A stretch of DNA of 64,000 nt. Source: Anaerohalosphaera lusitana (lineage in GTDB: Bacteria; Planctomycetota; Phycisphaerae; Sedimentisphaerales; Anaerohalosphaeraceae). Under the pieces are notes generated by a model. That model searched no databases, had not been told where the DNA came from, and saw only the letters and a program-made list of their open reading frames with translations. Positions 1 through 64,000 of this stretch are shown one piece after another (within the stretch, counting starts at the first letter, position 1; each line of letters begins with the position of its first letter). The translations under genes were made by a program, and so were the position numbers. The DNA is taken from assembly GCF_002007645.1 (NCBI RefSeq), contig NZ_CP019791.1:4084593-4148592 (forward strand). The letters run 5' to 3'.

Positions 1-1408
1 TGCACGTTATGAGATCATCGACGAGGCGAAGGCTGAAGCTGTCAAGAAATCGGGCAAACAGCCGCCATTCAGGAAGAACCTGTCCAACCACTACAAGAAC
101 TTTTTGAACGCATGTCAGGGTATCGAAGAGGCTAATTCGCGGTTTGAGGTTGGTGCTCCACTTTCCGAGATGCTGTGTCTGGGTTGTGTGGGTCAGAAGT
201 ATCCGGGGACGCTCAAGTATGATGCGAAGACGATGACGATCACCAACAACGCAGAAGCGAACAAGATGCTTAGGGGTCCTGAGGTTCGCGATATCTGGGA
301 TGCTTACGATAAGGGCAAGCCGGCCAAGTCGAAGAAGTCGCTTATCAAGCGGCCGGGGCAGGCGAAGTGGGAAGGCCTGGTCGATGACGGCATGAGCAAA
401 TGGCAGAACCCGTATGAATGGGGTGAGTATGAGGTGGTTGACGGCGAGGTTCATCTGACTTCGGATAAGGGCAAGTGGTTCTTGCTGACGGATAAAGAAT
501 ACGCCAACTTCGTCTTTGAGGCTGAGATCAAGATGCCGGTTAAGAAAGGCAACTCGGGATTTTTGTTCCGCTGTCAGAAGAAAAAGAACAAGGCGTGGGG
601 CTATCAGGCAGAGGTTGATACGAGCGACCGCAAGTGGTCGGGCGGGCTTTATGACGAGGGCAGACGCCGATGGTTCGTTTCGCCCAATCGCGATCATGCA
701 AGCGGGAAAGAGCAGCAGGAGTCTATTGCCGCATTCAGGAAGAGAGCGGGCGACTGCTTCAAGCAGGGGCAGTGGAACAAGTACCGCATCGAGTGCATGG
801 GGCCGAACATCAAGATCTATGTGAATGATGTTCTGACGACCGATGTTCAGGATCAGTGGGATATTGCGGGTTATATAGGGCTTCAGCATCATGGCGAGAA
901 GGGGCTTACGTATAAGTTCCGCAACGTTCGGATCAAGGACCTTGGTGCGGGCGGTGAGGTATATTATCCGCACCGCGAAGAGGCCGCACGCCGGGCCGCT
1001 GCTTCGGGAGCTGTTGAGAATACGCTGCCGGGCGATGTTTATGAGGCGGAGTCTGTGGTACTCGGCGGCGGGACCAAAGTTGCCGACAACCAGAAGGGTT
1101 ATCAGGGTAAAGGATTTGCCGACTTTGGCGGGGCCGGGTCTTTCGCGCATTTCGATAATGTTCTGGCGGATAAGACGGGCACTTTCAAGCTGACGTTCAG
1201 GTATGCTGCGAGTGATAACAACAGGGCGTGTAATCTTGTGGTCAACGGCAAGAAGGTCGGGGTTGTCAAGTTCCCGTCGACCAACGACTGGACGACCTGG
1301 AAGACGCTGGATGTTAATGCGAAGCTTGAGAAAGGCGGCAACTCGATCAAAGTTGTGGCTATCAAATCTGGTCCGAATCTGGACGCTATGGCAGTGAATA
1401 AGGCATAA
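1..1408 (+). CDS. Gfo/Idh/MocA oxidoreductase - DUF1080 - carbohydrate-binding module fusion (5' partial)
   Basis: The reading frame is open from base 2, so the start lies outside the window; 468 residues are visible. The first ~100 visible residues match the C-terminal tail of planctomycete Gfo/Idh/MocA oxidoreductases: a GAPLSEMLCLGCVGQ segment, then K-Y-D-A-K and a T-N-N-x-E-A-N segment. A DUF1080 (3-keto-disaccharide hydrolase) jelly roll follows at about nt 365-958, with its NSGFLFRCQ strand, WNKYRI, and a closing IGLQHHGEKG...FRNVRIKDL pattern. The last ~125 residues (about nt 1031-1405) resemble a CBM6/CBM35-type beta-sandwich: YEAES start, GxGFADFGGAGS, FRYAASDNNRACNLVVNG. Known from the families: the oxidoreductase can form 3-keto-glycosides and DUF1080 cleaves them. 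Inferred: one polypeptide couples both steps and binds its glycan. Whether it is exported cannot be seen. A terminator follows the stop. Confidence 0.8.
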   Translation, partial: ARYEIIDEAKAEAVKKSGKQPPFRKNLSNHYKNFLNACQGIEEANSRFEVGAPLSEMLCLGCVGQKYPGTLKYDAKTMTITNNAEANKMLRGPEVRDIWDAYDKGKPAKSKKSLIKRPGQAKWEGLVDDGMSKWQNPYEWGEYEVVDGEVHLTSDKGKWFLLTDKEYANFVFEAEIKMPVKKGNSGFLFRCQKKKNKAWGYQAEVDTSDRKWSGGLYDEGRRRWFVSPNRDHASGKEQQESIAAFRKRAGDCFKQGQWNKYRIECMGPNIKIYVNDVLTTDVQDQWDIAGYIGLQHHGEKGLTYKFRNVRIKDLGAGGEVYYPHREEAARRAAASGAVENTLPGDVYEAESVVLGGGTKVADNQKGYQGKGFADFGGAGSFAHFDNVLADKTGTFKLTFRYAASDNNRACNLVVNGKKVGVVKFPSTNDWTTWKTLDVNAKLEKGGNSIKVVAIKSGPNLDAMAVNKA

Positions 1409-1458
1409 TGCCGGGTTAGCTGGCTGCGGGCAACTGCGGTCAAACAATTAAGTCAGAT

Positions 1459-1492
1459 CAAAAAGGTCACGGTGAAAGCTGTGGCCTTTTTT
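1459..1492 (+). terminator. Rho-independent terminator after the DUF1080 fusion gene
   Basis: An AAGGTCAC / GTGGCCTT stem (one mismatch) with a short loop is followed by a run of seven or more T. It lies about 50 bases past the TAA stop of the upstream gene. Confidence 0.7.
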
Positions 1493-1526
1493 TGGTTCAT
1501 CACGTAATAAGGGGGGGGGCATGCAG

Positions 1527-1613
1527 TTGGGCCGGGGCAGAATTTAACAGCCGCGCCTCCGACGAACTTTTGAGTGGTCCATTCTCGGCGAACTGTGAAA
1601 TCATGCTGCTGAG
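1527..1613. repeat. Palindromic intergenic repeat, copy 1
   Basis: It shares the core AATTTAACAGCCGCGCCTCC (1541-1560) with two other copies, and also the downstream blocks GTCCATTCTCG and CTGTGAAAT. The outer arms are degenerate here (GGGGCAGAATTT against AAATCATGCTGC). Like copy 3 it sits just after a terminator, and the similarity to copy 3 extends left through an AGTTGGG-C-GGGGCAG block. Confidence 0.8.
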
Positions 1614-1810
1614 GTTTCTGAATACTGTAAGACATGGTTGTAGCTGTGTTTTATTTCGGGCGATAAGCACCCTTGCAATTCTGCGATTATGGTTTAAGTT
1701 GGAATGGAGTCTTTTACCCATATGGGAGTTTATTGTCGCTATTTTGCGAACATAAAAGGGTAATTCGGACGTATGATTCGTAAGACGAACATCTTTGAAA
1801 GGAGCATATA

Positions 1811-2818
1811 ATGAAAGTTGCAGTATTCAGTACGAAGCCTTATGACCAGAGATATTTTAGCAATACCAATGATGGTTTTGGTCATGAGTTTACGTTTTTT
1901 GAAGAGAAGCTGGACATGAATACCGTTCGGCTCGCTAACGGGCACGGGGGTGTTTGTGTTTTTGTCAACGATGTGCTCGACCGGGATGTGCTGAAGCAGC
2001 TAGCGGATCAGGGGATTAAGCTGGTTGCGCTTCGGTGTGCGGGCTTTAACAATGTGGACATAGAGGCCGCGGAGGAATTCGGCATGCACGTGGTGAGGGT
2101 TCCGGCTTATTCGCCGCATGCGGTGGCTGAGCATACTATCACGCTGATACTTGCGCTTAACAGGCGGATAAATAAATCACATGCGCGGATACGCGAAGGC
2201 AATTTTGCGCTGGACGGACTGATGGGGTTCGACCTTAATGACCATCCGGTGGGCATCGTTGGGACGGGTAAGATCGGGGAGATCGTGGCGCGGATACTGC
2301 ACGGTTTCGGCTGTAAGCTGTACGCGTTCGATCCTAAGCCGAGCCCTGTGTGTGAAGAGCTTGGCGTGGAGTATGTGTCGCTGGATGAGCTGTTTCAGAA
2401 ATCATATATCGTTACGCTGCACTGTCCGCTGATGCCGCAGACGCATCATATTATCGATGCTGAGGCAATCAGCAAGATGCAGGAATGCGTGATGCTGATC
2501 AATACCAGCCGGGGGGCGCTGATCGACACGAAGGCGGTCATCGACGGGCTCAAAAGCAGGAAGATCGGTTACCTGGGGATCGATGTGTATGAGGAAGAAG
2601 GCGATCTGTTCTTCAAGGATCTTTCCGATGAGATCATACAGGATGATCAGTTCGCGAGGCTGCTGATGTTCCCGAATGTGATGGTGACGGCTCACCAGGC
2701 GTTCTTTACTCATCAGGCGGTGCAGGCGATAGCGGATACGACGCTGCAGAATATTTCGGAGATCGAAAAGGGTGAGCGCTGTGAGAATGAAGTGACGTCT
2801 GAGCTGGTCAAGAGTTAG
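1811..2818 (+). CDS. ldhA: D-lactate dehydrogenase / D-2-hydroxyacid dehydrogenase
   Basis: 335 residues, close to LdhA (about 330). It should reduce pyruvate to D-lactate with NADH in the cytoplasm, a fermentative step. The Rossmann GxGxxG motif is GTGKIG at residues 151-156. The family's catalytic Arg is R234 in NTSRGALID. The catalytic Glu lies in the DVYEEEGDLFF segment (261-263), and the general-acid His is H295 in TAHQAFFT. The DVYEEEGDLFF stretch is characteristic of the LdhA branch rather than of phosphoglycerate or formate dehydrogenases. The ATG is preceded by AAAGGAG at suitable spacing. It stands alone, with palindromic repeat copies on both sides. Another D-2-hydroxyacid substrate is possible. 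Confidence 0.88.
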   Translation: MKVAVFSTKPYDQRYFSNTNDGFGHEFTFFEEKLDMNTVRLANGHGGVCVFVNDVLDRDVLKQLADQGIKLVALRCAGFNNVDIEAAEEFGMHVVRVPAYSPHAVAEHTITLILALNRRINKSHARIREGNFALDGLMGFDLNDHPVGIVGTGKIGEIVARILHGFGCKLYAFDPKPSPVCEELGVEYVSLDELFQKSYIVTLHCPLMPQTHHIIDAEAISKMQECVMLINTSRGALIDTKAVIDGLKSRKIGYLGIDVYEEEGDLFFKDLSDEIIQDDQFARLLMFPNVMVTAHQAFFTHQAVQAIADTTLQNISEIEKGERCENEVTSELVKS

Positions 2819-2884
2819 AAGCGGTTCGGAATTCAGTAACGCAAGCAGGCTAATCATGAAATAATCGGGAGCCTCATCTTAGCC

Positions 2885-2960
2885 GCCGCATAATTTAACA
2901 GCCGCGCCTCCGGCGAGCTTTGGAGGGGTCCATTCTCGGCGGACTGTGAAATTATGCGGC
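2885..2960. repeat. Palindromic intergenic repeat, copy 2 (best preserved)
   Basis: Perfect 12-base inverted ends, GCCGCATAATTT at 2885-2896 and AAATTATGCGGC at 2949-2960, enclose the shared core. Inside, CCTCC and GGAGG (about 2908-2924) can form a second small stem. The element lies between the convergent ldhA and the metallopeptidase/DUF1080 gene. Confidence 0.85.
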
Positions 2961-3029
2961 TGGATGGTGCGGCAAACGGTAATGGATATTAAACGCTGGG
3001 ACTGTTGCCCGATATATCTTGATGAATTG

Positions 3030-3068
3030 AAAAAGGCCCGCATGGAAGGATGATCCTTGCGGGCCTTT
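3030..3068 (-). terminator. Rho-independent terminator of the metallopeptidase/DUF1080 gene
   Basis: A hairpin with arms AAAGGCCCGCA and TGCGGGCCTTT. Read on the minus strand it ends in a run of T, 20-odd bases past the stop at 3088. Confidence 0.75.
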
Positions 3069-3087
3069 AGTATTGATTGGGGGCCGA

Positions 3088-5571
3088 TCAGTCTTCGAGG
3101 AGCATTATCTCGACTTTGCGGAATTCTACCGGGTGGCTCTCTGCCTGGAGGGAGATATAGCCGCCGTCGATCATGAGATTGCCGTTGTCGATGAGTTTTT
3201 TTGCGTCGGCGTCGTTGGGGTCGTACTGGGGCCTTTCGTATTCGAGGACGGTATCGCCGTTGACGATGTGTTTGATCTTGCCGTTACCGTGCACTTCGAC
3301 TTCCATTGTGACCCACTGGTCGCCGTGGTATGTTTTGGAACTGGATGATATGCAGTGGCGGGTGATGAGCTTGTCGTCCATGACGAGATTTGTGCCGGGG
3401 GTGCAGACGTTTGCGGTGGTGCGTTCGTGGGTGCCGTCGCCGCCGAGCATCTGGGCCTCTATGGAAACGGGGAAGTTTTGTTTCTTTGCCATTGTTTGCG
3501 GGGGCTGGCAGTGGAGCATTATGCCGCTGTTGCGGAAGGCCCAGCCGGGGCCGCCTGGGACCTGGTCGCCGGTGAAGCGGTACTCGACACGCAGGCGGTA
3601 GTTGGAGAACGGCTGTTCGTAGAAGATGTGTCCGAAGCGGCCGTTGAATTTATCATAGCCGTCGTATGAAGCCTTTAGAAGGCCGTCCTCGACGCGGAAG
3701 GTGTTGGCGTAGTTTTCGCCGAGCTCGTAACCGGTGATCTTGGGGATCCAGCCGTCAAGGTTTTTGCCGTTGAAGAGGGTTACCCATTTGCCCTTTTCGG
3801 CGGGCGCGGTTTTGACATCGATCGGTTTTTTGTAGTCGTCGATCGGATCAAGGTTTACGTCGCCGGGCGGGGTTGGTTCGATAGGTGCTACGGGCAGATC
3901 GATCGTCTTGCCCATGAACTGAGCTGTTGCGAAACGCTGTTTATCGAGTTTCTTGCCGGTTTTAGCGAAGAAGGGGAAGAGGTCCTCGCCGACGGCGATG
4001 CTCATGTCTTCGATGCTTTCTTCCCAGGTGAGTTTTTTCGATGGTTCGTCTTTCCATCGCTGTCCCTGGACCCAGCGCCAACGGGGATACCAAGTTGGGC
4101 CGTAGCGGTCGTCGAATTTCTGCCAGACGTACCAGATCATGAGGCGGTCGTGGCCGTCCTGCCATTTTTTCAGATGTGCGTCTTTGAATATCTCGGCGGG
4201 GTCGGTGGTGCCGGGTGTGTAGTCATCCTTGAAGACGCGGTGGCATCCACGGTTGGGGCCCTTGTCGCCGTTGTACATTGCGTTGATCTTGCCCTGGAAC
4301 CAGCCTGCGTGTTCTTCGCCCCGGTTGCCGCCGAAGGGGTGGTTTGCGGCGTTGCAGGGTCCGGCCATGGTGTGGGCCTGTTCGTGTGCGAAGATGCTTC
4401 TGATGCCGCCTGGTCTTGTGGATATCGTGGAGGCTTCTTTTGGCAGATAGGCGTTCACGGCCCAGCCGCCGCCGTTACCGCTGCAAAGGATCATGTACAT
4501 TGGCTGTTCGGGTTTTTCGGACGGGAGCCATGCGTATATCTGGTCGGTGATGGCGGGGAAGTCGTTTTCGACGGTAGAGACGAGTTCGGGGAGCTGGTTC
4601 TTGCTGTAGAAGCATACGATGCCGGGGAGGCGTTTTTCGCTTTCGGGGTAGATGCCTCCACCGCCGCCTCGTGCGACGGGCAGGCGTGTGTCTCCGCCGG
4701 CGGGTTTTGAGCCCTTTGCGGCCCACTGGATGGTGTCAGCGAGGAAGTCCATTTTTTTGCGGACGTCTTCGCGGTCCTTTCTGTTGAAGCGGTACATGCT
4801 GGAGGATGCGTAGAGGGCAATGCGGCCCTTGCCGAATTCTCTGCGGGCGTAGATCGGTGAGCCGTCCTCGGCCTGGATGACGGTTTCCCATTCGTCTGAG
4901 ATCTGGAGCCTGGGCCAGCGTCTGTCTTCATAGCGGACGTGGCCGGGCAGGACCTTGGCGCCGTATTCGGCGAGCATTTTGTTGAGGGACCAGTTGTTTG
5001 CGGATTCTTCGTTGCGGACCCAGGAGCCTGAGACGATTAGGCCGCCGCCCTGCTGGATGAATTTTTTTACGGCTTCGCGTTCTTCGGGGATGTAGCCGGG
5101 GTAGCCGACGGCGCCTTCTGTGAGGACGACGTTGAATTTGGGTGTCTGCCACCAGGCAAACGGGAGCACTCCGCGTTCGACGGGGATGCGTACGCGTGCG
5201 GGCGAGCCGGGTGTGAGGACGGAGTCGAGGGTTGCATGGCTGCCGACGGCTCGGATGCCGCGTCGGTAGATGGGGCCGCCCAGACGCCAGAGGTTGAAAA
5301 AGTCGCACTTGTGGGCCATGTCAACGAGCACGTTTATGCCTGTGTCTTCGCGTATGGGGAGCTCGCGGAGGGGAAAATTATCGAGTGCCTCGCTGGGGAG
5401 GGTCAGGCCTGACTTCCACCACTGCTCGACGGCCTGGGGGGTGTCGGGGACCTGTTTGGGCATAGTGGGTTTATCTGCTGATATGGCTGGGGTGAGTGCC
5501 AGCAGGCACGTCAGGAGCAGGCCAAAATAAACTGAAAACGATCGGGTAGGATGATTGTTTTGCATGTTCAC
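3088..5571 (-). CDS. Secreted HExxH metallopeptidase-like protein with C-terminal DUF1080
   Basis: 827 residues. The N-terminus is a signal peptide (basic start, hydrophobic residues ~13-30, cleavage near SAD). Residues ~75-290 resemble the glutamine-amidotransferase-like fold that precedes peptidase domains in some surface M60-like proteins (FIQQGGGLIVSG, FGKGRIALYASS). Residues ~315-560 carry a zinc motif HEQAH at 396-400, with E419/E420 as possible third ligand in GEEHAGWF. From ~605 to the end is a canonical DUF1080 domain (WVTLFNGKNLDGW, RNSGIMLHC, IEAQMLGG, final VEFRKVEIM). DUF1080 members cleave 3-keto-glycosides. Inferred role: outside the cytoplasm, acting on glycoproteins or proteoglycans, with one module cutting peptide and the other sugar. 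The peptidase family is not firmly assigned; the zinc motif and DUF1080 are clear. Confidence 0.78.
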   Translation of the reverse strand: MNMQNNHPTRSFSVYFGLLLTCLLALTPAISADKPTMPKQVPDTPQAVEQWWKSGLTLPSEALDNFPLRELPIREDTGINVLVDMAHKCDFFNLWRLGGPIYRRGIRAVGSHATLDSVLTPGSPARVRIPVERGVLPFAWWQTPKFNVVLTEGAVGYPGYIPEEREAVKKFIQQGGGLIVSGSWVRNEESANNWSLNKMLAEYGAKVLPGHVRYEDRRWPRLQISDEWETVIQAEDGSPIYARREFGKGRIALYASSSMYRFNRKDREDVRKKMDFLADTIQWAAKGSKPAGGDTRLPVARGGGGGIYPESEKRLPGIVCFYSKNQLPELVSTVENDFPAITDQIYAWLPSEKPEQPMYMILCSGNGGGWAVNAYLPKEASTISTRPGGIRSIFAHEQAHTMAGPCNAANHPFGGNRGEEHAGWFQGKINAMYNGDKGPNRGCHRVFKDDYTPGTTDPAEIFKDAHLKKWQDGHDRLMIWYVWQKFDDRYGPTWYPRWRWVQGQRWKDEPSKKLTWEESIEDMSIAVGEDLFPFFAKTGKKLDKQRFATAQFMGKTIDLPVAPIEPTPPGDVNLDPIDDYKKPIDVKTAPAEKGKWVTLFNGKNLDGWIPKITGYELGENYANTFRVEDGLLKASYDGYDKFNGRFGHIFYEQPFSNYRLRVEYRFTGDQVPGGPGWAFRNSGIMLHCQPPQTMAKKQNFPVSIEAQMLGGDGTHERTTANVCTPGTNLVMDDKLITRHCISSSSKTYHGDQWVTMEVEVHGNGKIKHIVNGDTVLEYERPQYDPNDADAKKLIDNGNLMIDGGYISLQAESHPVEFRKVEIMLLED

Positions 5572-5793
5572 ACCTTCTGTAAATAGACAAGACTCTATTA
5601 ATCCGCAACGCCCTTGCGGTAAACGCCCAATTCACATAACCGACCTGTTTGCATGACAAACGGCGATCAATATGAACGGTATTTTACCAGATTTGCTTGA
5701 TTGTTAAAGGTAAAACTCAGTTGTATCGGCAGTGATAAATGCGTGCAAGGCGGGCGGGATGCCAAGATGGGGGTTGGAAATATGGACTTGTCT

Positions 5794-5821
5794 TTGACTT
5801 TCGGGTGGGAAGGCCTATTAT
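5794..5821 (+). promoter_or_regulatory. Sigma-70-type promoter for the EamA transporter
   Basis: TTGACT at 5794-5799 and TATTAT at 5816-5821, 16 bases apart, about 40 bases before the ATG. Confidence 0.5.
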
Positions 5822-5861
5822 TGATGCTCTTATCGAACAAATTGAGTGACCGCGGGACGAA

Positions 5862-6788
5862 ATGGGAAAGAGTGTACTAAAAAGCGATCTTCTTCTGCTG
5901 CTGACTTCCTTTGTGTGGGGGACGGCATTCGTTGCGCAGCGCAAGGGTCTGGATTATGTGGGGCCGATGACGTATAACGCGTGGCGGTTCGGGATCGGGG
6001 CTGTGATACTGCTGCCGATACTGTTTGCGGGGCTGCGCAGAGAGGCGGTTAAGGCCCCTGCTCAGCGTATAAACTGGATCTGGGGCGCTTTGGGGGCCGG
6101 GGCGATGCTGTTTGCGGGGGCGTCGCTGCAGCAGATCGGGCTTTTGTATACAACGGCGGGGAAGGCGGGTTTTATAACGGGGCTGTATGTGGTGCTGGTT
6201 CCGATCGGGGGGCTGTTTCTGGGGCAGCGTGCGGGGGTGAGTCTTTGGATAGGTGCAGGCTTGTCGGTGGCGGGGCTTTATCTGCTGAGCGGGGTTGGGT
6301 CGGCGGAGATGGTGACGGGTGATTTTCTGGTGCTGGCGGGGGCGTTTTTCTGGGCGGGGCATGTGCTTTTGATCGGGCACCTGGCGGGGAAGGCGGATCC
6401 GTTCAGGGTGGCGATCGTTCAGTTTGCAGCGGTTGCGGTACTGAGTATGATCGCGAGCGTGGTGTTCGAATCGGCTGATCTGCGGGACATTGTGGATGCA
6501 GCAGTGCCGATAGCTTACGGAGGGTTGCTGAGTGTCGGGCTCGGGTTCACTATGCAGGTGGTGGCGCAGAAGGACTGTCTGCCGGGTCATGCGGCGATTA
6601 TTATGAGCCTGGAGACGGTTTTTGCGGCGCTGGCGGGGTGGATCGTGCTGCACGAGATGCTCGAGCCGACGGGTATTGCCGGGTGTGGACTGATACTGGC
6701 GGGGATGCTGGCGGTGCAGATGCCCATCATATACAGCCGCAGGCAGCAAAGTATATCTTCGAGCCTTGATAAAGAAGCAAAAAGCTGA
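5862..6788 (+). CDS. EamA-family (DMT superfamily) transporter
   Basis: 308 residues with ten predicted hydrophobic segments in two five-helix halves, the standard EamA architecture. The first half opens with LLLLLTSFVWGTAFVAQR and contains YNAWRFGIGAVILLP. The second half includes GDFLVLAGAFFWAGHVLLIG and ends with SLETVFAALAGWIVL, as in EamA proteins. It is an inner-membrane exporter of small metabolites; the substrate cannot be read from the sequence. The ATG at 5862 has only a weak GGGACGA-like site upstream. It is monocistronic, with a promoter just before it. Confidence 0.85.
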   Translation: MGKSVLKSDLLLLLTSFVWGTAFVAQRKGLDYVGPMTYNAWRFGIGAVILLPILFAGLRREAVKAPAQRINWIWGALGAGAMLFAGASLQQIGLLYTTAGKAGFITGLYVVLVPIGGLFLGQRAGVSLWIGAGLSVAGLYLLSGVGSAEMVTGDFLVLAGAFFWAGHVLLIGHLAGKADPFRVAIVQFAAVAVLSMIASVVFESADLRDIVDAAVPIAYGGLLSVGLGFTMQVVAQKDCLPGHAAIIMSLETVFAALAGWIVLHEMLEPTGIAGCGLILAGMLAVQMPIIYSRRQQSISSSLDKEAKS

Positions 6789-6900
6789 AACTTCAGACGC
6801 AAGTAAAAAGCGAGTTGTCAGGGTCGCAAAAGCGTGATAGTATTTTAGAAGCGGTTTCAAAACTGCTTCTCGATTGAGAATGCGTATACGGATTTGACGA

Positions 6901-7287
6901 ATGATGCAGATCACAATGATAGCAATAGCGGGTGCTTTGGGGGCGCTTGGCAGGTACGGTGCAGGGCTGTGGGCGGGTCGACTGCTGGGGACGGGGTTTC
7001 CGTACGGCACGCTGATCGTGAATGTGGCTGGGTGCGGGCTTATCGGCTTTTTCATGCATGTCGGGATGACTACGGACTGGTTAGCAAGGGAATACCGGAC
7101 CGCGGTTACGACGGGTTTTCTGGGGGCGCTGACGACTTTTTCCACGTTCAGCTATGAGACGGTTACGCATATCGAGGATGGAGCGTGGGCGGCTGCTGCG
7201 GGGAACGTTAGTTTGAATGTAGTTTTGGGGCTGGCAGCGACGTTTGGAGGTCTGTTTCTGGCGAGAACCATAGTTGGAGGAGCATAA
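6901..7287 (+). CDS. crcB: Fluoride-specific ion channel CrcB/Fluc
   Basis: 128 residues, four hydrophobic helices. Family signatures: GRYG near residue 18, GTLIVNVAGCGLIG with the conserved pore Asn at N41, and GFLGALTTFSTFSYE (71-85) carrying the phenylalanines that line the fluoride path. It exports F- through the inner membrane as a dual-topology dimer. Two adjacent ATG codons (6901, 6904) could start it; neither has a strong ribosome-binding site. It is translationally linked to the following DUF190 gene, whose ribosome-binding site lies inside the last codons of crcB. No fluoride riboswitch was found upstream. Confidence 0.93.
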   Translation: MMQITMIAIAGALGALGRYGAGLWAGRLLGTGFPYGTLIVNVAGCGLIGFFMHVGMTTDWLAREYRTAVTTGFLGALTTFSTFSYETVTHIEDGAWAAAAGNVSLNVVLGLAATFGGLFLARTIVGGA

Positions 7288-7288
7288 A

Positions 7289-7627
7289 ATGCGAGTAGAG
7301 GAATCTGAAAAGGTACTGATGCGGATATTTGTCGGCGAGGCGGACAGTGTAGGCGGGAAGCCGTTGTATCATGAGATCGTCAAGAGGCTTCGCAAGGAGA
7401 AGGCGGCGGGGGCGACGGTGACGCGGGGGATATGCGGTTTTGGAGCGAAGAGCCATATGCATACGGCGAGGGTGCTAGATCTGAGCCATGATCTGCCTAT
7501 CATTATCGAGGTGGTTGACAGCAAGGAGAATATAGACAGGATCGCACCGCTTATTGACGATATGGTTGGTGACGGGCTGATCACTATGGAGAAGGTGCAG
7601 GCGATCAGATATGCGCCGAAAGAATGA
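7289..7627 (+). CDS. DUF190 protein, partner of CrcB
   Basis: 112 residues, cytoplasmic, no membrane segment. It reads as a DUF190 protein: LMRIFVGEADSVGGKPLYHEIV, then GATVTRGICGFG and LPIIIEVVDSKENI. DUF190 genes are habitually paired with crcB, and a regulatory or accessory role in fluoride efflux is inferred from that pairing; its biochemistry is not established. The ATG at 7289 is chosen because GGAGGAG lies 6 bases upstream, within the end of crcB. A TTG at 7274 would also be in frame but would overlap that site. Confidence 0.85.
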   Translation: MRVEESEKVLMRIFVGEADSVGGKPLYHEIVKRLRKEKAAGATVTRGICGFGAKSHMHTARVLDLSHDLPIIIEVVDSKENIDRIAPLIDDMVGDGLITMEKVQAIRYAPKE

Positions 7628-7738
7628 ACGGACAGTGAACAGTGATCTGGCTGAGCCGTATTTCTATTCGATTAACCCTATATATTAGAAATCACGTGTA
7701 ACCGGAAACGGGGGCAATACTACCATTTGGAGCATGTT

Positions 7739-10582
7739 ATGAGTAAAAAACTGACGTACGGCTTTTTGTTGGTTCTTGCGGGTCTGACCTTTGCCGGAGT
7801 TCTTGCGGGGTGTAGAGATACTTCGCAGGCTGTAGAGCCTTCTGCGAGTGAGACGGCGGAGGCCGAGGATGGGAAGGAGTCCGGAAAGCTGTTCGAGTAT
7901 GAAGAGGCGCAGCTCGATAACGGACTGGACATTATAACGCTGGAGGACTTTTCGACGCCGATAGTGGCGGTCAAGGTGTGGTACAAGGTGGGTTCGAAGG
8001 ACGAGGACCCGCAGAGGCAGGGTTTTGCTCATATGTTCGAGCACATGATGTTCAAGGGGACGGAGTATGTTTCGCCGAGGGATCATTTCGATCTCATTCA
8101 GAAGGTTGGCGGGACGACGAATGCTTATACGAGTTTCGATGTGACGGTGTATGAGGAGACGCTGCCGGCGAATCAGTTGGAGCTGGCGCTTTGGCTGGAG
8201 GCGGAGCGGATGGCGTTTTTGAATATCAACCAGGAACACGTAGATACTGAGCGGCAGGTGGTGGAAGAAGAGCTTCGTATGGGTGAGAACAAGCCTTACG
8301 GGAACGTGTTCAAGAAGCAGTTTGCCGGGGTGTTCGAGCAGACGCCGTACAGTTGGACACCTATCGGGAAGATCGGGCATCTGCGAGCGAGCAGTGTGCA
8401 GGAGATGCGGGATTTCTGGAAGAAGTATTATATTCCGAACAATGCGACGCTGGTGATCGCGGGTGCGGTGAAGCACGAAGAGGCGCGTAAGCTTGCTGAG
8501 CAATATTTCGGCTGGATCCCGAAGTACGAGGATCCGAAGCCGGCTGAGTATGAAAAGCCCGAGCAGGATGAGCCGAAGGTCGTAGTCATCGATGACGAGA
8601 ATGCGCCGGCGGCACGTCTGGATATTCTGTGGCGGACGGTGCCGATCGGGGATGATGATGAGGTCGTGCTCGATCTGCTGGGTGAGATACTCGGCGGTGG
8701 TAAGAGCAGTCGACTGTATCGCGAGCTTGTCGCGGAGAAGCAGTTGGCGGTGAGTGCGTCGGCTTCGACTTACAATCTGGAATTTGACGGTGTATTCTTT
8801 ACGCGCACTATGCAGGCACCGGAGGCGGATGCGGAACAGATCAGGCAGATCATTCGCAAGCATATAGATCGTGTGGCTGAGGAAGGGGTCAGTGCTGAGG
8901 AGCTGGAGAAGGCGAAGAATCAGCTTTTGAAGTATTTGGTGACGACGAGTTTAACGGTCGAGAGCAAGGCCGAGATGCTTGGTTCGGCGGCGGTACGGAG
9001 GGGCGATGTTTCGAAGGTCAATACCATTCTCGAAGACGTGAAGGCGGTTACGGCTGAGGATATTCAACGGGCCGCTGGCGAGTATCTCGCAGAAGAGAAG
9101 GCTAACGTGTTTATCATCGAGAAGAACGCGAAGGGCGCGGCGGCGAATAAGGACGATGAGAGCGGCGGGGTTACGGCTCCGCGTGAGGAAACAGCGCCTG
9201 CACCGGGAAGGCCCGGGACGGAACGGCCCGAGGATTGGCCTATGGAAGCGCCGGTGGCGGATGCGAAGGCGTTCGAGTTTGAGCCGTCGTATACGTCTGA
9301 AACGCTGGACAACGGTTTGCAGGTTATAGTCGTGCAGAATCACGAGGTGCCGTTCGTGACGGCTCGGCTGGGTATGCTGGCTGGGGCGTGGACGGAGGAT
9401 AAGCCGGGGACCGCTTCGATGGCGATGCAGATGCTGACGAAGGGGACGGTGGAGCACAGTGAAGCGGAGCTGGCGGAGATACTGGAGACCAATGCGATCT
9501 CGCTTGCGGGCAGTGCGAATTTGGATACGTCGAGCATCGATTTCAGTTGTGTGGCTGAGAAGGTTGAGCTGGCGACGGAATTGATGGCGGAGGTTACAAA
9601 GCAGCCGACGTTCCCGGCGGAAGAGTTTGACAAGTTGAAAAAACAGGTGCTGACGGGGCTGCAGATCAAATCGCAGAATCCGGATTATCTTGCGAATCGG
9701 GAGCTGAAGAGGCGGCTGTTCGGCGAGCATCCGTATTCGAGAAACGTCACGGGTGAGATCGGTGACGTTGGGGGGCTGGCTGTGGGCGATCTGCAGAGGT
9801 GGTGGGATACTGTTCCGCGGCCGGAGCGGGCGGTACTTATTTTTGCGGGTGACATTAAGCCGGGCGAAGCGATGGAGCTGGCGAAGAAGAATTTCGGTGA
9901 GTGGCAGAATGAGAACGCCGTCAAGACGGATCCGAAAGACTTGCCGGAGATACCGGGTGCGGAGGCGACTCATGTGTATCTGATCGACCGGCCTGGCAGT
10001 GCGCAGAGTGAGATCCGGATCGGTCAGCTTGGGATCACCAGGCATGAACAGCCGGAGTATTTTGTCAGTCGGATCGTGACGAATTATTTCGGCGGGCAGT
10101 TCGGAAGTCGGTTGAATCATACCATTCGTGTGGAAAAAGGGCTGACTTACGGTGCGTACGGTTACTGGTCAGCGAACGCGATGGCGGGGACGTTCAAAAT
10201 GGACACGTTTACGAAAACCGCTTCGACCGTTGAGACTGTGAAGACGATGTTCAATGAAGTCGATCGTCTTGAGAACAAGCCGCCGACCATTAAGGAACTG
10301 GTCAACAGCCAGACGTATATCACGGGCAGTTTTGCAAGGCAGCGTGAAACGCCGCAGGCGGTTGCTGAGGATCTGTGGCTGATACATTCGCAGAATTTGA
10401 ACGATAATTATCTGGACAAGTTCCTGGAGCAGGTGACGGCGACGACGGCTGAGGACTGTATCGAATTTGCGAACGAGTCGCTGGATCCGGAGAAGATGGT
10501 TGTGGTTGTAGCGGGCGATGCTGAGGCTCTTAAGGCCGAACTGGAGAAGATCGCGCCGGTGACGGTGATCGAGGCAGACTGA
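7739..10582 (+). CDS. M16 family zinc peptidase, two-domain lipoprotein
   Basis: 947 residues, the usual size of a double M16 protein (pitrilysin/PqqL type). A lipoprotein signal ends in LAGC with the lipid-bearing Cys at residue 25, so it is envelope-anchored. The first half has the inverted zinc motif HMFEH at 98-102 and a downstream Glu-rich helix (VDTERQVVEEELRMGEN) supplying the third ligand. The second half begins near residue 515 (YTSETLDNGLQVIVVQ) but lacks HxxEH at the matching place (MAMQMLTKG). It is therefore the non-catalytic, clamshell-closing half, as usual in this family. It degrades peptides in the periplasm or outside. The ATG at 7739 has TTGGAG upstream. A terminator follows. 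Confidence 0.9.
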   Translation: MSKKLTYGFLLVLAGLTFAGVLAGCRDTSQAVEPSASETAEAEDGKESGKLFEYEEAQLDNGLDIITLEDFSTPIVAVKVWYKVGSKDEDPQRQGFAHMFEHMMFKGTEYVSPRDHFDLIQKVGGTTNAYTSFDVTVYEETLPANQLELALWLEAERMAFLNINQEHVDTERQVVEEELRMGENKPYGNVFKKQFAGVFEQTPYSWTPIGKIGHLRASSVQEMRDFWKKYYIPNNATLVIAGAVKHEEARKLAEQYFGWIPKYEDPKPAEYEKPEQDEPKVVVIDDENAPAARLDILWRTVPIGDDDEVVLDLLGEILGGGKSSRLYRELVAEKQLAVSASASTYNLEFDGVFFTRTMQAPEADAEQIRQIIRKHIDRVAEEGVSAEELEKAKNQLLKYLVTTSLTVESKAEMLGSAAVRRGDVSKVNTILEDVKAVTAEDIQRAAGEYLAEEKANVFIIEKNAKGAAANKDDESGGVTAPREETAPAPGRPGTERPEDWPMEAPVADAKAFEFEPSYTSETLDNGLQVIVVQNHEVPFVTARLGMLAGAWTEDKPGTASMAMQMLTKGTVEHSEAELAEILETNAISLAGSANLDTSSIDFSCVAEKVELATELMAEVTKQPTFPAEEFDKLKKQVLTGLQIKSQNPDYLANRELKRRLFGEHPYSRNVTGEIGDVGGLAVGDLQRWWDTVPRPERAVLIFAGDIKPGEAMELAKKNFGEWQNENAVKTDPKDLPEIPGAEATHVYLIDRPGSAQSEIRIGQLGITRHEQPEYFVSRIVTNYFGGQFGSRLNHTIRVEKGLTYGAYGYWSANAMAGTFKMDTFTKTASTVETVKTMFNEVDRLENKPPTIKELVNSQTYITGSFARQRETPQAVAEDLWLIHSQNLNDNYLDKFLEQVTATTAEDCIEFANESLDPEKMVVVVAGDAEALKAELEKIAPVTVIEAD

Positions 10583-10608
10583 TCATAGAATCAGATAAGA
10601 TGTATGAG

Positions 10609-10647
10609 GCTGCTGGCGGTGCTAAAACATCGTCAGCAGCTTTTTTT
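10609..10647 (+). terminator. Rho-independent terminator after the M16 peptidase
   Basis: GCTGCTG...CAGCAGC stem followed by seven T, about 30 bases past the stop. Confidence 0.75.
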
Positions 10648-10671
10648 GTTCATCAATAATGGGGAACATCA

Positions 10672-10758
10672 AGTTGGGACGGGGCAGAATTTAACAGCCG
10701 CGCCTCCGACGGACTTTGCAGGGGTCCATTCTCGACGGGCCGTGAAATTATGCGGCTG
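10672..10758. repeat. Palindromic intergenic repeat, copy 3
   Basis: It contains the same core (AATTTAACAGCCGCGCCTCC at 10688-10707), then GGGGTCCATTCTCG and GTGAAATTATGCGGCTGG. The right arm equals that of copy 2; the left arm (GGGGCAGAATTT) equals that of copy 1. It lies directly after a terminator, between convergent genes. Confidence 0.8.
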
Positions 10759-10811
10759 GGGATTTGGTGAACTTGAGGGAAATTCTTAAATGCTGTTTCG
10801 GTTTGGCCGGG

Positions 10812-11282
10812 TTAGAGTCCGAATTCGTCGAGCCATTGGTCGGTTTCGGAATTGTTGATGCCCTGGCGTTTTTCGCGGGGTTCGGGTTTGCCCTTTTTCT
10901 TGTCAAGTTCGTGGCAGAGGATCATCCAGAAAACGTCGGAGGTGATGGCAGTGGCCTTTCGCTGGCGGGCGACGGTTCTTATCTGGCGGTCGGAGCTTAT
11001 GATGACCAGGTTGGCGGGGTCGGTGCTTGCCATGACCTTGCCTTCGATGATGTCGTCGGCTTCGATACCCCTGCCGGAAAAGTACACTTCGATGTTGCCT
11101 CTGGAACGGAGGCCGGACTTGTCGGGAGGGCCTATGCCGTCGAAAACGATCTGGGCGCGTTCGTTTACGCGCTTCAGGAAAAGGTTCAGAACATGGCAGA
11201 GTGAAGCATCTTCGAGTGCTTCGTAATCGTCATGCTGCTGGGCATAACGCAATAGATTGTAGCCGTCGATAATGTAGGACAT
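10812..11282 (-). CDS. NYN-domain (YacP/Rae1-like) putative ribonuclease
   Basis: 156 residues. The PIN-like NYN fold is shown by the opening MSYIIDGYNLL with acidic D6, by VFDG (D48), by ADD (D76-D77) and by VIISSDRQI (D98), the acidic residues that bind metal in these nucleases. YacP/Rae1 relatives cleave mRNA on the ribosome; the same role here is inference. It is the last gene of the minus-strand run pyrR-pyrB-pyrC, 73 bases after pyrC. A GC-rich palindrome lies in that gap and the ribosome-binding site is poor, so it may be transcribed separately. Confidence 0.82.
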   Translation of the reverse strand: MSYIIDGYNLLRYAQQHDDYEALEDASLCHVLNLFLKRVNERAQIVFDGIGPPDKSGLRSRGNIEVYFSGRGIEADDIIEGKVMASTDPANLVIISSDRQIRTVARQRKATAITSDVFWMILCHELDKKKGKPEPREKRQGINNSETDQWLDEFGL

Positions 11283-11355
11283 TGTGATTGCTTTTTAAAT
11301 TTATTCGGGGCGGGCGCGCCCCCATGCCAAAATTATTGCCCCCCTGCTCGTGCCG

Positions 11356-12642
11356 TCAATCCGCCGAGTAGCGAACCTCGCCTGCGACGATGGTCCTTTC
11401 GACCTTTGCGCGGACGTTCCAGTTATGATACGGACAGTTGCGGCTCTTGGAGTAGAATTTTTCGGCGTTGATGGTGTATTCGGCGTCCGGATCGATGATC
11501 GTCACATCGCCTATGGAACCTTTAGCGAGAGTTCCTTTTTCGATGCGAATTATCGAGGCGGGTTTGTGGGTCATGAGTGCGAGCAACTGGGGCCAGTCGA
11601 TGATGCCGGGCTCGATAAGCGCCTTTACGTAGAGCGAGAGTGCACATTCGAGGCTCGCGATGCCGAAGGGTGCGGCGAGAAATTCGAGTTCTTTTTCGCT
11701 CTTGAGATGCGGGGCATGGTCGGTTGCGAGGCAGTCGATGACGCCTTCTTTGATAGCTTCGCGGAGGGCGGCGATGTCGGCTTTGGTTCGCAGGGGCGGG
11801 TTGACCTTGTAGTTGGTGTCGTATTCGTAAATGCAGTCGTCAGTGAGCAGGAGGTGGTGCGGGCTTACTTCGCAGGTGACGGGGACGCCCTGCTGTTTGG
11901 CCTCGCGGATGATCTTGACGGAGCCGGCTGTGGAGATGTGCTGTGCGTGATAGCGCACGCCGATGCGTTTGACCAGTTGGATGTCGCGCCAGAGCATCAT
12001 TTCCTCTGCGAGGGGATCCATGCCGGGGAGTCCGAGGACGGTTGAATTGTAGCCGGAGTTCATCACGCCGCTGCTGCCGAGCGAGAGATCCTGGCAGTGC
12101 TGTGAGACGACGGTGTCGAGCATGGATGCGTATTTGAGGGCGCGGGTCATGATGGAGGCATCCTGGATGCCTGCGCCGTCGTCGGTGAAACCTACCGCGC
12201 CGGCTTTTTGCATGAGGCCCATTTCGGCGAGGTCGGTGCCCTTGCGGCCCTGGGTTATGGCACCCATTACGTAGACGAATGTTTTTCGGGCCTGGCGTGC
12301 CATGCGATGGACAAATTCGATGCTGGTTGCATCGTCGACGGCGGGTTTGGTGTTGGGCATACAGACGACGGATGTGAAGCCGCCTGCGACCGCTGCCATG
12401 GAGCCGCTGGCGATGGTTTCTTCTTCTTCGTCGCCGGGCTCGCGGAAGTGAACGTGGACGTCGATGAGGCCGGGCGAGATTATTTTGCCGGTCGCGTCGA
12501 TGACATGGTCGCAGTCGTTGTCTAGCTGGCCGATCTCACTTACGTAGCCGTCCTTGATGAAGAGGTCGCAGATCTGGTCGACGTTGTTGGCTGGGTCGAT
12601 GAGCCGGCCGTTTTTGATGAGGATGTTATTGCCTGTGTACAT
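11356..12642 (-). CDS. pyrC: Dihydroorotase (class I)
   Basis: 428 residues, the usual length of class I (PyrC of Bacillus type) enzymes. It closes carbamoyl-aspartate to dihydroorotate, the third step of UMP synthesis. Metal ligands are visible: H63 and H65 in DVHVHFREPG, D154/D155 in GFTDDG, H182 in SQHCQD, H235 in YHAQHISTAG, and D308 in CLATDHAPH. The FRE substrate-binding Arg follows H65. The start lies 2 bases after the pyrB stop, so the two genes are coupled. Confidence 0.95.
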   Translation of the reverse strand: MYTGNNILIKNGRLIDPANNVDQICDLFIKDGYVSEIGQLDNDCDHVIDATGKIISPGLIDVHVHFREPGDEEEETIASGSMAAVAGGFTSVVCMPNTKPAVDDATSIEFVHRMARQARKTFVYVMGAITQGRKGTDLAEMGLMQKAGAVGFTDDGAGIQDASIMTRALKYASMLDTVVSQHCQDLSLGSSGVMNSGYNSTVLGLPGMDPLAEEMMLWRDIQLVKRIGVRYHAQHISTAGSVKIIREAKQQGVPVTCEVSPHHLLLTDDCIYEYDTNYKVNPPLRTKADIAALREAIKEGVIDCLATDHAPHLKSEKELEFLAAPFGIASLECALSLYVKALIEPGIIDWPQLLALMTHKPASIIRIEKGTLAKGSIGDVTIIDPDAEYTINAEKFYSKSRNCPYHNWNVRAKVERTIVAGEVRYSAD

Positions 12643-12644
12643 GA

Positions 12645-13607
12645 TTATTTACCTTTGGCCTTGTTTGCGGCAGCCTGGTTTACGAGATAGAGAACGGCCA
12701 TGCGGACCGCGAGGCCATTGGATACCTGCTGCAAGATAACGCTGTTGTTGCCGTCGGCGACTTCGGATTCGATCTCGACTCCACGGTTGATGGGTCCGGG
12801 GTGCATGACGATCAGGTCCGACTTGGCGCGTGCCATTCTGTCGACGGTGAGGCTGAAGAAGCGGGCGTATTCACGGATGGTCGGGAAGAGATTGCCGCCC
12901 ATGCGTTCGAACTGGATGCGGAGCATGTTGATGACGTCGACTTTTTCGATGACCTCGTCCATGTCGTAGCTGACGGTGACGGGCAGATCGTTTACTTTGG
13001 AGGGCATGAGAGTTGGCGGGCCGACGAGGATGACTTCAGCGCCGAGTTTGGTCATTGCCCAGATGTTGCTGCGTGCCACGCGGGAATGGGAGATGTCGCC
13101 GACGATGGCGATCTTGAGTCCGTCGAGTGAGCCGCGATGCTTGCGTATCGTGTAAACGTCGAGGAGGGCCTGGGTGGGGTGTTCGTTGAAGCCGTCGCCG
13201 GCATTGACGACGCAAGCATCTATACTGCGGCTGAGGAGTCTCGCGGCTCCGCCTGCTCCGTGACGCAGGACGATGGTGTCGATGCCCATTGCTTCGAGAT
13301 TGCGGGCGGTGTCGATGAGGGTTTCGCCCTTGCTGACGGAGCTGCTTTTTTTTGTGAACTCGACGACGTCGGCGCTTAGTCTGCTGGCAGCGAGGCCGAA
13401 GCTGATCCGTGTTCGAGTGCTGTCTTCGAAGAAGAGGTTGACGACTACCTTACCTCTGAGCGGCGGAGCTTTTTTTACCGAACGCGTGCTGATGTTCTCA
13501 AATCCTTCGGCTGTGTCGAGTATGAATTCAAGCTCTTCACGGGTCAGTTCGCGGAGGCCCAGAAGATGCTTGTGCCGCCACTTGAATTTGTTGCTGCTTC
13601 GAATCAT
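12645..13607 (-). CDS. pyrB: Aspartate carbamoyltransferase catalytic subunit
   Basis: 320 residues. It joins carbamoyl phosphate and aspartate, the second step of pyrimidine synthesis. The carbamoyl-phosphate loop is EDSTRTRISF (S63-T64-R65-T66-R67), and the HPTQALLD block lies at 143-150. The domain end has the family's MHPGPINRGVEI. No regulatory subunit gene (pyrI) is adjacent; next to PyrC this suggests the class B/C type that works with or beside dihydroorotase. It lies 7 bases after pyrR, with GAGG before the ATG. Confidence 0.95.
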   Translation of the reverse strand: MIRSSNKFKWRHKHLLGLRELTREELEFILDTAEGFENISTRSVKKAPPLRGKVVVNLFFEDSTRTRISFGLAASRLSADVVEFTKKSSSVSKGETLIDTARNLEAMGIDTIVLRHGAGGAARLLSRSIDACVVNAGDGFNEHPTQALLDVYTIRKHRGSLDGLKIAIVGDISHSRVARSNIWAMTKLGAEVILVGPPTLMPSKVNDLPVTVSYDMDEVIEKVDVINMLRIQFERMGGNLFPTIREYARFFSLTVDRMARAKSDLIVMHPGPINRGVEIESEVADGNNSVILQQVSNGLAVRMAVLYLVNQAAANKAKGK

Positions 13608-13614
13608 CCTTGTT

Positions 13615-14142
13615 TTACCTCACAACAACCTGTTCGTTTTCATCGATCTCGGCAAGACTTACCTCGACCGCTTTGTTCGCGGGCACGTCCAATTTGTGAC
13701 CCAGGTAGTCGGCCTGGATAGGAAGTTCTCTTTGACCGCGGTCGATGAGGACGGCGAGCCTGACAACTTTTGGTCGACCGAGATCGATCAGCGCGTCGAG
13801 TGCGGCACGAGCCGAACGCCCTGTATGGATGACATCGTCGACCAGGATCACTATTCTGGAGTTGATGTCGAAGGGTATCTCAGTGCTCTGCACGGTTGGG
13901 TAGCCGTTGTCGCGCGGCTGGTTGAAATCGTCACGGTAGAGTGTGATATCCAGTGTGCCGCATGGTATCTCATGGCTCAGCATATCGCTGAGTATGGCGT
14001 TGAGCCGCTGGGCGAGGATCTCACCGCGGCTGCGTATACCGACGACCACGATCTCGTTGGGGTCAGCACCGCTGGAGGCTATCTGCGAGGCAAGCTCCTT
14101 CAGTGCGTCCTGTATCTGTTTGGCATCTAGTATTATTTCCAT
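13615..14142 (-). CDS. pyrR: PyrR bifunctional regulator / uracil phosphoribosyltransferase
   Basis: 175 residues from the ATG at 14142, which has AGGGGAA upstream; the open frame extends further but without a site. The PRPP-binding loop VDDVIHTGRS is at residues 101-110, followed by ARAALDAL. The YRDDF segment near residue 69 is typical of PyrR. In other bacteria PyrR binds pyr mRNA leaders when UMP is high and also makes UMP from uracil. It leads the operon pyrR-pyrB-pyrC. The predicted promoter leaves only ~26 bases of leader, so classical attenuation ahead of pyrR is not evident. Confidence 0.93.
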   Translation of the reverse strand: MEIILDAKQIQDALKELASQIASSGADPNEIVVVGIRSRGEILAQRLNAILSDMLSHEIPCGTLDITLYRDDFNQPRDNGYPTVQSTEIPFDINSRIVILVDDVIHTGRSARAALDALIDLGRPKVVRLAVLIDRGQRELPIQADYLGHKLDVPANKAVEVSLAEIDENEQVVVR

Positions 14143-14174
14143 TATCGTTCCCCTAAAGGCGAAAGTTGTCAGGG

Positions 14175-14203
14175 AGTATAACAAGGTAAATGATATAAAG
14201 CAA
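14175..14203 (-). promoter_or_regulatory. Sigma-70-type promoter of the pyrRBC operon
   Basis: On the minus strand TTGCTT (14203-14198), 17-base spacer, TATACT (14180-14175); about 33 bases before the pyrR start. Confidence 0.5.
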
Positions 14204-14268
14204 GGCCGACAAAGAATTTCCGGCATGGCAGATAAAACAGTCTTTTTGATCCCAATAGCATCCCGTTG

Positions 14269-14298
14269 TTGCATAGTTGGCTGTGCATAGGGTATAAT
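14269..14298 (+). promoter_or_regulatory. Candidate promoter of the subtilase-like gene
   Basis: TTGCAT at 14269-14274 and a perfect TATAAT at 14293-14298, spacer 18; about 46 bases before the ATG at 14344. Confidence 0.45.
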
Positions 14299-14343
14299 CG
14301 ACATATTCATGATATTCGCGCTTTCAGGCGGGATTGTTTTGGC

Positions 14344-16089
14344 ATGCAAAGCAAATTGAGAGTATCTCTAAATAAGGTCGCCGTTTCGGCTCTGGTTCTG
14401 CTGATGATGACAGCGGGCGGTGTAAACGCTGCAGAGCAGAACGAACCGCTGCCGCTGCATCCAGGGGCGCTGGGGTATGCGGGGATACACTCACTGCGAG
14501 AGACGGATCCGAATATGACGGGGGCGGGGATAAGGATCGCAAGTATTTGCAGGAGCCTGACTTACGCGAATAACAAGCCAGAATTCGACTATCTTATCAA
14601 TCGGGAGCACCAATGCTTTGATGCTCAATCAATCGACTATATTGATGGTCCGGAGCTGGGCAACGGGCTTTCGGACCATGCTACTGCGGTGGCCGCGATA
14701 CTGACCGGGTTTGATGCTATGGCGACGCATCCGCTGGTGGGGGATTTCGTATTTGAGGGGGCGGCACCTGATGCCAAGCTCGAGGTTTACGAATTCTGGA
14801 ACTTTATCCGCTCGTACGTGTTTTCCGGCAACGATTTCAGTGCCGACATCGCTACAATGAGCGTGGGAACAGCGCTTCAGACGTGGTGGACGCGCGGGAT
14901 CGACAAGTTGGCGGAGGAAACGGGCGTGCCGATCGTGGCGAGCATCGGGAACGGCAATTCCGTGTATGATCCGCCGCTTTATCCGGCGATGGGCTCGAAT
15001 GTGATAGGCGTCGGGGTTATCGACCCGGTTAATTCAGAGAGCCTGGTGGATCGGCTTTGCAGGTTTTATCTGCCGAGGAGTGATCACTCAAGCTTCGGAC
15101 CGGCTGCGGATGGACGCTGCGGCCCGGACATTGTCGCACCCGCGAACAGTCTCGTGCCCTCGGTCAGGAACGAATATGACTATGAGGCATGCGGCAACTG
15201 GTCGAGTTTTGCGGCACCGGTGGCGGCGGGTACGGCGGCATTGCTGAAACAGCGAGTGAATGCGGAACCGAATCTTGCTGAAAGATTCAATGGACGCGGG
15301 GCCAATTGCGTCATAAAGGCCATACTGCTCAATTCGGCCAGAAAGATGCCCTACTGGCACAAGGGTGATATTACTGCCGAGGACGATCACGAGGTTCCGC
15401 TGGACCACCTGCAGGGTGCGGGCGCGCTAGATGCGGTTGCTGCGATGGACCAGTTGACGGCTGGGCCCGCTGAATCGGGCATCAATAAATCAGTCGGCTG
15501 GGACAAGGCGAGTATCGACCCGGCTGATGAAAGCGTCGTCTATGAGGTTAGTGTTGACCCCGCTGAAGATGCGAACATAGCTGTCACGCTCAACTGGAAC
15601 CGCCGTTATGCGGATCAGTACCCGTTTGAGGCTCTTTCGGATGATAACAGTGATCTGAGGCTGGAGATCTGGGGAATGGATCCTTATGATCCCTCGCGGG
15701 ACAAACTTATCGATTTCTGTGACAGCAGCAAGGACAATCTGGAACACATTTTTTGTCCGGTCGATCCGGCTTATTCGGATTATATGATCGTTGTGAGATA
15801 CAGTGGTCGGACCGAATTGCCACGGACAAAGGAGGTGTTCGGGCTGGCGTGGAACTTCGAAGCGAAACCCTTAAATACCGATCTAAGGTGGTTCGATCTT
15901 AACGGGGACGGGGAATCGGATGAAGCTGATCTGCTCGAGATAATGACCAAGGCGGCACGGATCAATCGGGAAGATGTGCCTGTGAGAGAGGCCTACGGCG
16001 ATATAAATCTCGATGGACAGATCGATGTTCAGGATATATCTGCTTTTCTGTCAAATGTTCGAAAAGCCGAGATATCCAAAGCTAAGTAA
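14344..16089 (+). CDS. Secreted subtilase-fold (S8) protein with dockerin-like EF-hand tail, catalytic Asp not seen
   Basis: 581 residues from ATG 14344 (signal peptide: basic start, hydrophobic ~12-25, cleavage near VNAA). The S8 fold is visible: the His strand SDHATAVAAILTG (H112), the oxyanion Asn in ASIGNGN (~203-205), and Ser in NWSSFAAPVAAGTAALL (S288). Where the first strand should read I-D-T/S-G it reads IASICRS (65-71), so the catalytic Asp is absent from its place. It may be inactive, or use another acidic residue. After a ~150-residue beta domain come two EF-hand loops near the C-terminus, DLNGDGESDEAD and DINLDGQIDVQD, both with good Ca2+ positions, as in type I dockerin modules. 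It is convergent with the giant beta-helix gene, which has a subtilase domain and dockerin too. Confidence 0.82.
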   Translation: MQSKLRVSLNKVAVSALVLLMMTAGGVNAAEQNEPLPLHPGALGYAGIHSLRETDPNMTGAGIRIASICRSLTYANNKPEFDYLINREHQCFDAQSIDYIDGPELGNGLSDHATAVAAILTGFDAMATHPLVGDFVFEGAAPDAKLEVYEFWNFIRSYVFSGNDFSADIATMSVGTALQTWWTRGIDKLAEETGVPIVASIGNGNSVYDPPLYPAMGSNVIGVGVIDPVNSESLVDRLCRFYLPRSDHSSFGPAADGRCGPDIVAPANSLVPSVRNEYDYEACGNWSSFAAPVAAGTAALLKQRVNAEPNLAERFNGRGANCVIKAILLNSARKMPYWHKGDITAEDDHEVPLDHLQGAGALDAVAAMDQLTAGPAESGINKSVGWDKASIDPADESVVYEVSVDPAEDANIAVTLNWNRRYADQYPFEALSDDNSDLRLEIWGMDPYDPSRDKLIDFCDSSKDNLEHIFCPVDPAYSDYMIVVRYSGRTELPRTKEVFGLAWNFEAKPLNTDLRWFDLNGDGESDEADLLEIMTKAARINREDVPVREAYGDINLDGQIDVQDISAFLSNVRKAEISKAK

Positions 16090-16484
16090 TTCGGGGTAGA
16101 TGGTAAGTTGATCACCTCGGCTTCGATACCGAGGCCATTCATCAGATTTATAGCCAATTGAACACATAACCTTTTGCGCAGATGTCCTGCCAGTTTCTTT
16201 CCCAAGGACCACCAAGAAGGTTTGTTTGCTTTTGTCATGATTCAATGCTCACTGGGAGCTTTGCCCATTCCTACAAGAACAAATCAAGCCAATGAGGATC
16301 ACCTGTGCGTCAACCGGTTACAACTGCTGCCGGTATAGTGATTAGCAGTTTCAGCTGGTTGTTCTACGCCTGAAACTAGCTGCTGTGACCTCTTCGGTCA
16401 GAGCTAGGCACTTATCAAGACTAAAAGAAAAGGGCCGTGAGGAGTGCTCACGGCCCTTTTTAGAACTCAATTAACCTGCATTGA
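16090..16484. other. 395-base region between convergent genes
   Basis: Apart from the terminator at its right end it holds two small hairpins: AGTTTCAG/CTGAAACT (16347-16354 and 16370-16377) and TGACC/GGTCA around a TCTTC loop (16386-16400). No convincing gene is seen; the short minus-strand frames at 16029-16245 overlap the upstream gene and have no recognisable product. Confidence 0.5.
16428..16461 (-). terminator. Bidirectional terminator between the subtilase gene and the giant gene
   Basis: A perfect 11-base stem AGGGCCGTGAG/CTCACGGCCCT, flanked by A-rich sequence on the left and five T on the right, so it can act in both directions. It lies 24 bases past the stop of the giant minus-strand gene. 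Confidence 0.8.
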
Positions 16485-19400
16485 TTACAGCGGACTGATC
16501 AGATTGTACGTTGTCCAGTCGCCCCAGTTGATACGTTTGAGCGTACCATCAGGCCAGTTGATTACAGTACCGGTTCTGACACGATACCTGCGTGTGCTGC
16601 TTGGTGTTCCGCCGATTCTGAGAACATAAGGCGGTCTTGCCAGAGTGTCATCGTCTGTCCGACGCATCGTATCAAATTCAATGTTGTCCTGGAAGTGATA
16701 GATGATCGGAGCTGCGGGAGATTCCTCGTCCGCAACCGGTTCAACTGCCATGTAATGCCAGGAGCCATCGTTGTCTGAGTAGTATACAGGCTCCGTTGTC
16801 CATACAGGCGGATTCGGCAGAGGAGCGGTGAAGTCACCAGCGTCATCTGAAGTACCTATCGTGACAGTTGTCGTCAAAGCACCAGTCGTACGCAGGTCAC
16901 CGACGACCTTTGTGACAACGACCTTGTAATCCCAGTCCTCACCCAGGACAAGATGATCACCAAAGTCTACACAAGCTGAGCCTGAATAGGTAAATGTTTG
17001 CGTGAAGCCATAGTCAACGGATTCATCCCATATCCAGCTCTGGCTGTCGAGCATACCGAGATAGGTTATGTCATCCGGATTGGACTCTGGATCGATGATC
17101 TCGGGCCTGTCACCTGCAAGTTCCCAGAGACCGCCGGCTGCCGGCCTACGGTAAAATGCGAAGTAGTAGTCAGCATCAGCATCCAAGATAGGCTCATCGT
17201 TTTCGTCCAGTATAGGATCGCCGTTAGCATCAAGCTCAACTGCTTCGGCATATAGCTCAACCGGTGTTACGCCTGCATAGACGCTCTGAGGGGTACGTAT
17301 CCATCTTACTTCCGGCCTTACCTCTGCGCCTGCAACCCTGATGCCTGACCATCCGGTAGTATTACCTCGCGGGTCGACAGCACGGGTCCTGAACTGGAAG
17401 TCGAAATCCTGCACGTAGTCACTGACATAGTTAGGATCCTGGAACTCGGCTCTGATAGCCGGCGTCCAGTCTGCCCTGTTTTCAGGCAGCAAACGACTGA
17501 ACGGTGCGTAATTAAGGCACTCGAACTCGTACATCATACCGCCATCATAACCAGACCAACTGTCGAAGGATTCCTGTGCACCCATGTAGATCATGTCAAC
17601 GCCATCTATTTCCCGTATGTGCGGTTCAAGAGAAGGCGCCCATTCAGCGGGATCAGGCAACGGAGCACGTGTATCAAGAGCGAGCCAGCAGGAAGCGAAT
17701 TCCGCAAGATCCTCAAGATCCACCTTGCCATTGACAGTGAAGTCCGCACCGTTACACCAGTCATTGGCAGGACCGCAATTATCGAAGAGCCAGTTGTCTG
17801 CCAAGTACATGAAGTCCATAGTATCTACAGAACCTACACTGTCCCATGTTCTGTCAAGATCGCAGATCCTGCACTGTTCAGGCATACCCTGCTCAGAGGG
17901 CACGTAATGGTAGCCAAGATCCAACCTGCCCTGGTCAGTGCTTGTAGGCAGTGTATTGGTTGTCCTGGTGTGCAATCCGACTTCAAGAGCGGATATGTCA
18001 CCATAGTCCACGGCTGGACTTGTTTTTTCCTGCAATGGCGGCTGCTGGAGGTAGTAGTCGCCCATCGGTCCGGGTGCGAACAGCGGATCGGATGTTGCAA
18101 GGTCTGCTCCGAAGTTGTTGTCGCCCCAGTTGAGGGTGCAATCCTCACCAACGTTGAGATTTGCAAGTCCGTTCCAGACGTCAGTGTAGTCAATCGTAAG
18201 AGTGGAAGGCACCTTGTCATACTGATAATCCGACATGACAGAAGCCGAAGCACCGATGCTTGCACTGTTGTCCCATATGATGCTGTAGAGCACATCGACT
18301 TCACTACCATAGGACACGCTCAAGCCGCCGCCAAGAGAATTTTCCCTGGTAGCCTGATTGTCGGCGATCGTACAGTTGTTAAGCCATGCCTTGGCATACC
18401 AGTTAGCGGAGAAGCCGCCGCCGTCTCTGCCTGCTGTATTATTGGCGATCAGAGCGTTCTCAACCGTGGTCTTGCCGCTTCCGTATAGGAAGATACCACC
18501 GCCGGAACCACTGGCAGAGTTATCAAGCAAGCTGATGTTCGTCAACACGGAATTAGCGTCGGCACCATAAATCGCACCGCCGAGACCACTTTCAATGGCT
18601 GCAACGTTGCCGTGGAACCTCGTATTATCTACGGTGAATCGGCCATTGTTGTAGTACAAGGCACCGCCATTATAGGAGCTGTTGTTGACGAAATTACAAT
18701 CAGTAACCTGTGGATCGGCCCATTCAGCGTAGATCGCACCGCCATTATGAGCCGTATTGCCATCGAAATCGCAGTCGATGAGCTCGATCTTGCATTCGTG
18801 TTCGAAGGCTATAGCACCGCCGAAGGCGAAGAATGGGTCCTCTGTCGTAGTTGGCTCGTCATGGTGTTCCACCTGCTGACCTTCACGGTCCGCTTCGTTG
18901 TTGTCGAATACACAGTTAGTGAATTTGGGCGAACTGCCTGTTGCAGCGTAGATCGCACCACCATAAGTCTCTATCTGGTAATGACCAGCAGGGATTACAC
19001 CCTGACCCGTTGTAGGACCGTGAGCCGTATTGCCGCTGAAATAGCAATCGACGAACTCAGGTGTACTCTGCTCGTCACAGTAGACAGCACCGCCGTATCC
19101 ACTGTACTTCCAGTATTCGATATATGGACCGTAATCCCAGTCGGGCCATGGATTGTGTATCTCATCCCATGAACCGCCTCGGACACCACCATTTCCTGCA
19201 TTACCGCCGTTACCACCGGTGGCTTCATTATCTATGAATTCACAATTGACGAACTTGGGGCTTCCGCCTGGGCCAACATAAGCAGCACCACCATGTGCCC
19301 AGCCGCCCCAGCCGCCGTCACCACCTTGGCCGCCGTCACCACCGTGACCGGCTGTAACGGAGCAGGATTCGATCCGGCAGTTCTTGACGGTTGCCGAAGC

Positions 19401-22400
19401 ATCTTCTACGAATTCGAAAGCACCACCCGTTATAGGCTCACCATTTTTACCATCTGGCAGCGGGTTACAAGGCGTAAGGCCTGGGCAGCCGCTGGGACTG
19501 ATGTAGTGTGCATCCAAAATGGTCAAACCGTTAAAGACAGTACTGCGATCGGTCTCAGCAACAATAAATCCGCAGTTACGGATTATCGTATTCGCCACAG
19601 TTTCTGGGTCATCAGGGTTCATACTCTGAATTGTAATTGCCTTGTCGATAACCAGATGCAGTCCCTGTATCGGGGTATATTCCGCGGGCTGCAGCGTGAT
19701 GATATCACCGTCCTGAGCATCGTAGATCGCATACTGGAGTTCGGTGAAATCGCCTGCAACCTCTATTGTCCGCGGTTCATAGAACTTGACCTGTACAGTT
19801 GTGTTGCCGTCAATGGTCACGCTGTTCTGTACCGAACTAGCGGAATCATCGTCTGTGCCGTACCACTTAATACGGTGCGAGGGGTTATCAGGATGTGCGA
19901 CCAGATTCACTACGTCGCCGTCCTGATGAACAGTTACGCCGGCGGGTGTGAGTGTGCCATCCGGCTCCTTGATCGAGACGGTACCGTTGTCGGTCAGAAC
20001 TTCGACGACAAGTATGGGCCACAGACTGTATATCTCAGCCGTCACATGCTTGTCTTCGTCCATTGTGACGTAGTTGACCGGGCCCGCTACATCGTCGTCA
20101 TTGGTACCGGTCCACCTGACAGCGAAGCCTTCAGGCAGTTCGGGTTCGATCTGAAGCTTGACAGTCTTGTACTGTATGTAGGTGCCCTGCTCAGGCGTTA
20201 TAACATAGTCGCCGTCAAGCATTGTCTCCGGATAGTTCAATTCTGTTGTGAGCTCGTACTCGGTCAACTGCGTATCAAAGTGATGATAGCCCATGTCCAC
20301 GATGCCTTCGTCATTCACACCGTCAGTTCTGGTGTGGAAGTCGGCAAGCTCAATACCAGGATCGAAGACGTAGCCGCTGCCGCGATCTACTGCAGGACTT
20401 GTCTCGAGCTGTCCGGCCTCGACCTGGCTGAGGTAATAATCACCAACAAACAGGGGATCAGCAACAAAGCTGTTGCCTACGTCCACTGCAGGATCATCGA
20501 AGAAGTCCGTATTCGGATCCCAACCAAAGATCTGTTCACCGTTGATGTATGAGCCGTCATCGACTTCGATCGGGGGCGCACCAACGAGATTGATGATCGC
20601 CGCGCCTAGATCGACAGCCGGCTTAACGATCTCGGGATACGTGCCGTCAGGTGTTGGAACACCTGTGGTGACCAGTAACTCCTTGATCTGGCCCGGGGTC
20701 AGGAAGTCGCCGAGCTTATCCAAAGCTGCCGACTGAATTGAAGCAACGCAACCCGCAGCAAAGGGACAAGCTGAAGATGTACCATTAAAGAATGGGAAAT
20801 AATCTCCAGGATCATATCCACCTTCACCGACGATATCCGTGGTATATACTGGATCCGCAGGGGCAAGGATATCGAGCAGTTCGCCTGTCTGGGAGTACTC
20901 TGTGACCTCGCCTGTCGTGTCATATAATGCACCTACAGAGACAACCTTTGACAGCGCTGAAGGTGTAGAAATGCCCACCGGCAAGTATTCTTTGAAATTA
21001 CCCGATGCAGCAAAAACACTTATGCCAGCAGATGTGGCTACCTGTGCTGCAGCAGCCAGTGCAGGATTTTCCCTGTCGGCTCGTTCTTCGTCTTCGTATG
21101 GTATGAATCCGCCCCAACTGTTGCTTATGACCACGATCGGTCTGTCGGGGTCATCATACTGGTGAGTCACACACCAATCCCATGCCTGTACGCCTGCATC
21201 CGTCCACCACATACCTGCATCATCAGTCATTTTGAGAGCGTAGATGCCTGCGTTGTATGCGACACCGCCTATGTAGTCTTCGACTTCACCGAGCCAGCCG
21301 CCGGCGATACCCGCACAAGCAGTACCATGGGGCTCACCAGCAGGGAACGGATCTGCATCGCCGTTACCTGTGTCATAACCGCCGATCACTTTCTCGTTCG
21401 GGAACTGCACATCAGCGGCAGGGTCGCCACCGAGCATCGTATGTGTATAGTCAACACCGGAATCAACGATAGCAACCGATGCACCTTCACCATTATAGAA
21501 CTGACGCACAACCTCGGCATTACCCTGAGGAATCGCCTGTCTGAGTGCAGGCCTAACCTGCCTTACCGGCTCTATGAACGCTACATTCGAGTTTGTTCTG
21601 AGCTTGTCGTAGCCGGTCTGGGTAACCTCGCCGGAGAATACCGGTATGTTTTCGCAGCGGTTTCTGAGCTGCAGTTCGTGAGCGCCCATGTTGACAATCA
21701 CATTATCGATGCGTTGAGTAACTTCGGCCCTCAAAGCTTCGCGTGCTACATCTGATGTGAAGTTGGTCGAACCGATCAGCTCGGCCGCGTCACGAAGAGT
21801 TACCATTACCTTGACCCGGTCCTGGGTCTGGAAGCGATTGAAGATCTCGTCCTTATCAACCACGGTCGCGATGCTCTCGGTCGAAGGAGTCAGGACATTT
21901 GACATATCATTGGTGCCTGCAAAGGCATCATGAAGTTGAATATCGTTCGGATCCGGGAACGGGCCCACATCCGCGTAGTCGATGTCCAGCGAAGAGAAGT
22001 AGTCCACTGTCTCATCTGCGATCACGAAGCTCTGGCTGTCGAGCGTTATCTGTGCACCGGAGGATGCTTTGTTCCTCCAGATAATGCTGTCCTTGACGTC
22101 GACTCTACTGCCGTAAGCAATGTAAAGACCGCCGCCGAGGCTTTCACCGCCCATTACGCTGTTGTTGGCGATGGTACAGTTGCGGAGGTTGCCGTCGTGT
22201 TCGAAATTCACGAACACACCGGCACCGCTTGCACCGGCCTCGTTGTCAGCTATGAGGCAGTTCTTGAGCCAAGACCTGACCGGAACGCTGATCTGGGGCG
22301 TTACCAGCGACTTGGGATGGCCTGCCAGATAGACGCCGCCGCCTGAGCCGCTTGCGCTGTTTTCGGTGATTTCAAGGTTTTCACCCCAGAAGTCACTGTT

Positions 22401-25400
22401 AGCAGCGATGAAACCGCCGCCAACGCCGCGATTGAGAACTTCCTGGTCGCCGATCGCAAAGGCATGATCGCTGTCAGCTACGGCGCTTTCATAAGCATTG
22501 TTGCCCTGGAAGATCGTATCTGCCATGTTCGCATCGAGCGTCTTGAAGATCATGGCACCACCAGCGAGGTATGCGCTGTTGTTTACATAGTTACAGTCAG
22601 CGATGTCAAGGTGTACGATGTTGGCGCCGTATGTAGCACCGCCGATCGTGGAAGCGTTTCCATCGAATACGCAAGTATCGAGTGTGACGTCTATGCTAGG
22701 CGTTATTTCCTCACCTGCCAGCGGGCCAATTTCATAGTCGTAATCCAGACCTGTACATAAAGCACCGCCGTAACCGGTGAAATCTTCACCGTAGAAGGCA
22801 TTCTCGTTGCCTTCAAATACACAGTCCGTGAAATCTGCCTTAGCCTCAAGGGCAACAAAGACTCCACCACCTGCAGTAGGTACGTAATAACTTTCCATAG
22901 GCTGCATGAGACCTTGACCAACACCGCTCATGCCACTCTCAGTCCAGTTGTTTACAAATTCACAACCAACAAAATTAGGCTCTGTTTCGGGCTGAGCATA
23001 TATCGCACCACCCTTGGCAGTATATAGTCTCGGGTCTCCTTGTGGTCGAGCAGGGTCAACATACGTGCCTTCAATATCAGCAACTACTGTAACAATACCA
23101 CCATATCCATTACGACCACCTTGACCGCCTCTAGAGCCGCCATTTCCGCCATTAGAACCCCTGGCAAAATTATTCCTGAAAACACAATCAACAAAAGTCG
23201 GCGCAGTAAGGTCATCGTTCGCAAACCGTGTTCCCCCGCCAATGTAAACTGCGCCACCTAAAGCTTCACCTGGGCAACCACCATCTCCACCTCGCCCATA
23301 AGTTCCACCATTACCACCGTTTGCACCGCTGCCAGCCTCCACAAAGCAACCTTCTACTGTTACTTTTTCGAACAGCGGTTCGCCAACTGCAATATGGATA
23401 CCACCACCGCCGGAATCACCGCCCCAGCCAGAATCACCACCATCGGGCACATTATTTCCGCCATTGTTGCCGCCAGTGGCATCCTGCCCCCTTTTATAAC
23501 AATCACTAATCTGACAGTTTCTTATAGTATGGTCACCATAAACAATAACACCTCCACCATAGCTATCTCTACCGTCATTTCCTAAAGCACCTTCACCCAC
23601 TGCTGGGGGAGCACTTCCTTGATCAAACTGCGCATTACGAACTTTAAAACCATTAACTAAAGAAGAACCGCTACGATCCTCCAAGAAATACGAGCCTATA
23701 ACAGTAATGCCATTGTAAGCTTCGCCACCAACGTCAATAATGGGCCAACGGTCCGGGTCATCGGGAAATTCACCGCTTAGAACGATATCCTTTCCAATGA
23801 TTGTAATAGGGAGACGATATGTCCCTGGACTAACTATAACAACATCACCGTCGCGAGCAGCATCAATGCCTCTCTGAATGTCAGGATATTGGGTTGGCAC
23901 ATAAATAATCTCTCTATGGGTAATCTCAAACTCCAGTGCAACTTCCTGTCCGTCTTCATAGACAGTTGCCGTGTTCATTGTTTCAAAAGTAGTATCATCG
24001 TCTGTACCGTACCACTGATAGACGCGGTACTTGTCTTCGGGTAAAGCTTCCAGGTCGATGACTGTACCTGGTGAGACAGTGAGAGTTACAGGGTTGTCGT
24101 AAGTAACGACGTTATCGGGTTCATCGGGGCTAGTCTCGCCTGTTACAGCGTCAAAATATTCATAGGTCATGCTGCCGCCTTCGTTTAGCACACGAAGGGT
24201 GATGGTCCGCATGATGTCGTCGTTTGTATTTACAGGATAGTGATATCCGTAGTCGGCCCTTTGACCGTCGCCGCCGCCAGTTATCCGAGTTGTCTCGTTA
24301 CCTGTCAAACCGGAGCCAGCAGTACCTACCAACTGGTTCCAGAGGTTTTCCTCAGGATTGCCTGCATTGTAAGCCGGGCTGGTCACCGGATGTGTCGGAG
24401 GCTGGCTGAGATAGAATGTGTTCAAATCTATTTCAGTGCCAAGGCCGTCAGTGAGAGCCAACTGTTCAGCCGTCCACATAGGACCGACAGCGAACTGAGG
24501 ATCAGCGGTGCTGATGTGGGCCATATCTACAGCTTCATCACCACCAATATTTTCAACGACTGACCAGTCAACCTGGCAGCCGAATACGTCGTCGCCGCGG
24601 CCAAATCCCCAAGGTCTGTCCATGGATCCATCACTGTACCCTATGATACAGTGGGAAATGACAGGAGCAGAGTTTTCGGCACCGATACCGCCCTTTATTC
24701 CGCGGTCGCCGCCCTGGTCCGCACCTCTGTTAGCAACAACGGTACAGAATTGAACTTCCGAATCGGATGTACTGAAGTAACATGCACCACCGACATCGCC
24801 GGAAGTATTTTGTGTGATAAGACAATCATAGACACCGATGGGTCCGAGTTCCGCGTATACCGCACCGCCTCGGCCTCCGGCCTGGTTTTCGGCCATTATG
24901 GTATTGATTACCGCTGGGAAAAACTCTAGATCCGGATCTGCCAGATTGGTTGCTATCGACCAATCGATATATGCAGCAGTTGCGGCTGGATCGGTCAGCG
25001 GATCCGTTCCGTCAGGCAGTCCTGCTACAATTTCGTCAAATGTAGCCTGATAGCCATCTACGACAGGCTGGGGGTCCTCTGGATAGTAGAGTGAAACCGC
25101 ACCACCGTTGTTTCCAGTACATGCACGGAAAATGCAGTTTGTAAATGCTGGGGCCGCTATACCGTTTATCTGAACGGCACCACCGCTACCATTAATTACT
25201 GATATACCTTCAACGTTTGCGCCGTCAATTTCATCAAATATGAAACCTGTTGCAGCACCTTCACAATCAATTATACACTTAGTGGGATCCTCGCTGGCGC
25301 TTTTCAGATTGATCAGTTTATTATTGAATTCCAGATCGACGTTACCTTCGCCCTTGTAGACGCCGTCAGCAATAACTACCTCTTCGGCGGGGACAGCCGG

Positions 25401-27623
25401 GACAACTTCGGCACCTGTGTCGTCAACAAGCGCTGGGTTGCCGCCAACTGCATCATCAATTGCTTCCTGAATGGTAGTGAAGCGACGTGCATCGTCACCG
25501 CCGACCTGTACAGCAGGCCAGAGGTCCGCGACGATTGTCATATTGTCCTGGTAGAACTCGACGGTCTGTGTGAGCTGTGTTGGGTCATAGACTTCATCCG
25601 CAACACCATCGCCGTCGAGGTCCTCACCCCATGTAGCGACCGACCAGCCCATATCAGGCAGCACGGTCACGTCATTTGCATCGGGCACCTGCGGGTCGTT
25701 CCAGGCTGTGTATGGAATCTCAGCGGCAGGGTCCATTTCGCCGTGCAGTTCGCCGTCGTCGTAATCCACATGCGTTGTGATCTTTGTCTGCCATGTGAAA
25801 GTATCGGCAGGAGCTTCGAGTTGGCGATAATACAGCTCTACCGTTGTATTGGCAACGATAGGCAGATTCAGGACGTGGGGTTCGGCCGGATCTACGGTTG
25901 CGAAAACATCAGGCGCAACTTCCACCTCAATAATATCAGGCGCAAGCACATCGACAACTACCGGGACTGCGGCGTTGCCATCTACGGTAACCATCCACTG
26001 GTCAACTACGTAACGTTCATCAGGATAAGAATTCTTAATTGGCAGCGCTGTAATGACAGCGACATCACCTTCAGGATAGCTGGCGCGAGTGGGATCTACC
26101 GCACCGCCAACGCCACCGTCTACCCTGGCACTGAGACGGCAGGTTCGAGAGTAAGTCACTTCGACTTCCTTGCTCGAATCCATCGTGATATCGAGCGTGG
26201 TGTCCACATAGTTAGCGTCGTTTTCGTCCAGTATCTGAACACCGTCCACGAACCAACCGGTAATGTTGTAAGGCGGAACAGGTGTCGCGGTGAGCGTAAC
26301 AATCTGCCCGTCGAGATACTCGGTGCCTGCCGGATCAGCAGTAATTTCGCCATTATCGCTGGGAACGAGTGTCAGCGTATGAAGTGCAAGCTCGAACTCT
26401 ACAGTCACCTCAACCGAACCGCTTGCGGGGAGGGTGACATAATTTGTATTGTTCTGGGAACTGTCGTCGTCGGTATTTGTCCACTGTGCAACCCGGTAAT
26501 CCTGGTCAGGACTTGCAACCAGTTCTACACGACTGAAGGCGGGCAACTGCTGGCCGGTGGGATAATCCGGGCTGAGTGTACCGTTGCCGCCCACAACAGT
26601 TGTGGTCAGGGTGACCATTCCCGGTGCGCCTGTGTCAGGGTAGTGATAACCCATGTCAATGGCATTCTCGTCAGGCAGGCTGGAGGTATTTGTCGTGTAG
26701 CCGATACCGACACTTGTCAGATCGCTTATGACGCCGTAGCCCTCGTCGATACATGGACTGTCCTGCACCTGGCCGGCAGAAGTCTGGCTGAGATAGTAAG
26801 CGCCTTTCGGGCCGGGCGTGAACAGGGGATCGCCGTCAATGTTGCCCATACCGTCATAAGCGGACTTGTCAGATACTCTGGAGTAATCCGCAGAACAGCC
26901 TGCCATATCCACGTCATTGTCGCTGAATATCGAGTTCTTGATCTGGGGTGCTGAGCTCGCGTCGGCAACAATACCGCCGCCGGCACTGTTAACGATGGTA
27001 ACATTTGAAATGCTCGGCGAACTTGCGTAGCAGTCTATCGCACCGCCGGAGGTCGCCGCAAAATTACCATCAAAAAGACAATTCGTTATAGTGACGTTCG
27101 ATTCGTACAGCTCCAGCGCACCGCCGGCACGTTCTGCGCCATTGTTGATGAACACACAGTCAACAACAAATGAGCCGCTCTGATAGAAGTCTATCGCACC
27201 GCCGTCGTAAGAGACGTTGCTGTCGAACACACAATTGGCAATGGTCGGTGAACTGGCTTCACATTCGATTGCACCGCCGAAACTGGCATCATAGCAATTC
27301 CTGATGGTGAAACCTTCGAGCCTTGAAGTCTCGAGTTCGCCATTGTGGAAATAGAACGCCCTGGCAGCGGAACCACCGTCGATAATACAGTTGTCCGGAC
27401 CGTTGGCACTCTTGACCGTAATGGCCTTGCCGTTGAAATCAATTTCAAAGAATCCCGGACCGGCATAAGTACCGTCCGCGACCGTTACCACATCGCCGTC
27501 AACAGCAGCATCGATCGCAGTCTGGATCGATGTGTATTGGGACGGCACATTCAGTTCCGCTGCGGCAGCTAAACCGGCAAAACTGAAAACAAACGCGATT
27601 GCGACCAGCAGGCCTCTTTTCAT
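16485..27623 (-). CDS. Giant secreted beta-helix protein with embedded subtilisin domain and dockerin-like module
   Basis: 3712 residues from the ATG at 27623, which has AAGGG upstream and begins a clear signal peptide (MKRGLLVAIAFVFSFAGLAAAA); in-frame ATG 27659 is an alternative. Four parallel beta-helix modules start near nt 27560, 25500, 23915 and 19765. Each opens with an I-Q-x-A-I-D-x-A-x-D-G-D-type motif, continues with GGAI/GGGI repeats and ends in a DPLF...YYLSQ...DxGYHY cap. InlB/bacterial-repeat-like strands (WYGTDDDS-type) separate them. At ~21870-21570 lies an inhibitor-I9-like prodomain, then an S8 domain with Asp2054 (VDSG), His2099 (HGTACAG) and Ser2283 (GTSSACP). A dockerin-like pair is at ~17880-17675 and a ~395-residue fibronectin-like end follows. 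Inferred: a cell-surface or released adhesin or glycan-binding protein that can process itself or neighbours. No membrane anchor is visible. Confidence 0.85.
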   Translation of the reverse strand: MKRGLLVAIAFVFSFAGLAAAAELNVPSQYTSIQTAIDAAVDGDVVTVADGTYAGPGFFEIDFNGKAITVKSANGPDNCIIDGGSAARAFYFHNGELETSRLEGFTIRNCYDASFGGAIECEASSPTIANCVFDSNVSYDGGAIDFYQSGSFVVDCVFINNGAERAGGALELYESNVTITNCLFDGNFAATSGGAIDCYASSPSISNVTIVNSAGGGIVADASSAPQIKNSIFSDNDVDMAGCSADYSRVSDKSAYDGMGNIDGDPLFTPGPKGAYYLSQTSAGQVQDSPCIDEGYGVISDLTSVGIGYTTNTSSLPDENAIDMGYHYPDTGAPGMVTLTTTVVGGNGTLSPDYPTGQQLPAFSRVELVASPDQDYRVAQWTNTDDDSSQNNTNYVTLPASGSVEVTVEFELALHTLTLVPSDNGEITADPAGTEYLDGQIVTLTATPVPPYNITGWFVDGVQILDENDANYVDTTLDITMDSSKEVEVTYSRTCRLSARVDGGVGGAVDPTRASYPEGDVAVITALPIKNSYPDERYVVDQWMVTVDGNAAVPVVVDVLAPDIIEVEVAPDVFATVDPAEPHVLNLPIVANTTVELYYRQLEAPADTFTWQTKITTHVDYDDGELHGEMDPAAEIPYTAWNDPQVPDANDVTVLPDMGWSVATWGEDLDGDGVADEVYDPTQLTQTVEFYQDNMTIVADLWPAVQVGGDDARRFTTIQEAIDDAVGGNPALVDDTGAEVVPAVPAEEVVIADGVYKGEGNVDLEFNNKLINLKSASEDPTKCIIDCEGAATGFIFDEIDGANVEGISVINGSGGAVQINGIAAPAFTNCIFRACTGNNGGAVSLYYPEDPQPVVDGYQATFDEIVAGLPDGTDPLTDPAATAAYIDWSIATNLADPDLEFFPAVINTIMAENQAGGRGGAVYAELGPIGVYDCLITQNTSGDVGGACYFSTSDSEVQFCTVVANRGADQGGDRGIKGGIGAENSAPVISHCIIGYSDGSMDRPWGFGRGDDVFGCQVDWSVVENIGGDEAVDMAHISTADPQFAVGPMWTAEQLALTDGLGTEIDLNTFYLSQPPTHPVTSPAYNAGNPEENLWNQLVGTAGSGLTGNETTRITGGGDGQRADYGYHYPVNTNDDIMRTITLRVLNEGGSMTYEYFDAVTGETSPDEPDNVVTYDNPVTLTVSPGTVIDLEALPEDKYRVYQWYGTDDDTTFETMNTATVYEDGQEVALEFEITHREIIYVPTQYPDIQRGIDAARDGDVVIVSPGTYRLPITIIGKDIVLSGEFPDDPDRWPIIDVGGEAYNGITVIGSYFLEDRSGSSLVNGFKVRNAQFDQGSAPPAVGEGALGNDGRDSYGGGVIVYGDHTIRNCQISDCYKRGQDATGGNNGGNNVPDGGDSGWGGDSGGGGIHIAVGEPLFEKVTVEGCFVEAGSGANGGNGGTYGRGGDGGCPGEALGGAVYIGGGTRFANDDLTAPTFVDCVFRNNFARGSNGGNGGSRGGQGGRNGYGGIVTVVADIEGTYVDPARPQGDPRLYTAKGGAIYAQPETEPNFVGCEFVNNWTESGMSGVGQGLMQPMESYYVPTAGGGVFVALEAKADFTDCVFEGNENAFYGEDFTGYGGALCTGLDYDYEIGPLAGEEITPSIDVTLDTCVFDGNASTIGGATYGANIVHLDIADCNYVNNSAYLAGGAMIFKTLDANMADTIFQGNNAYESAVADSDHAFAIGDQEVLNRGVGGGFIAANSDFWGENLEITENSASGSGGGVYLAGHPKSLVTPQISVPVRSWLKNCLIADNEAGASGAGVFVNFEHDGNLRNCTIANNSVMGGESLGGGLYIAYGSRVDVKDSIIWRNKASSGAQITLDSQSFVIADETVDYFSSLDIDYADVGPFPDPNDIQLHDAFAGTNDMSNVLTPSTESIATVVDKDEIFNRFQTQDRVKVMVTLRDAAELIGSTNFTSDVAREALRAEVTQRIDNVIVNMGAHELQLRNRCENIPVFSGEVTQTGYDKLRTNSNVAFIEPVRQVRPALRQAIPQGNAEVVRQFYNGEGASVAIVDSGVDYTHTMLGGDPAADVQFPNEKVIGGYDTGNGDADPFPAGEPHGTACAGIAGGWLGEVEDYIGGVAYNAGIYALKMTDDAGMWWTDAGVQAWDWCVTHQYDDPDRPIVVISNSWGGFIPYEDEERADRENPALAAAAQVATSAGISVFAASGNFKEYLPVGISTPSALSKVVSVGALYDTTGEVTEYSQTGELLDILAPADPVYTTDIVGEGGYDPGDYFPFFNGTSSACPFAAGCVASIQSAALDKLGDFLTPGQIKELLVTTGVPTPDGTYPEIVKPAVDLGAAIINLVGAPPIEVDDGSYINGEQIFGWDPNTDFFDDPAVDVGNSFVADPLFVGDYYLSQVEAGQLETSPAVDRGSGYVFDPGIELADFHTRTDGVNDEGIVDMGYHHFDTQLTEYELTTELNYPETMLDGDYVITPEQGTYIQYKTVKLQIEPELPEGFAVRWTGTNDDDVAGPVNYVTMDEDKHVTAEIYSLWPILVVEVLTDNGTVSIKEPDGTLTPAGVTVHQDGDVVNLVAHPDNPSHRIKWYGTDDDSASSVQNSVTIDGNTTVQVKFYEPRTIEVAGDFTELQYAIYDAQDGDIITLQPAEYTPIQGLHLVIDKAITIQSMNPDDPETVANTIIRNCGFIVAETDRSTVFNGLTILDAHYISPSGCPGLTPCNPLPDGKNGEPITGGAFEFVEDASATVKNCRIESCSVTAGHGGDGGQGGDGGWGGWAHGGAAYVGPGGSPKFVNCEFIDNEATGGNGGNAGNGGVRGGSWDEIHNPWPDWDYGPYIEYWKYSGYGGAVYCDEQSTPEFVDCYFSGNTAHGPTTGQGVIPAGHYQIETYGGAIYAATGSSPKFTNCVFDNNEADREGQQVEHHDEPTTTEDPFFAFGGAIAFEHECKIELIDCDFDGNTAHNGGAIYAEWADPQVTDCNFVNNSSYNGGALYYNNGRFTVDNTRFHGNVAAIESGLGGAIYGADANSVLTNISLLDNSASGSGGGIFLYGSGKTTVENALIANNTAGRDGGGFSANWYAKAWLNNCTIADNQATRENSLGGGLSVSYGSEVDVLYSIIWDNSASIGASASVMSDYQYDKVPSTLTIDYTDVWNGLANLNVGEDCTLNWGDNNFGADLATSDPLFAPGPMGDYYLQQPPLQEKTSPAVDYGDISALEVGLHTRTTNTLPTSTDQGRLDLGYHYVPSEQGMPEQCRICDLDRTWDSVGSVDTMDFMYLADNWLFDNCGPANDWCNGADFTVNGKVDLEDLAEFASCWLALDTRAPLPDPAEWAPSLEPHIREIDGVDMIYMGAQESFDSWSGYDGGMMYEFECLNYAPFSRLLPENRADWTPAIRAEFQDPNYVSDYVQDFDFQFRTRAVDPRGNTTGWSGIRVAGAEVRPEVRWIRTPQSVYAGVTPVELYAEAVELDANGDPILDENDEPILDADADYYFAFYRRPAAGGLWELAGDRPEIIDPESNPDDITYLGMLDSQSWIWDESVDYGFTQTFTYSGSACVDFGDHLVLGEDWDYKVVVTKVVGDLRTTGALTTTVTIGTSDDAGDFTAPLPNPPVWTTEPVYYSDNDGSWHYMAVEPVADEESPAAPIIYHFQDNIEFDTMRRTDDDTLARPPYVLRIGGTPSSTRRYRVRTGTVINWPDGTLKRINWGDWTTYNLISPL
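17675..17880 (-). other. Dockerin-like EF-hand pair in the giant protein
   Basis: Two ~24-residue repeats (DxxxSVDTMDFMYLADNWL and ADFTVNGKVDLEDLAEFASCWL) separated by a Cys-containing linker (CGPANDWCNGAD). This is the dockerin-like form common in Phycisphaerae secreted proteins. The first Ca2+ loop is degenerate; the second keeps D, N, D and D at ligand positions. Confidence 0.75.
20600..21870 (-). other. I9-like prodomain plus S8 subtilisin domain inside the giant protein
   Basis: Residues ~1918-2342 of the giant protein. VKVMVTLRD and FSGEVTQ...VAFIEP resemble the inhibitor-I9 propeptide of subtilases. The S8 core then shows VAIVDSG, HGTACAGIAGG, VISNSWGG, FAASGN (oxyanion Asn) and GTSSACPFAAG. 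The insertion splits a beta-helix cap: an IDYADV strand stands before it and the matching DPLF...GDYYLSQ cap after it (nt ~20480-20400). Confidence 0.85.
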
Positions 27624-27695
27624 AACAGCACCCTTGAAAAAACCTAAATTTTTACTCATTGAAAAGTCCAAATTGCCAAATTCAAAAACAAATTA

Positions 27696-27776
27696 ACCAC
27701 CTTTATACACAAAGGGCACAAAGATAATGCCCTCAATGCAAAATCCGTCGCCTTGATATCGGAAAATCTGGGTGGT
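27696..27776 (-). promoter_or_regulatory. Candidate structured 5' leader of the giant gene
   Basis: In the minus-strand leader three nested pairings are possible: ACCACC (27701-27696) with GGTGGT (27776-27771) as outer stem, AGGGCA/TGCCCT (27733-27728 with 27718-27713), and TCCG/CGGA (27763-27760 with 27747-27744). Together they would form a three-way junction. It does not show the conserved GEMM (c-di-GMP-I) blocks. Confidence 0.3.
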
Positions 27777-27789
27777 AAGTTTAGCCATG

Positions 27790-27819
27790 AATATACCAAA
27801 ACGCGCGCGCAAAAGTCAA
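27790..27819 (-). promoter_or_regulatory. Sigma-70-type promoter of the giant beta-helix gene
   Basis: On the minus strand TTGACT (27819-27814), 18-base spacer that includes an alternating GC run, and TATATT (27795-27790). This predicts a ~160-base untranslated leader. Confidence 0.5.
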
Positions 27820-28244
27820 GCCCAATCGGAGGGAGCCCGATATTATAGGACGGTTATACGGATTAGCAGGCCCTACAACCCCTTCGTCCCATATTGTCGC
27901 TTCTATCAGTACTAAGGTAAAAGAAAACGGCATGAGGATATGGGCAGATGCCTCAAAAATGATGATTTCTGCAGATTTCTCGAATTCATCAGCTTTCAAC
28001 ACTCAAAAAACGGTCAGAGGATGATTTGAGCTTCAATGCCTATTCAGTAGATTATTTTTCGCTTTGGCGATTTTTTTTAGGCATTTGTACGAATCAACTG
28101 TTTTTGGGTCCTATAATCATTTGCGCAGGCTGGGTAGGCTTTTGTCGTAACTTATCATTAAACCGAAAGATCGCACTTTTTATCCTGTGGTGTTTGTGGT
28201 AAAAAATCAGTCACGTTCAACATTTCAAGGACAGGGATCAAGAT

Positions 28245-29522
28245 ATGAATCTGATTTGCAACAAATCCAGGATCAAGGGCAGAGTGCCTGTACCCGCTTC
28301 AAAGTCGCACACGATCAGGGCGGTCGCGGTCGCGTCGCTGGCGCATGGACGGAGCATCATACAAAAGCCGCTGGTATCCAGCGACACGCTCAGCTCGGTC
28401 GAATGCTACCGCAAACTGGGCGCTGAGATCGACACCAGCAGCAATGATGCGTGGATCGTCGACGGGACGGAGGGCAGGATCCCTGTGTCATCGGCGCGGA
28501 TCGACGTAGGTAATTCGGGGACCACGCTGAGGCTGGCTATTTCTTCGGCAGCACTGGCGGATGAGGGCACGTTTTATTTTACGGGTGACAAGCAGATCCG
28601 GTCTCGGCCCATACAGCCGCTGCTTGGGGCACTGAATGACCTGGGAGCCAGGGCCGAATCGGTAAACGGAGACGGCAAGGCTCCGCTGGAAGTAACGGGT
28701 ACTCTGCGGGGCGGTAAAACGCATATCGAGTGCCCGACGAGCCAGTACCTTTCAAGTCTGCTGATGGCTGCGCCGCTGGCGGGAGGCGAGACGGAAATCG
28801 AAGTCGGGCTGCTGAATGAGCCCGATTATGTGCGGATGACGCTGGACTGGCTCGACAGGCAGGGGATAAATTACGAGAATGACAATATGAAGCGTTTTCA
28901 TATAACCGGCGGTCAGCGGTATAGTGCGTTTGAGGGCCGGGTGGCTGCGGATTTTTCGAGCGCCACTTTTTTATTGTGCGCGGGTGCGATACTGGACGCG
29001 GACATTTTGCTGACGGGACTGGATTTTTCCGATTCGCAGCCGGACAAGGCTGTGGTTGACTATTTGCGTAAGATGGGCGCGGACATCACCGTCGGGCCAG
29101 AAGGCGTGGCGGTGCGGAACTCGCGTCTGCGGGGAGTCGAGATAGATATGAACGGAACGCCGGACGCGCTGCCCGCGATGGCGGTGACCGCGGCGTTTGC
29201 GGAAGGTGAGACGCGCCTGGTCAACGTTCCGCAGGCGAGGAACAAGGAGACCGACCGGATTGACTGCATGGCTCGCGAGCTTGCAAAAATGGGAGCTTCG
29301 GTCGAACAGCTTCCGGACGGACTTATTATTCGGGGCGGCGGTGTGCGGGCTGCACAGGTGGACGGTCATCATGACCATCGTATAGTGATGGCGCTGGCGA
29401 TGGCGGGGATGGCGGTCGAGGGGGAAACCGTGATCACGACCGCTGAGGCGATGAACGTCACGTTCCCGGATTTTGTCACGCTGATGGATCGGCTCGGGGC
29501 GAATCTGCGACTGGAAGGTTGA
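28245..29522 (+). CDS. aroA: 3-phosphoshikimate 1-carboxyvinyltransferase (EPSP synthase)
   Basis: 425 residues, normal length. It transfers enolpyruvyl from PEP to shikimate-3-phosphate, the sixth shikimate step, in the cytoplasm. Conserved residues: K20-S21 and R25 in PASKSHTIRA, the PEP loop GNSGTT at 89-94, R121 in QIRSRPIQPL, the catalytic D307 in GTPDALPAM, and RNKETDRI at 332-339. The loop is GNSGTT where many enzymes have GNAGTA. The start has AAGGACAGGG upstream. It is monocistronic, between the divergent giant gene and the convergent secretin gene. Confidence 0.94.
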   Translation: MNLICNKSRIKGRVPVPASKSHTIRAVAVASLAHGRSIIQKPLVSSDTLSSVECYRKLGAEIDTSSNDAWIVDGTEGRIPVSSARIDVGNSGTTLRLAISSAALADEGTFYFTGDKQIRSRPIQPLLGALNDLGARAESVNGDGKAPLEVTGTLRGGKTHIECPTSQYLSSLLMAAPLAGGETEIEVGLLNEPDYVRMTLDWLDRQGINYENDNMKRFHITGGQRYSAFEGRVAADFSSATFLLCAGAILDADILLTGLDFSDSQPDKAVVDYLRKMGADITVGPEGVAVRNSRLRGVEIDMNGTPDALPAMAVTAAFAEGETRLVNVPQARNKETDRIDCMARELAKMGASVEQLPDGLIIRGGGVRAAQVDGHHDHRIVMALAMAGMAVEGETVITTAEAMNVTFPDFVTLMDRLGANLRLEG

Positions 29523-29647
29523 CTGGAATACTGTATCTGATTGCTCATTACTGCCACGCGTATTAAGCATCGGTGTTTATCGTACAACCCGCCATTGCTG
29601 TGTGGACAGTGCTTCACTTCAGCACGATACATTTGCAACCATTAAAA

Positions 29648-29675
29648 AAGGGAGCGTTTTTCAACGCTCCCTTAT
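29648..29675 (-). terminator. Terminator of the secretin gene
   Basis: AAGGGAGCGTT / AACGCTCCCTT hairpin; on the minus strand it is followed by six T, about 20 bases past the secretin stop. Confidence 0.75.
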
Positions 29676-29695
29676 AGTAGCTGCTGTGTGAGATG

Positions 29696-32600
29696 CTATC
29701 TCAGGCCTGCCATCGCATCCTCTTCGACTTCGTCCTTGAGCAGGATGGTCGGTTTGACGAGAATGATAAGTACCTGTTTATCGTCTACCGTGCTGCGGTT
29801 GCTGAAGAATCGGCCGAGTACCGGTATCTTGCTCATGAGCGGTACACCAGCTTCGATTTCACGTTCTGCAGTCAGGGTAAGGCCGCCCAGAACAACCGTA
29901 CCTCTGTCAGGTACGTTGACGCGTGTTTCGACAGATTTTGTCTGCGTGATGGGAAGATCAAAATTAAGTGTCTGCTCTTCACCACCAATAAAGCCGACCG
30001 TCTCGCCGTCAACTTCACTTCCGATAAGCCGGTCATCCAAAAAGGCCATAATCCGCATGACTACATATTTGCGATCCGCGGTAATGGTCGGAGTCACATT
30101 CAGGTTCACACCCGTTGTCAACGTCGAAACCTCAGCAGTGAAATACTGGCTCGTGAGGGTGTCATCTTCGCCGACCGCGGTAGATTCAGACTCGAAGGTG
30201 TAATTCGATATATAGTTGGTGTCCGTATTGACGTTTATACGAGCGGGTTCACCACTAATAACAGTGACCTTCGGTGCTGTAAGGGTTCTGGCATTCTGAT
30301 GTGCCTGGGTAGCTCGGATGACGAAATCAACCGCCAAGTCATCTAAAGAACCACCAGTTCGGCCCCATGAAAAGTCTGTTTCAAATGACGGATTAGTTGC
30401 CCCTACACTACCAAGGGAGGAAGAAATACCCGTTGCTTCGGGCTGTGTCGTCTGGAAAGATCCTTGATCGATTTCTATCTCACCAATATTTCCGCCGAAC
30501 TTAAGGCGTGCAATATCGACGTCCAGGCCCACATCTTCGAGGAAGTTTTCATCCGCTACGATGAACCTTGTTTCGAGCGAGACCTGATTGTCAACGATGG
30601 TTCGCATTTTGTCGAGGAACTCCACGATCTGTTCATGTACTTCCGGGGTCTGCCAAATGATCAGACGTTGTGTTCCGAAAGGCCTGATGGTACCTTCACC
30701 ATAGGTTATTTCGTCGGTCGTGGTTCCACCAAGACCGCCGCCCTGACCGATTCCGCCCTGGTCATCGTCAACGTAGTCTTCATCCCAGGTTTCGGGTTTT
30801 ATCTGTGTGATATTGCCTATCAACTCATACAGGCGCTGGTAGTTTCCGCCGCCACCGCCGTAACCGCCACGACCGCCGCCACCGTAGCCACCGCCGCCGC
30901 CGTAGCCACCGCCACCGCCGCCGTAGCCGCCACCGCCACCGCCGTAGCCGCCGCCACCGCCGAAACTGCTGCCGCCGCCGTAGCCGCCGCCACCGCCGAA
31001 GCTGCTGCCACCGCCGTAGCTTCCGCCACCGCCGCCATAGCCGCCGCCGCCACCGTAGCTTCCGCCACCGCCGCCGTAGCCGCCGCCACCACCATAGCCG
31101 CCGCGACCGCCGCCCATGCCGCCGTACTGCTGCACCGGCGCACCGACGATCTCACTAACATCGTAAATTTCCGTATAGTAAGAAGCGGGCAGCGAATCTT
31201 CTGTCGCAATGGTAATCGTACCAGCCTCTACAGCGTAACCGATGTCCGCGAGGCCTTCGCCTACAGACTGCAGTACTCGCTCAAGACCGGTTTTGAGGGG
31301 TATCGACCTGAGGCCTTGTCCGGACAGACCAATAGCTTCTTCCTGGCCGATAAAGGCGTTGTTGATAAGATCCTTCCAAAGCACAGTGATGGGCAGTGGG
31401 GGATCGACAGAATTTATAATGATATCGATAGCATCCGCAAACGTCGTATCTTCGGTGAGCTCGGAGAGATCTACAACTTCCTCAAGCTGCTTGTAGACGG
31501 CTGCATCTGCAGGGCTTCGTCCTTCGAACTCTTCTTCCTTGCGCCGCTCAGCAAGTTCTTTCCAGTTCCTGGGATGGCGCATTTCCTTTGAATAAGGGAT
31601 CGACGCTTTGCCTGCTTCGAGGAACAGCTTGTATTCCTGTTCGTCTGCTTCCTGCATGGTAGCAAGCTGCTTTCTCCAGCGAATCGTATCTTCGAGCGAG
31701 TGCTTGAGAATCAGTGCCCGATCATTAGTCGGGTCCAGTGCGAGCACCTGCTCGACCTGGCCGAGCGCCTCTTCGTACCGCTGTTCTTCCTGGAAGGTTA
31801 TAGCGTTCTGGAGGTATGTCTCGATCGCCTGCTGGCGCTGCTGTTCGACTTCTTGCCTTTGTTCGCGGGCCACTTCCTGAGCCTGCTTAAGTTCTTCCTG
31901 CTGCTGAGCGGCATTGTAAGCCTGCTCGCTGGTATTGATAGTCTGAGAAAGAGCGTCGAGCTCGTTCTTCATCTCGGTATAAAGCGAGTTGCCAAGAAGC
32001 AGACGGTTCTTGTTGAGCACTGAATAGGCCTTGGCCAGTGACTGACGGGCATCAGAAAATTCATTCTCAGCAAGATATTCGTTCGCCTGCTGTGTGGCGT
32101 TTTTGACAACCGCGCGGGTGTAGCTGATCTGTATGTTGCGTTTGCGTGCGACGTAATCCGTGTAGGAATCTTCTTCGGATCGGGGCTGCTCGGGGACAAC
32201 TTCCTGCTGGGTCGGGACGACCTGAGTTTCTGTCTCGACGGGCTCGACCGCTGCAACCTTTTCGTCTGCTGCGAGCTGAGCGTATTGTGCGGGCGTGCGG
32301 CCGTTCATGGTAATATCAATATCTGCCGCTACGAGCTGATCAAAGCCTGCTTTAGCAGATTCGTAATCGCCTGCCTCGTAGAGCTTGATGCTGTCTTCGA
32401 ACAGCTGCTCCATTGTCTCTTTGTCAGCCTGCTGGTTCTGGGCCTGAATCTGTGCCGTGTATTCACTAACGCTGGCCAGGACTTCCTCCCGCTCTTCGGC
32501 GGTGAGGTATGGGCTTTTGACGACCATTTCAAGTTCCTCTTTGGCCGACTGATAGTCACCTTTCTGTGCCAGCTCTTCACTGGCGGCCAGTTTCTGGGCG

Positions 32601-33706
32601 ATCTGGCTGCGGCCTTTGGCGGCCTCGTCGATCTTGTCGGTCAGCGAAGCTATTTTCTGCTCAGATTCACTGCTGAGATACTGGCCGTAATCTGCCTGAA
32701 CGGATTCGAGGATTTCTTCGGCCTGTTTGAAGTTGCCTTGCTGATAGAGAGTCTGGGCGTCAGCGATGAGCTTAAGAGCCGTGTCACGCTGGGCCTGGGC
32801 CTGGTTGATCAGCTGCAGATAGTCGTCAGCGGTACGTCCCTGATCATCTTTTACATCTATTTCAGAGAGTTTGACCTCAGCAAAGCCCGCCCGGGCGTCT
32901 TCGAGAGCACCGCGGTTGTAAAGCAGTACGCTTTCGTCGAACAAGGCCTTGACCTGTTCATTATGGCGAGCAAGCTCATCGCCAAGGACCTGAATGCTGT
33001 CGGCGACCTTTACTTCTTCGGTTTCGGTCTCCTGAGCGGCCTGCTGTTGGGCAGATTCGCTCTGGGTCTGATCGATCATCTGTATGAACTGCTGGGCGTT
33101 GCGTCCGTCGGACTTGAAGCTGTAGTCGGAAAGAGCGACTTTGGAAAAGCCTTCTCTGGCCTTGTCGAGCTGGCCGTCCTTGTAGAGCCTTACACTCTGG
33201 TCAAAAAGCGCCGCCATTTCTTCTTCATTTGCGGACTGCTTTTGGCGGATCGACTTAATACTATTTTCCACCTGTTCCCGCTCGAAATCTTTCAGTACTT
33301 CACTGTCTTTGATGCCCTCGAGCATTTCGACAGCTTTTTGGTACTGGTGCTGGGAGGTGAGCTCTTTGCTCTTTTCGAGGGTCTGCAGTATTTCCTGGCG
33401 CTGGGCTATTGCCTGCTGGGCCTGCTGCTTTACTTCTTCGAGCTCGGCTTTATCTTTCTCGCTGATGTACTCGCCGGACTGATTTTCAAGTTCCACAACC
33501 GCCTGTTTAGCCTGCTGGTACTGGCCCCTGCGGAGGTACTCTTTGGCGATGCCGACAGTCCACACGACCTTTTGATGCACCGACTCTTCCCGACTTTGCG
33601 GTTGCGCATAGGACGTGTTACCAGTACTGAAAACGCTTATCAGAACTGCAAAACAGATTAGAACTCTCAGGCTTATTCGCCTTGGTGAAACGCAACTTCT
33701 TCTCAC
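29696..33706 (-). CDS. Secretin (type II/IV secretion family) with long helical N-terminus and Gly/Tyr-rich segment
   Basis: 1336 residues, about twice a typical GspD or PilQ. GTG start at 33706 with GGAG 8 bases upstream; the signal peptide ends near SYAQ. Residues ~35-740 are Gln/Glu/Ala-rich helical repeats of TPR type, with recurring LYxxGxxxxAxxxF units. An STN-like domain lies at ~745-850, and a segment of GGGGYGGG-type repeats at ~860-955. An N-domain-like part (FGTQRLIIWQTPEVHEQI) follows. The secretin core at ~1080-1325 carries VPDRGTVVLGG and GVPLMSKIPVLGRFFSNR. It should form the outer-membrane gate of a secretion or pilus system. No other secretion-system gene lies beside it. The TPR-like part could assemble the ring or bind peptidoglycan (inference). 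Confidence 0.88.
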   Translation of the reverse strand: MRRSCVSPRRISLRVLICFAVLISVFSTGNTSYAQPQSREESVHQKVVWTVGIAKEYLRRGQYQQAKQAVVELENQSGEYISEKDKAELEEVKQQAQQAIAQRQEILQTLEKSKELTSQHQYQKAVEMLEGIKDSEVLKDFEREQVENSIKSIRQKQSANEEEMAALFDQSVRLYKDGQLDKAREGFSKVALSDYSFKSDGRNAQQFIQMIDQTQSESAQQQAAQETETEEVKVADSIQVLGDELARHNEQVKALFDESVLLYNRGALEDARAGFAEVKLSEIDVKDDQGRTADDYLQLINQAQAQRDTALKLIADAQTLYQQGNFKQAEEILESVQADYGQYLSSESEQKIASLTDKIDEAAKGRSQIAQKLAASEELAQKGDYQSAKEELEMVVKSPYLTAEEREEVLASVSEYTAQIQAQNQQADKETMEQLFEDSIKLYEAGDYESAKAGFDQLVAADIDITMNGRTPAQYAQLAADEKVAAVEPVETETQVVPTQQEVVPEQPRSEEDSYTDYVARKRNIQISYTRAVVKNATQQANEYLAENEFSDARQSLAKAYSVLNKNRLLLGNSLYTEMKNELDALSQTINTSEQAYNAAQQQEELKQAQEVAREQRQEVEQQRQQAIETYLQNAITFQEEQRYEEALGQVEQVLALDPTNDRALILKHSLEDTIRWRKQLATMQEADEQEYKLFLEAGKASIPYSKEMRHPRNWKELAERRKEEEFEGRSPADAAVYKQLEEVVDLSELTEDTTFADAIDIIINSVDPPLPITVLWKDLINNAFIGQEEAIGLSGQGLRSIPLKTGLERVLQSVGEGLADIGYAVEAGTITIATEDSLPASYYTEIYDVSEIVGAPVQQYGGMGGGRGGYGGGGGYGGGGGSYGGGGGYGGGGGSYGGGSSFGGGGGYGGGSSFGGGGGYGGGGGGYGGGGGGYGGGGGYGGGGRGGYGGGGGNYQRLYELIGNITQIKPETWDEDYVDDDQGGIGQGGGLGGTTTDEITYGEGTIRPFGTQRLIIWQTPEVHEQIVEFLDKMRTIVDNQVSLETRFIVADENFLEDVGLDVDIARLKFGGNIGEIEIDQGSFQTTQPEATGISSSLGSVGATNPSFETDFSWGRTGGSLDDLAVDFVIRATQAHQNARTLTAPKVTVISGEPARINVNTDTNYISNYTFESESTAVGEDDTLTSQYFTAEVSTLTTGVNLNVTPTITADRKYVVMRIMAFLDDRLIGSEVDGETVGFIGGEEQTLNFDLPITQTKSVETRVNVPDRGTVVLGGLTLTAEREIEAGVPLMSKIPVLGRFFSNRSTVDDKQVLIILVKPTILLKDEVEEDAMAGLR
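30844..31122 (-). repeat. Coding tandem repeat: Gly/Tyr/Ser-rich tract of the secretin
   Basis: About 280 bases of near-perfect 12-21-base units (GGN GGN TAC GGN...) giving GGGGYGGGGGSYGGG and GGGSSFGGGGGYGG. The tract is in frame throughout. Length variation by slippage would be expected in multiples of three and so would not break the gene. Confidence 0.85.
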
Positions 33707-33948
33707 CGCATTTTCTCCAAAACAAATTGATTATCATTGCAAAAACCACAAATTCCGCATTCAACGCGCACACGGGAATTTATAGTTGGGCCAGTTTATA
33801 GATTGATATGTCCTTTTGCAAGAGAAAAAAACATTTCTACAGAACGGTCCTGATGGTTGTAAATGACCACATTGGCGATTATATTTCTGGTTCCGTAAGC
33901 ATTTGACAAATAGAGATAGCTGGAACCCCTATAAATAAAGAGAAGACT

Positions 33949-34662
33949 ATGACCCAAAAGCATGAGCCCGGAATTACGCTGGCTGTTGATACATCAGGAA
34001 GGGCCGGATCAGTTGCAGTGGGTGTCGGAAAGGATCTATGGGCCTCTCGTCCTTTCTCCGGTGCCCTCAGGCACAATGCTGAACTGTTCCCTACTATACA
34101 GGACCTTCTACGTGAGTTCAACGAAAATCCTGCCCGCATCGCATATATAGGTATCACATCCGGGCCGGGGAGCTTCACGGGGATACGGATAGCTGTGACG
34201 CTAGCGAAGATGATCGCGATGGCGAATAATGCCGCGATAGTGACTACAAGGTCCTCTGATGCGCTGATACGAAATCTGCAAAATGAGGGCGGATATGAGT
34301 ATGCGGCGACGATAATCGATGCAAAACGGGGGATGTTCTTTACGGCGGTATTCCAGAACATCGAGGGCAAGTGGGTAAAGATCGTGGATGATCGGCTTAT
34401 CCAGCCGCAGGAGTTTGTGGAGCTGGCGGAGGGTTATTCGGGCAAAATATGCCTGCTTGGTGAGGGGCTGGAGTACTACAGCGACCGGTTTGCGGGCGAA
34501 AAAATTGAAATAGCTCCAAAAGATCTGTGGTCCGTGAGGGCGGATAATGTCTATCGGATCGCACAGGATCTTATCGAAGCCTCAGATTTCGTTGAACCGG
34601 AAAAGCTCAAGCCGTTCTACCTCAGGCGCGCTGACGCCGTCAAAAAATCCAGGGCGAAATAG
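33949..34662 (+). CDS. tsaB: tRNA threonylcarbamoyladenosine biosynthesis protein TsaB
   Basis: 237 residues. TsaB is the ASKHA-fold partner of TsaD and TsaE in making t6A37 on ANN-decoding tRNAs; it is a scaffold rather than an enzyme. Diagnostic features: the opening TLAVDTSGRAGSVAV, and SGPGSFTGIRI at 71-81 with the LAKMIA helix after it. The C-terminus ends in YLRRADA. AAGAGAAG precedes the ATG. tsaD and tsaE are not in the window. It stands between the divergent secretin gene and the chaperone cluster. Confidence 0.92.
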   Translation: MTQKHEPGITLAVDTSGRAGSVAVGVGKDLWASRPFSGALRHNAELFPTIQDLLREFNENPARIAYIGITSGPGSFTGIRIAVTLAKMIAMANNAAIVTTRSSDALIRNLQNEGGYEYAATIIDAKRGMFFTAVFQNIEGKWVKIVDDRLIQPQEFVELAEGYSGKICLLGEGLEYYSDRFAGEKIEIAPKDLWSVRADNVYRIAQDLIEASDFVEPEKLKPFYLRRADAVKKSRAK

Positions 34663-34805
34663 CTGACCGGGCCGGCCCGAATTGCATTCGTGCCTGTCAA
34701 GTTGGCGTGAGAGACCCCTTTCTGCGGTGCCAAAACTGGCAGGCCGTTCGGTTTTCGGGGGCCGGACACCTGGTTGCCGTCTAAATTTTCCGTTTTCCCA
34801 AAGTA

Positions 34806-34852
34806 TTCTTTACAAAGAACTTACGGCGTGGAAGAATAGAAGATTGCCGTAA
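34806..34852. promoter_or_regulatory. Two palindromes upstream of groEL1, candidate operators
   Basis: TTCTTT-AC-AAAGAA at 34806-34819 and TTACGGC-N18-GCCGTAA at 34821-34852 lie back to back, 97-143 bases before the groEL1 start. No CIRCE element is present, so these may take its place in heat-shock control. This is inference. Confidence 0.35.
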
Positions 34853-34864
34853 AAACGGGCAAGC

Positions 34865-34880
34865 TGGCATTGACTTTGCA
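34865..34880 (+). promoter_or_regulatory. Sigma-54-like -24/-12 element, overlapping a possible sigma-70 -35 box, before groEL1
   Basis: TGGCATTGACTTTGCA has GG and GC at the exact spacing of the -24/-12 consensus (TGGCAC-N5-TTGCA). The internal TTGACT (34870-34875) with TATGGA 16 bases on gives an alternative but weak sigma-70 reading. Confidence 0.35.
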
Positions 34881-34948
34881 TTGGATGCCCGTATGGAAAA
34901 CGTGTATCAAGTTAACGCATTGATGAAATAATAGGAGAAAGAACGACT

Positions 34949-36652
34949 ATGGCAGAAAAAGACTTGTCTTTTGAAGTGGAAGCGCGCACCGCGTTGTTAG
35001 CTGGTGTCGAGAAGCTCGCCGCAGCCGTCAAGTCAACTCTCGGACCGAGAGGACGCAACGCTATCATCGACAAAGGTTGGGGCGGCCCGACCGTGACAAA
35101 AGATGGCGTGACGGTAGCTGAAGAGATCGAACTGCTCGACAAAGTTGAGAACATGGGCGCGAAACTGGTAAAAGAAGCCGCCAGCAAGACTTCCAAGCAG
35201 GCTGGTGACGGCACGACGACTTCGACCGTTCTCACCGAGGCTATGTTCAAGGAAGCCTTCAAGAACCTCGCAGCGGGTGCAGACGCAATGTCGCTGAACC
35301 GCGGGTTCCAGCAGGCGGTCAAGACGGTAACCGAAGAGCTGAAGAAGCTGGCAAAGCCCATCGACATCTCGAAAAAGGACGACATCGTTAATATCGCCGC
35401 TATTTCGGCCAATAACGATTTCGCGATCGGCAAGAAGATGGCTGAGGCATTCATGCGGGTCGGAAAAGACGGCGTTATCACCGTCGAAGAGGGTAAGAGC
35501 CTCGAAACCAACGTCGAATATGTAGAAGGTATGCAGTTCGACCGCGGGTTCCTCTCGCCTCATTTCGTGACGGATCAGGAAAGAATGACATGCGAATTTT
35601 CCAACGCATACGTCCTGGTGCATGAGGAAAAGATCAGCAACATCAAGAAGCTGGTTCCGATCCTGGAAGAGGTCGCAAAGGCCAAAAAGCCGTTGCTGAT
35701 CATCGCTGAAGACGTCGAAGGCGAAGCACTGGCGACGCTGGTAGTCAACAAGCTCCGCGGCGTGGTAGACGTTGCAGCAGTCAAGGCACCGGGTTACGGT
35801 GACCGCCGTAAGGCGATGCTCGAAGATATTGCGGCGTTGACCGGCGCTCAGCCGTTCTTCAAGGACCTGGGAATGGATCTGGAAAGCGTACAGCTCAACC
35901 AGCTCGGCCGTGCGAAGAAGATCACCATCGACAACGACAACACCGTGATCGTCGAAGGTGCGGGCTCGTCGGATGCTATTCAGGGCAGAATCGCTCAGAT
36001 CAAGACCGAGATCGAGAACACAACCAGCGATTACGATCGCGAAAAGCTGCAGGAACGCCTGGCGAAGCTGACAGGCGGTGTGGCACAGATCAATGTCGGT
36101 GCAGGCAGCGAAGCCGAGATGAAAGAAAAGAAGGCTCGCATCGAAGATGCACTGCACGCCACACGGGCGGCCATCGAAGAAGGTATCGTTCCCGGCGGCG
36201 GCGTTGCACTGGTACGCTGTATCAAGGCTGTCGAAAAGCTCAAGCTCGAAGGCGACGAGCAGACAGGTGCACAGATCGTGGCTCGTGCGTTGAGAATGCC
36301 CTGCTACTTCATCGCAACAAACGCAGGTCAGGTCGGCAACATCGTGGTAAGCAAGGTCGCCGAAGGTAAGGGCGGTTTCGGTTACAACGCCGACAAGGAC
36401 AAGTTCGAGGACCTGATCGAGGCAGGCGTTATCGATCCTGTCAAGGTTACTCGTGTTGCTTTGCAGGACGCTGCCTCAGTCGCAGGCCTGCTGCTGACCA
36501 CCGACTGCGTTATCACCGAAAAGCCCGGTGAAGATGACGAAGGCGGCATGCCCGGCGGCGGAATGCCAGGAGGCATGGGCGGAATGGGTGGAGGAATGCC
36601 CGGTATGGGCGGCGGAATGCCAGGAATGGGCGGAATGCCCGGCATGATGTAG
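34949..36652 (+). CDS. groEL1: Chaperonin GroEL, copy 1 (with Gly-Met tail)
   Basis: 567 residues. ATP-driven protein-folding cage subunit. The nucleotide loop GDGTTT has D87, the equatorial residue that binds Mg-ATP; the hydrolytic Asp is in [13 protein letters not shown]. The C-terminus is a long GGM-type tail (from ~541: GGMPGG repeats ending PGMM), as in classical GroEL. It departs from the usual sequence at the start ([12 protein letters not shown]) and at [13 protein letters not shown] lies 12 bases before the ATG. It is first in groEL1-groES-groEL2, with 60 bases to groES. Confidence 0.96.
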
Positions 36653-36712
36653 GCCCGTAAGAGTCGATAATTATAAAAAGGTTTCAAATACAGATATACA
36701 GGAGTAGAACTT

Positions 36713-37003
36713 ATGAAGCTCAAACCTTTGGACGACAGAGTTGTGGTAAAGCCACAAGAAGCTGAAGAAAAGACTGCAGGCGGCATCGTTCTGCCGGACA
36801 GCGCTAAAGAAAAACCACTTATGGGTGAAGTCGTAGCGATAGGCACGGGCAAACTGCTCGAAAACGGCAGCCGCGGTGAAATGTCCGTCAAAAAAGGCGA
36901 CACAGTTCTGTACGGCAAGTACGGCGGAAGCGACGTCGAAGTAGAAGGCACCGAGTACAAGATCCTTCGCGAAGCGGAAATTCTCGGTATCGTTGAAAAG
37001 TAA
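36713..37003 (+). CDS. groES: Co-chaperonin GroES
   Basis: 96 residues, standard length. It caps the GroEL ring. It opens [13 protein letters not shown], has the mobile loop [18 protein letters not shown] (residues ~17-34) including the Ile-Val-Leu contact for GroEL, and ends with [18 protein letters not shown] lies upstream of the ATG. It sits between two groEL genes rather than in front of one. Confidence 0.97.
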
Positions 37004-37045
37004 CGACAGCGAACTGCAAAGTTCAAATTATATGCTGGAGGTTAG

Positions 37046-38668
<1,623 letters not shown>

Positions 38669-38689
38669 GGTCACGTAATGAAGTTTGAT

Positions 38690-38738
38690 AATGTCGGGCG
38701 GCGGATCGATGAGGTTCGCTTCCCGACATTAAGTTTTT
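38690..38738 (+). terminator. Terminator or attenuator between groEL2 and dnaJ
   Basis: A 9-base perfect stem AATGTCGGG/CCCGACATT (38690-38698, 38722-38730), a 23-base loop, then AAGTTTTT. The dnaJ ribosome-binding site AGGAAGG starts directly after the T run. Confidence 0.55.
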
Positions 38739-38749
38739 AGGAAGGTGCA

Positions 38750-39883
38750 ATGGCTAAAAGGGACTACTACGACGTTTTGGGGGTCAAAAAGGATGCTTCG
38801 GCGGACGATATCAAGCGTGCTTACCGCCGACTGGCGATGAAGTATCATCCTGACAAGAACCCCGACGACAAGCAAGCCGAAGAAAAGTTCAAGGAATGCG
38901 CCGAAGCCTACGAAGTGCTGAGCAACCCGGAGAAACGCCAGCGATATGATCAGTTCGGTCATGAAGGGCTGCGCGGCACCGGCATGCACGATTATTCGCA
39001 CATGAATGTGCAGGATATCGGTGATATGTTCGGTGACATATTCGGTGACTTTTTCGGCGGCGGCCGCAGACGTCGCACAGCAAGGCCTAATGCGCCGACG
39101 CGTGGTTATGACCTCGAGACGACCGTTGAGCTGACGCTTTCCGAAATAGCCGAAGGAGCCGAAAAAAGCATCGAGTTCACCCGTCAGGACCTCTGTCCCG
39201 AATGCCAGGGCAAAGGAACTGCCAAAGGTAAAAAACCTGCCACTTGTAATATGTGTGGCGGTGGCGGCCAGGTGCAGAAAGCCGGTCTGGGCGGATTCTT
39301 CCAGATGGTCTCAACCTGCCCGCAATGTCAGGGCAAAGGGACCGTCATCACCGATCCCTGCCGAAAATGTCACGGCAAGGGGCAGGTACCCAAAAAACGC
39401 GTTGTTACGGTCAAGATCCCGTCGGGCGTACACGAAGGGCAGGGGATAAGAGTAACCGGCGAAGGCGAGCCGGGCAAGAACGGCGGTCCGCGAGGCGATC
39501 TGTATTGCTATGTGCGTGTCAAAGCGCATCCTTTCCTCATGCGGGACGGCAATGACCTGGTAGCGACGGTACCGATCTCGTTCACACAGGCTGCGCTGGG
39601 AGCCAGGATCGACGTACCGAGTCTTAACGGCACAAAACATCTGAAGGTGCCCCCGGGGACACAGCACGGCAACGTGTTCCGGATCAAAGGTGAAGGTCTG
39701 CCGGACCTGAGAACGAACCGAAAAGGCGACGAACTCGTAAAAGTTGCCGTCGAAATACCAAGAAATCTTACGAACGAGCAGGAAAAGCTGCTCAGGGAAT
39801 TTGCGGAATCAGAAAACAACGATGTCCTGCCGGAAAGCAGGGGATTTTTCGATAAATTAAAAAAATACTTCGGTAACGACTGA
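38750..39883 (+). CDS. dnaJ: Chaperone protein DnaJ
   Basis: 377 residues, full type I DnaJ. It delivers substrates to DnaK and stimulates its ATPase. The J-domain has HPDK (33-36). A Gly/Phe-rich segment with [15 protein letters not shown] follows. Four CxxCxGxG zinc repeats lie at ~145-210: [32 protein letters not shown]. The C-terminal substrate-binding domains end normally. AGGAAGG precedes the ATG. It is followed 26 bases later by grpE; dnaK is not in the window. Confidence 0.96.
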
Positions 39884-39909
39884 TCAACCATCTTTAGCAG
39901 GTTAGCACT

Positions 39910-40536
39910 ATGAAAGACGAAAAGCAGAACAAAGACAAAGAAAAGAGCCCAAAAAGCTCTCGTGAAGATAAGAAGGCCGCCAAAAAGGTCGAACAGCTTG
40001 AAGAGCAGATCGAAAAGCTCGAGCATGAAAAAAGCCAGCTCTTCGAACAGCTCCAGCGGGTGAGTGCGGACTATGCGAACTTCCAGAAACGGGCCCCAAA
40101 GCAGATCGCTGACAGCGTTGCGTACGAAAAGAAGGCGATCATCAAGAGTCTGCTGCCTTCGCTGGATAATTTCGGGCACGCTTTGGCAGGGTTGGAAGAC
40201 GCTGACGAAAACGTCAAGAACGTTCTTCAGGGCGTAAAGCTGGTGTTCGATCATATGCTGGACGCTCTTCGCGCACACGGTGTCGAACAGATCGATGCGC
40301 TCGGCGAGCAGTTTAATCCGTCACAGCATGAAGCACTGATGCAGCGGTTCGAGGAGGACAAGCCGGACAACGTGGTTGTCGAAGAGTATCAGAAAGGGTA
40401 TGCTCTCAACGGCCAGGTAATCCGCCCCAGCAAGGTCATCGTGAATAAGCGGCCGGAAGAAACTGAGGATACTGAAGAGGTTGAAAAAGACCTGCCCGCT
40501 GAGGATCCGCAGAGCGGTCAGCCCGAAGAAGAGTGA
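39910..40536 (+). CDS. grpE: Nucleotide exchange factor GrpE
   Basis: 208 residues. It releases ADP from DnaK. A charged, lysine-rich N-terminus leads into a long coiled coil (~25-75: KVEQLEEQIEKLEHEKSQLFEQLQRVSADYANFQKR). The C-terminal beta domain has NPSQHEAL, VVEEYQKGYALNGQVIRPSKVIV. An acidic tail rich in Glu ends the protein. It is co-transcribed with dnaJ. TTAGCACT just before its ATG resembles half a CIRCE site, but the other half is missing. Confidence 0.95.
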   Translation: MKDEKQNKDKEKSPKSSREDKKAAKKVEQLEEQIEKLEHEKSQLFEQLQRVSADYANFQKRAPKQIADSVAYEKKAIIKSLLPSLDNFGHALAGLEDADENVKNVLQGVKLVFDHMLDALRAHGVEQIDALGEQFNPSQHEALMQRFEEDKPDNVVVEEYQKGYALNGQVIRPSKVIVNKRPEETEDTEEVEKDLPAEDPQSGQPEEE

Positions 40537-40574
40537 TAATACGCCTGAGGGCACATTTGTAAGGAAGATAGAAA

Positions 40575-40913
40575 ATGCCTACGTACGATTATGTTTGTGA
40601 GAGCTGCGGCCATGCGTTCGAAAAGTTCCAGTCAATAACCGCGAAGCCTGCAAAGAAATGCCCGGAGTGCGGCAAGATGAAATTGAATCGCCTGATCGGT
40701 TCCGGTGCCGGTGTCATCTTTAAAGGTACCGGTTTCTATGAAACCGACTACCGCAGTGACAGCTACAAACAGGCCCAGAAGGGCGAATCGACGGCTTCAA
40801 GTTCCAGCAGTGATACTAAGAAGTCGGACAGCTCCGAAAGCAAAACGAAAAGTGATTCAACCACTACGAAGAAGGAAAGCCCGGGTGGGGACAAGAAGAA
40901 AAAGACCGCTTGA
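40575..40913 (+). CDS. FmdB-type zinc-ribbon protein
   Basis: 112 residues. The first 45 form an FmdB/CxxC zinc ribbon: MPTYDYVCESCGHAFEKFQS with C8 and C11, and KKCPECGK with C29 and C32. The GSGAGVIFKGTGFYETDYR motif is typical of the family. The remainder is a low-complexity Ser/Lys/Thr tail ending in KKKKTA. Family function is unclear (regulatory or metal-related roles have been proposed). The ATG has AAGGAAG upstream and lies 38 bases after grpE, so it likely belongs to the chaperone transcript. Confidence 0.87.
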   Translation: MPTYDYVCESCGHAFEKFQSITAKPAKKCPECGKMKLNRLIGSGAGVIFKGTGFYETDYRSDSYKQAQKGESTASSSSSDTKKSDSSESKTKSDSTTTKKESPGGDKKKKTA

Positions 40914-40940
40914 AGTAACAGTCTGTTGTTATACAATGAA

Positions 40941-40984
40941 AAAGGGAGCTCCGGTTTTGACGCCGGGCTCCCTTTCTTTTTTGA
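40941..40984. terminator. Bidirectional terminator between fmdB and transketolase
   Basis: AAAGGGAGC-[TCCGG...GCCGG]-GCTCCCTTT hairpin with A-rich left flank and T-rich right flank (TTTCTTTTTT), placed between convergent genes. Confidence 0.75.
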
Positions 40985-40998
40985 TTATCAAGCTGATA

Positions 40999-43032
40999 CT
41001 ACTTGTTGAGCACCTTTTTGGCGGCCTCTGTGACAGCCTGGCCGGTGATGCCGAAGTTTGCGAAGCATTCTTTCGCCGGGGCAGAAGCACCGAAGGTAGA
41101 CATGCCGACAAATTCGCAACCAGTGCCCAGATATTTCCACCAGCCGTTGTCAACGCCGGCCTCGACGCCGACTCTGGCAGTTACTGACGGGGGCAGCACC
41201 TTTTCCTTGTATGCCTGGTCCTGCTGTTCGAACAGCTCCCAGCATGGCATGGACACGACCTGCGCCTTGATACCTTCATTGGCGAGCGTCGCCGCAGCGC
41301 CAAGAGCGAGCTGGACTTCCGAACCGGTCGCAAGCAGCAGTACGTCGGGGTTGTCCTGCTCGACGAGCACGTAAGCGCCCTTCTCAGCCTGCTTTGCGCT
41401 GCCGTACTTGTCCTGATCTAGGACGGGCAGGCCCTGGCGTGTAAGTGCGATAGTCATCGGACCGTCATTGTGCTCGAGCATGTACTTCCAGGCGTACGCG
41501 GTTTCGTTTGCGTCGGCTGGCCGGAACACCTTAAGATTCGGGATCGCCCGCAGTGACGCGATGTGCTCGACGGGCTGGTGGGTCGGGCCGTCTTCGCCAA
41601 GACCTATGCTGTCGTGTGTGAACAGGAATATCGTCGGATAATTGGAAAGAGCCGCAACGCGAATCGCCGGCCGCATGTAATCGGAGAATACCAGGAACGT
41701 ACCGCCGTAAGGTTTTAGAAGTCCGCTAAGTGAGATACCGTTCATAACAGCACCCATGGCGTGCTCACGAACACCGTAGCGGATGTATCTGCCGCCTGGG
41801 TTATCCTTCTGGAAGTCTTCGGCACCCTTGAAAAGCGTGTTGTTCGAGGGCGTCAGGTCGGCTGAACCACCGAGTACCAGGGGAAGAGAAGGCATCATAG
41901 CGTTCAGGATCGCGCCGGAGGCCTTACGTGTTGCAAGGCTCGAGCCTGCTTCGAAGTCCGGCAGCAGGTCCTCGACGTTTACAGGCAGTCTGCCGGCCAG
42001 GGCATCTTCTATTTCTTTCGCCAGTTCCGGATACTTTTGAGCATATCGGGCGAACATTTCGTTGTATTCTTTTTCGAGTGCCTGGCCGTCATCCGTGGCC
42101 TTCTTTTGCATGTGGTCCAGTACTTGCTGCGGAACGACGAAGGCCTCGCCGGGTTCCCAGCCGAATTTTTCCTTGATGACCTTGATCTCGTCCTCGCCGA
42201 GGGGAGCGCCGTGTGCGGATTCCTTGCCTTGATGCTTTGGGCTGCCGTGACCGATCAGCGAACGGAACTTGATGAGGCTTGGTCCGTCGCTTTGGGCCTT
42301 GGCGTTTTCCAGGGCCTTTTGCAAACCCTGGATGTTATTGCCGTCGCCGTCCACTTCCTGGACGTACCAGCCGTAGGCCTCATATCTTTTTGCCACGTCT
42401 TCGGTGAAGGAAAGCGATGTATCGCCGTCGATGGTTATATGGTTGTCGTCGTAAATAACGATGAGATTGTCGAGGCCGAGGTGCCCTGCCAGGCTGGAGG
42501 CTTCGGAAGTTATGCCCTCCTGGAGACAGCCGTCACCTGCGATGGAATAGATATTATAGTCGAAAACGGGGAAATCTTCCTTGTTGTAACGATCGGCAAG
42601 ATATTTTTCCGCGATCGCCATACCTACTGCATTGGTAAGCCCCTGTCCGAGCGGTCCGGTGGTCGCTTCAACGCCGGCAGTGTGGCCGAATTCCGGGTGG
42701 CCGGGAGTCCTGCTGCCCCATTGACGGAAGTTTTTCAGATCGACAAGTGAAAGATCGAAACCGGTAAGATACAGCAACGAATACAGCAGCATGCTGCCGT
42801 GACCGGCGGAAAGCACAAAACGGTCCCTGTTCATCCAATTAGGATTTTTAGGATTGAATCTCATATGATTCATCCAAAGATGATAAGCGGCTCCTGCCAT
42901 TCCCATCGGCATTCCGGGGTGACCGCTGTTTGCCTCCTGCACGGCCTCCATCGACAAAAATCTGATAGTCTGCACGCAAAGTTCATCAATTTCCGATAAG
43001 CCTTTTACGTTTTCTGTTAAGCCCATTGACAT
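40999..43032 (-). CDS. tkt: Transketolase
   Basis: 677 residues, normal length. It moves two-carbon units between sugar phosphates in the pentose phosphate pathway, using thiamine diphosphate. N-terminal SGHPGMPMGMA; the ThDP motif GDGCLQEG starts at 166 and ends at the DDN near 195-197. The middle domain has the phosphate-binding and catalytic blocks (HDSIGLGEDGPTHQPVEH), and the C-terminal domain follows. Two ATGs (43032, 43026) are possible; GGGA fits the second slightly better. A promoter lies ~50 bases upstream. Confidence 0.96.
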   Translation of the reverse strand: MSMGLTENVKGLSEIDELCVQTIRFLSMEAVQEANSGHPGMPMGMAGAAYHLWMNHMRFNPKNPNWMNRDRFVLSAGHGSMLLYSLLYLTGFDLSLVDLKNFRQWGSRTPGHPEFGHTAGVEATTGPLGQGLTNAVGMAIAEKYLADRYNKEDFPVFDYNIYSIAGDGCLQEGITSEASSLAGHLGLDNLIVIYDDNHITIDGDTSLSFTEDVAKRYEAYGWYVQEVDGDGNNIQGLQKALENAKAQSDGPSLIKFRSLIGHGSPKHQGKESAHGAPLGEDEIKVIKEKFGWEPGEAFVVPQQVLDHMQKKATDDGQALEKEYNEMFARYAQKYPELAKEIEDALAGRLPVNVEDLLPDFEAGSSLATRKASGAILNAMMPSLPLVLGGSADLTPSNNTLFKGAEDFQKDNPGGRYIRYGVREHAMGAVMNGISLSGLLKPYGGTFLVFSDYMRPAIRVAALSNYPTIFLFTHDSIGLGEDGPTHQPVEHIASLRAIPNLKVFRPADANETAYAWKYMLEHNDGPMTIALTRQGLPVLDQDKYGSAKQAEKGAYVLVEQDNPDVLLLATGSEVQLALGAAATLANEGIKAQVVSMPCWELFEQQDQAYKEKVLPPSVTARVGVEAGVDNGWWKYLGTGCEFVGMSTFGASAPAKECFANFGITGQAVTEAAKKVLNK

Positions 43033-43363
43033 TTTCCCAATTGCTTAGTTGATAATTGAATTCTTTACAAACACAAAGTCGAACCATAACCCCATTGGAC
43101 GGATGATGCAAGCATATTAAATGGCCTGACACATTTTCTCACAACCTGATATAAACCGTATCGGTCCACACCGTACACAAACAAACAAAATACATGTCAT
43201 CAGGCTGCAAAAACAAGAATCCTCATTATGAATCGCAGAATGGGCAAGGTGCTGCTTCAATAATCCCTATAAATAGCAATTTTCCCTTACGCTCACCGGC
43301 TTATTAGCCTATTAAGCGGGTTTTTCGTTGACCTTTGACATCTTTTGTGGTAAGGTGCGAACT
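43033..43363. other. 331-base divergent region between tkt and folC
   Basis: It contains the tkt promoter and, just before folC, TTGACC (43328-43333) with TAAGGT 17 bases on, which would give an almost leaderless folC message. No gene, long repeat or tRNA is seen. Confidence 0.5.
43083..43111 (-). promoter_or_regulatory. Candidate promoter of transketolase
   Basis: On the minus strand TTGCAT (43111-43106), 17-base spacer, TATGGT (43088-43083). Confidence 0.35.
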
Positions 43364-44794
43364 ATGACTAAATCAACAAAGAAAACAAAGAGTACCAAAA
43401 CAAAAAAGGCTTCTCGAGGCACGACTTCCAAGGTCAGGCGAAAGAAAGTGTTCAAGTCATATACCAAAGCAATTAAATACCTTTTCGAGCGCACCGACTA
43501 CGAAAAGCAGCGTCGGCTGAGATATAATGTATCCACATTTGATCTCACCAGAATGGAAAAGCTGCTCGCCGGAGTCGACAACCCGCATCTGAAGACCGAT
43601 GTGGTTCATATCGCCGGCACTAAGGGCAAGGGGTCGACTGCTACGATGCTGGCTAAGATGCTCGAAGCCAACGAGTACAAGGTCGGGCTTTACACCTCGC
43701 CGCATGTGACGACACTGCACGAGAGGATCGTGGTAAACTCCAAAATGATCGCCGACAAGGAGATCATTGGGCTGCTCAATCGCCTGCATGCGACCATTGA
43801 GAAACTGGCCGACGAGGACGATGCGCCAACTTTTTTCGAGATAATGACCACGATGGCCTTCATGTATTTCGCCGACAAAGAGGCGGACATCGCCATTGTG
43901 GAAACGGGTCTTGGAGGCAGGCTCGACAGCACGAACGTGGTGCAGCCCCTGCTTGTGGGTATCACGAATATCAGCATAGACCACCAGAATCTGCTGGGCA
44001 ACAGTCTGCCGGAGATCGCCGCAGAAAAGGCCGGCATCATAAAAGAAGGCGTACCGGTTGTAACCGTTCCTCAGCATGCCGACGCTATGAGAGTTATTAA
44101 AAAGCGTGCGCTGGAATGCGGATCGCCGCTTCTGGTTACCGGGACCGATGTAGATTTCTCGAGCCGGTTCGAATCATCCAGGGAACACGGGCCGCATACA
44201 AGGATATGTCTAACTACGCCTAACAGCCGTTTTGAGCACTTGCGAGTGCCGCTGCCCGGACAGCACCAGGCAGTTAATTGCGGACTTGCTCTGGCTATGC
44301 TGGACGCTCTGAAAAGCAAGATAGAGATCGATGACAGCAAAGCCGTCAAGGGTCTTGCTGAGGTATCGATGGCGGGCAGGATGGAAATTATATGCGATGA
44401 TCCGAGGATCATCGTTGATACAGCACATAACGCCGCGAGCATACGGGCGTTGATACACGCTATTGGGCAGCATGTTCCTTACGATTCGATGATCATAATC
44501 TTCGCCTGCAACCAGGACAAGGACGTTAGGGGAATGCTTAATCAACTGCAGTTTGGAGCTGATAAGGTGATCTTCACACGGAGCAACTCGCCCAAGGCTG
44601 TGTTCCCGCAGGACCTTGCGGATATGTACACGGAAATATGCGGAAAGATGTGTCAGACCGCTATGACTCTTCGTGAGGCCGTTAGAATTGCGAAAAGCGC
44701 GGTCAGCCGTGAGGACCTTATTTGCATCACCGGCAGCTTTTATCTTGTTGGTCAGGCAAAGGACCAGTTGCAGATCAGGACGCTTGCCAGTTAA
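43364..44794 (+). CDS. folC: Folylpolyglutamate synthase / dihydrofolate synthase
   Basis: 476 residues from ATG 43364, which has AAGGTG upstream (a TTG at 43328 is in frame but unsupported). It adds glutamate to dihydropteroate or folates with ATP, in the cytoplasm. Mur-ligase fold: P-loop GTKGKGS at 85-91, then SPHVTTLHERI, ETGLGGRLDSTNVV, ISIDHQNLLG and AGIIKEGVP, all FolC-type. The C-terminal domain begins near 320 (GRMEI...DTAHN). Unusual: the first ~30 residues are almost only Lys, Thr, Ser and Arg, an extension not typical of FolC. A terminator follows. Confidence 0.92.
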   Translation: MTKSTKKTKSTKTKKASRGTTSKVRRKKVFKSYTKAIKYLFERTDYEKQRRLRYNVSTFDLTRMEKLLAGVDNPHLKTDVVHIAGTKGKGSTATMLAKMLEANEYKVGLYTSPHVTTLHERIVVNSKMIADKEIIGLLNRLHATIEKLADEDDAPTFFEIMTTMAFMYFADKEADIAIVETGLGGRLDSTNVVQPLLVGITNISIDHQNLLGNSLPEIAAEKAGIIKEGVPVVTVPQHADAMRVIKKRALECGSPLLVTGTDVDFSSRFESSREHGPHTRICLTTPNSRFEHLRVPLPGQHQAVNCGLALAMLDALKSKIEIDDSKAVKGLAEVSMAGRMEIICDDPRIIVDTAHNAASIRALIHAIGQHVPYDSMIIIFACNQDKDVRGMLNQLQFGADKVIFTRSNSPKAVFPQDLADMYTEICGKMCQTAMTLREAVRIAKSAVSREDLICITGSFYLVGQAKDQLQIRTLAS

Positions 44795-44825
44795 AGCTAA
44801 ATATCAGTTTATAGACCATTTCGAG

Positions 44826-44857
44826 GCCTTGGGAACCGCCCAAGGCTTCTTTTTTTG
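44826..44857 (+). terminator. Rho-independent terminator of folC
   Basis: GCCTTGGG/CCCAAGGC stem (44826-44833, 44839-44846) with a 5-base loop, followed by TTCTTTTTTT. Confidence 0.8.
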
Positions 44858-44902
44858 CGCAGTTTACCCACATTAACACCCCTCTGGATTCAAAAAACAT
44901 TC

Positions 44903-44913
44903 TGGTTAGACCA
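44903..44913. promoter_or_regulatory. GntR/FadR-like operator candidate upstream of the porin
   Basis: TGGT-TAG-ACCA, an inverted repeat of the TGGT-N3-ACCA form bound by FadR-subfamily GntR regulators. It ends 17 bases before the -35 box of the porin promoter. No GntR gene is in the window. Confidence 0.3.
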
Positions 44914-44930
44914 AATACTAATTTTTTTCA

Positions 44931-44958
44931 TTGCTATAACCCATAAAACCGATATATT
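44931..44958 (+). promoter_or_regulatory. Promoter of the outer-membrane barrel gene
   Basis: TTGCTA (44931-44936), 16-base spacer, TATATT (44953-44958). It leaves a ~120-base leader that contains a 16-base near-palindrome, CAGGGCACGTGTCCTG, at 45021-45036. Confidence 0.45.
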
Positions 44959-45084
44959 CGCAGATAGTGATACATGGTCAGGAGTAAATGCTGTACCTGC
45001 TGAGGTCACTGGTGAAATGACAGGGCACGTGTCCTGTGATGCAATATTTTTTAAGGGTTCAGTGTTTTTTGAAAGGAGTGCTCA

Positions 45085-45918
45085 ATGAAGAAGGTAATTT
45101 TACTGGCAACGGTTCTGGCGCTTTGCGGCGTGACGGGCCTTGCTTCGGCTGCTGACGGTGAGATCGGCGTTGATGCAAGTGTCTCTTACGTTACAAAGTA
45201 CATCTGGCGTGGTTTCGACCGTCTGGATGACGCGGCTGCGGTACAGCCAAGCGTTAATCTCGACCTCGGAAACGGTTTCTACGCCAACGTGTGGATGTCG
45301 TACGCGGGTACCAGCGGTAGAACAGACCCCGCAGTACCTACAAGCGGTCGTGTTAATTTCACCGAGTATAACTACACCTTTGGCTATGCAAATTCCATGT
45401 GTGAAGGCGAGTCCTGGCAGACTGATTATGCTGTCAACTGGATGTACTATGATTTTATCGACATGCCTTCAGACGTAATCGACATGCAGGAGATCAATGC
45501 GACTTTTGCATGGCCCAACATCATCGGCAACGGTATTACACCGAGCTACACGATCATAAGAATGTGGACATCAGAAGGTAGCGCAACATATAACGATGCA
45601 AGCGGCTGGATTCATGTTGTTGGCCTTGAATATGACTTTACCATTGACGGTTTTACACCTGACAATCCAGAACAGACTATCAAGCTTTTCGCTGATGCGA
45701 CATACAATGACGGTACAGGCTTGAATACAGAAAACCTTCTTGGTGTTGCTGATCAGATCGATCACGACTGGTCGCACCTCAAGTATGGTGCTGCGGCTCC
45801 AATGAAACTTGGCAATGGCACACTCACACCAGCTATCTACTACCAGACCTCGATGGAAGACACAGTAAATGATGAAGACGAATTCTGGGGCGGCATCACT
45901 TACGCTCTGAGCTTCTAA
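45085..45918 (+). CDS. TorF-like outer-membrane beta-barrel protein
   Basis: 277 residues. A signal peptide ends at SASA-A near residue 22. The mature part begins DASVSYVTKYIWRGF, the pattern that opens TorF-family putative porins, and alternates polar and aromatic residues in ~12 strands. It ends in Phe (GGITYALSF), the outer-membrane insertion signal. Expected to form a small barrel in the outer membrane; transported solute unknown. The strong GAAAGGAG upstream suggests high expression. It has its own promoter and terminator. Confidence 0.8.
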   Translation: MKKVILLATVLALCGVTGLASAADGEIGVDASVSYVTKYIWRGFDRLDDAAAVQPSVNLDLGNGFYANVWMSYAGTSGRTDPAVPTSGRVNFTEYNYTFGYANSMCEGESWQTDYAVNWMYYDFIDMPSDVIDMQEINATFAWPNIIGNGITPSYTIIRMWTSEGSATYNDASGWIHVVGLEYDFTIDGFTPDNPEQTIKLFADATYNDGTGLNTENLLGVADQIDHDWSHLKYGAAAPMKLGNGTLTPAIYYQTSMEDTVNDEDEFWGGITYALSF

Positions 45919-45940
45919 TTGTTGACTTGATCTGCAATTG

Positions 45941-45979
45941 AAAGGCCGACTCGTGGATTCGAGTCGGCCTTTTTTTGTT
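45941..45979 (+). terminator. Rho-independent terminator of the barrel gene
   Basis: AAAGGCCGACTCG/CGAGTCGGCCTTT perfect 13-base stem, then seven T. The A-rich left side lets it act on the convergent gene as well. Confidence 0.85.
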
Positions 45980-46001
45980 GAAAAGCGTTTTGACGTTATA
46001 C

Positions 46002-46319
46002 CTACTTGTCCTCGCATTCATCACGTCGAAAACAATTCTTCATATATCCTTTCACCCAGTTCCAGTGCAGGAACAAATGGGCGAGCATTAAAACAATGAA
46101 CAGCAGCGATATGTAAAAATGGATGCTGCCCCACCCGTCCCGGGTCATGCCGAGCAATTCCTGAATATGCTCACGCCCCCTGCCGCCGGTTTGCAGTTGT
46201 CCCCGGCCTCCGCTTCCGGGCGGCAGAACAAATCTGATCACAACACCCGTAGCCGTCAGGGCGAGCAGTACAAGAAACGCAAAAAGATCGATTGCAAAAT
46301 TCCAGCTAGACCGTTTCAT
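46002..46319 (-). CDS. DUF4405 small membrane protein
   Basis: 105 residues. A basic start is followed by a hydrophobic helix (~9-31), a Gly/Arg-rich loop, and a second helix (~64-86) with SIHFYISLLFIVLMLAHLFLHWNWV. The His-rich GSIHFYISL...HLFLHW pattern is that of DUF4405, related to cytochrome b561-type membrane domains; heme binding by these His residues is possible but not shown. It lies 19 bases after the DUF4139 gene and is probably co-transcribed with it. Confidence 0.72.
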   Translation of the reverse strand: MKRSSWNFAIDLFAFLVLLALTATGVVIRFVLPPGSGGRGQLQTGGRGREHIQELLGMTRDGWGSIHFYISLLFIVLMLAHLFLHWNWVKGYMKNCFRRDECEDK

Positions 46320-46338
46320 TTCAAGGCCCTCGAAGATT

Positions 46339-47739
46339 TTACCAATCCATGTAAACCGTGTAACGGAACGTCACTGTTGAGTCGGCCTTGACGGGGACCT
46401 CGAACCGAGCGGTTGTCGAGTCCTCTTTCTGCCAGTCCATTTCTGAGCTGACCTTCCAGTTCATCCAGGGGCTGATCTTGTGGTCGACGTTTACAACTGC
46501 GTCCTCGTCCTTGCGGTTACGGAGCTCGATCTCATGGACCTCGGTTCGTTGACGTCTTCCGACCTTGTGATCGACCATCTTATGCTCGGGCACGATATCG
46601 AACGCATCGCCGATGTACAATGACAGCTCTTCTTTTTTCGCTGTGTGATCGATCATATCCTCGCCGACAAATTCGAGCATGCCGTCGGCAGGGTCCTTCT
46701 TGAATACTCGAACCTTACCCTTTGGCAGAGCGATGCCCAGGTTATTCTCCTCGGTGTTCTCGAACTCGATCTTGACTTGCACCTTTTCTGGCTTTTTCTG
46801 CCATTCGTACACGAAAACTTTTTCAGCAGGCACATCCGCGGCAGGCTCGATAAACTCAATCTGCTTGACCTGCTTGTCCTTGATCGTAGAAGGCCGGCCC
46901 AGTGTGTAAAGGTGGTACTCCATGAAAGGCTTTTCTTCGAAACCGGCGGCCTTCGCTTCCATCATCACCGCTCGATCGTAAACACGTCTGGGCTGCTGAG
47001 GCTGTTCCTGGACCCTTCGCACATCACCTGCGATCAGCTTAATTACCGCATCCTCATAAGCCGCACCGCTGCGGTTGTTTATCGTAACCCAGCCGGTCAG
47101 ATCAAGCTTCGTCTCATCCGCATTGAGCACGGCTGAATAGTCCGCTTTCCACCCAATATTGCCTGCCGTGTAGGTGACCTGACAAAGCTCCTCGCCAGCC
47201 ACTTTCGAATCCGCGAGCCATACCAGCGTAGGCTTGGTTACCAGGTCCCTGGGCATCTTTACGAGTGCTATGCGCTCGATGCTGCTGCGGTTGATTATTT
47301 CCATCTCGCCTGTGTCGGCATCACGGATGATCAGGTCCTGACCCAGCGATGCACTGAGAATGCCTCTGACCTTTGTACCGACGTCGGCTCCGCTGCCGGC
47401 GATCTGCACGACCACTTCCTTGTCGATATAACGGTCCAGCAGGGATGCGGTATTGACAAGGTCGTACTCGTAGTTCTGTTCCAGGATCGAAACAGCGTCC
47501 AGGTCGGACAGGCACTTGAAATTAACGCTTGTAGCGTCTATAGAGCTGGCGACATCGGTGAATTTGACTTCGTTAACGCCCTGCTCGAATTCCATTTCTC
47601 TGCGTTCCTTGACCACCGCAAAATCATCGTTGTAGATGGTAAGTCCAACGCCCGGGGCAGGCAGTTCGGCAGCCGAACAGGCAACGACTTGCAACCATGC
47701 AGCCACGACAACAATTGATGATATCAACATCGATTTCAT
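46339..47739 (-). CDS. Secreted DUF4139 protein
   Basis: 466 residues from ATG 47739, which has GGAGGT 7 bases upstream. The signal peptide (hydrophobic ~8-22) ends at CSAAE. The body matches DUF4139: LTIYNDDFAVVKERREM near the start; the central YTAGNIGWKADYSAVL...LTGWVTINNRSGAAYEDA; and a C-terminal beta-rich part with LPKGKVRVFKKD and YTVYMDW. Its function is unknown; location is inferred to be periplasm or surface. First gene of a two-gene minus-strand unit with the DUF4405 protein. Confidence 0.82.
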   Translation of the reverse strand: MKSMLISSIVVVAAWLQVVACSAAELPAPGVGLTIYNDDFAVVKERREMEFEQGVNEVKFTDVASSIDATSVNFKCLSDLDAVSILEQNYEYDLVNTASLLDRYIDKEVVVQIAGSGADVGTKVRGILSASLGQDLIIRDADTGEMEIINRSSIERIALVKMPRDLVTKPTLVWLADSKVAGEELCQVTYTAGNIGWKADYSAVLNADETKLDLTGWVTINNRSGAAYEDAVIKLIAGDVRRVQEQPQQPRRVYDRAVMMEAKAAGFEEKPFMEYHLYTLGRPSTIKDKQVKQIEFIEPAADVPAEKVFVYEWQKKPEKVQVKIEFENTEENNLGIALPKGKVRVFKKDPADGMLEFVGEDMIDHTAKKEELSLYIGDAFDIVPEHKMVDHKVGRRQRTEVHEIELRNRKDEDAVVNVDHKISPWMNWKVSSEMDWQKEDSTTARFEVPVKADSTVTFRYTVYMDW

Positions 47740-48101
47740 TTGGTAAACCTCCAAACTGGGTTAATGAGAATGTCTTACGGTTTCTATTGTCGCGCCCAAG
47801 CCTGCGACAGTAAAGGATAACTTGACAATACACTTGTTTTATACACGCTGCCGATGGTCCGCAAAAAGCATACAAAGCTCAGCTATTTTCTGGACAGCCT
47901 TTGATTTTAACAGGAAACACACTATAATACGCTTTCTGATGATCGCCTATGCCCTTAGACACTACACTGGGCCGGAATGTTCCATCGGAAATGAAGATTA
48001 AATTTTGGATTTTTTGAATTACCCTGCCGTTCTCAAGCGTCTGATATAAGGACGTAGATGTTTAGCCGCGTTAATCTCCCCCTTCTGAATACTCTATTTA
48101 T
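47740..48101. other. 362-base divergent region between DUF4139 and tolC-like genes
   Basis: It contains the promoter of the export operon at 47901-47928 and a ~165-base leader. No gene or long repeat is seen. Confidence 0.5.
47901..47928 (+). promoter_or_regulatory. Promoter of the TolC/MacA/MacB-type operon
   Basis: TTGATT (47901-47906), 16-base spacer, perfect TATAAT (47923-47928); about 170 bases before the first start codon. Confidence 0.5.
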
Positions 48102-49982
48102 ATGACAAAGAAAACCAGTTCCACATTAAAATCGACATGCCTGGCAGTCATTGCTGTATCGACAGTCTTTGGACTCACGGGCTGCAAATCTCCACAAGAG
48201 CACCGCCAGGAAGCCAATGACGTCGCTTACGATATCATCAAGGATAAGCAGGTCGACACGCTTGGTAAGGCCGAGCCGTTCACTATCGAAAGGCCCAGCG
48301 ATGTTTTAAGGCGAAGACTTATCACCGATCAGGATCTGCTGCATGCCACTGACCTCTATCTGGGGCCGTGGGCCATCGAGCCGATCGAACAATGGCCTGA
48401 CCCGAACTATCTCGAACCTACCATAGCAGGGGATAACATAGTAGATGTTCCTGAAGGCAAGCCCCTGCAGTTCACTCTTTTCGAGGCTTTGCAGATAGGT
48501 GCGGCAAACAGTTTTCGTTATCAATCCGAAAAAGAGGACATTTTCAGCACGGCACTGGATCTGGACCTGGAGCGGAACGAATTTCGCAATATATTCAATC
48601 AGGCACTGGAAAGCAACATCAGCACAGACAGCAGCGGCAGCCGTACAGTCTCAGGCACAACTAACAGCTCGGTCACGGATTTTTCAAGACAGCTCAAGAA
48701 CGGCGCCACATTCACTTCTAATCTGGCCGTGGATCTGGCGAATCTGATCACGCTCGGAGGAGCATCTTCGCTGGGCCTGCGAGCTGACGCATCTGTGTCA
48801 GTGCCTTTGATGCGAGGATCGGGCGAATTTATCGTGACCGAACCGCTCACACAGGCCGAACGCAACGTAATGTATTCGATCTACAATTTCGAGCGATTCA
48901 AGAAGACGTTCGCGGTAGACATAGCAACCGAATATCTGGGCGTGCTTCGCCAGCTTGATCGCATAAAGAACGCCGAAGAGAACTATAGGCGTTTGATCAT
49001 GTCGGTTAGAAGGGCCAGAAGACTTGCAGATGCGGGTCAACTTACGGAGATACAGGTTGACCAGGCGGTGCAGGATGAGCTGCGAGCCCGCGAAAACTGG
49101 ATAGCTGCCCAGCAGAGCTACGAACGAGCGATCGACAACTTCAAGATCCTGCTCGGTCTGCCCACCGACGCCGAAATCGAACTGGATCGCGATGAACTGG
49201 ACCGACTGGTCCGTATGACCGAAGGTGTCGCTCAGGTCGAGGACGATGAGGAAGATTACGAGCCCGTGCCCGCCGACGCACCGATCAACCTGCCCCCGCC
49301 GTCTCGCGAGGACGCAGGTCCGTACGAACTTGATCCTTATATCGCACAGAAGCTGGCGATCGAAAACCGCAAGGATCTCGAAGTCGCCAGGGGTGCGGTT
49401 TATGACGAACAGCGGTCCGTTGCTGTGGCCGCGGACGGGCTCAGAGGGGAATTGACCCTGCTGGGCGAGGCAGCTTCAGGTTCTCGCCGCAGTGTAGGCA
49501 CTGCTGCAAGCGACGATGCGCAGATCCGTGCGGACAAGGCTTTTTACTCTGCGTTGCTGACTATGGATCTTCCTGTAGAGCGAACCGCTGAACGCAACCA
49601 GTACAGAAACAGTCTTATCCAGTTTGAATCCGCAATCCGCGATCTTGGGTCCTTGACCGATTCTGTCAAGCTGGACGTAAGGAATCGTCTGAGGGATCTG
49701 CTGACCACACGCGAAACCCTGCAGATCCAGGCAAGAGCTGTGATGGTGGCTGAAAAACGAGTGGAAAGCACAAATTTGTTCCTTCAGGCCGGCCGAGCGG
49801 AAATAAGAGACGTGCTTGAAGCCCAAAGCTCGCTTCTGAACGCACAAAACGCACTGACTTCCGCTATAATAAACTATAGAATTGCAGAACTGGAACTTCA
49901 ACGTGACATGGGCCTTCTGGATGTAGACAGCCAGGGTCTGTGGACCGAATTCGACCCGGAGACACTGAAAAATGAGCAGTAA
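48102..49982 (+). CDS. TolC-like outer-membrane efflux lipoprotein
   Basis: 626 residues, longer than TolC (~470 mature). A lipoprotein signal ends in LTGC (Cys ~28). A ~100-residue extension precedes the first repeat (FTLFEALQIGAANSFRYQ). The two OEP repeats show the long helices of the periplasmic tunnel, such as YLGVLRQLDRIKNAEENYRRL and RLADAGQLTEIQVDQAVQDELRARENW. Between them lies an acidic, proline-rich linker (~365-405). It should form the outer-membrane duct for the inner-membrane ABC exporter encoded next. No Shine-Dalgarno sequence is visible before the ATG. The stop overlaps the next start by 11 bases. Confidence 0.85.
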   Translation: MTKKTSSTLKSTCLAVIAVSTVFGLTGCKSPQEHRQEANDVAYDIIKDKQVDTLGKAEPFTIERPSDVLRRRLITDQDLLHATDLYLGPWAIEPIEQWPDPNYLEPTIAGDNIVDVPEGKPLQFTLFEALQIGAANSFRYQSEKEDIFSTALDLDLERNEFRNIFNQALESNISTDSSGSRTVSGTTNSSVTDFSRQLKNGATFTSNLAVDLANLITLGGASSLGLRADASVSVPLMRGSGEFIVTEPLTQAERNVMYSIYNFERFKKTFAVDIATEYLGVLRQLDRIKNAEENYRRLIMSVRRARRLADAGQLTEIQVDQAVQDELRARENWIAAQQSYERAIDNFKILLGLPTDAEIELDRDELDRLVRMTEGVAQVEDDEEDYEPVPADAPINLPPPSREDAGPYELDPYIAQKLAIENRKDLEVARGAVYDEQRSVAVAADGLRGELTLLGEAASGSRRSVGTAASDDAQIRADKAFYSALLTMDLPVERTAERNQYRNSLIQFESAIRDLGSLTDSVKLDVRNRLRDLLTTRETLQIQARAVMVAEKRVESTNLFLQAGRAEIRDVLEAQSSLLNAQNALTSAIINYRIAELELQRDMGLLDVDSQGLWTEFDPETLKNEQ

Positions 49983-51588
49983 CACCAAATTTTTTTCAAA
50001 AACCAAAGCAGCGATAATCATTCTTGTACTTATCATTGCCGCATTCACTTTTGCTGCCCTGAATCAAACATCAGATTCTAATAATCTGGCAGATGAAGTC
50101 CCAACCTACACAGTGAAGAAAGGTGACCTTGCCATCTCCGTCACCGAATCCGGGACGATCAAGGCCCGTGAGCAGGTTATCATCAAGAACGAACTTGAAG
50201 GACGAACCACCGTTCTGTATCTGATACCGGAGGCCACTCATGTCAAAAAGGGTGATCTGCTGGTGGAGCTGGACGCATCCGAACTGGAGGACCAGCGGGT
50301 GACGCAGGAAATAGACGTTCAAAATGCTCAATCATCATTCATTGGTGCACGAGAGAACCTTGCTGTTACGAAAAACCAGGCAAACAGCGACATCAAACAG
50401 GCGGAGCTCGATTATGAATTTGCAAAACTCGACCTCAACAAGTACATGGAAGGTGAGTATCCGAATCAGCTCAAGGAAAATGAGTCTAAGATTGTCCTCG
50501 CAGATGAAGAGGTGCAGCGGACAAAAGAGAAGTATGACTGGTCGGTGACCCTTCGAAAAGAGAAATATATTTCTCCCACCGAGCTCAAGAGCGATGAACT
50601 GGCGTGGAAAAAGGCCCAGCTCGAACTGCAGCTTGCAGAAAACGCACTGGAACTGCTTAAGAACTTCACACATAAGCGGAAGCTTGCTGAGCTCAATAGT
50701 GACGTCGAGCAGACAGAGATGGCCCTTGAGAGAGTCAGGAGAAAAGCATCCGCAGACGTTGTCCAGGCAGAGGCGGAATTCAAGGCCGCTGAATCTCGAT
50801 ACGAGCGGGAACAATCCATTCTCGAAAAACTCGAGAACCAGATCGCAAAGGCTACCATACATGCACCGGCTGACGGCATGGTCGTGTACGCGAGCAGTGC
50901 CGAGTTCAGTTGGCGCGGCGATGACGAACCCCTGCAGGAAGGCAGCGAGGTCCGCGAGAGGGAGGAGCTCATCTATCTACCCACCGCAAACGCAGTAAAT
51001 GCAGAGGTGAACATCCATGAGACCAACCTTAACAAAGTTGATTTGGGGCTCCGCGTCCAGGTTGAGATCGACGCCCTGCCGGGTAAGATATATACGGGTA
51101 CCGTCGCTAAGATCGCTCCTATGCCCGACGCTCGTTTTGCATGGATGAATCCGGATCTGAAAGTATATCCAACTCAGATCGAGCTCGACGGGGACAACCC
51201 GGAATTGCGGACGGGCATGAGCTGCAAGGCCACGATCCTTGTTGACAGTTTCAGCGACGCTGTTTACGTCCCGATACAGTCAGTCGTCAGGGTCGGCGAC
51301 CAGCCTTGCGTTTACAAGATCGAGAACGGACAGGCGACACGCCATCCGGTTGAGATCGGCCTGGACAATAATCGAATGGTTCATGTTCTGGACGGCCTAG
51401 GTTCCGGCGACAAGGTCATGATGGCTCCTCCGCTCACTGAAGCCGCTGTGCAGGACGGCAAAGCCACCGCGACAGCGGGCACAACCAAACAGCAGCAAAA
51501 AGGCAGTGGACGGAGCAAGTCAAACGAGACAAAGCCCGACATAAAGACTATTCGGCCAGGCAGCTCAGTTGAGGGAGCGGCTAAATGA
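49972..51588 (+). CDS. MacA-like periplasmic adaptor (HlyD/RND membrane fusion family)
   Basis: 538 residues. One N-terminal membrane anchor (~12-30). A lipoyl half follows (YTVKKGDLAISVTESGTIKA), then a very long coiled-coil hairpin (~105-290, rich in Glu, Lys and Gln). The second lipoyl half is KATIHAPADGMVVY, and a beta-barrel (VQVEIDALPGKIYTGTVAKI) and membrane-proximal domain close the fold. The C-terminal ~45 residues are a polar low-complexity tail. It links the MacB-type ABC exporter to the TolC-like duct. Its stop overlaps the next gene as ATGA. Confidence 0.88.
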   Translation: MSSNTKFFSKTKAAIIILVLIIAAFTFAALNQTSDSNNLADEVPTYTVKKGDLAISVTESGTIKAREQVIIKNELEGRTTVLYLIPEATHVKKGDLLVELDASELEDQRVTQEIDVQNAQSSFIGARENLAVTKNQANSDIKQAELDYEFAKLDLNKYMEGEYPNQLKENESKIVLADEEVQRTKEKYDWSVTLRKEKYISPTELKSDELAWKKAQLELQLAENALELLKNFTHKRKLAELNSDVEQTEMALERVRRKASADVVQAEAEFKAAESRYEREQSILEKLENQIAKATIHAPADGMVVYASSAEFSWRGDDEPLQEGSEVREREELIYLPTANAVNAEVNIHETNLNKVDLGLRVQVEIDALPGKIYTGTVAKIAPMPDARFAWMNPDLKVYPTQIELDGDNPELRTGMSCKATILVDSFSDAVYVPIQSVVRVGDQPCVYKIENGQATRHPVEIGLDNNRMVHVLDGLGSGDKVMMAPPLTEAAVQDGKATATAGTTKQQQKGSGRSKSNETKPDIKTIRPGSSVEGAAK

Positions 51589-52292
51589 GCACCCCGCGGA
51601 CCATAGACAATTCGGTCATCAACCTGCAGAACATTCGCAAGATATATGAGATGGGCGACCAGCAGGTGCGTGCGCTTGACGGCGTGGATGTCGCTTTTGA
51701 GCCCGGTTCATTCTGGGCGATCATGGGCCCCAGCGGCTCGGGCAAAAGTACGATGCTCAACATCCTGGGCTGTCTCGACAGACCCACCTCTGGCAGCTAT
51801 CACCTGCACCAGGAGGACGTCAGCCGGATGGATGACGATCATCTCAGCGAGATTCGTCTGAAGCATCTCGGATTCATATTTCAGAGCTTCAACCTGATCC
51901 CGCAGTTGAGCGTGCAAAGAAATATCGAGCTGCCTCTGTTTTATCTTGGCTGGGATGAGAAAGAGAGCAGGGAACGCTCGGTCGAGCTGGCGCATAAAGT
52001 GGGACTCGAAGGGAGACTGAACCACCGCCCCGCAGAACTTTCCGGCGGTCAGCGTCAACGTGTCGCGATTGCGCGGGCACTGGCGAATGACCCGAAGATA
52101 CTGTTAGCCGACGAGCCGACGGGAAATCTGGACTCTGTAACCGGTGCACAGATACTCGAACTGCTCGACGAACTCTACCAGAACGGCAAGACCGTCATCA
52201 TGGTAACGCACGAATCAGAAATTGCTGCACACGCGCGAAAAATCCTGCACATGCGTGACGGCAAGGTCCAGAAGATCGAGGATACAGCATGA
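51585..52292 (+). CDS. MacB-type ABC transporter ATPase
   Basis: 235 residues. Walker A GPSGSGKST (48-56), signature LSGGQRQRVAIARAL, Walker B ILLADEP with TGNLDS, and the switch His in MVTHE: a complete nucleotide-binding domain of the MacB/LolD/FtsE group. It powers the adjacent FtsX-type permease. ATGA overlaps at both ends (51585-51588 and 52289-52292) indicate translational coupling. In MacB proper the ATPase and permease are fused; here they are split. Confidence 0.93.
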   Translation: MSTPRTIDNSVINLQNIRKIYEMGDQQVRALDGVDVAFEPGSFWAIMGPSGSGKSTMLNILGCLDRPTSGSYHLHQEDVSRMDDDHLSEIRLKHLGFIFQSFNLIPQLSVQRNIELPLFYLGWDEKESRERSVELAHKVGLEGRLNHRPAELSGGQRQRVAIARALANDPKILLADEPTGNLDSVTGAQILELLDELYQNGKTVIMVTHESEIAAHARKILHMRDGKVQKIEDTA

Positions 52293-53557
52293 ACTCAAAA
52301 CTCTGGCGCAATGTATATCTCGGGATCGAGAACCTGCTGCTGCACAAGCTTCGTACACTACTGACCATGCTAGGCGTTGTGTTCGGCGTGGGCTCGGTGG
52401 TCGCAATGCTCTCTGTCGGTGAAGGTGCGAGCAGCCAGGCAATGGAACAGATCAAGAAAGTAGGTTCCAATAATATCATTCTCAAGTCCGTCAAATCCCA
52501 GAAAGAAGAATCAACATCCTCGACCACCCGCTCATTCATGAGCATGTACGGCCTGACATACGACGATCATCTGCGCATTGCCGAAACATTCGACACCGTG
52601 GCTCAGGCCGTGCCGGTCAAGATCGTCCGCAAAGAAGCACGCCTCGGCGACCGCTCGCTTGAGCTTCGCGTCGTAGGCACCGCACCGGAATGGTTTGAAA
52701 TGCTCGACAGGCCCAAAGTCGCCGGCAGGGTCCTGACCCGGCAGGACATACAAAACCAGGCGAACGTGGCTGTACTAACCGAATACGGGTCCAGAAGGCT
52801 TCTCGCAACCACGAACACTATCGGCAACCATGTTCGAATAGGCTCGGACTTCTTTAAAGTCGTGGGCATTGTCAAAAGCGAGGGCGGCAGCGCGGGCAAT
52901 ATCCAGATGCCCGATGAGAGAGTCGATGCATACATACCCATCAACATCGCCCGCAAGTATTACGGTGATATCATTCAACGGCGTACAGCCGGCTCCCGCA
53001 CCCGCGAGCGGGTCGAGCTCCATCAGATAATTGCCAAAGTTAAAGAGATCGAACATGTCGAGCAGACCGCTGCAGGGATCAAAGCGATGCTCGAACGATT
53101 TCATGAGGATAAGGATTACCAGATAAGCGTTCCTCTAGCCCTGCTCAAACAGGCTCGCGAAACAAAACGCACCTTCAACATAGTACTCGGCTCAATCGCT
53201 GCCATCTCACTGCTTGTCGGCGGTATCGGGATCATGAACATCATGCTCGCATCAGTAACCGAGCGCACACGCGAGATCGGCATACGCAGAGCCATTGGCG
53301 CCAAACGCAAACAGATCATCAACCAGTTCATCATTGAAACGGTAGTGCTCTCTTCCATCGGGGGACTGGTCGGAATTGGGTTGGGTATCACGATACCTAA
53401 GGTTATTACGCATTTCTCGGGCATGCCTACGATCATAACTCAGAGCAGCATACTGATATCGTTCAGCATCAGTATCGGCATAGGCATAGTCTTCGGCCTT
53501 TACCCCGCTGTCAGAGCTGCCAACGTCGACCCGATCATTGCGCTGCGACACGAGTAA
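52289..53557 (+). CDS. MacB-type ABC transporter permease (FtsX domain)
   Basis: 422 residues with the MacB layout: one N-terminal helix (LRTLLTMLGVVFGVGSVVAM), a ~220-residue periplasmic MacB_PCD domain, then three C-terminal helices. The FtsX signature IGIMNIMLASVTERTREIGIRRAIGAKRKQI follows the second helix, and the end reads YPAVRAANVDPIIALRHE. MacB pumps act by mechanotransmission, moving substrates from the periplasm through TolC; peptides, lipids or siderophores are all possible here. Last gene of the operon. Confidence 0.92.
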   Translation: MNSKLWRNVYLGIENLLLHKLRTLLTMLGVVFGVGSVVAMLSVGEGASSQAMEQIKKVGSNNIILKSVKSQKEESTSSTTRSFMSMYGLTYDDHLRIAETFDTVAQAVPVKIVRKEARLGDRSLELRVVGTAPEWFEMLDRPKVAGRVLTRQDIQNQANVAVLTEYGSRRLLATTNTIGNHVRIGSDFFKVVGIVKSEGGSAGNIQMPDERVDAYIPINIARKYYGDIIQRRTAGSRTRERVELHQIIAKVKEIEHVEQTAAGIKAMLERFHEDKDYQISVPLALLKQARETKRTFNIVLGSIAAISLLVGGIGIMNIMLASVTERTREIGIRRAIGAKRKQIINQFIIETVVLSSIGGLVGIGLGITIPKVITHFSGMPTIITQSSILISFSISIGIGIVFGLYPAVRAANVDPIIALRHE

Positions 53558-53590
53558 ACGGAGATTTTCAGGAATCGCGTTCAAGAACCG

Positions 53591-54601
53591 TCAGACTTCG
53601 CGGTTGACGGCAAACCGAGACAATGACAAAAGCGGCTCCATCGCTGTCTGATCGGCTTCAATGAATGTAAGAGAGTGCACAGCTTTGTCACTGTGCATTT
53701 TCGCCTGCTCGTATGCGTATTCGATGCTGCCAGCGTCACTGAGCATATCACGTATGCGGCCCCTGTCGTCCTCGTAAACGGCAGTATGGAGCAGTTCTCT
53801 GCCGTCAGCGACCGTTTGAACAAAGTGTATTAGCGGTAGTGTCGGTTTGAGTGCAAAGATATCCTTACCCACATTCTTACCCATTTTCTGCACGGAGCTC
53901 GTCACATCCAGAATGTCGTCCGCTATCTGGAACGCCGTTCCAAAATGCTCTCCGTATTGTCTTAACGAGTTGCAATCCTTTTTACAGGCTCCCGAAAGAA
54001 ACGCACCCATCCAGCAAGCACTTCCGAAAAGAGCCGCCGTCTTACTGGCGATAATATTGTAATAATTCTGTTCACCAATTTCGTGATCGAGACTGATCAC
54101 GTTCTGCATCATCTCCCCGTCGCATATTTTCCGGGCAACCGCGGCAACTTCGCCTGACATATCCGCCATACCTTCAGCACTGCCAAGAGCCATGACTTTA
54201 CCGAGTACATACCCGCCAAGCAAGACTGCCGCCTTGTCCCCATATAAACAATTAATCGTCTCCCGCCCGCGTCTTCGCGTTGCGTGATCGATGACATCAT
54301 CGTGTAGCAGCGTTGCCAAGTGAACCATTTCGACCATCGCTGCGGCACGGATATGTCTCTCGCCACTCTGATCGAAAATTCGACCGCTTAGCAGCAACAG
54401 CCCGGGCCTAAGCATCTTGCCACCAGATGTCCTAACGTTGGCGACCAGTCCCGCAATGTCACCCTCGCCAGGTTCGATTGCTCCTGCTAGCAGATAGTCA
54501 ACCGCCTTCAGCTCCTCGCTCAGCGCGTTAAAAAATGGCACCGGCGAACTTTCGCCGCCGGCACCATCATTTTTGTTATCTGTGCGGTTATGACCGTGCA
54601 T
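53591..54601 (-). CDS. Polyprenyl diphosphate synthase
   Basis: 336 residues. Trans-type prenyl elongation from IPP. The first Asp-rich motif is LLHDDVIDHATRRRG (D101, D102, D105) and the second is QIADDILDV (D228, D229, D232). GGKMLRP near 60-66 binds IPP. The residues before the first motif (MVHLAT) and the overall length fit a medium- or long-chain (octaprenyl or similar) enzyme for a quinone side chain, but chain length cannot be settled from sequence. It overlaps the upstream aminotransferase gene by 14 bases. Confidence 0.9.
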   Translation of the reverse strand: MHGHNRTDNKNDGAGGESSPVPFFNALSEELKAVDYLLAGAIEPGEGDIAGLVANVRTSGGKMLRPGLLLLSGRIFDQSGERHIRAAAMVEMVHLATLLHDDVIDHATRRRGRETINCLYGDKAAVLLGGYVLGKVMALGSAEGMADMSGEVAAVARKICDGEMMQNVISLDHEIGEQNYYNIIASKTAALFGSACWMGAFLSGACKKDCNSLRQYGEHFGTAFQIADDILDVTSSVQKMGKNVGKDIFALKPTLPLIHFVQTVADGRELLHTAVYEDDRGRIRDMLSDAGSIEYAYEQAKMHSDKAVHSLTFIEADQTAMEPLLSLSRFAVNREV

Positions 54602-55445
54602 ACTCGAAAAACTTTTTCCTGAGCTCTTTAGTCACAGCACCGGGCTTGCCGTCGCCCACAATGCGCCCGTCAATTTCAACGACGCCGATCACCTCTGCCG
54701 CGGTCCCGGTCAGGAAACACTCATCAGCAATGTAAAGGTCGAACTTTGTAAGATTTCGTTCGGTGACCGTATACCCGGACTCTCTGGCCAGTTTCATTAC
54801 GACCTGCCGGGTGATACCATCAAGCGCGCCGGCCTGTATCGGAGGGGTGAACAGCTCGCCCTTGCGTATAATGAATATGTTATCCCCGCTGGCTTCGGCA
54901 ACATATCCCTGAGGATTGTACATTACCACCTCGCCCACGCCGTGATCGATCGCTTCTATCTTTGCGAGAATATTGTTCAGATAATTCAGACTCTTGACCT
55001 GCGGCGGCAGTGTCAGCGGATGCGTCCGAACGGCATTTGCGCTTATAACCTTCAGGCCCGTTTCGTAAAACTCTTCAGGATAAAGCTGAATATTGGCCGC
55101 GATGATGATGACGCCCGCTTTGCCACAAACGAACGGGTTCAGGCCCAGATCGCCTACACCGCGTGTAACCAGCAGCCTGATATAGCCGTCCTCGATCTCA
55201 TTGGCCTTGACAGTCTCTTCGGTCGCGTCCATCAAAGGCCTTTTGTCCATGCCGATATCCAGCCTGATAGCTTTTGCAGACTCATAAAGACGGTCAATGT
55301 GCGCTTCGAACTCGAAGATATTGCCGCTGTAAACGCGGATACCCTCAAACACGCCATCGCCGTAGAGCAGCCCATGATCAAAAACGGACACCTTGGCCTG
55401 TGCCTCGTCAACTAATTCGCCGTTCTGCCAAATCTTCAAACCCAT
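54588..55445 (-). CDS. ilvE: Class IV aminotransferase, branched-chain type
   Basis: 285 residues from the ATG at 55445, which has GGAG 6 bases upstream; several in-frame ATG and TTG codons lie just before. PLP enzyme that transfers the amino group between glutamate and branched-chain 2-oxo acids. Signatures: FDHGLLYGDGVFEGIRVY (22-39), PLP lysine K151 in PQVKSLNYLNNILAK, VAEASGDNIFII, and GITRQVVMKLA. The EGIR box favours IlvE over D-amino acid transaminase or aminodeoxychorismate lyase, though D-alanine activity is not excluded. Confidence 0.88.
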   Translation of the reverse strand: MGLKIWQNGELVDEAQAKVSVFDHGLLYGDGVFEGIRVYSGNIFEFEAHIDRLYESAKAIRLDIGMDKRPLMDATEETVKANEIEDGYIRLLVTRGVGDLGLNPFVCGKAGVIIIAANIQLYPEEFYETGLKVISANAVRTHPLTLPPQVKSLNYLNNILAKIEAIDHGVGEVVMYNPQGYVAEASGDNIFIIRKGELFTPPIQAGALDGITRQVVMKLARESGYTVTERNLTKFDLYIADECFLTGTAAEVIGVVEIDGRIVGDGKPGAVTKELRKKFFEYARS

Positions 55446-55467
55446 CATATTCTCCATCAATTAAAAT

Positions 55468-56175
55468 CTATAAACGGGCAATCTTCCCGTCCACGAGCCG
55501 TATCGTTCGATCAGCTTTTTGCGCCACACGATCGTCGTGCGTCACCATAACTATCGTCTGCCCTTCCGCGTTGAAATGCGCAAGTGATTCTAAAATACCA
55601 TTTCCAGTCACAGAGTCAAGGTTTCCTGTAGGTTCATCCGCCAAAAGCAGTACCGGGTTGTTCATCAGCGCCCGTGCGATAGCTACTCGCTGTCTTTCGC
55701 CGCCGCTGAGCTGATATGCCTTGTGTTTCAAACGCTCACTGAGTCCCATTTTGTCCAGCAGCATCTCGGCTCGCTCGACAGCAGTTTTTTTCCTGGCTGC
55801 CCAGCCGAACATCCCGGTCCCGGCCATCGACGGCAGGAGGACGTTTTCCAGTACATTCAATTCGTCCAGCAAATGGTAGAACTGAAACACAAAACCCACC
55901 ATCTTATTGCGAAAACGGGCATAATCCATCACAGAAAATTTGTCCAGATCCTTACCGCGAAATTGAACCCTGCCCTTATCAACCTTGTCAAGGGCGCCTA
56001 GAATATGCAAAAGCGTACTCTTGCCGCTTCCCGACGAACCGACGATGGCAACGAATTCGCCCTCCTTGATGCTCAGATCCAGCCCCTTGAGCACATCAAG
56101 CTTAGCCTGGCCCATGCGATAGGATTTATATATTGAACTCGCTTTTAGAATTTTAGGCATTGTCTTTCGATCCAT
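55468..56175 (-). CDS. lolD: LolD-like ABC transporter ATPase
   Basis: 235 residues. Walker A GSSGSGKST (46-54), LSGGERQRVAIARAL, Walker B LLLADEPTGNLDS, MVTHD. It groups with LolD/MacB ATPases, and its place directly after two LolC/E-type permease genes points to lipoprotein release from the inner membrane. The start may be 56175 or the ATG at 56160. It begins 5 bases after the permease stop. Confidence 0.87.
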   Translation of the reverse strand: MDRKTMPKILKASSIYKSYRMGQAKLDVLKGLDLSIKEGEFVAIVGSSGSGKSTLLHILGALDKVDKGRVQFRGKDLDKFSVMDYARFRNKMVGFVFQFYHLLDELNVLENVLLPSMAGTGMFGWAARKKTAVERAEMLLDKMGLSERLKHKAYQLSGGERQRVAIARALMNNPVLLLADEPTGNLDSVTGNGILESLAHFNAEGQTIVMVTHDDRVAQKADRTIRLVDGKIARL

Positions 56176-56180
56176 TTAAA

Positions 56181-57560
56181 TTAGAGCTGATCAACCTGTA
56201 GCACTTCGGCGATCCGTCGTCTCGCTGCCTGCATACTCGGTATCGCCGCACCGGCCAGGCACGCTGCCACCGAGCAGGCCGCAATGAAAACCATTGTCTG
56301 CCATTCGATCTGGTTCGGTATCTCGCCGATGGCGTAAACGCTGCGGTCCCACAACTGCCATTGATAGTTCTCGAACAACCAGTCCTCTATCGCATGCACC
56401 TTTACAAGCAGTGCGATGCCGCCCGCCATGCCTATCGCGGTGCCTGTCGTGCCGACGATACCCGCAAGCCCGAGAAAGACGCTCAGAACTCCGCCGGACG
56501 ACACGCCCATGCTCTTGAGGATGCCGATGTCCTTGCTTTTGCTGCTGATCATCATATAGAAAACGACGAATATGATAAAGACAGTGATAAAGCCCAGCAT
56601 CAAAAATACCAGCGTCATCATCGTCTCTTCCTTCTCCATGGGAGCTATCATCGCCGCCCGGTACTGCTTCCACGTCTCGACATTGACATGATCCATGAGC
56701 CCGGCCAGCCGTTTTTCATAGCTCGTTTCAGCATCCGCGGCAATGTTCGCAACATAATCATCCCATAGTCGTTTAACCCTCGCTGTCGCTGTCTCGACAT
56801 CCATGCCTTTGGCATATTTGACGAAGATCGAATGGATACGAGGATACGTCCCGTCCATCCCGCAAAGAGCCTGCAGATCGTCTAGTGACATATAAATATA
56901 TCCGCCGTCCTGCTCGACCAGGCCGCTGTGGCTGTCGTCGCTGTAATAGAACGCCTTGGTATTGACCAGGCCGCCGCCGATACCCGCCCGCGCTAGATTG
57001 CCCCTGGCGGTCAGCGGAAAACAGCTCACGTTCAGCTTAATATGCATCGGATTAGGCTCGTGATAGTATTCGCCCATCTTGCCTTGCCTGCTTCGCAATA
57101 GATCGATGCCGACAACCACGCCGGGCTGGTTGGGCCTGTATGTCGGTACGAAAGCCATCTCCGGCTCATCTTCGCGATAATGCAGGCTCTCCTCGAACGC
57201 TGTCACCTTCGCATGCCTTGCCGGATCAAAACCCATTATTTTCATGCCCGACTGACTGCCGGACATTTGGCTTTCGAGAATGCCCACCGTCTCGATCACC
57301 GGAGAAGCCTGCAGCACGTAATCCTTTTCGACCAGCTCTTCGAGAAAATTCTCGTAATGCGCGAAGCCCACCAGCGAATCACTGCTGATAATCGCGTCAC
57401 CGAAGAACCTGTGGTTTTTTTCCTTGAACTCGCGTACAAGCCCGCTCATCACGGTCATCACGACGACGACCATGAACACGCACAACGCAACCGCGGCGAC
57501 CGCCAACGCCGTCGACTTGCGTTTCACGAAATATCTGCGTGCCAGCAAAAACTTGTACAT
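56181..57560 (-). CDS. LolC/LolE-like ABC permease, second copy
   Basis: 459 residues. LolC/E layout: N-terminal helix (STALAVAAVALCVFMVVVVMTVMSG) next to the cytoplasmic start YKFLLARRYF, a long periplasmic domain to ~320, and three helices with SKSKDIGILKSMGVSSGGVLSVFLGLAGI, the FtsX-type coupling motif. It pairs with the gene just upstream to make an asymmetric permease. GGATG precedes the ATG. The periplasmic domain is larger than in E. coli LolC. Confidence 0.84.
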   Translation of the reverse strand: MYKFLLARRYFVKRKSTALAVAAVALCVFMVVVVMTVMSGLVREFKEKNHRFFGDAIISSDSLVGFAHYENFLEELVEKDYVLQASPVIETVGILESQMSGSQSGMKIMGFDPARHAKVTAFEESLHYREDEPEMAFVPTYRPNQPGVVVGIDLLRSRQGKMGEYYHEPNPMHIKLNVSCFPLTARGNLARAGIGGGLVNTKAFYYSDDSHSGLVEQDGGYIYMSLDDLQALCGMDGTYPRIHSIFVKYAKGMDVETATARVKRLWDDYVANIAADAETSYEKRLAGLMDHVNVETWKQYRAAMIAPMEKEETMMTLVFLMLGFITVFIIFVVFYMMISSKSKDIGILKSMGVSSGGVLSVFLGLAGIVGTTGTAIGMAGGIALLVKVHAIEDWLFENYQWQLWDRSVYAIGEIPNQIEWQTMVFIAACSVAACLAGAAIPSMQAARRRIAEVLQVDQL

Positions 57561-57603
57561 TAACTTACATCCGTATAATCAAAAACAACGGCCATCCAGC
57601 CGC

Positions 57604-58929
57604 TCACTCGTACCGCAGTATTTTAACGGGCCGCAAGGTCGCCGCCCTGATTGCGGGGATTATCGCTCCGATCATGCTCGCGATCACTGACGCAATGACC
57701 ACCCAGCCGGCCGCGGACCAGTTCATATCATCCGGTATCGTACTGAACATGTACGTGCTGCTCTGCCACAGCTTGAGCCCGAAGGTGGAGCTGATCGCAG
57801 CTTCGATCGAGTTGATGTTCTTCGTGATCACGTAACCAGCCGCGATGCCGATGCCGCTTCCGACCACGCCGACGATGCTGCCGAAAAACAGGAATAGACC
57901 CGCTACCGAAAAACCGCCCATGCCGCAGCTTTTGACCACTGCAATATCTCGGCGTTTGGTTATCACGATCATATAGAAAATGCACGCGATCAGCAGTACA
58001 ACGCCGCCGCTGACGACGCCGAAAATAACCATCAGCATGCCGAGCTGTTTCTGATACTCGCTTATCAGCCGGGCCCAGTTCTGCCGTGCGGTCTGTACCT
58101 GCACCGCCGCGATCCTGGGCAGGCTCCAGCCCAGTTCCTGATCAGCGAACCGCTCCCAGACTGATCGCACCTGGGCGACTGTGGCGGCAGGGTCATAGCC
58201 TTCGGCCACCTTTATCTGCACCATGTCCGCAACCTTGCCGCTGTCGGGGTAGAATTCATCCAGCACCCGCTCCATCGGCAGGTACACAAAATCCTTATCC
58301 GCCCAGTGAAAGCCACTGAATACTACATCCGCGACAGTGAACTTTACAAGCTGCGTCTTCGTTGACTGTCCATCACCTGTCGTCAATACGACCTTTCTGC
58401 CGATAAAGTCCTGGACCTCGGCCATGTCATACTCGTCGGTCTTTTCGTCCGGACTCGATATCACGCCTATGCCCAGAAATCCACCCGTCCCGCCCTTGAC
58501 CCACTCCGGTGTAAAACTTGCACTGTCTGACCCCTTCTGCCGAACGAGCATATCGCCGAAAGGCGTTACCTTGCTTCGCCGGGGCATCTCGATCCCGTAA
58601 AGCTGGACCGCCCTGACATTACCCGGCCCAAGAAAAAGCAATCCGCCCTTGCCGCTCAGCACCGCCGTCGAACTCTCGACCTCGTCAAGCTCATCCAGCT
58701 CGGCTATCAGCCTGTCGTACTGCTCTATCAGCACTCCGCGCCTGCCGCTTATAACGACGTCGCCGACGTGGTCACTGACAGTGCTCTCGAATGAGGCGAT
58801 AAAACCCGTGAACAGGCTCGCCACGACCACAAGCAGCGCACATGACATCGCCACCGAAGCAACGCTCAACAGAACGATCTTCTTCTTGCTCAGATATCTG
58901 CGGCAAAGTACCACGCTCAGATGTTTCAT
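57604..58929 (-). CDS. LolC/LolE-like ABC permease, first copy
   Basis: 441 residues with the same topology: first helix IVLLSVASVAMSCALLVVVASLFTGF, periplasmic domain with SDHVGDVVISGRRG, and C-terminal helices with TKRRDIAVVKSCGMGGFSVAGLFLFFGSI. It ends PAIRAATLRPVKILRYE, the FtsX-family tail. It differs clearly from the next gene, so the transporter would be a heterodimer, like LolCE. AAGGA precedes the ATG. Confidence 0.84.
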   Translation of the reverse strand: MKHLSVVLCRRYLSKKKIVLLSVASVAMSCALLVVVASLFTGFIASFESTVSDHVGDVVISGRRGVLIEQYDRLIAELDELDEVESSTAVLSGKGGLLFLGPGNVRAVQLYGIEMPRRSKVTPFGDMLVRQKGSDSASFTPEWVKGGTGGFLGIGVISSPDEKTDEYDMAEVQDFIGRKVVLTTGDGQSTKTQLVKFTVADVVFSGFHWADKDFVYLPMERVLDEFYPDSGKVADMVQIKVAEGYDPAATVAQVRSVWERFADQELGWSLPRIAAVQVQTARQNWARLISEYQKQLGMLMVIFGVVSGGVVLLIACIFYMIVITKRRDIAVVKSCGMGGFSVAGLFLFFGSIVGVVGSGIGIAAGYVITKNINSIEAAISSTFGLKLWQSSTYMFSTIPDDMNWSAAGWVVIASVIASMIGAIIPAIRAATLRPVKILRYE

Positions 58930-58990
58930 CGCATTCCTTCTTCAGCACGTCCGCCACGCGAACGCACACAAAAACCACATCCGCCGCCGT

Positions 58991-60454
58991 TTACTCCTCT
59001 TCGCTTCTGGCGGCAGGCTTGAGCAGCGGGAACAGGATCACGTCACGAATTGTCGTCGCGCCGGTCAAAAGCATCACGAGCCTGTCGATGCCCACACCCA
59101 GACCACCCGCAGGCGGCATGCCGTACTTGAGTGCGGTGACGAAATCCTCATCCATCGTCGCCATCGTATCTTCCTGACCGTCGAGCTGCGTGCGGAAGTT
59201 GTCTTCCTGCACCTTCGGGTCGTTCAGCTCTGTATAAGCGTTCGCAAGCTCCATCTTACCGATGAACAGCTCGAAACGCTCTGCATAGCGCGGATCAGCC
59301 TTGCTGCGTTTGGTCAGCGGGCAAAGCTCTGCAGGGTAATCGATAACGAACGTCGGATCAATCAGCGTATCCTCGACCGTCTCTTCGAAGACTTCGTTGA
59401 TCACGACCGCGTCATCCATGTGACTTTCGCCGATCTCGAGCTCACGCGCCTTCGCGCGAACAGCCTCGATGTCGTCGATATCCACGCCCGCACATTCCTT
59501 GAGCAGGTCCGCATATCGTGCCCTTCGCCACGGCCCGGAATAATTTACCGTCATCTCGCCGAACGGCAGCTCCATGCCGTCACAGTGCTTCTCGACGAGG
59601 CTAGTGACCATCTCCTCGGTCAGGTCCATCATTGCATTGTAATCGCCGTACGCCTGGTACAGCTCCATCATCGTAAACTCGGGATTGTGCCTGGTACTCA
59701 GACCCTCGTTGCGGAAATTGCGGTTGATCTCGAAGACCCGCTCCATACCACCAACCAGCAGACGCTTGAGGAAAAGCTCGGGAGCGATCCGCAAAAACAG
59801 ATCCATATCCAGAGTGTTGTGGTGCGTAATGAAAGGCTTGGCAGCCGCACCGCCTGCGATCGTCTGCATCATCGGCGTCTCGACTTCAAGGAAGCCTCGC
59901 TCCTGCAGGAAATTTCGCATGCTTGCGACGATCTCACTGCGTTTGCGGAAACGTTCGAGTACCTCCGGATTCGCCCACAGATCGACATAACGCATGCGAT
60001 AGCGTGCATCCGGATCGGTCAGGCCGTGGAACTTCTCGGGCGGCTGCATGAGTGACTTCGAAAGGATCGTTACCTTCTCGGCCCAGATCGTGATCTCACC
60101 GGTGCGCGTCCTGCCGACCTCACCTTCGGCGCCTACGATATCACCGAGCTCGAGCAGCTTGCACAGCGGCCATTGATCCGCCAGCATCTTCTTGCTCAGA
60201 CCGAGCTGGATCGTGCCGCTCGAATCGCGAAGCGTGACGAACATCAGCTTGCCGATATCGCGAAGCAGGACAATACGACCGGCGGCACAAGCTCGCTGGC
60301 CTTCTTTGTCATCCTCGAAATCCGCCTTGATCTTCTCGGCCGGAATAACATCATCAAATCTGCCGCCGTACGGGTCGACACCCAACTCGATCATCTTGTT
60401 CAGCTTTTCCTGCCGCTGCTGCTGGTACTGGTCCATGCTTGACTGTTCTGCCAA
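58991..60454 (-). CDS. lysS: Lysyl-tRNA synthetase, class II
   Basis: 487 residues from a TTG at 60454 with AAGGGG upstream; an ATG at 60514 (507 residues) and one at 60436 are alternatives. It charges tRNA-Lys. An OB-fold anticodon domain (~50-160: [21 protein letters not shown]) is followed by the class II core. Motif 2 is [23 protein letters not shown] and motif 3 is [13 protein letters not shown] near the end. The length is normal. It heads the minus-strand run toward the Lol-like genes, with ~60 bases to the first permease. Confidence 0.95.
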
Positions 60455-60611
60455 CTTATTATCCCCTTCGAATCCGGATAAATTAACATTCTGATAAAAC
60501 AAAGCAGCCAGCATGAATCCCCTAAGCTGACTGCCTGTACATTTTATTTATTGACCGGAGCAGCAGTTAGGCTGTCCGTTAACGCCGGGCGCGAACCCGT
60601 TCTTTTCTTAA

Positions 60612-62852
60612 CTAATCGGTTTTGGTCGGTTCGCTCTCAACCTTCTCATCATCCTGGTAGGTTAGCAATTCACTGGGTTTTATATCACCGCCCTGATCGA
60701 CAACCTTGCTCTTGACTACGATCATGCCGATCGCAAGCTGCGGATCAGCCTTGAGCGTTTCTTCGAGCGAATATCGCTTCAGCTCGCTTCTCTCGTTATG
60801 GTCCGACCTCGCCAGCACATCATTTGCAAGCTGGACATCCAGAAGTTCCTTAAGCTCATCGCCGCGAAGCTCAACCTCGACATCCGGCTCGATGCCCCAG
60901 TCTTTTCTGCCCTGTTTTTCGATGATATAGCGGTTCTTCACTCGCTGATTCGACGGCAGATGATAATACGCCATAGTATACTTGAGCTGCGAACCCTCGC
61001 CCGAGAAGGGCGTGATGGTCTGAACGCTTCCCTTGCCGTAGGTTCGTTCGCCAACCAGCGTTGCCCGACGGAATTCCTTGTCCTGCAGGGCGCCTGCAAC
61101 GATCTCAGACGCGCTTGCGCTTTGGCCGTTGATCAGAACCACGATAGGATAATCCGGGTGGGTATCGCCTTCCTCGGCCATTTCATAGCTCGGCGGACCC
61201 CATCGCGGCTGACTCTTGACGATCAGTCCCCTGTCCACGAACAGGTCCACAACGTCCGCAGCCGTCGACAGATAACCGCCCGAGTTGAACCGCAGGTCGA
61301 TTATCAGGCCCTTCATGCCCTGCTCTTCGAGATTGTCGAGGATATCACTCAGATCCGTCGCTGTGTTCTCCGTAAATGCTGTCAGCCGTACGTAACCGAT
61401 CTTATTGGCAGGGTCGACCATGTGACGCCATTTCGCTTCGTTGGTCCTCTGCCAGCCGCGAATGGTCGGCACGACTATCCTGCCGCGGGTTATCGTAATT
61501 TCCTCAGTTATCCCGTCTTCTTCGCCTTCATGCTGCACCGTCAGCGTAACTTCAGTACCCGCAGGTCCCGTTATCTTGTCGACCACGCACTGCAGCGTCA
61601 TGTCCTCGGTCGACTCGCCGTTGATCTTAAGGATAAGATCGTTCGCATCAAGACCCGAATTGAAAGCGGGTGTGTCGGGCAGCAGACTGCCGACCTTGAC
61701 CTCGCCGCGATCCTTGGTTATCTGGACACCGATGCCGGTGAAATCCTGTGTCATGCTCTTTTGAAAATCCAGCACCCGCCACGGCCATACCAGTGTTGTA
61801 AACGGGTCAAGCGCTTCCAGCGAAGCCTCGGAAAATTGCGCAATGACAACTTCAGGCGGCAGCTTCAGGGTTTCTTCATTGATGGCAATGACCTGCTCGA
61901 ATATTTCAAGGAACTTATCCCTGCTGACGGCACTTTGGGGATCCGAGATAGATTCCTCGATAGCCTCGATACCGCTGATCCAGGCCTTGGCCTGCTCGTC
62001 CGTAACCTCATAGGCGATCTCTTCAGCGCTTTTGCTGACCACCTCACCCAGCAGCCTGCTCCGCCGCAGGGCCTTTTCCACCATCTCGCCGTAATCGATC
62101 ACGCTGACGTAGTTGAACTCCAGCGCCCGAATCGATTTTTCCAGCATCTGGGCGGTTATACCTTCATGCCGTTCCTCGCTGGTCTCGCAACTGTTGTCCT
62201 TGAGCGAAACCTCGATCATCGCCTTTTCGGTCAGCTTCTCGGCATGCTTTTCGTAATCCTTGTTGTCCTTGTATAAATTGGTCAGCCAGTAGTAACCGTG
62301 CGCATAGGCGTCGACCCAGTTACCCTTAGCTTCCAGTTCGTCTGCTGCTTCCTTGGCACGTTTGACAAGCTTTTTGACGAACGGCATCTCGTAGATATCG
62401 TCCTTTTTGTCCTCGGCCGCATAATCCCGTGCCTTGATCACAGCTACGAAAGCCTCGCTGATCTGATTGGGTTCGCTCGGTATTCCCTCTTCTCTGAATT
62501 TCGCTATTTCGTCAAGCTGCTCCTGATAAGCTTCTTTGCGGCTCTTGGCCCTGTGCTCTTCAATGGTATCATATTGAGATAAAATATTGATAAGTGCTTC
62601 AACATCACCATTGGTGCCGGGCTCACGGCCTGCAAGAACTCGCCTGGCTGCTGCAAAGTCTCCTTCGCATATCTGCTCAGCTACCAGATCCGGAAGCTTC
62701 TGGCCATTCTCAATATCAAGCTGCTGATCGATCTGCTGCCCTTGATTGGCCTCTGCAGATCTGCTTGCAGCATAACCGCACCCTACCAGGCCTGAAACTG
62801 CTGCCAGAGTAACCAGAATTGCAATGCTCAGTCGTTGATTAATAGATTTCAC
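60612..62852 (-). CDS. S41 C-terminal processing peptidase (CtpA/Prc-like) lipoprotein
   Basis: 746 residues from the GTG at 62852, which has GGGG 7 bases upstream and begins a clean lipoprotein signal ending LVGC; ATG 62867 adds five residues. Residues ~40-385 are charged helices with no named domain. A PDZ domain follows (GIGVQITKDRGEVKVGSLLPDTPA...GLDANDLILKING). The S41 core has the second Ser of SASASEIV as nucleophile and the Lys of TYGKGSVQ as general base. It processes or degrades periplasmic proteins from their C-termini. The long N-terminal region resembles the size of Prc/Tsp more than CtpA. Confidence 0.9.
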   Translation of the reverse strand: MKSINQRLSIAILVTLAAVSGLVGCGYAASRSAEANQGQQIDQQLDIENGQKLPDLVAEQICEGDFAAARRVLAGREPGTNGDVEALINILSQYDTIEEHRAKSRKEAYQEQLDEIAKFREEGIPSEPNQISEAFVAVIKARDYAAEDKKDDIYEMPFVKKLVKRAKEAADELEAKGNWVDAYAHGYYWLTNLYKDNKDYEKHAEKLTEKAMIEVSLKDNSCETSEERHEGITAQMLEKSIRALEFNYVSVIDYGEMVEKALRRSRLLGEVVSKSAEEIAYEVTDEQAKAWISGIEAIEESISDPQSAVSRDKFLEIFEQVIAINEETLKLPPEVVIAQFSEASLEALDPFTTLVWPWRVLDFQKSMTQDFTGIGVQITKDRGEVKVGSLLPDTPAFNSGLDANDLILKINGESTEDMTLQCVVDKITGPAGTEVTLTVQHEGEEDGITEEITITRGRIVVPTIRGWQRTNEAKWRHMVDPANKIGYVRLTAFTENTATDLSDILDNLEEQGMKGLIIDLRFNSGGYLSTAADVVDLFVDRGLIVKSQPRWGPPSYEMAEEGDTHPDYPIVVLINGQSASASEIVAGALQDKEFRRATLVGERTYGKGSVQTITPFSGEGSQLKYTMAYYHLPSNQRVKNRYIIEKQGRKDWGIEPDVEVELRGDELKELLDVQLANDVLARSDHNERSELKRYSLEETLKADPQLAIGMIVVKSKVVDQGGDIKPSELLTYQDDEKVESEPTKTD

Positions 62853-63024
62853 TGCTAAACCCCACATAAATTTAGTTTTTGTCGAAATAATGATCTACCG
62901 CATCACTCATAGCGGCAGTTTAAGACACCATTCGACAAAACACCACAATAATACAAAATATGAGCGGCAGAGCCCGCGACAATCCCTGCAAATGCAGAAA
63001 CTGCCACGGACTCGCCCCTCTTAA

Positions 63025-63042
63025 GACCTACCACTGTAGGTC
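63025..63042 (-). terminator. Possible terminator hairpin after fba
   Basis: Perfect 7-base stem GACCTAC-CACT-GTAGGTC, 13 bases past the fba stop, without a good T run. Confidence 0.35.
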
Positions 63043-63054
63043 GATATTACTGAA

Positions 63055-64000
63055 TTACATGCATTCAGCAGCTTTGCCGGCACAACCCAGAACATGAAGT
63101 TTACGCTTAACCATGTCCTTGATCGCTGCACGGCCCGGGCCGAGGTACTTACGCGGATCGAATTCTTCAGGCTTTGTGCTGAATACTTCGCGGATCTTCG
63201 CGGTCAATGCCATACGCAAATCCGTATCGATATTAACCTTACAGATAGCCAGCTTTACTGCCTTGCTGATCGCATCTTCTGGTACGCCGACGGCATCCGG
63301 CATGTTCCCGCCATATTTGTTGATAAGATCCTTAAATTCCTGCGGAACACTGCTGCTGCCGTGCATTACCAGCGGGAAACCAGGAAGTTTTTCATGAACC
63401 TGTTCCAAAACTTCAAAAGCAAGCTTGGGCTCACTCTTGAACTTGTAAGCGCCGTGACTGGTGCCGATAGCGATCGCGAGAGAATCGCAACCGGTCTTTT
63501 CGACAAACTCTACAACCTCATCGGGGTCGGTAAGGTGCTTAGAAACGTCGTCAGCAGCAACACCTACAACGTCTTCCTCGATACCGCCAAGCTGACCAAG
63601 TTCGGCTTCTACCGAAACGCCGTGAGCGTGTGCGTATTCTACTACCTTCTTTGTGATCTCAATGTTTTCTGCAAACGGGCTGTGAGATGCGTCGATCATC
63701 ACAGATGTGAAGCCGTCATCAACGCACTGCTTGCATGTCTCGACCGTATCACCGTGGTCCAGATGCATTGCGATCGGGATGTCCGGATTCTCGGCAACTG
63801 CAGTGTCGATGATCGCCTTGAGGTAGCTCATGCTTGCGTAGGAACGTGCACCGCGAGATATCTGCAGGATCAGCGGAGCCTTTTCTTCGGCTACAGCTTC
63901 CACGATGCCCTGTGTGATCTCCATGTTATTAACGTTGAACGCGCCAACAGCATAGCCATTCTTGTAGGCCATCTCGAACATTTTCTTAGTACCAACTAAT
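63055..64000 (-). CDS. fba: Fructose-bisphosphate aldolase, class II (5' partial)
   Basis: 315 residues visible. The frame stays open to the window edge (LVGTKK before MFEMAYKNG, the usual class II start region), so only a few N-terminal residues are missing. It cleaves fructose-1,6-bisphosphate in glycolysis or forms it in gluconeogenesis. Zinc ligands: His in MHLDHGDT, His in GTSHGAYK, and His in VMHGSSSVP. The catalytic Asp is in HLDHGD, and SVEAELGQLGG carries the Glu. The GTSHGAYKFKSEPKLAFEVLEQV block is of the type found in many bacteria and amitochondriate protists. The C-terminus (CAGKAAECM) is complete. Confidence 0.94.
   Translation of the reverse strand, partial: LVGTKKMFEMAYKNGYAVGAFNVNNMEITQGIVEAVAEEKAPLILQISRGARSYASMSYLKAIIDTAVAENPDIPIAMHLDHGDTVETCKQCVDDGFTSVMIDASHSPFAENIEITKKVVEYAHAHGVSVEAELGQLGGIEEDVVGVAADDVSKHLTDPDEVVEFVEKTGCDSLAIAIGTSHGAYKFKSEPKLAFEVLEQVHEKLPGFPLVMHGSSSVPQEFKDLINKYGGNMPDAVGVPEDAISKAVKLAICKVNIDTDLRMALTAKIREVFSTKPEEFDPRKYLGPGRAAIKDMVKRKLHVLGCAGKAAECM

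Follow-up and report, generated by a model that had tools for sequence, protein, structure and literature searches.

The 64,000-nucleotide stretch of the Anaerohalosphaera lusitana genome analysed here (the window) encodes a giant secreted beta-helix protein that holds, inside one of its helix units, a prodomain and a subtilisin-like protease that together form a complete and probably active pro-protease. The insert occupies a defined loop, or slot, and 39 distinct protease insertions were found at this same loop in giants from a single order of planctomycetes; in other helix units the loop is empty or holds a domain of another kind. The reading that we consider probable is that of a surface rod, linked to a secretin, on which domains are displayed, among them a self-processing protease whose cut would nick the rod while the pieces are at first held together. 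In the open literature we found no description of such a natural slot or of an inserted pro-subtilase.

Architecture of the giant protein

The protein is 3712 amino acids long and is encoded by one open frame on the minus strand (16485–27623, with the ATG at 27623 and the stop at 16485–16487); all features of this frame given below lie on the same strand. It begins with a probable Sec signal peptide, judged by eye (residues 1–22, MKRGLLVAIAFVFSFAGLAAAA, 27558–27623), and comprises four helix domains, InlB-B-like repeats and a dockerin-like segment. A Pfam scan returned seven Beta_helix stretches (E 1e-35), four InlB-B-like repeats and a single Peptidase_S8 match at residues 2045–2321 (E 3e-34), flanked by Beta_helix matches and one of four S8 matches in the whole genome. 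Read up to an E of 1, the Pfam scan showed no Autotransporter (C-terminal beta-barrel translocator) domain anywhere in the giant.

The insert interrupts a single helix unit, as the earlier note had proposed. The third beta-helix (residues 1238–1886, 21966–23912) runs up to the strand IDYADV (1881–1886), ahead of the slot, and behind the insert lies the remainder of the unit with its cap (residues 2346–2455, PPIEVDD...DPLFVGDYYLSQ...VDMGYHH, 20259–20588, of which PPIEVDD..DPLFVGDYYLSQ covers 2350–2400). In the last coils of the fourth helix (17904–18467) the same slot is empty (IDYTDVWNGLANLNVGEDCTLNW...SDPLF), so that the giant itself contains a natural empty site. An AlphaFold2 model of the fourth helix is a regular beta-helix with short strands (pLDDT 91.7, pTM 0.91), in which the empty slot is a turn of ~10 residues joining two strands. 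When this model was compared with solved structures by Foldseek, Rhombotarget A was matched with a probability of 0.97 at a weak E of 0.05, and pectate lyases came lower. The Pfam profile and the model of the fourth helix both identify the fold as a right-handed parallel beta-helix. The dockerin-like segment (residues ~3251–3330, 17634–17873) is of the type typical of the relatives' group; two repeats, which start with TRAPLPDPAEW and FTAPLPNPPVW, come after it, and they also come after the N-terminal S8 domain in relatives.

The inserted prodomain and protease

The insert is entered through a flexible, G/S/P-rich linker (residues 1887–1919, 21867–21965, pLDDT 37–54), which leads to an I9-type prodomain of ferredoxin-like fold (residues 1920–2027, 21543–21866) and then to the S8 protease domain (residues 2028–2345, 20589–21542). 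The catalytic residues that the earlier note had named are in place within the S8 fold, namely Asp2054 (21462–21464), His2099 (21327–21329) and Ser2283 (20775–20777), together with the oxyanion Asn, which is Asn2209 (20997–20999). The predicted self-cleavage bond is L2027|R2028 (21540–21545), by comparison with the processing of subtilisin and pernisine (PMC10580911).

An AlphaFold2 model of residues 1740–2470, built from an alignment of the giant and 36 relatives, has a mean pLDDT of 78.6 and contains a confidently folded prodomain and protease. Blocks of the prodomain (residues ~1920–2019) lie mostly at pLDDT 81–96 and most of the protease exceeds 80; values below 50 occur in the linker (1891–1916) and at the prodomain–protease junction (2027–2036). 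Within the split unit the cap is modelled less well than the inserted domains, with block pLDDT of roughly 50–90, and the placement of the insert relative to the rod is not fixed by the model. Among solved structures, the modelled insert is matched best by unautoprocessed pro-subtilisin E, over both domains (Z 38.5, rmsd 2.9, 341 residues). Pro-forms take all of the top ten places, Foldseek is concordant, many subtilisins match at Z above 33, and Tk-subtilisin likewise matches over prodomain and protease. Pfam makes no I9 call in the giant, and the relatives fall just under the cut-off (20.4 versus 21.2 bits); it is the two-domain fold match, with these weak I9 matches in relatives, that identifies an I9-type prodomain immediately before the protease. 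The nearest NCBIfam name for the inserted protease, T7SS mycosin, was rejected at 87 of the 279 bits needed. Open frame, Pfam match and predicted fold thus bear out the earlier proposal of a prodomain and S8 domain inside a giant beta-helix protein.

Conservation of the insertion

The insert is no peculiarity of this giant: the same insertion is present in many relatives. The protease family was found in 29 of the 59 relatives searched, and almost all of its closest copies are contained in giant frames of 2000–10,600 amino acids, some of which hold two copies. Within the order, 50 of 148 genomes carry the family (E <= 1e-90), and in a sample of the phylum it was found in only 4 of 294 genomes, one of them outside the order. 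Two frames, G092:C56 (12,792 amino acids) and G048:C19 (10,565 amino acids), have two protease copies each, and the slot context was seen for the latter. A viral origin of the insert was considered and dropped, the viral contigs containing one distant match only.

Slots were recognized with profiles of the 98-residue segment ahead of the insert and the 92-residue segment behind it. Every slot copy is preceded by ..itYSDIgp.. and followed by ..pIYVEdGC.l.GWdp..NieeDPlF.gdYyLSq. Slot copies form one clade (SH-aLRT 87, 40 rows in the tree, one of them partial), for which the support is moderate, and N-terminal and stand-alone relatives, including those from Verrucomicrobia, Hydrogenedentes and Desulfobacter, fall outside it. 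The catalytic Asp, His and Ser and the oxyanion Asn are present in every slot copy that covers those positions. The predicted P1 residue is Leu in 33 and Met in 8 of the slot copies, so that all 41 have one or the other, as compared with 29 of 35 N-terminal copies, and a Gln stands two residues past the predicted cut in 41 of 41. Mean pairwise identity is highest in the protease segment, at 64%, against 44–46% in helix, cap and prodomain. On the N side of the insert the linker is 21–35 residues long with a mean pairwise identity of 19%, and on the C side it is 0–8 residues long. The giant's own copy is among the more divergent in the tree (end branch 0.79).

One loop that takes several kinds of domain

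In the remaining helix units of slot proteins, the two motifs either almost adjoin or stand 220–285 residues apart. The inserts of this latter size are vWA domains, nidogen-like domains (Pfam NIDO, E 1e-26), one choice-of-anchor-L domain (E 8e-74) and one propeller-like domain, which was recognized by eye. Of the 134 well-scored slots in a census, 71 are empty, 39 have S8, 10 have vWA and 9 have NIDO; the remainder comprises the single choice-of-anchor-L and propeller-like inserts, two slots without a scored cap and one cut by the end of a contig or frame. Outside the slots of slot proteins, no vWA or NIDO domain was seen save one fragment in a broken frame. Because relatives load this loop with other kinds of domain, it looks like a natural display socket, and because vWA and NIDO domains, which do not cleave, occupy it in other units, display appears to be its common use. 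In the giant's own genome, no further protein was found in which a single unit scores high for both slot flanks. The final slot need not be empty, and a rule to that effect was dropped, as three proteins (G040, L087, L075) end with a protease slot.

Genomic context

A gene for a TPR-secretin of 1336 amino acids (29696–33706, minus strand; Secretin Pfam E 2e-30) lies near the giant and is syntenic with it in much of the order. This secretin resembles MshL, GspD and PilQ most, yet it scores under every curated cut-off. In ten genomes it is encoded on the same strand as the giant and 8–213 bp upstream, approximate distances read from stop-to-stop frames. A gene for EPSP synthase (28245–29522, plus strand), a conserved synteny marker of the locus, separates giant and secretin in the window and in several relatives. 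It is by this synteny that the giant is linked to an outer-membrane secretin. The f2 family (G035, G041, G045, G049), which also has slot proteases, showed no such linkage at its loci. Also near the locus are two adjacent Cpn60 chaperonin genes (34949–38668, plus strand), both of which are near the giant in genome G004 as well.

In same-locus orthologues from other genera the slots are empty. Most of these empty-slot orthologues, about ten of those checked, have an N-terminal S8 domain instead, mostly with a fervidolysin-type prodomain, and one same-locus orthologue has an M6 peptidase match. Taken together, these orthologues indicate that a protease recurs in the giant while its kind and position vary, and they agree with the earlier remark that S8 domains are usually terminal in such proteins. 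The slot protease is unlikely, for most of these orthologues, to be their N-terminal S8 domain relocated, since the latter has a fervidolysin-type prodomain and scores 54–87 bits as against more than 590 for slot copies, and since two giants carry both an N-terminal S8 domain and a slot protease. Nonetheless, the slot clade may descend from an N-terminal form, given the close relative that L136 and G026/G023 carry N-terminally.

An S8-like neighbour of the giant (14266–16089, plus strand) has a C-terminal dockerin-like segment, and in several genomes a relative of this neighbour is found 3′ of the giant. Its catalytic Asp motif (GIRIASICRS) and a Pfam match that starts only from position 16 suggest that the neighbour may have been altered or have lost its protease activity.

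Proposed mechanism and alternative explanations

In the mechanism that we propose, the giant would be exported by Sec and would form, on the surface or in the matrix, a very long rod of right-handed beta-helices stacked on one another. It probably crosses the outer membrane through the TPR-secretin encoded nearby, although this choice of exporter is a guess from synteny. In each later helix a fixed loop in the end coil takes whole globular domains. The subtilase and its I9 prodomain fill one slot of the giant, leashed by ~30 residues on the N side and joined with almost no linker on the C side. Once exported, the protease would be folded by the prodomain and would then cut at about L2027|R2028 and so nick the rod within one helix unit. 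That the inserted protease cuts itself is likely from the features analysed here, although the predicted site is uncertain by about three residues, as the structure alignment allows 2025–2028. In known subtilases the prodomain is cut intramolecularly from the folded protease and then remains in a non-covalent complex; pernisine is cut at Met|Ala, forms such a complex and becomes active once its prodomain is degraded (PMC10580911).

A cut at the junction would give an N part of about 2000 residues that ends in the prodomain and a C part of about 1685 residues that starts with the protease, sizes that replace the earlier estimate of ~1900 and ~1400. With an N-side linker of 21–35 residues and a C-side linker of 0–8, the protease would be left rigid on the C-terminal piece and the prodomain leashed on the N-terminal piece. 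Both parts would at first be held by the prodomain–protease complex and by the stacking of the last coils, for which reason the halves are expected to stay associated initially and their immediate release is less likely. Degradation of the prodomain could later free the parts and activate the protease, which may then serve in local proteolysis or matrix remodelling.

Self-cleavage, which the earlier note had raised, is plausible given the invariant catalytic residues, the P1 Leu or Met and the junction that is disordered in the model. These features, with the retained prodomain, would also suit an insert whose purpose is folding-triggered release, that is, the cutting of the rod into two separately acting halves, and two copies in the longest giants would in that case yield pieces of a few thousand residues each. 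We nonetheless regard such a purpose as unlikely: the same slot has non-cleaving domains elsewhere, orthologues retain the entire rod with an empty slot, an unsystematic look revealed no lineage with the halves as separate genes, and the beta-helix cap and prodomain complex should keep the halves together at first. There are subtilases that are active, or are held, without self-cleavage, and one can imagine that the prodomain here folds and inhibits the protease while the chain stays uncut or is cut only in trans, leaving an enzyme borne on its stalk. The display of other domains in the slot and the tight fusion of the C side to the rod speak for this arrangement. However, the P1 Leu or Met and the Gln at +2 are at least as strict in slot copies as in N-terminal ones, which would be unexpected if cutting were unwanted, and we consider this tethered arrangement improbable. 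As a general description, "stalk-borne protease", the other suggestion of the earlier note, is the better one, the same loop bearing non-cleaving vWA and NIDO domains in other units.

The divergence of the giant's own copy might suggest a degenerate passenger without function, but catalytic residues that are invariant and a protease segment that is better conserved than the flanking helix and cap make decay very improbable. That two genes were fused in assembly, or that the frame arose by chance, has a negligible probability: the genome is a single 4.25 Mb contig, and many assemblies made independently have the same-loop fusion, with this architecture in a single open frame free of internal stops. 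The boundary between two genes that the earlier note had allowed for is thereby excluded.

The locus makes it possible to ask whether a protease built into a rod can cut that rod without breaking it apart. More generally, the slot offers a handle on giant planctomycete genes, in terms of the cargo displayed, the possible export route and the reason why a protease recurs. The host proteins of up to ~10,600 residues, and the one further frame with two protease copies, have no known function.

Relation to known systems

Pro-subtilisin E, Tk-subtilisin and pernisine (MEROPS S8A with I9) share the prodomain and protease folds, the catalytic residues and the Leu or Met at the predicted P1 position. 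In contrast to these pro-subtilisins, the unit described here lies inside a host domain behind ~2000 residues, and the processing cut would fall within a giant rod instead of trimming an N terminus. Subtilase autotransporters of the type of Ssp from Serratia marcescens likewise combine S8 and a right-handed beta-helix on a secreted protein. In Ssp, however, the S8 domain is N-terminal and caps the beta-helix, and a C-terminal translocator domain is present (PMC9977779), whereas the giant's protease is inserted internally and Pfam finds no translocator.

A parallel to the display of domains comes from the SPATE side domains, domains d1–d5 of Hbp and the Hbp platform, in which a stem carries globular side domains that can be replaced by foreign ones, much as the giant's does; the swapping of side domains on the beta-helical stem of Hbp is an engineered display method (PMC3521207). 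The giants differ from Hbp in using one fixed loop, in a natural exchange of S8, vWA, NIDO and other domains, and in having a protease with its prodomain as one cargo. What is known as an engineering trick appears here as a natural and recurrent event at a single loop. Chlamydial Pmp and other right-handed beta-helix surface proteins share the GGA(I/V/L) and FxxN repeats (Chlam_PMP is below its cut-off in the giant), but the giant is much longer, has inserted domains and has no beta-barrel that could be found. In the GAIN domains of adhesion GPCRs, a host domain cleaves itself and the pieces are held non-covalently. The giant would be alike if it is cut, although there is no homology and the cutter here would be the inserted protease and not the host fold.

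A possible second host fold

Nine relatives that fall outside the slot clade have the pro-protease between a PxIRIEPxxLxF-type strand and the motif YNDGxGxLxVxxI, in that order. The part behind the protease gives a weak choice-of-anchor-D match in L118 and a weak HYDIN-type Ig match in L142, both of which start near profile position 8. This weak evidence suggests that the pro-protease may sit inside an Ig-like domain, behind its first strand; if so, the insertion of a domain within a domain would be a habit of the protease family.

A broader proposal would have a modular display platform extend across the order, with orthologous, secretin-linked rods, one loop per helix that takes swappable domains, a protease cut that acts as a releasable non-covalent joint, and, as the second, Ig-like host suggests, a general mechanism of split host domains. 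We put this forward tentatively, as a possibility about which we are more doubtful than confident. The apparent Ig-like insertions are those in L106, L111, L112, L118, L133, L142, L144, L150 and G034 (via L026), and their hosts belong to Verrucomicrobia, Hydrogenedentota and other planctomycetes.
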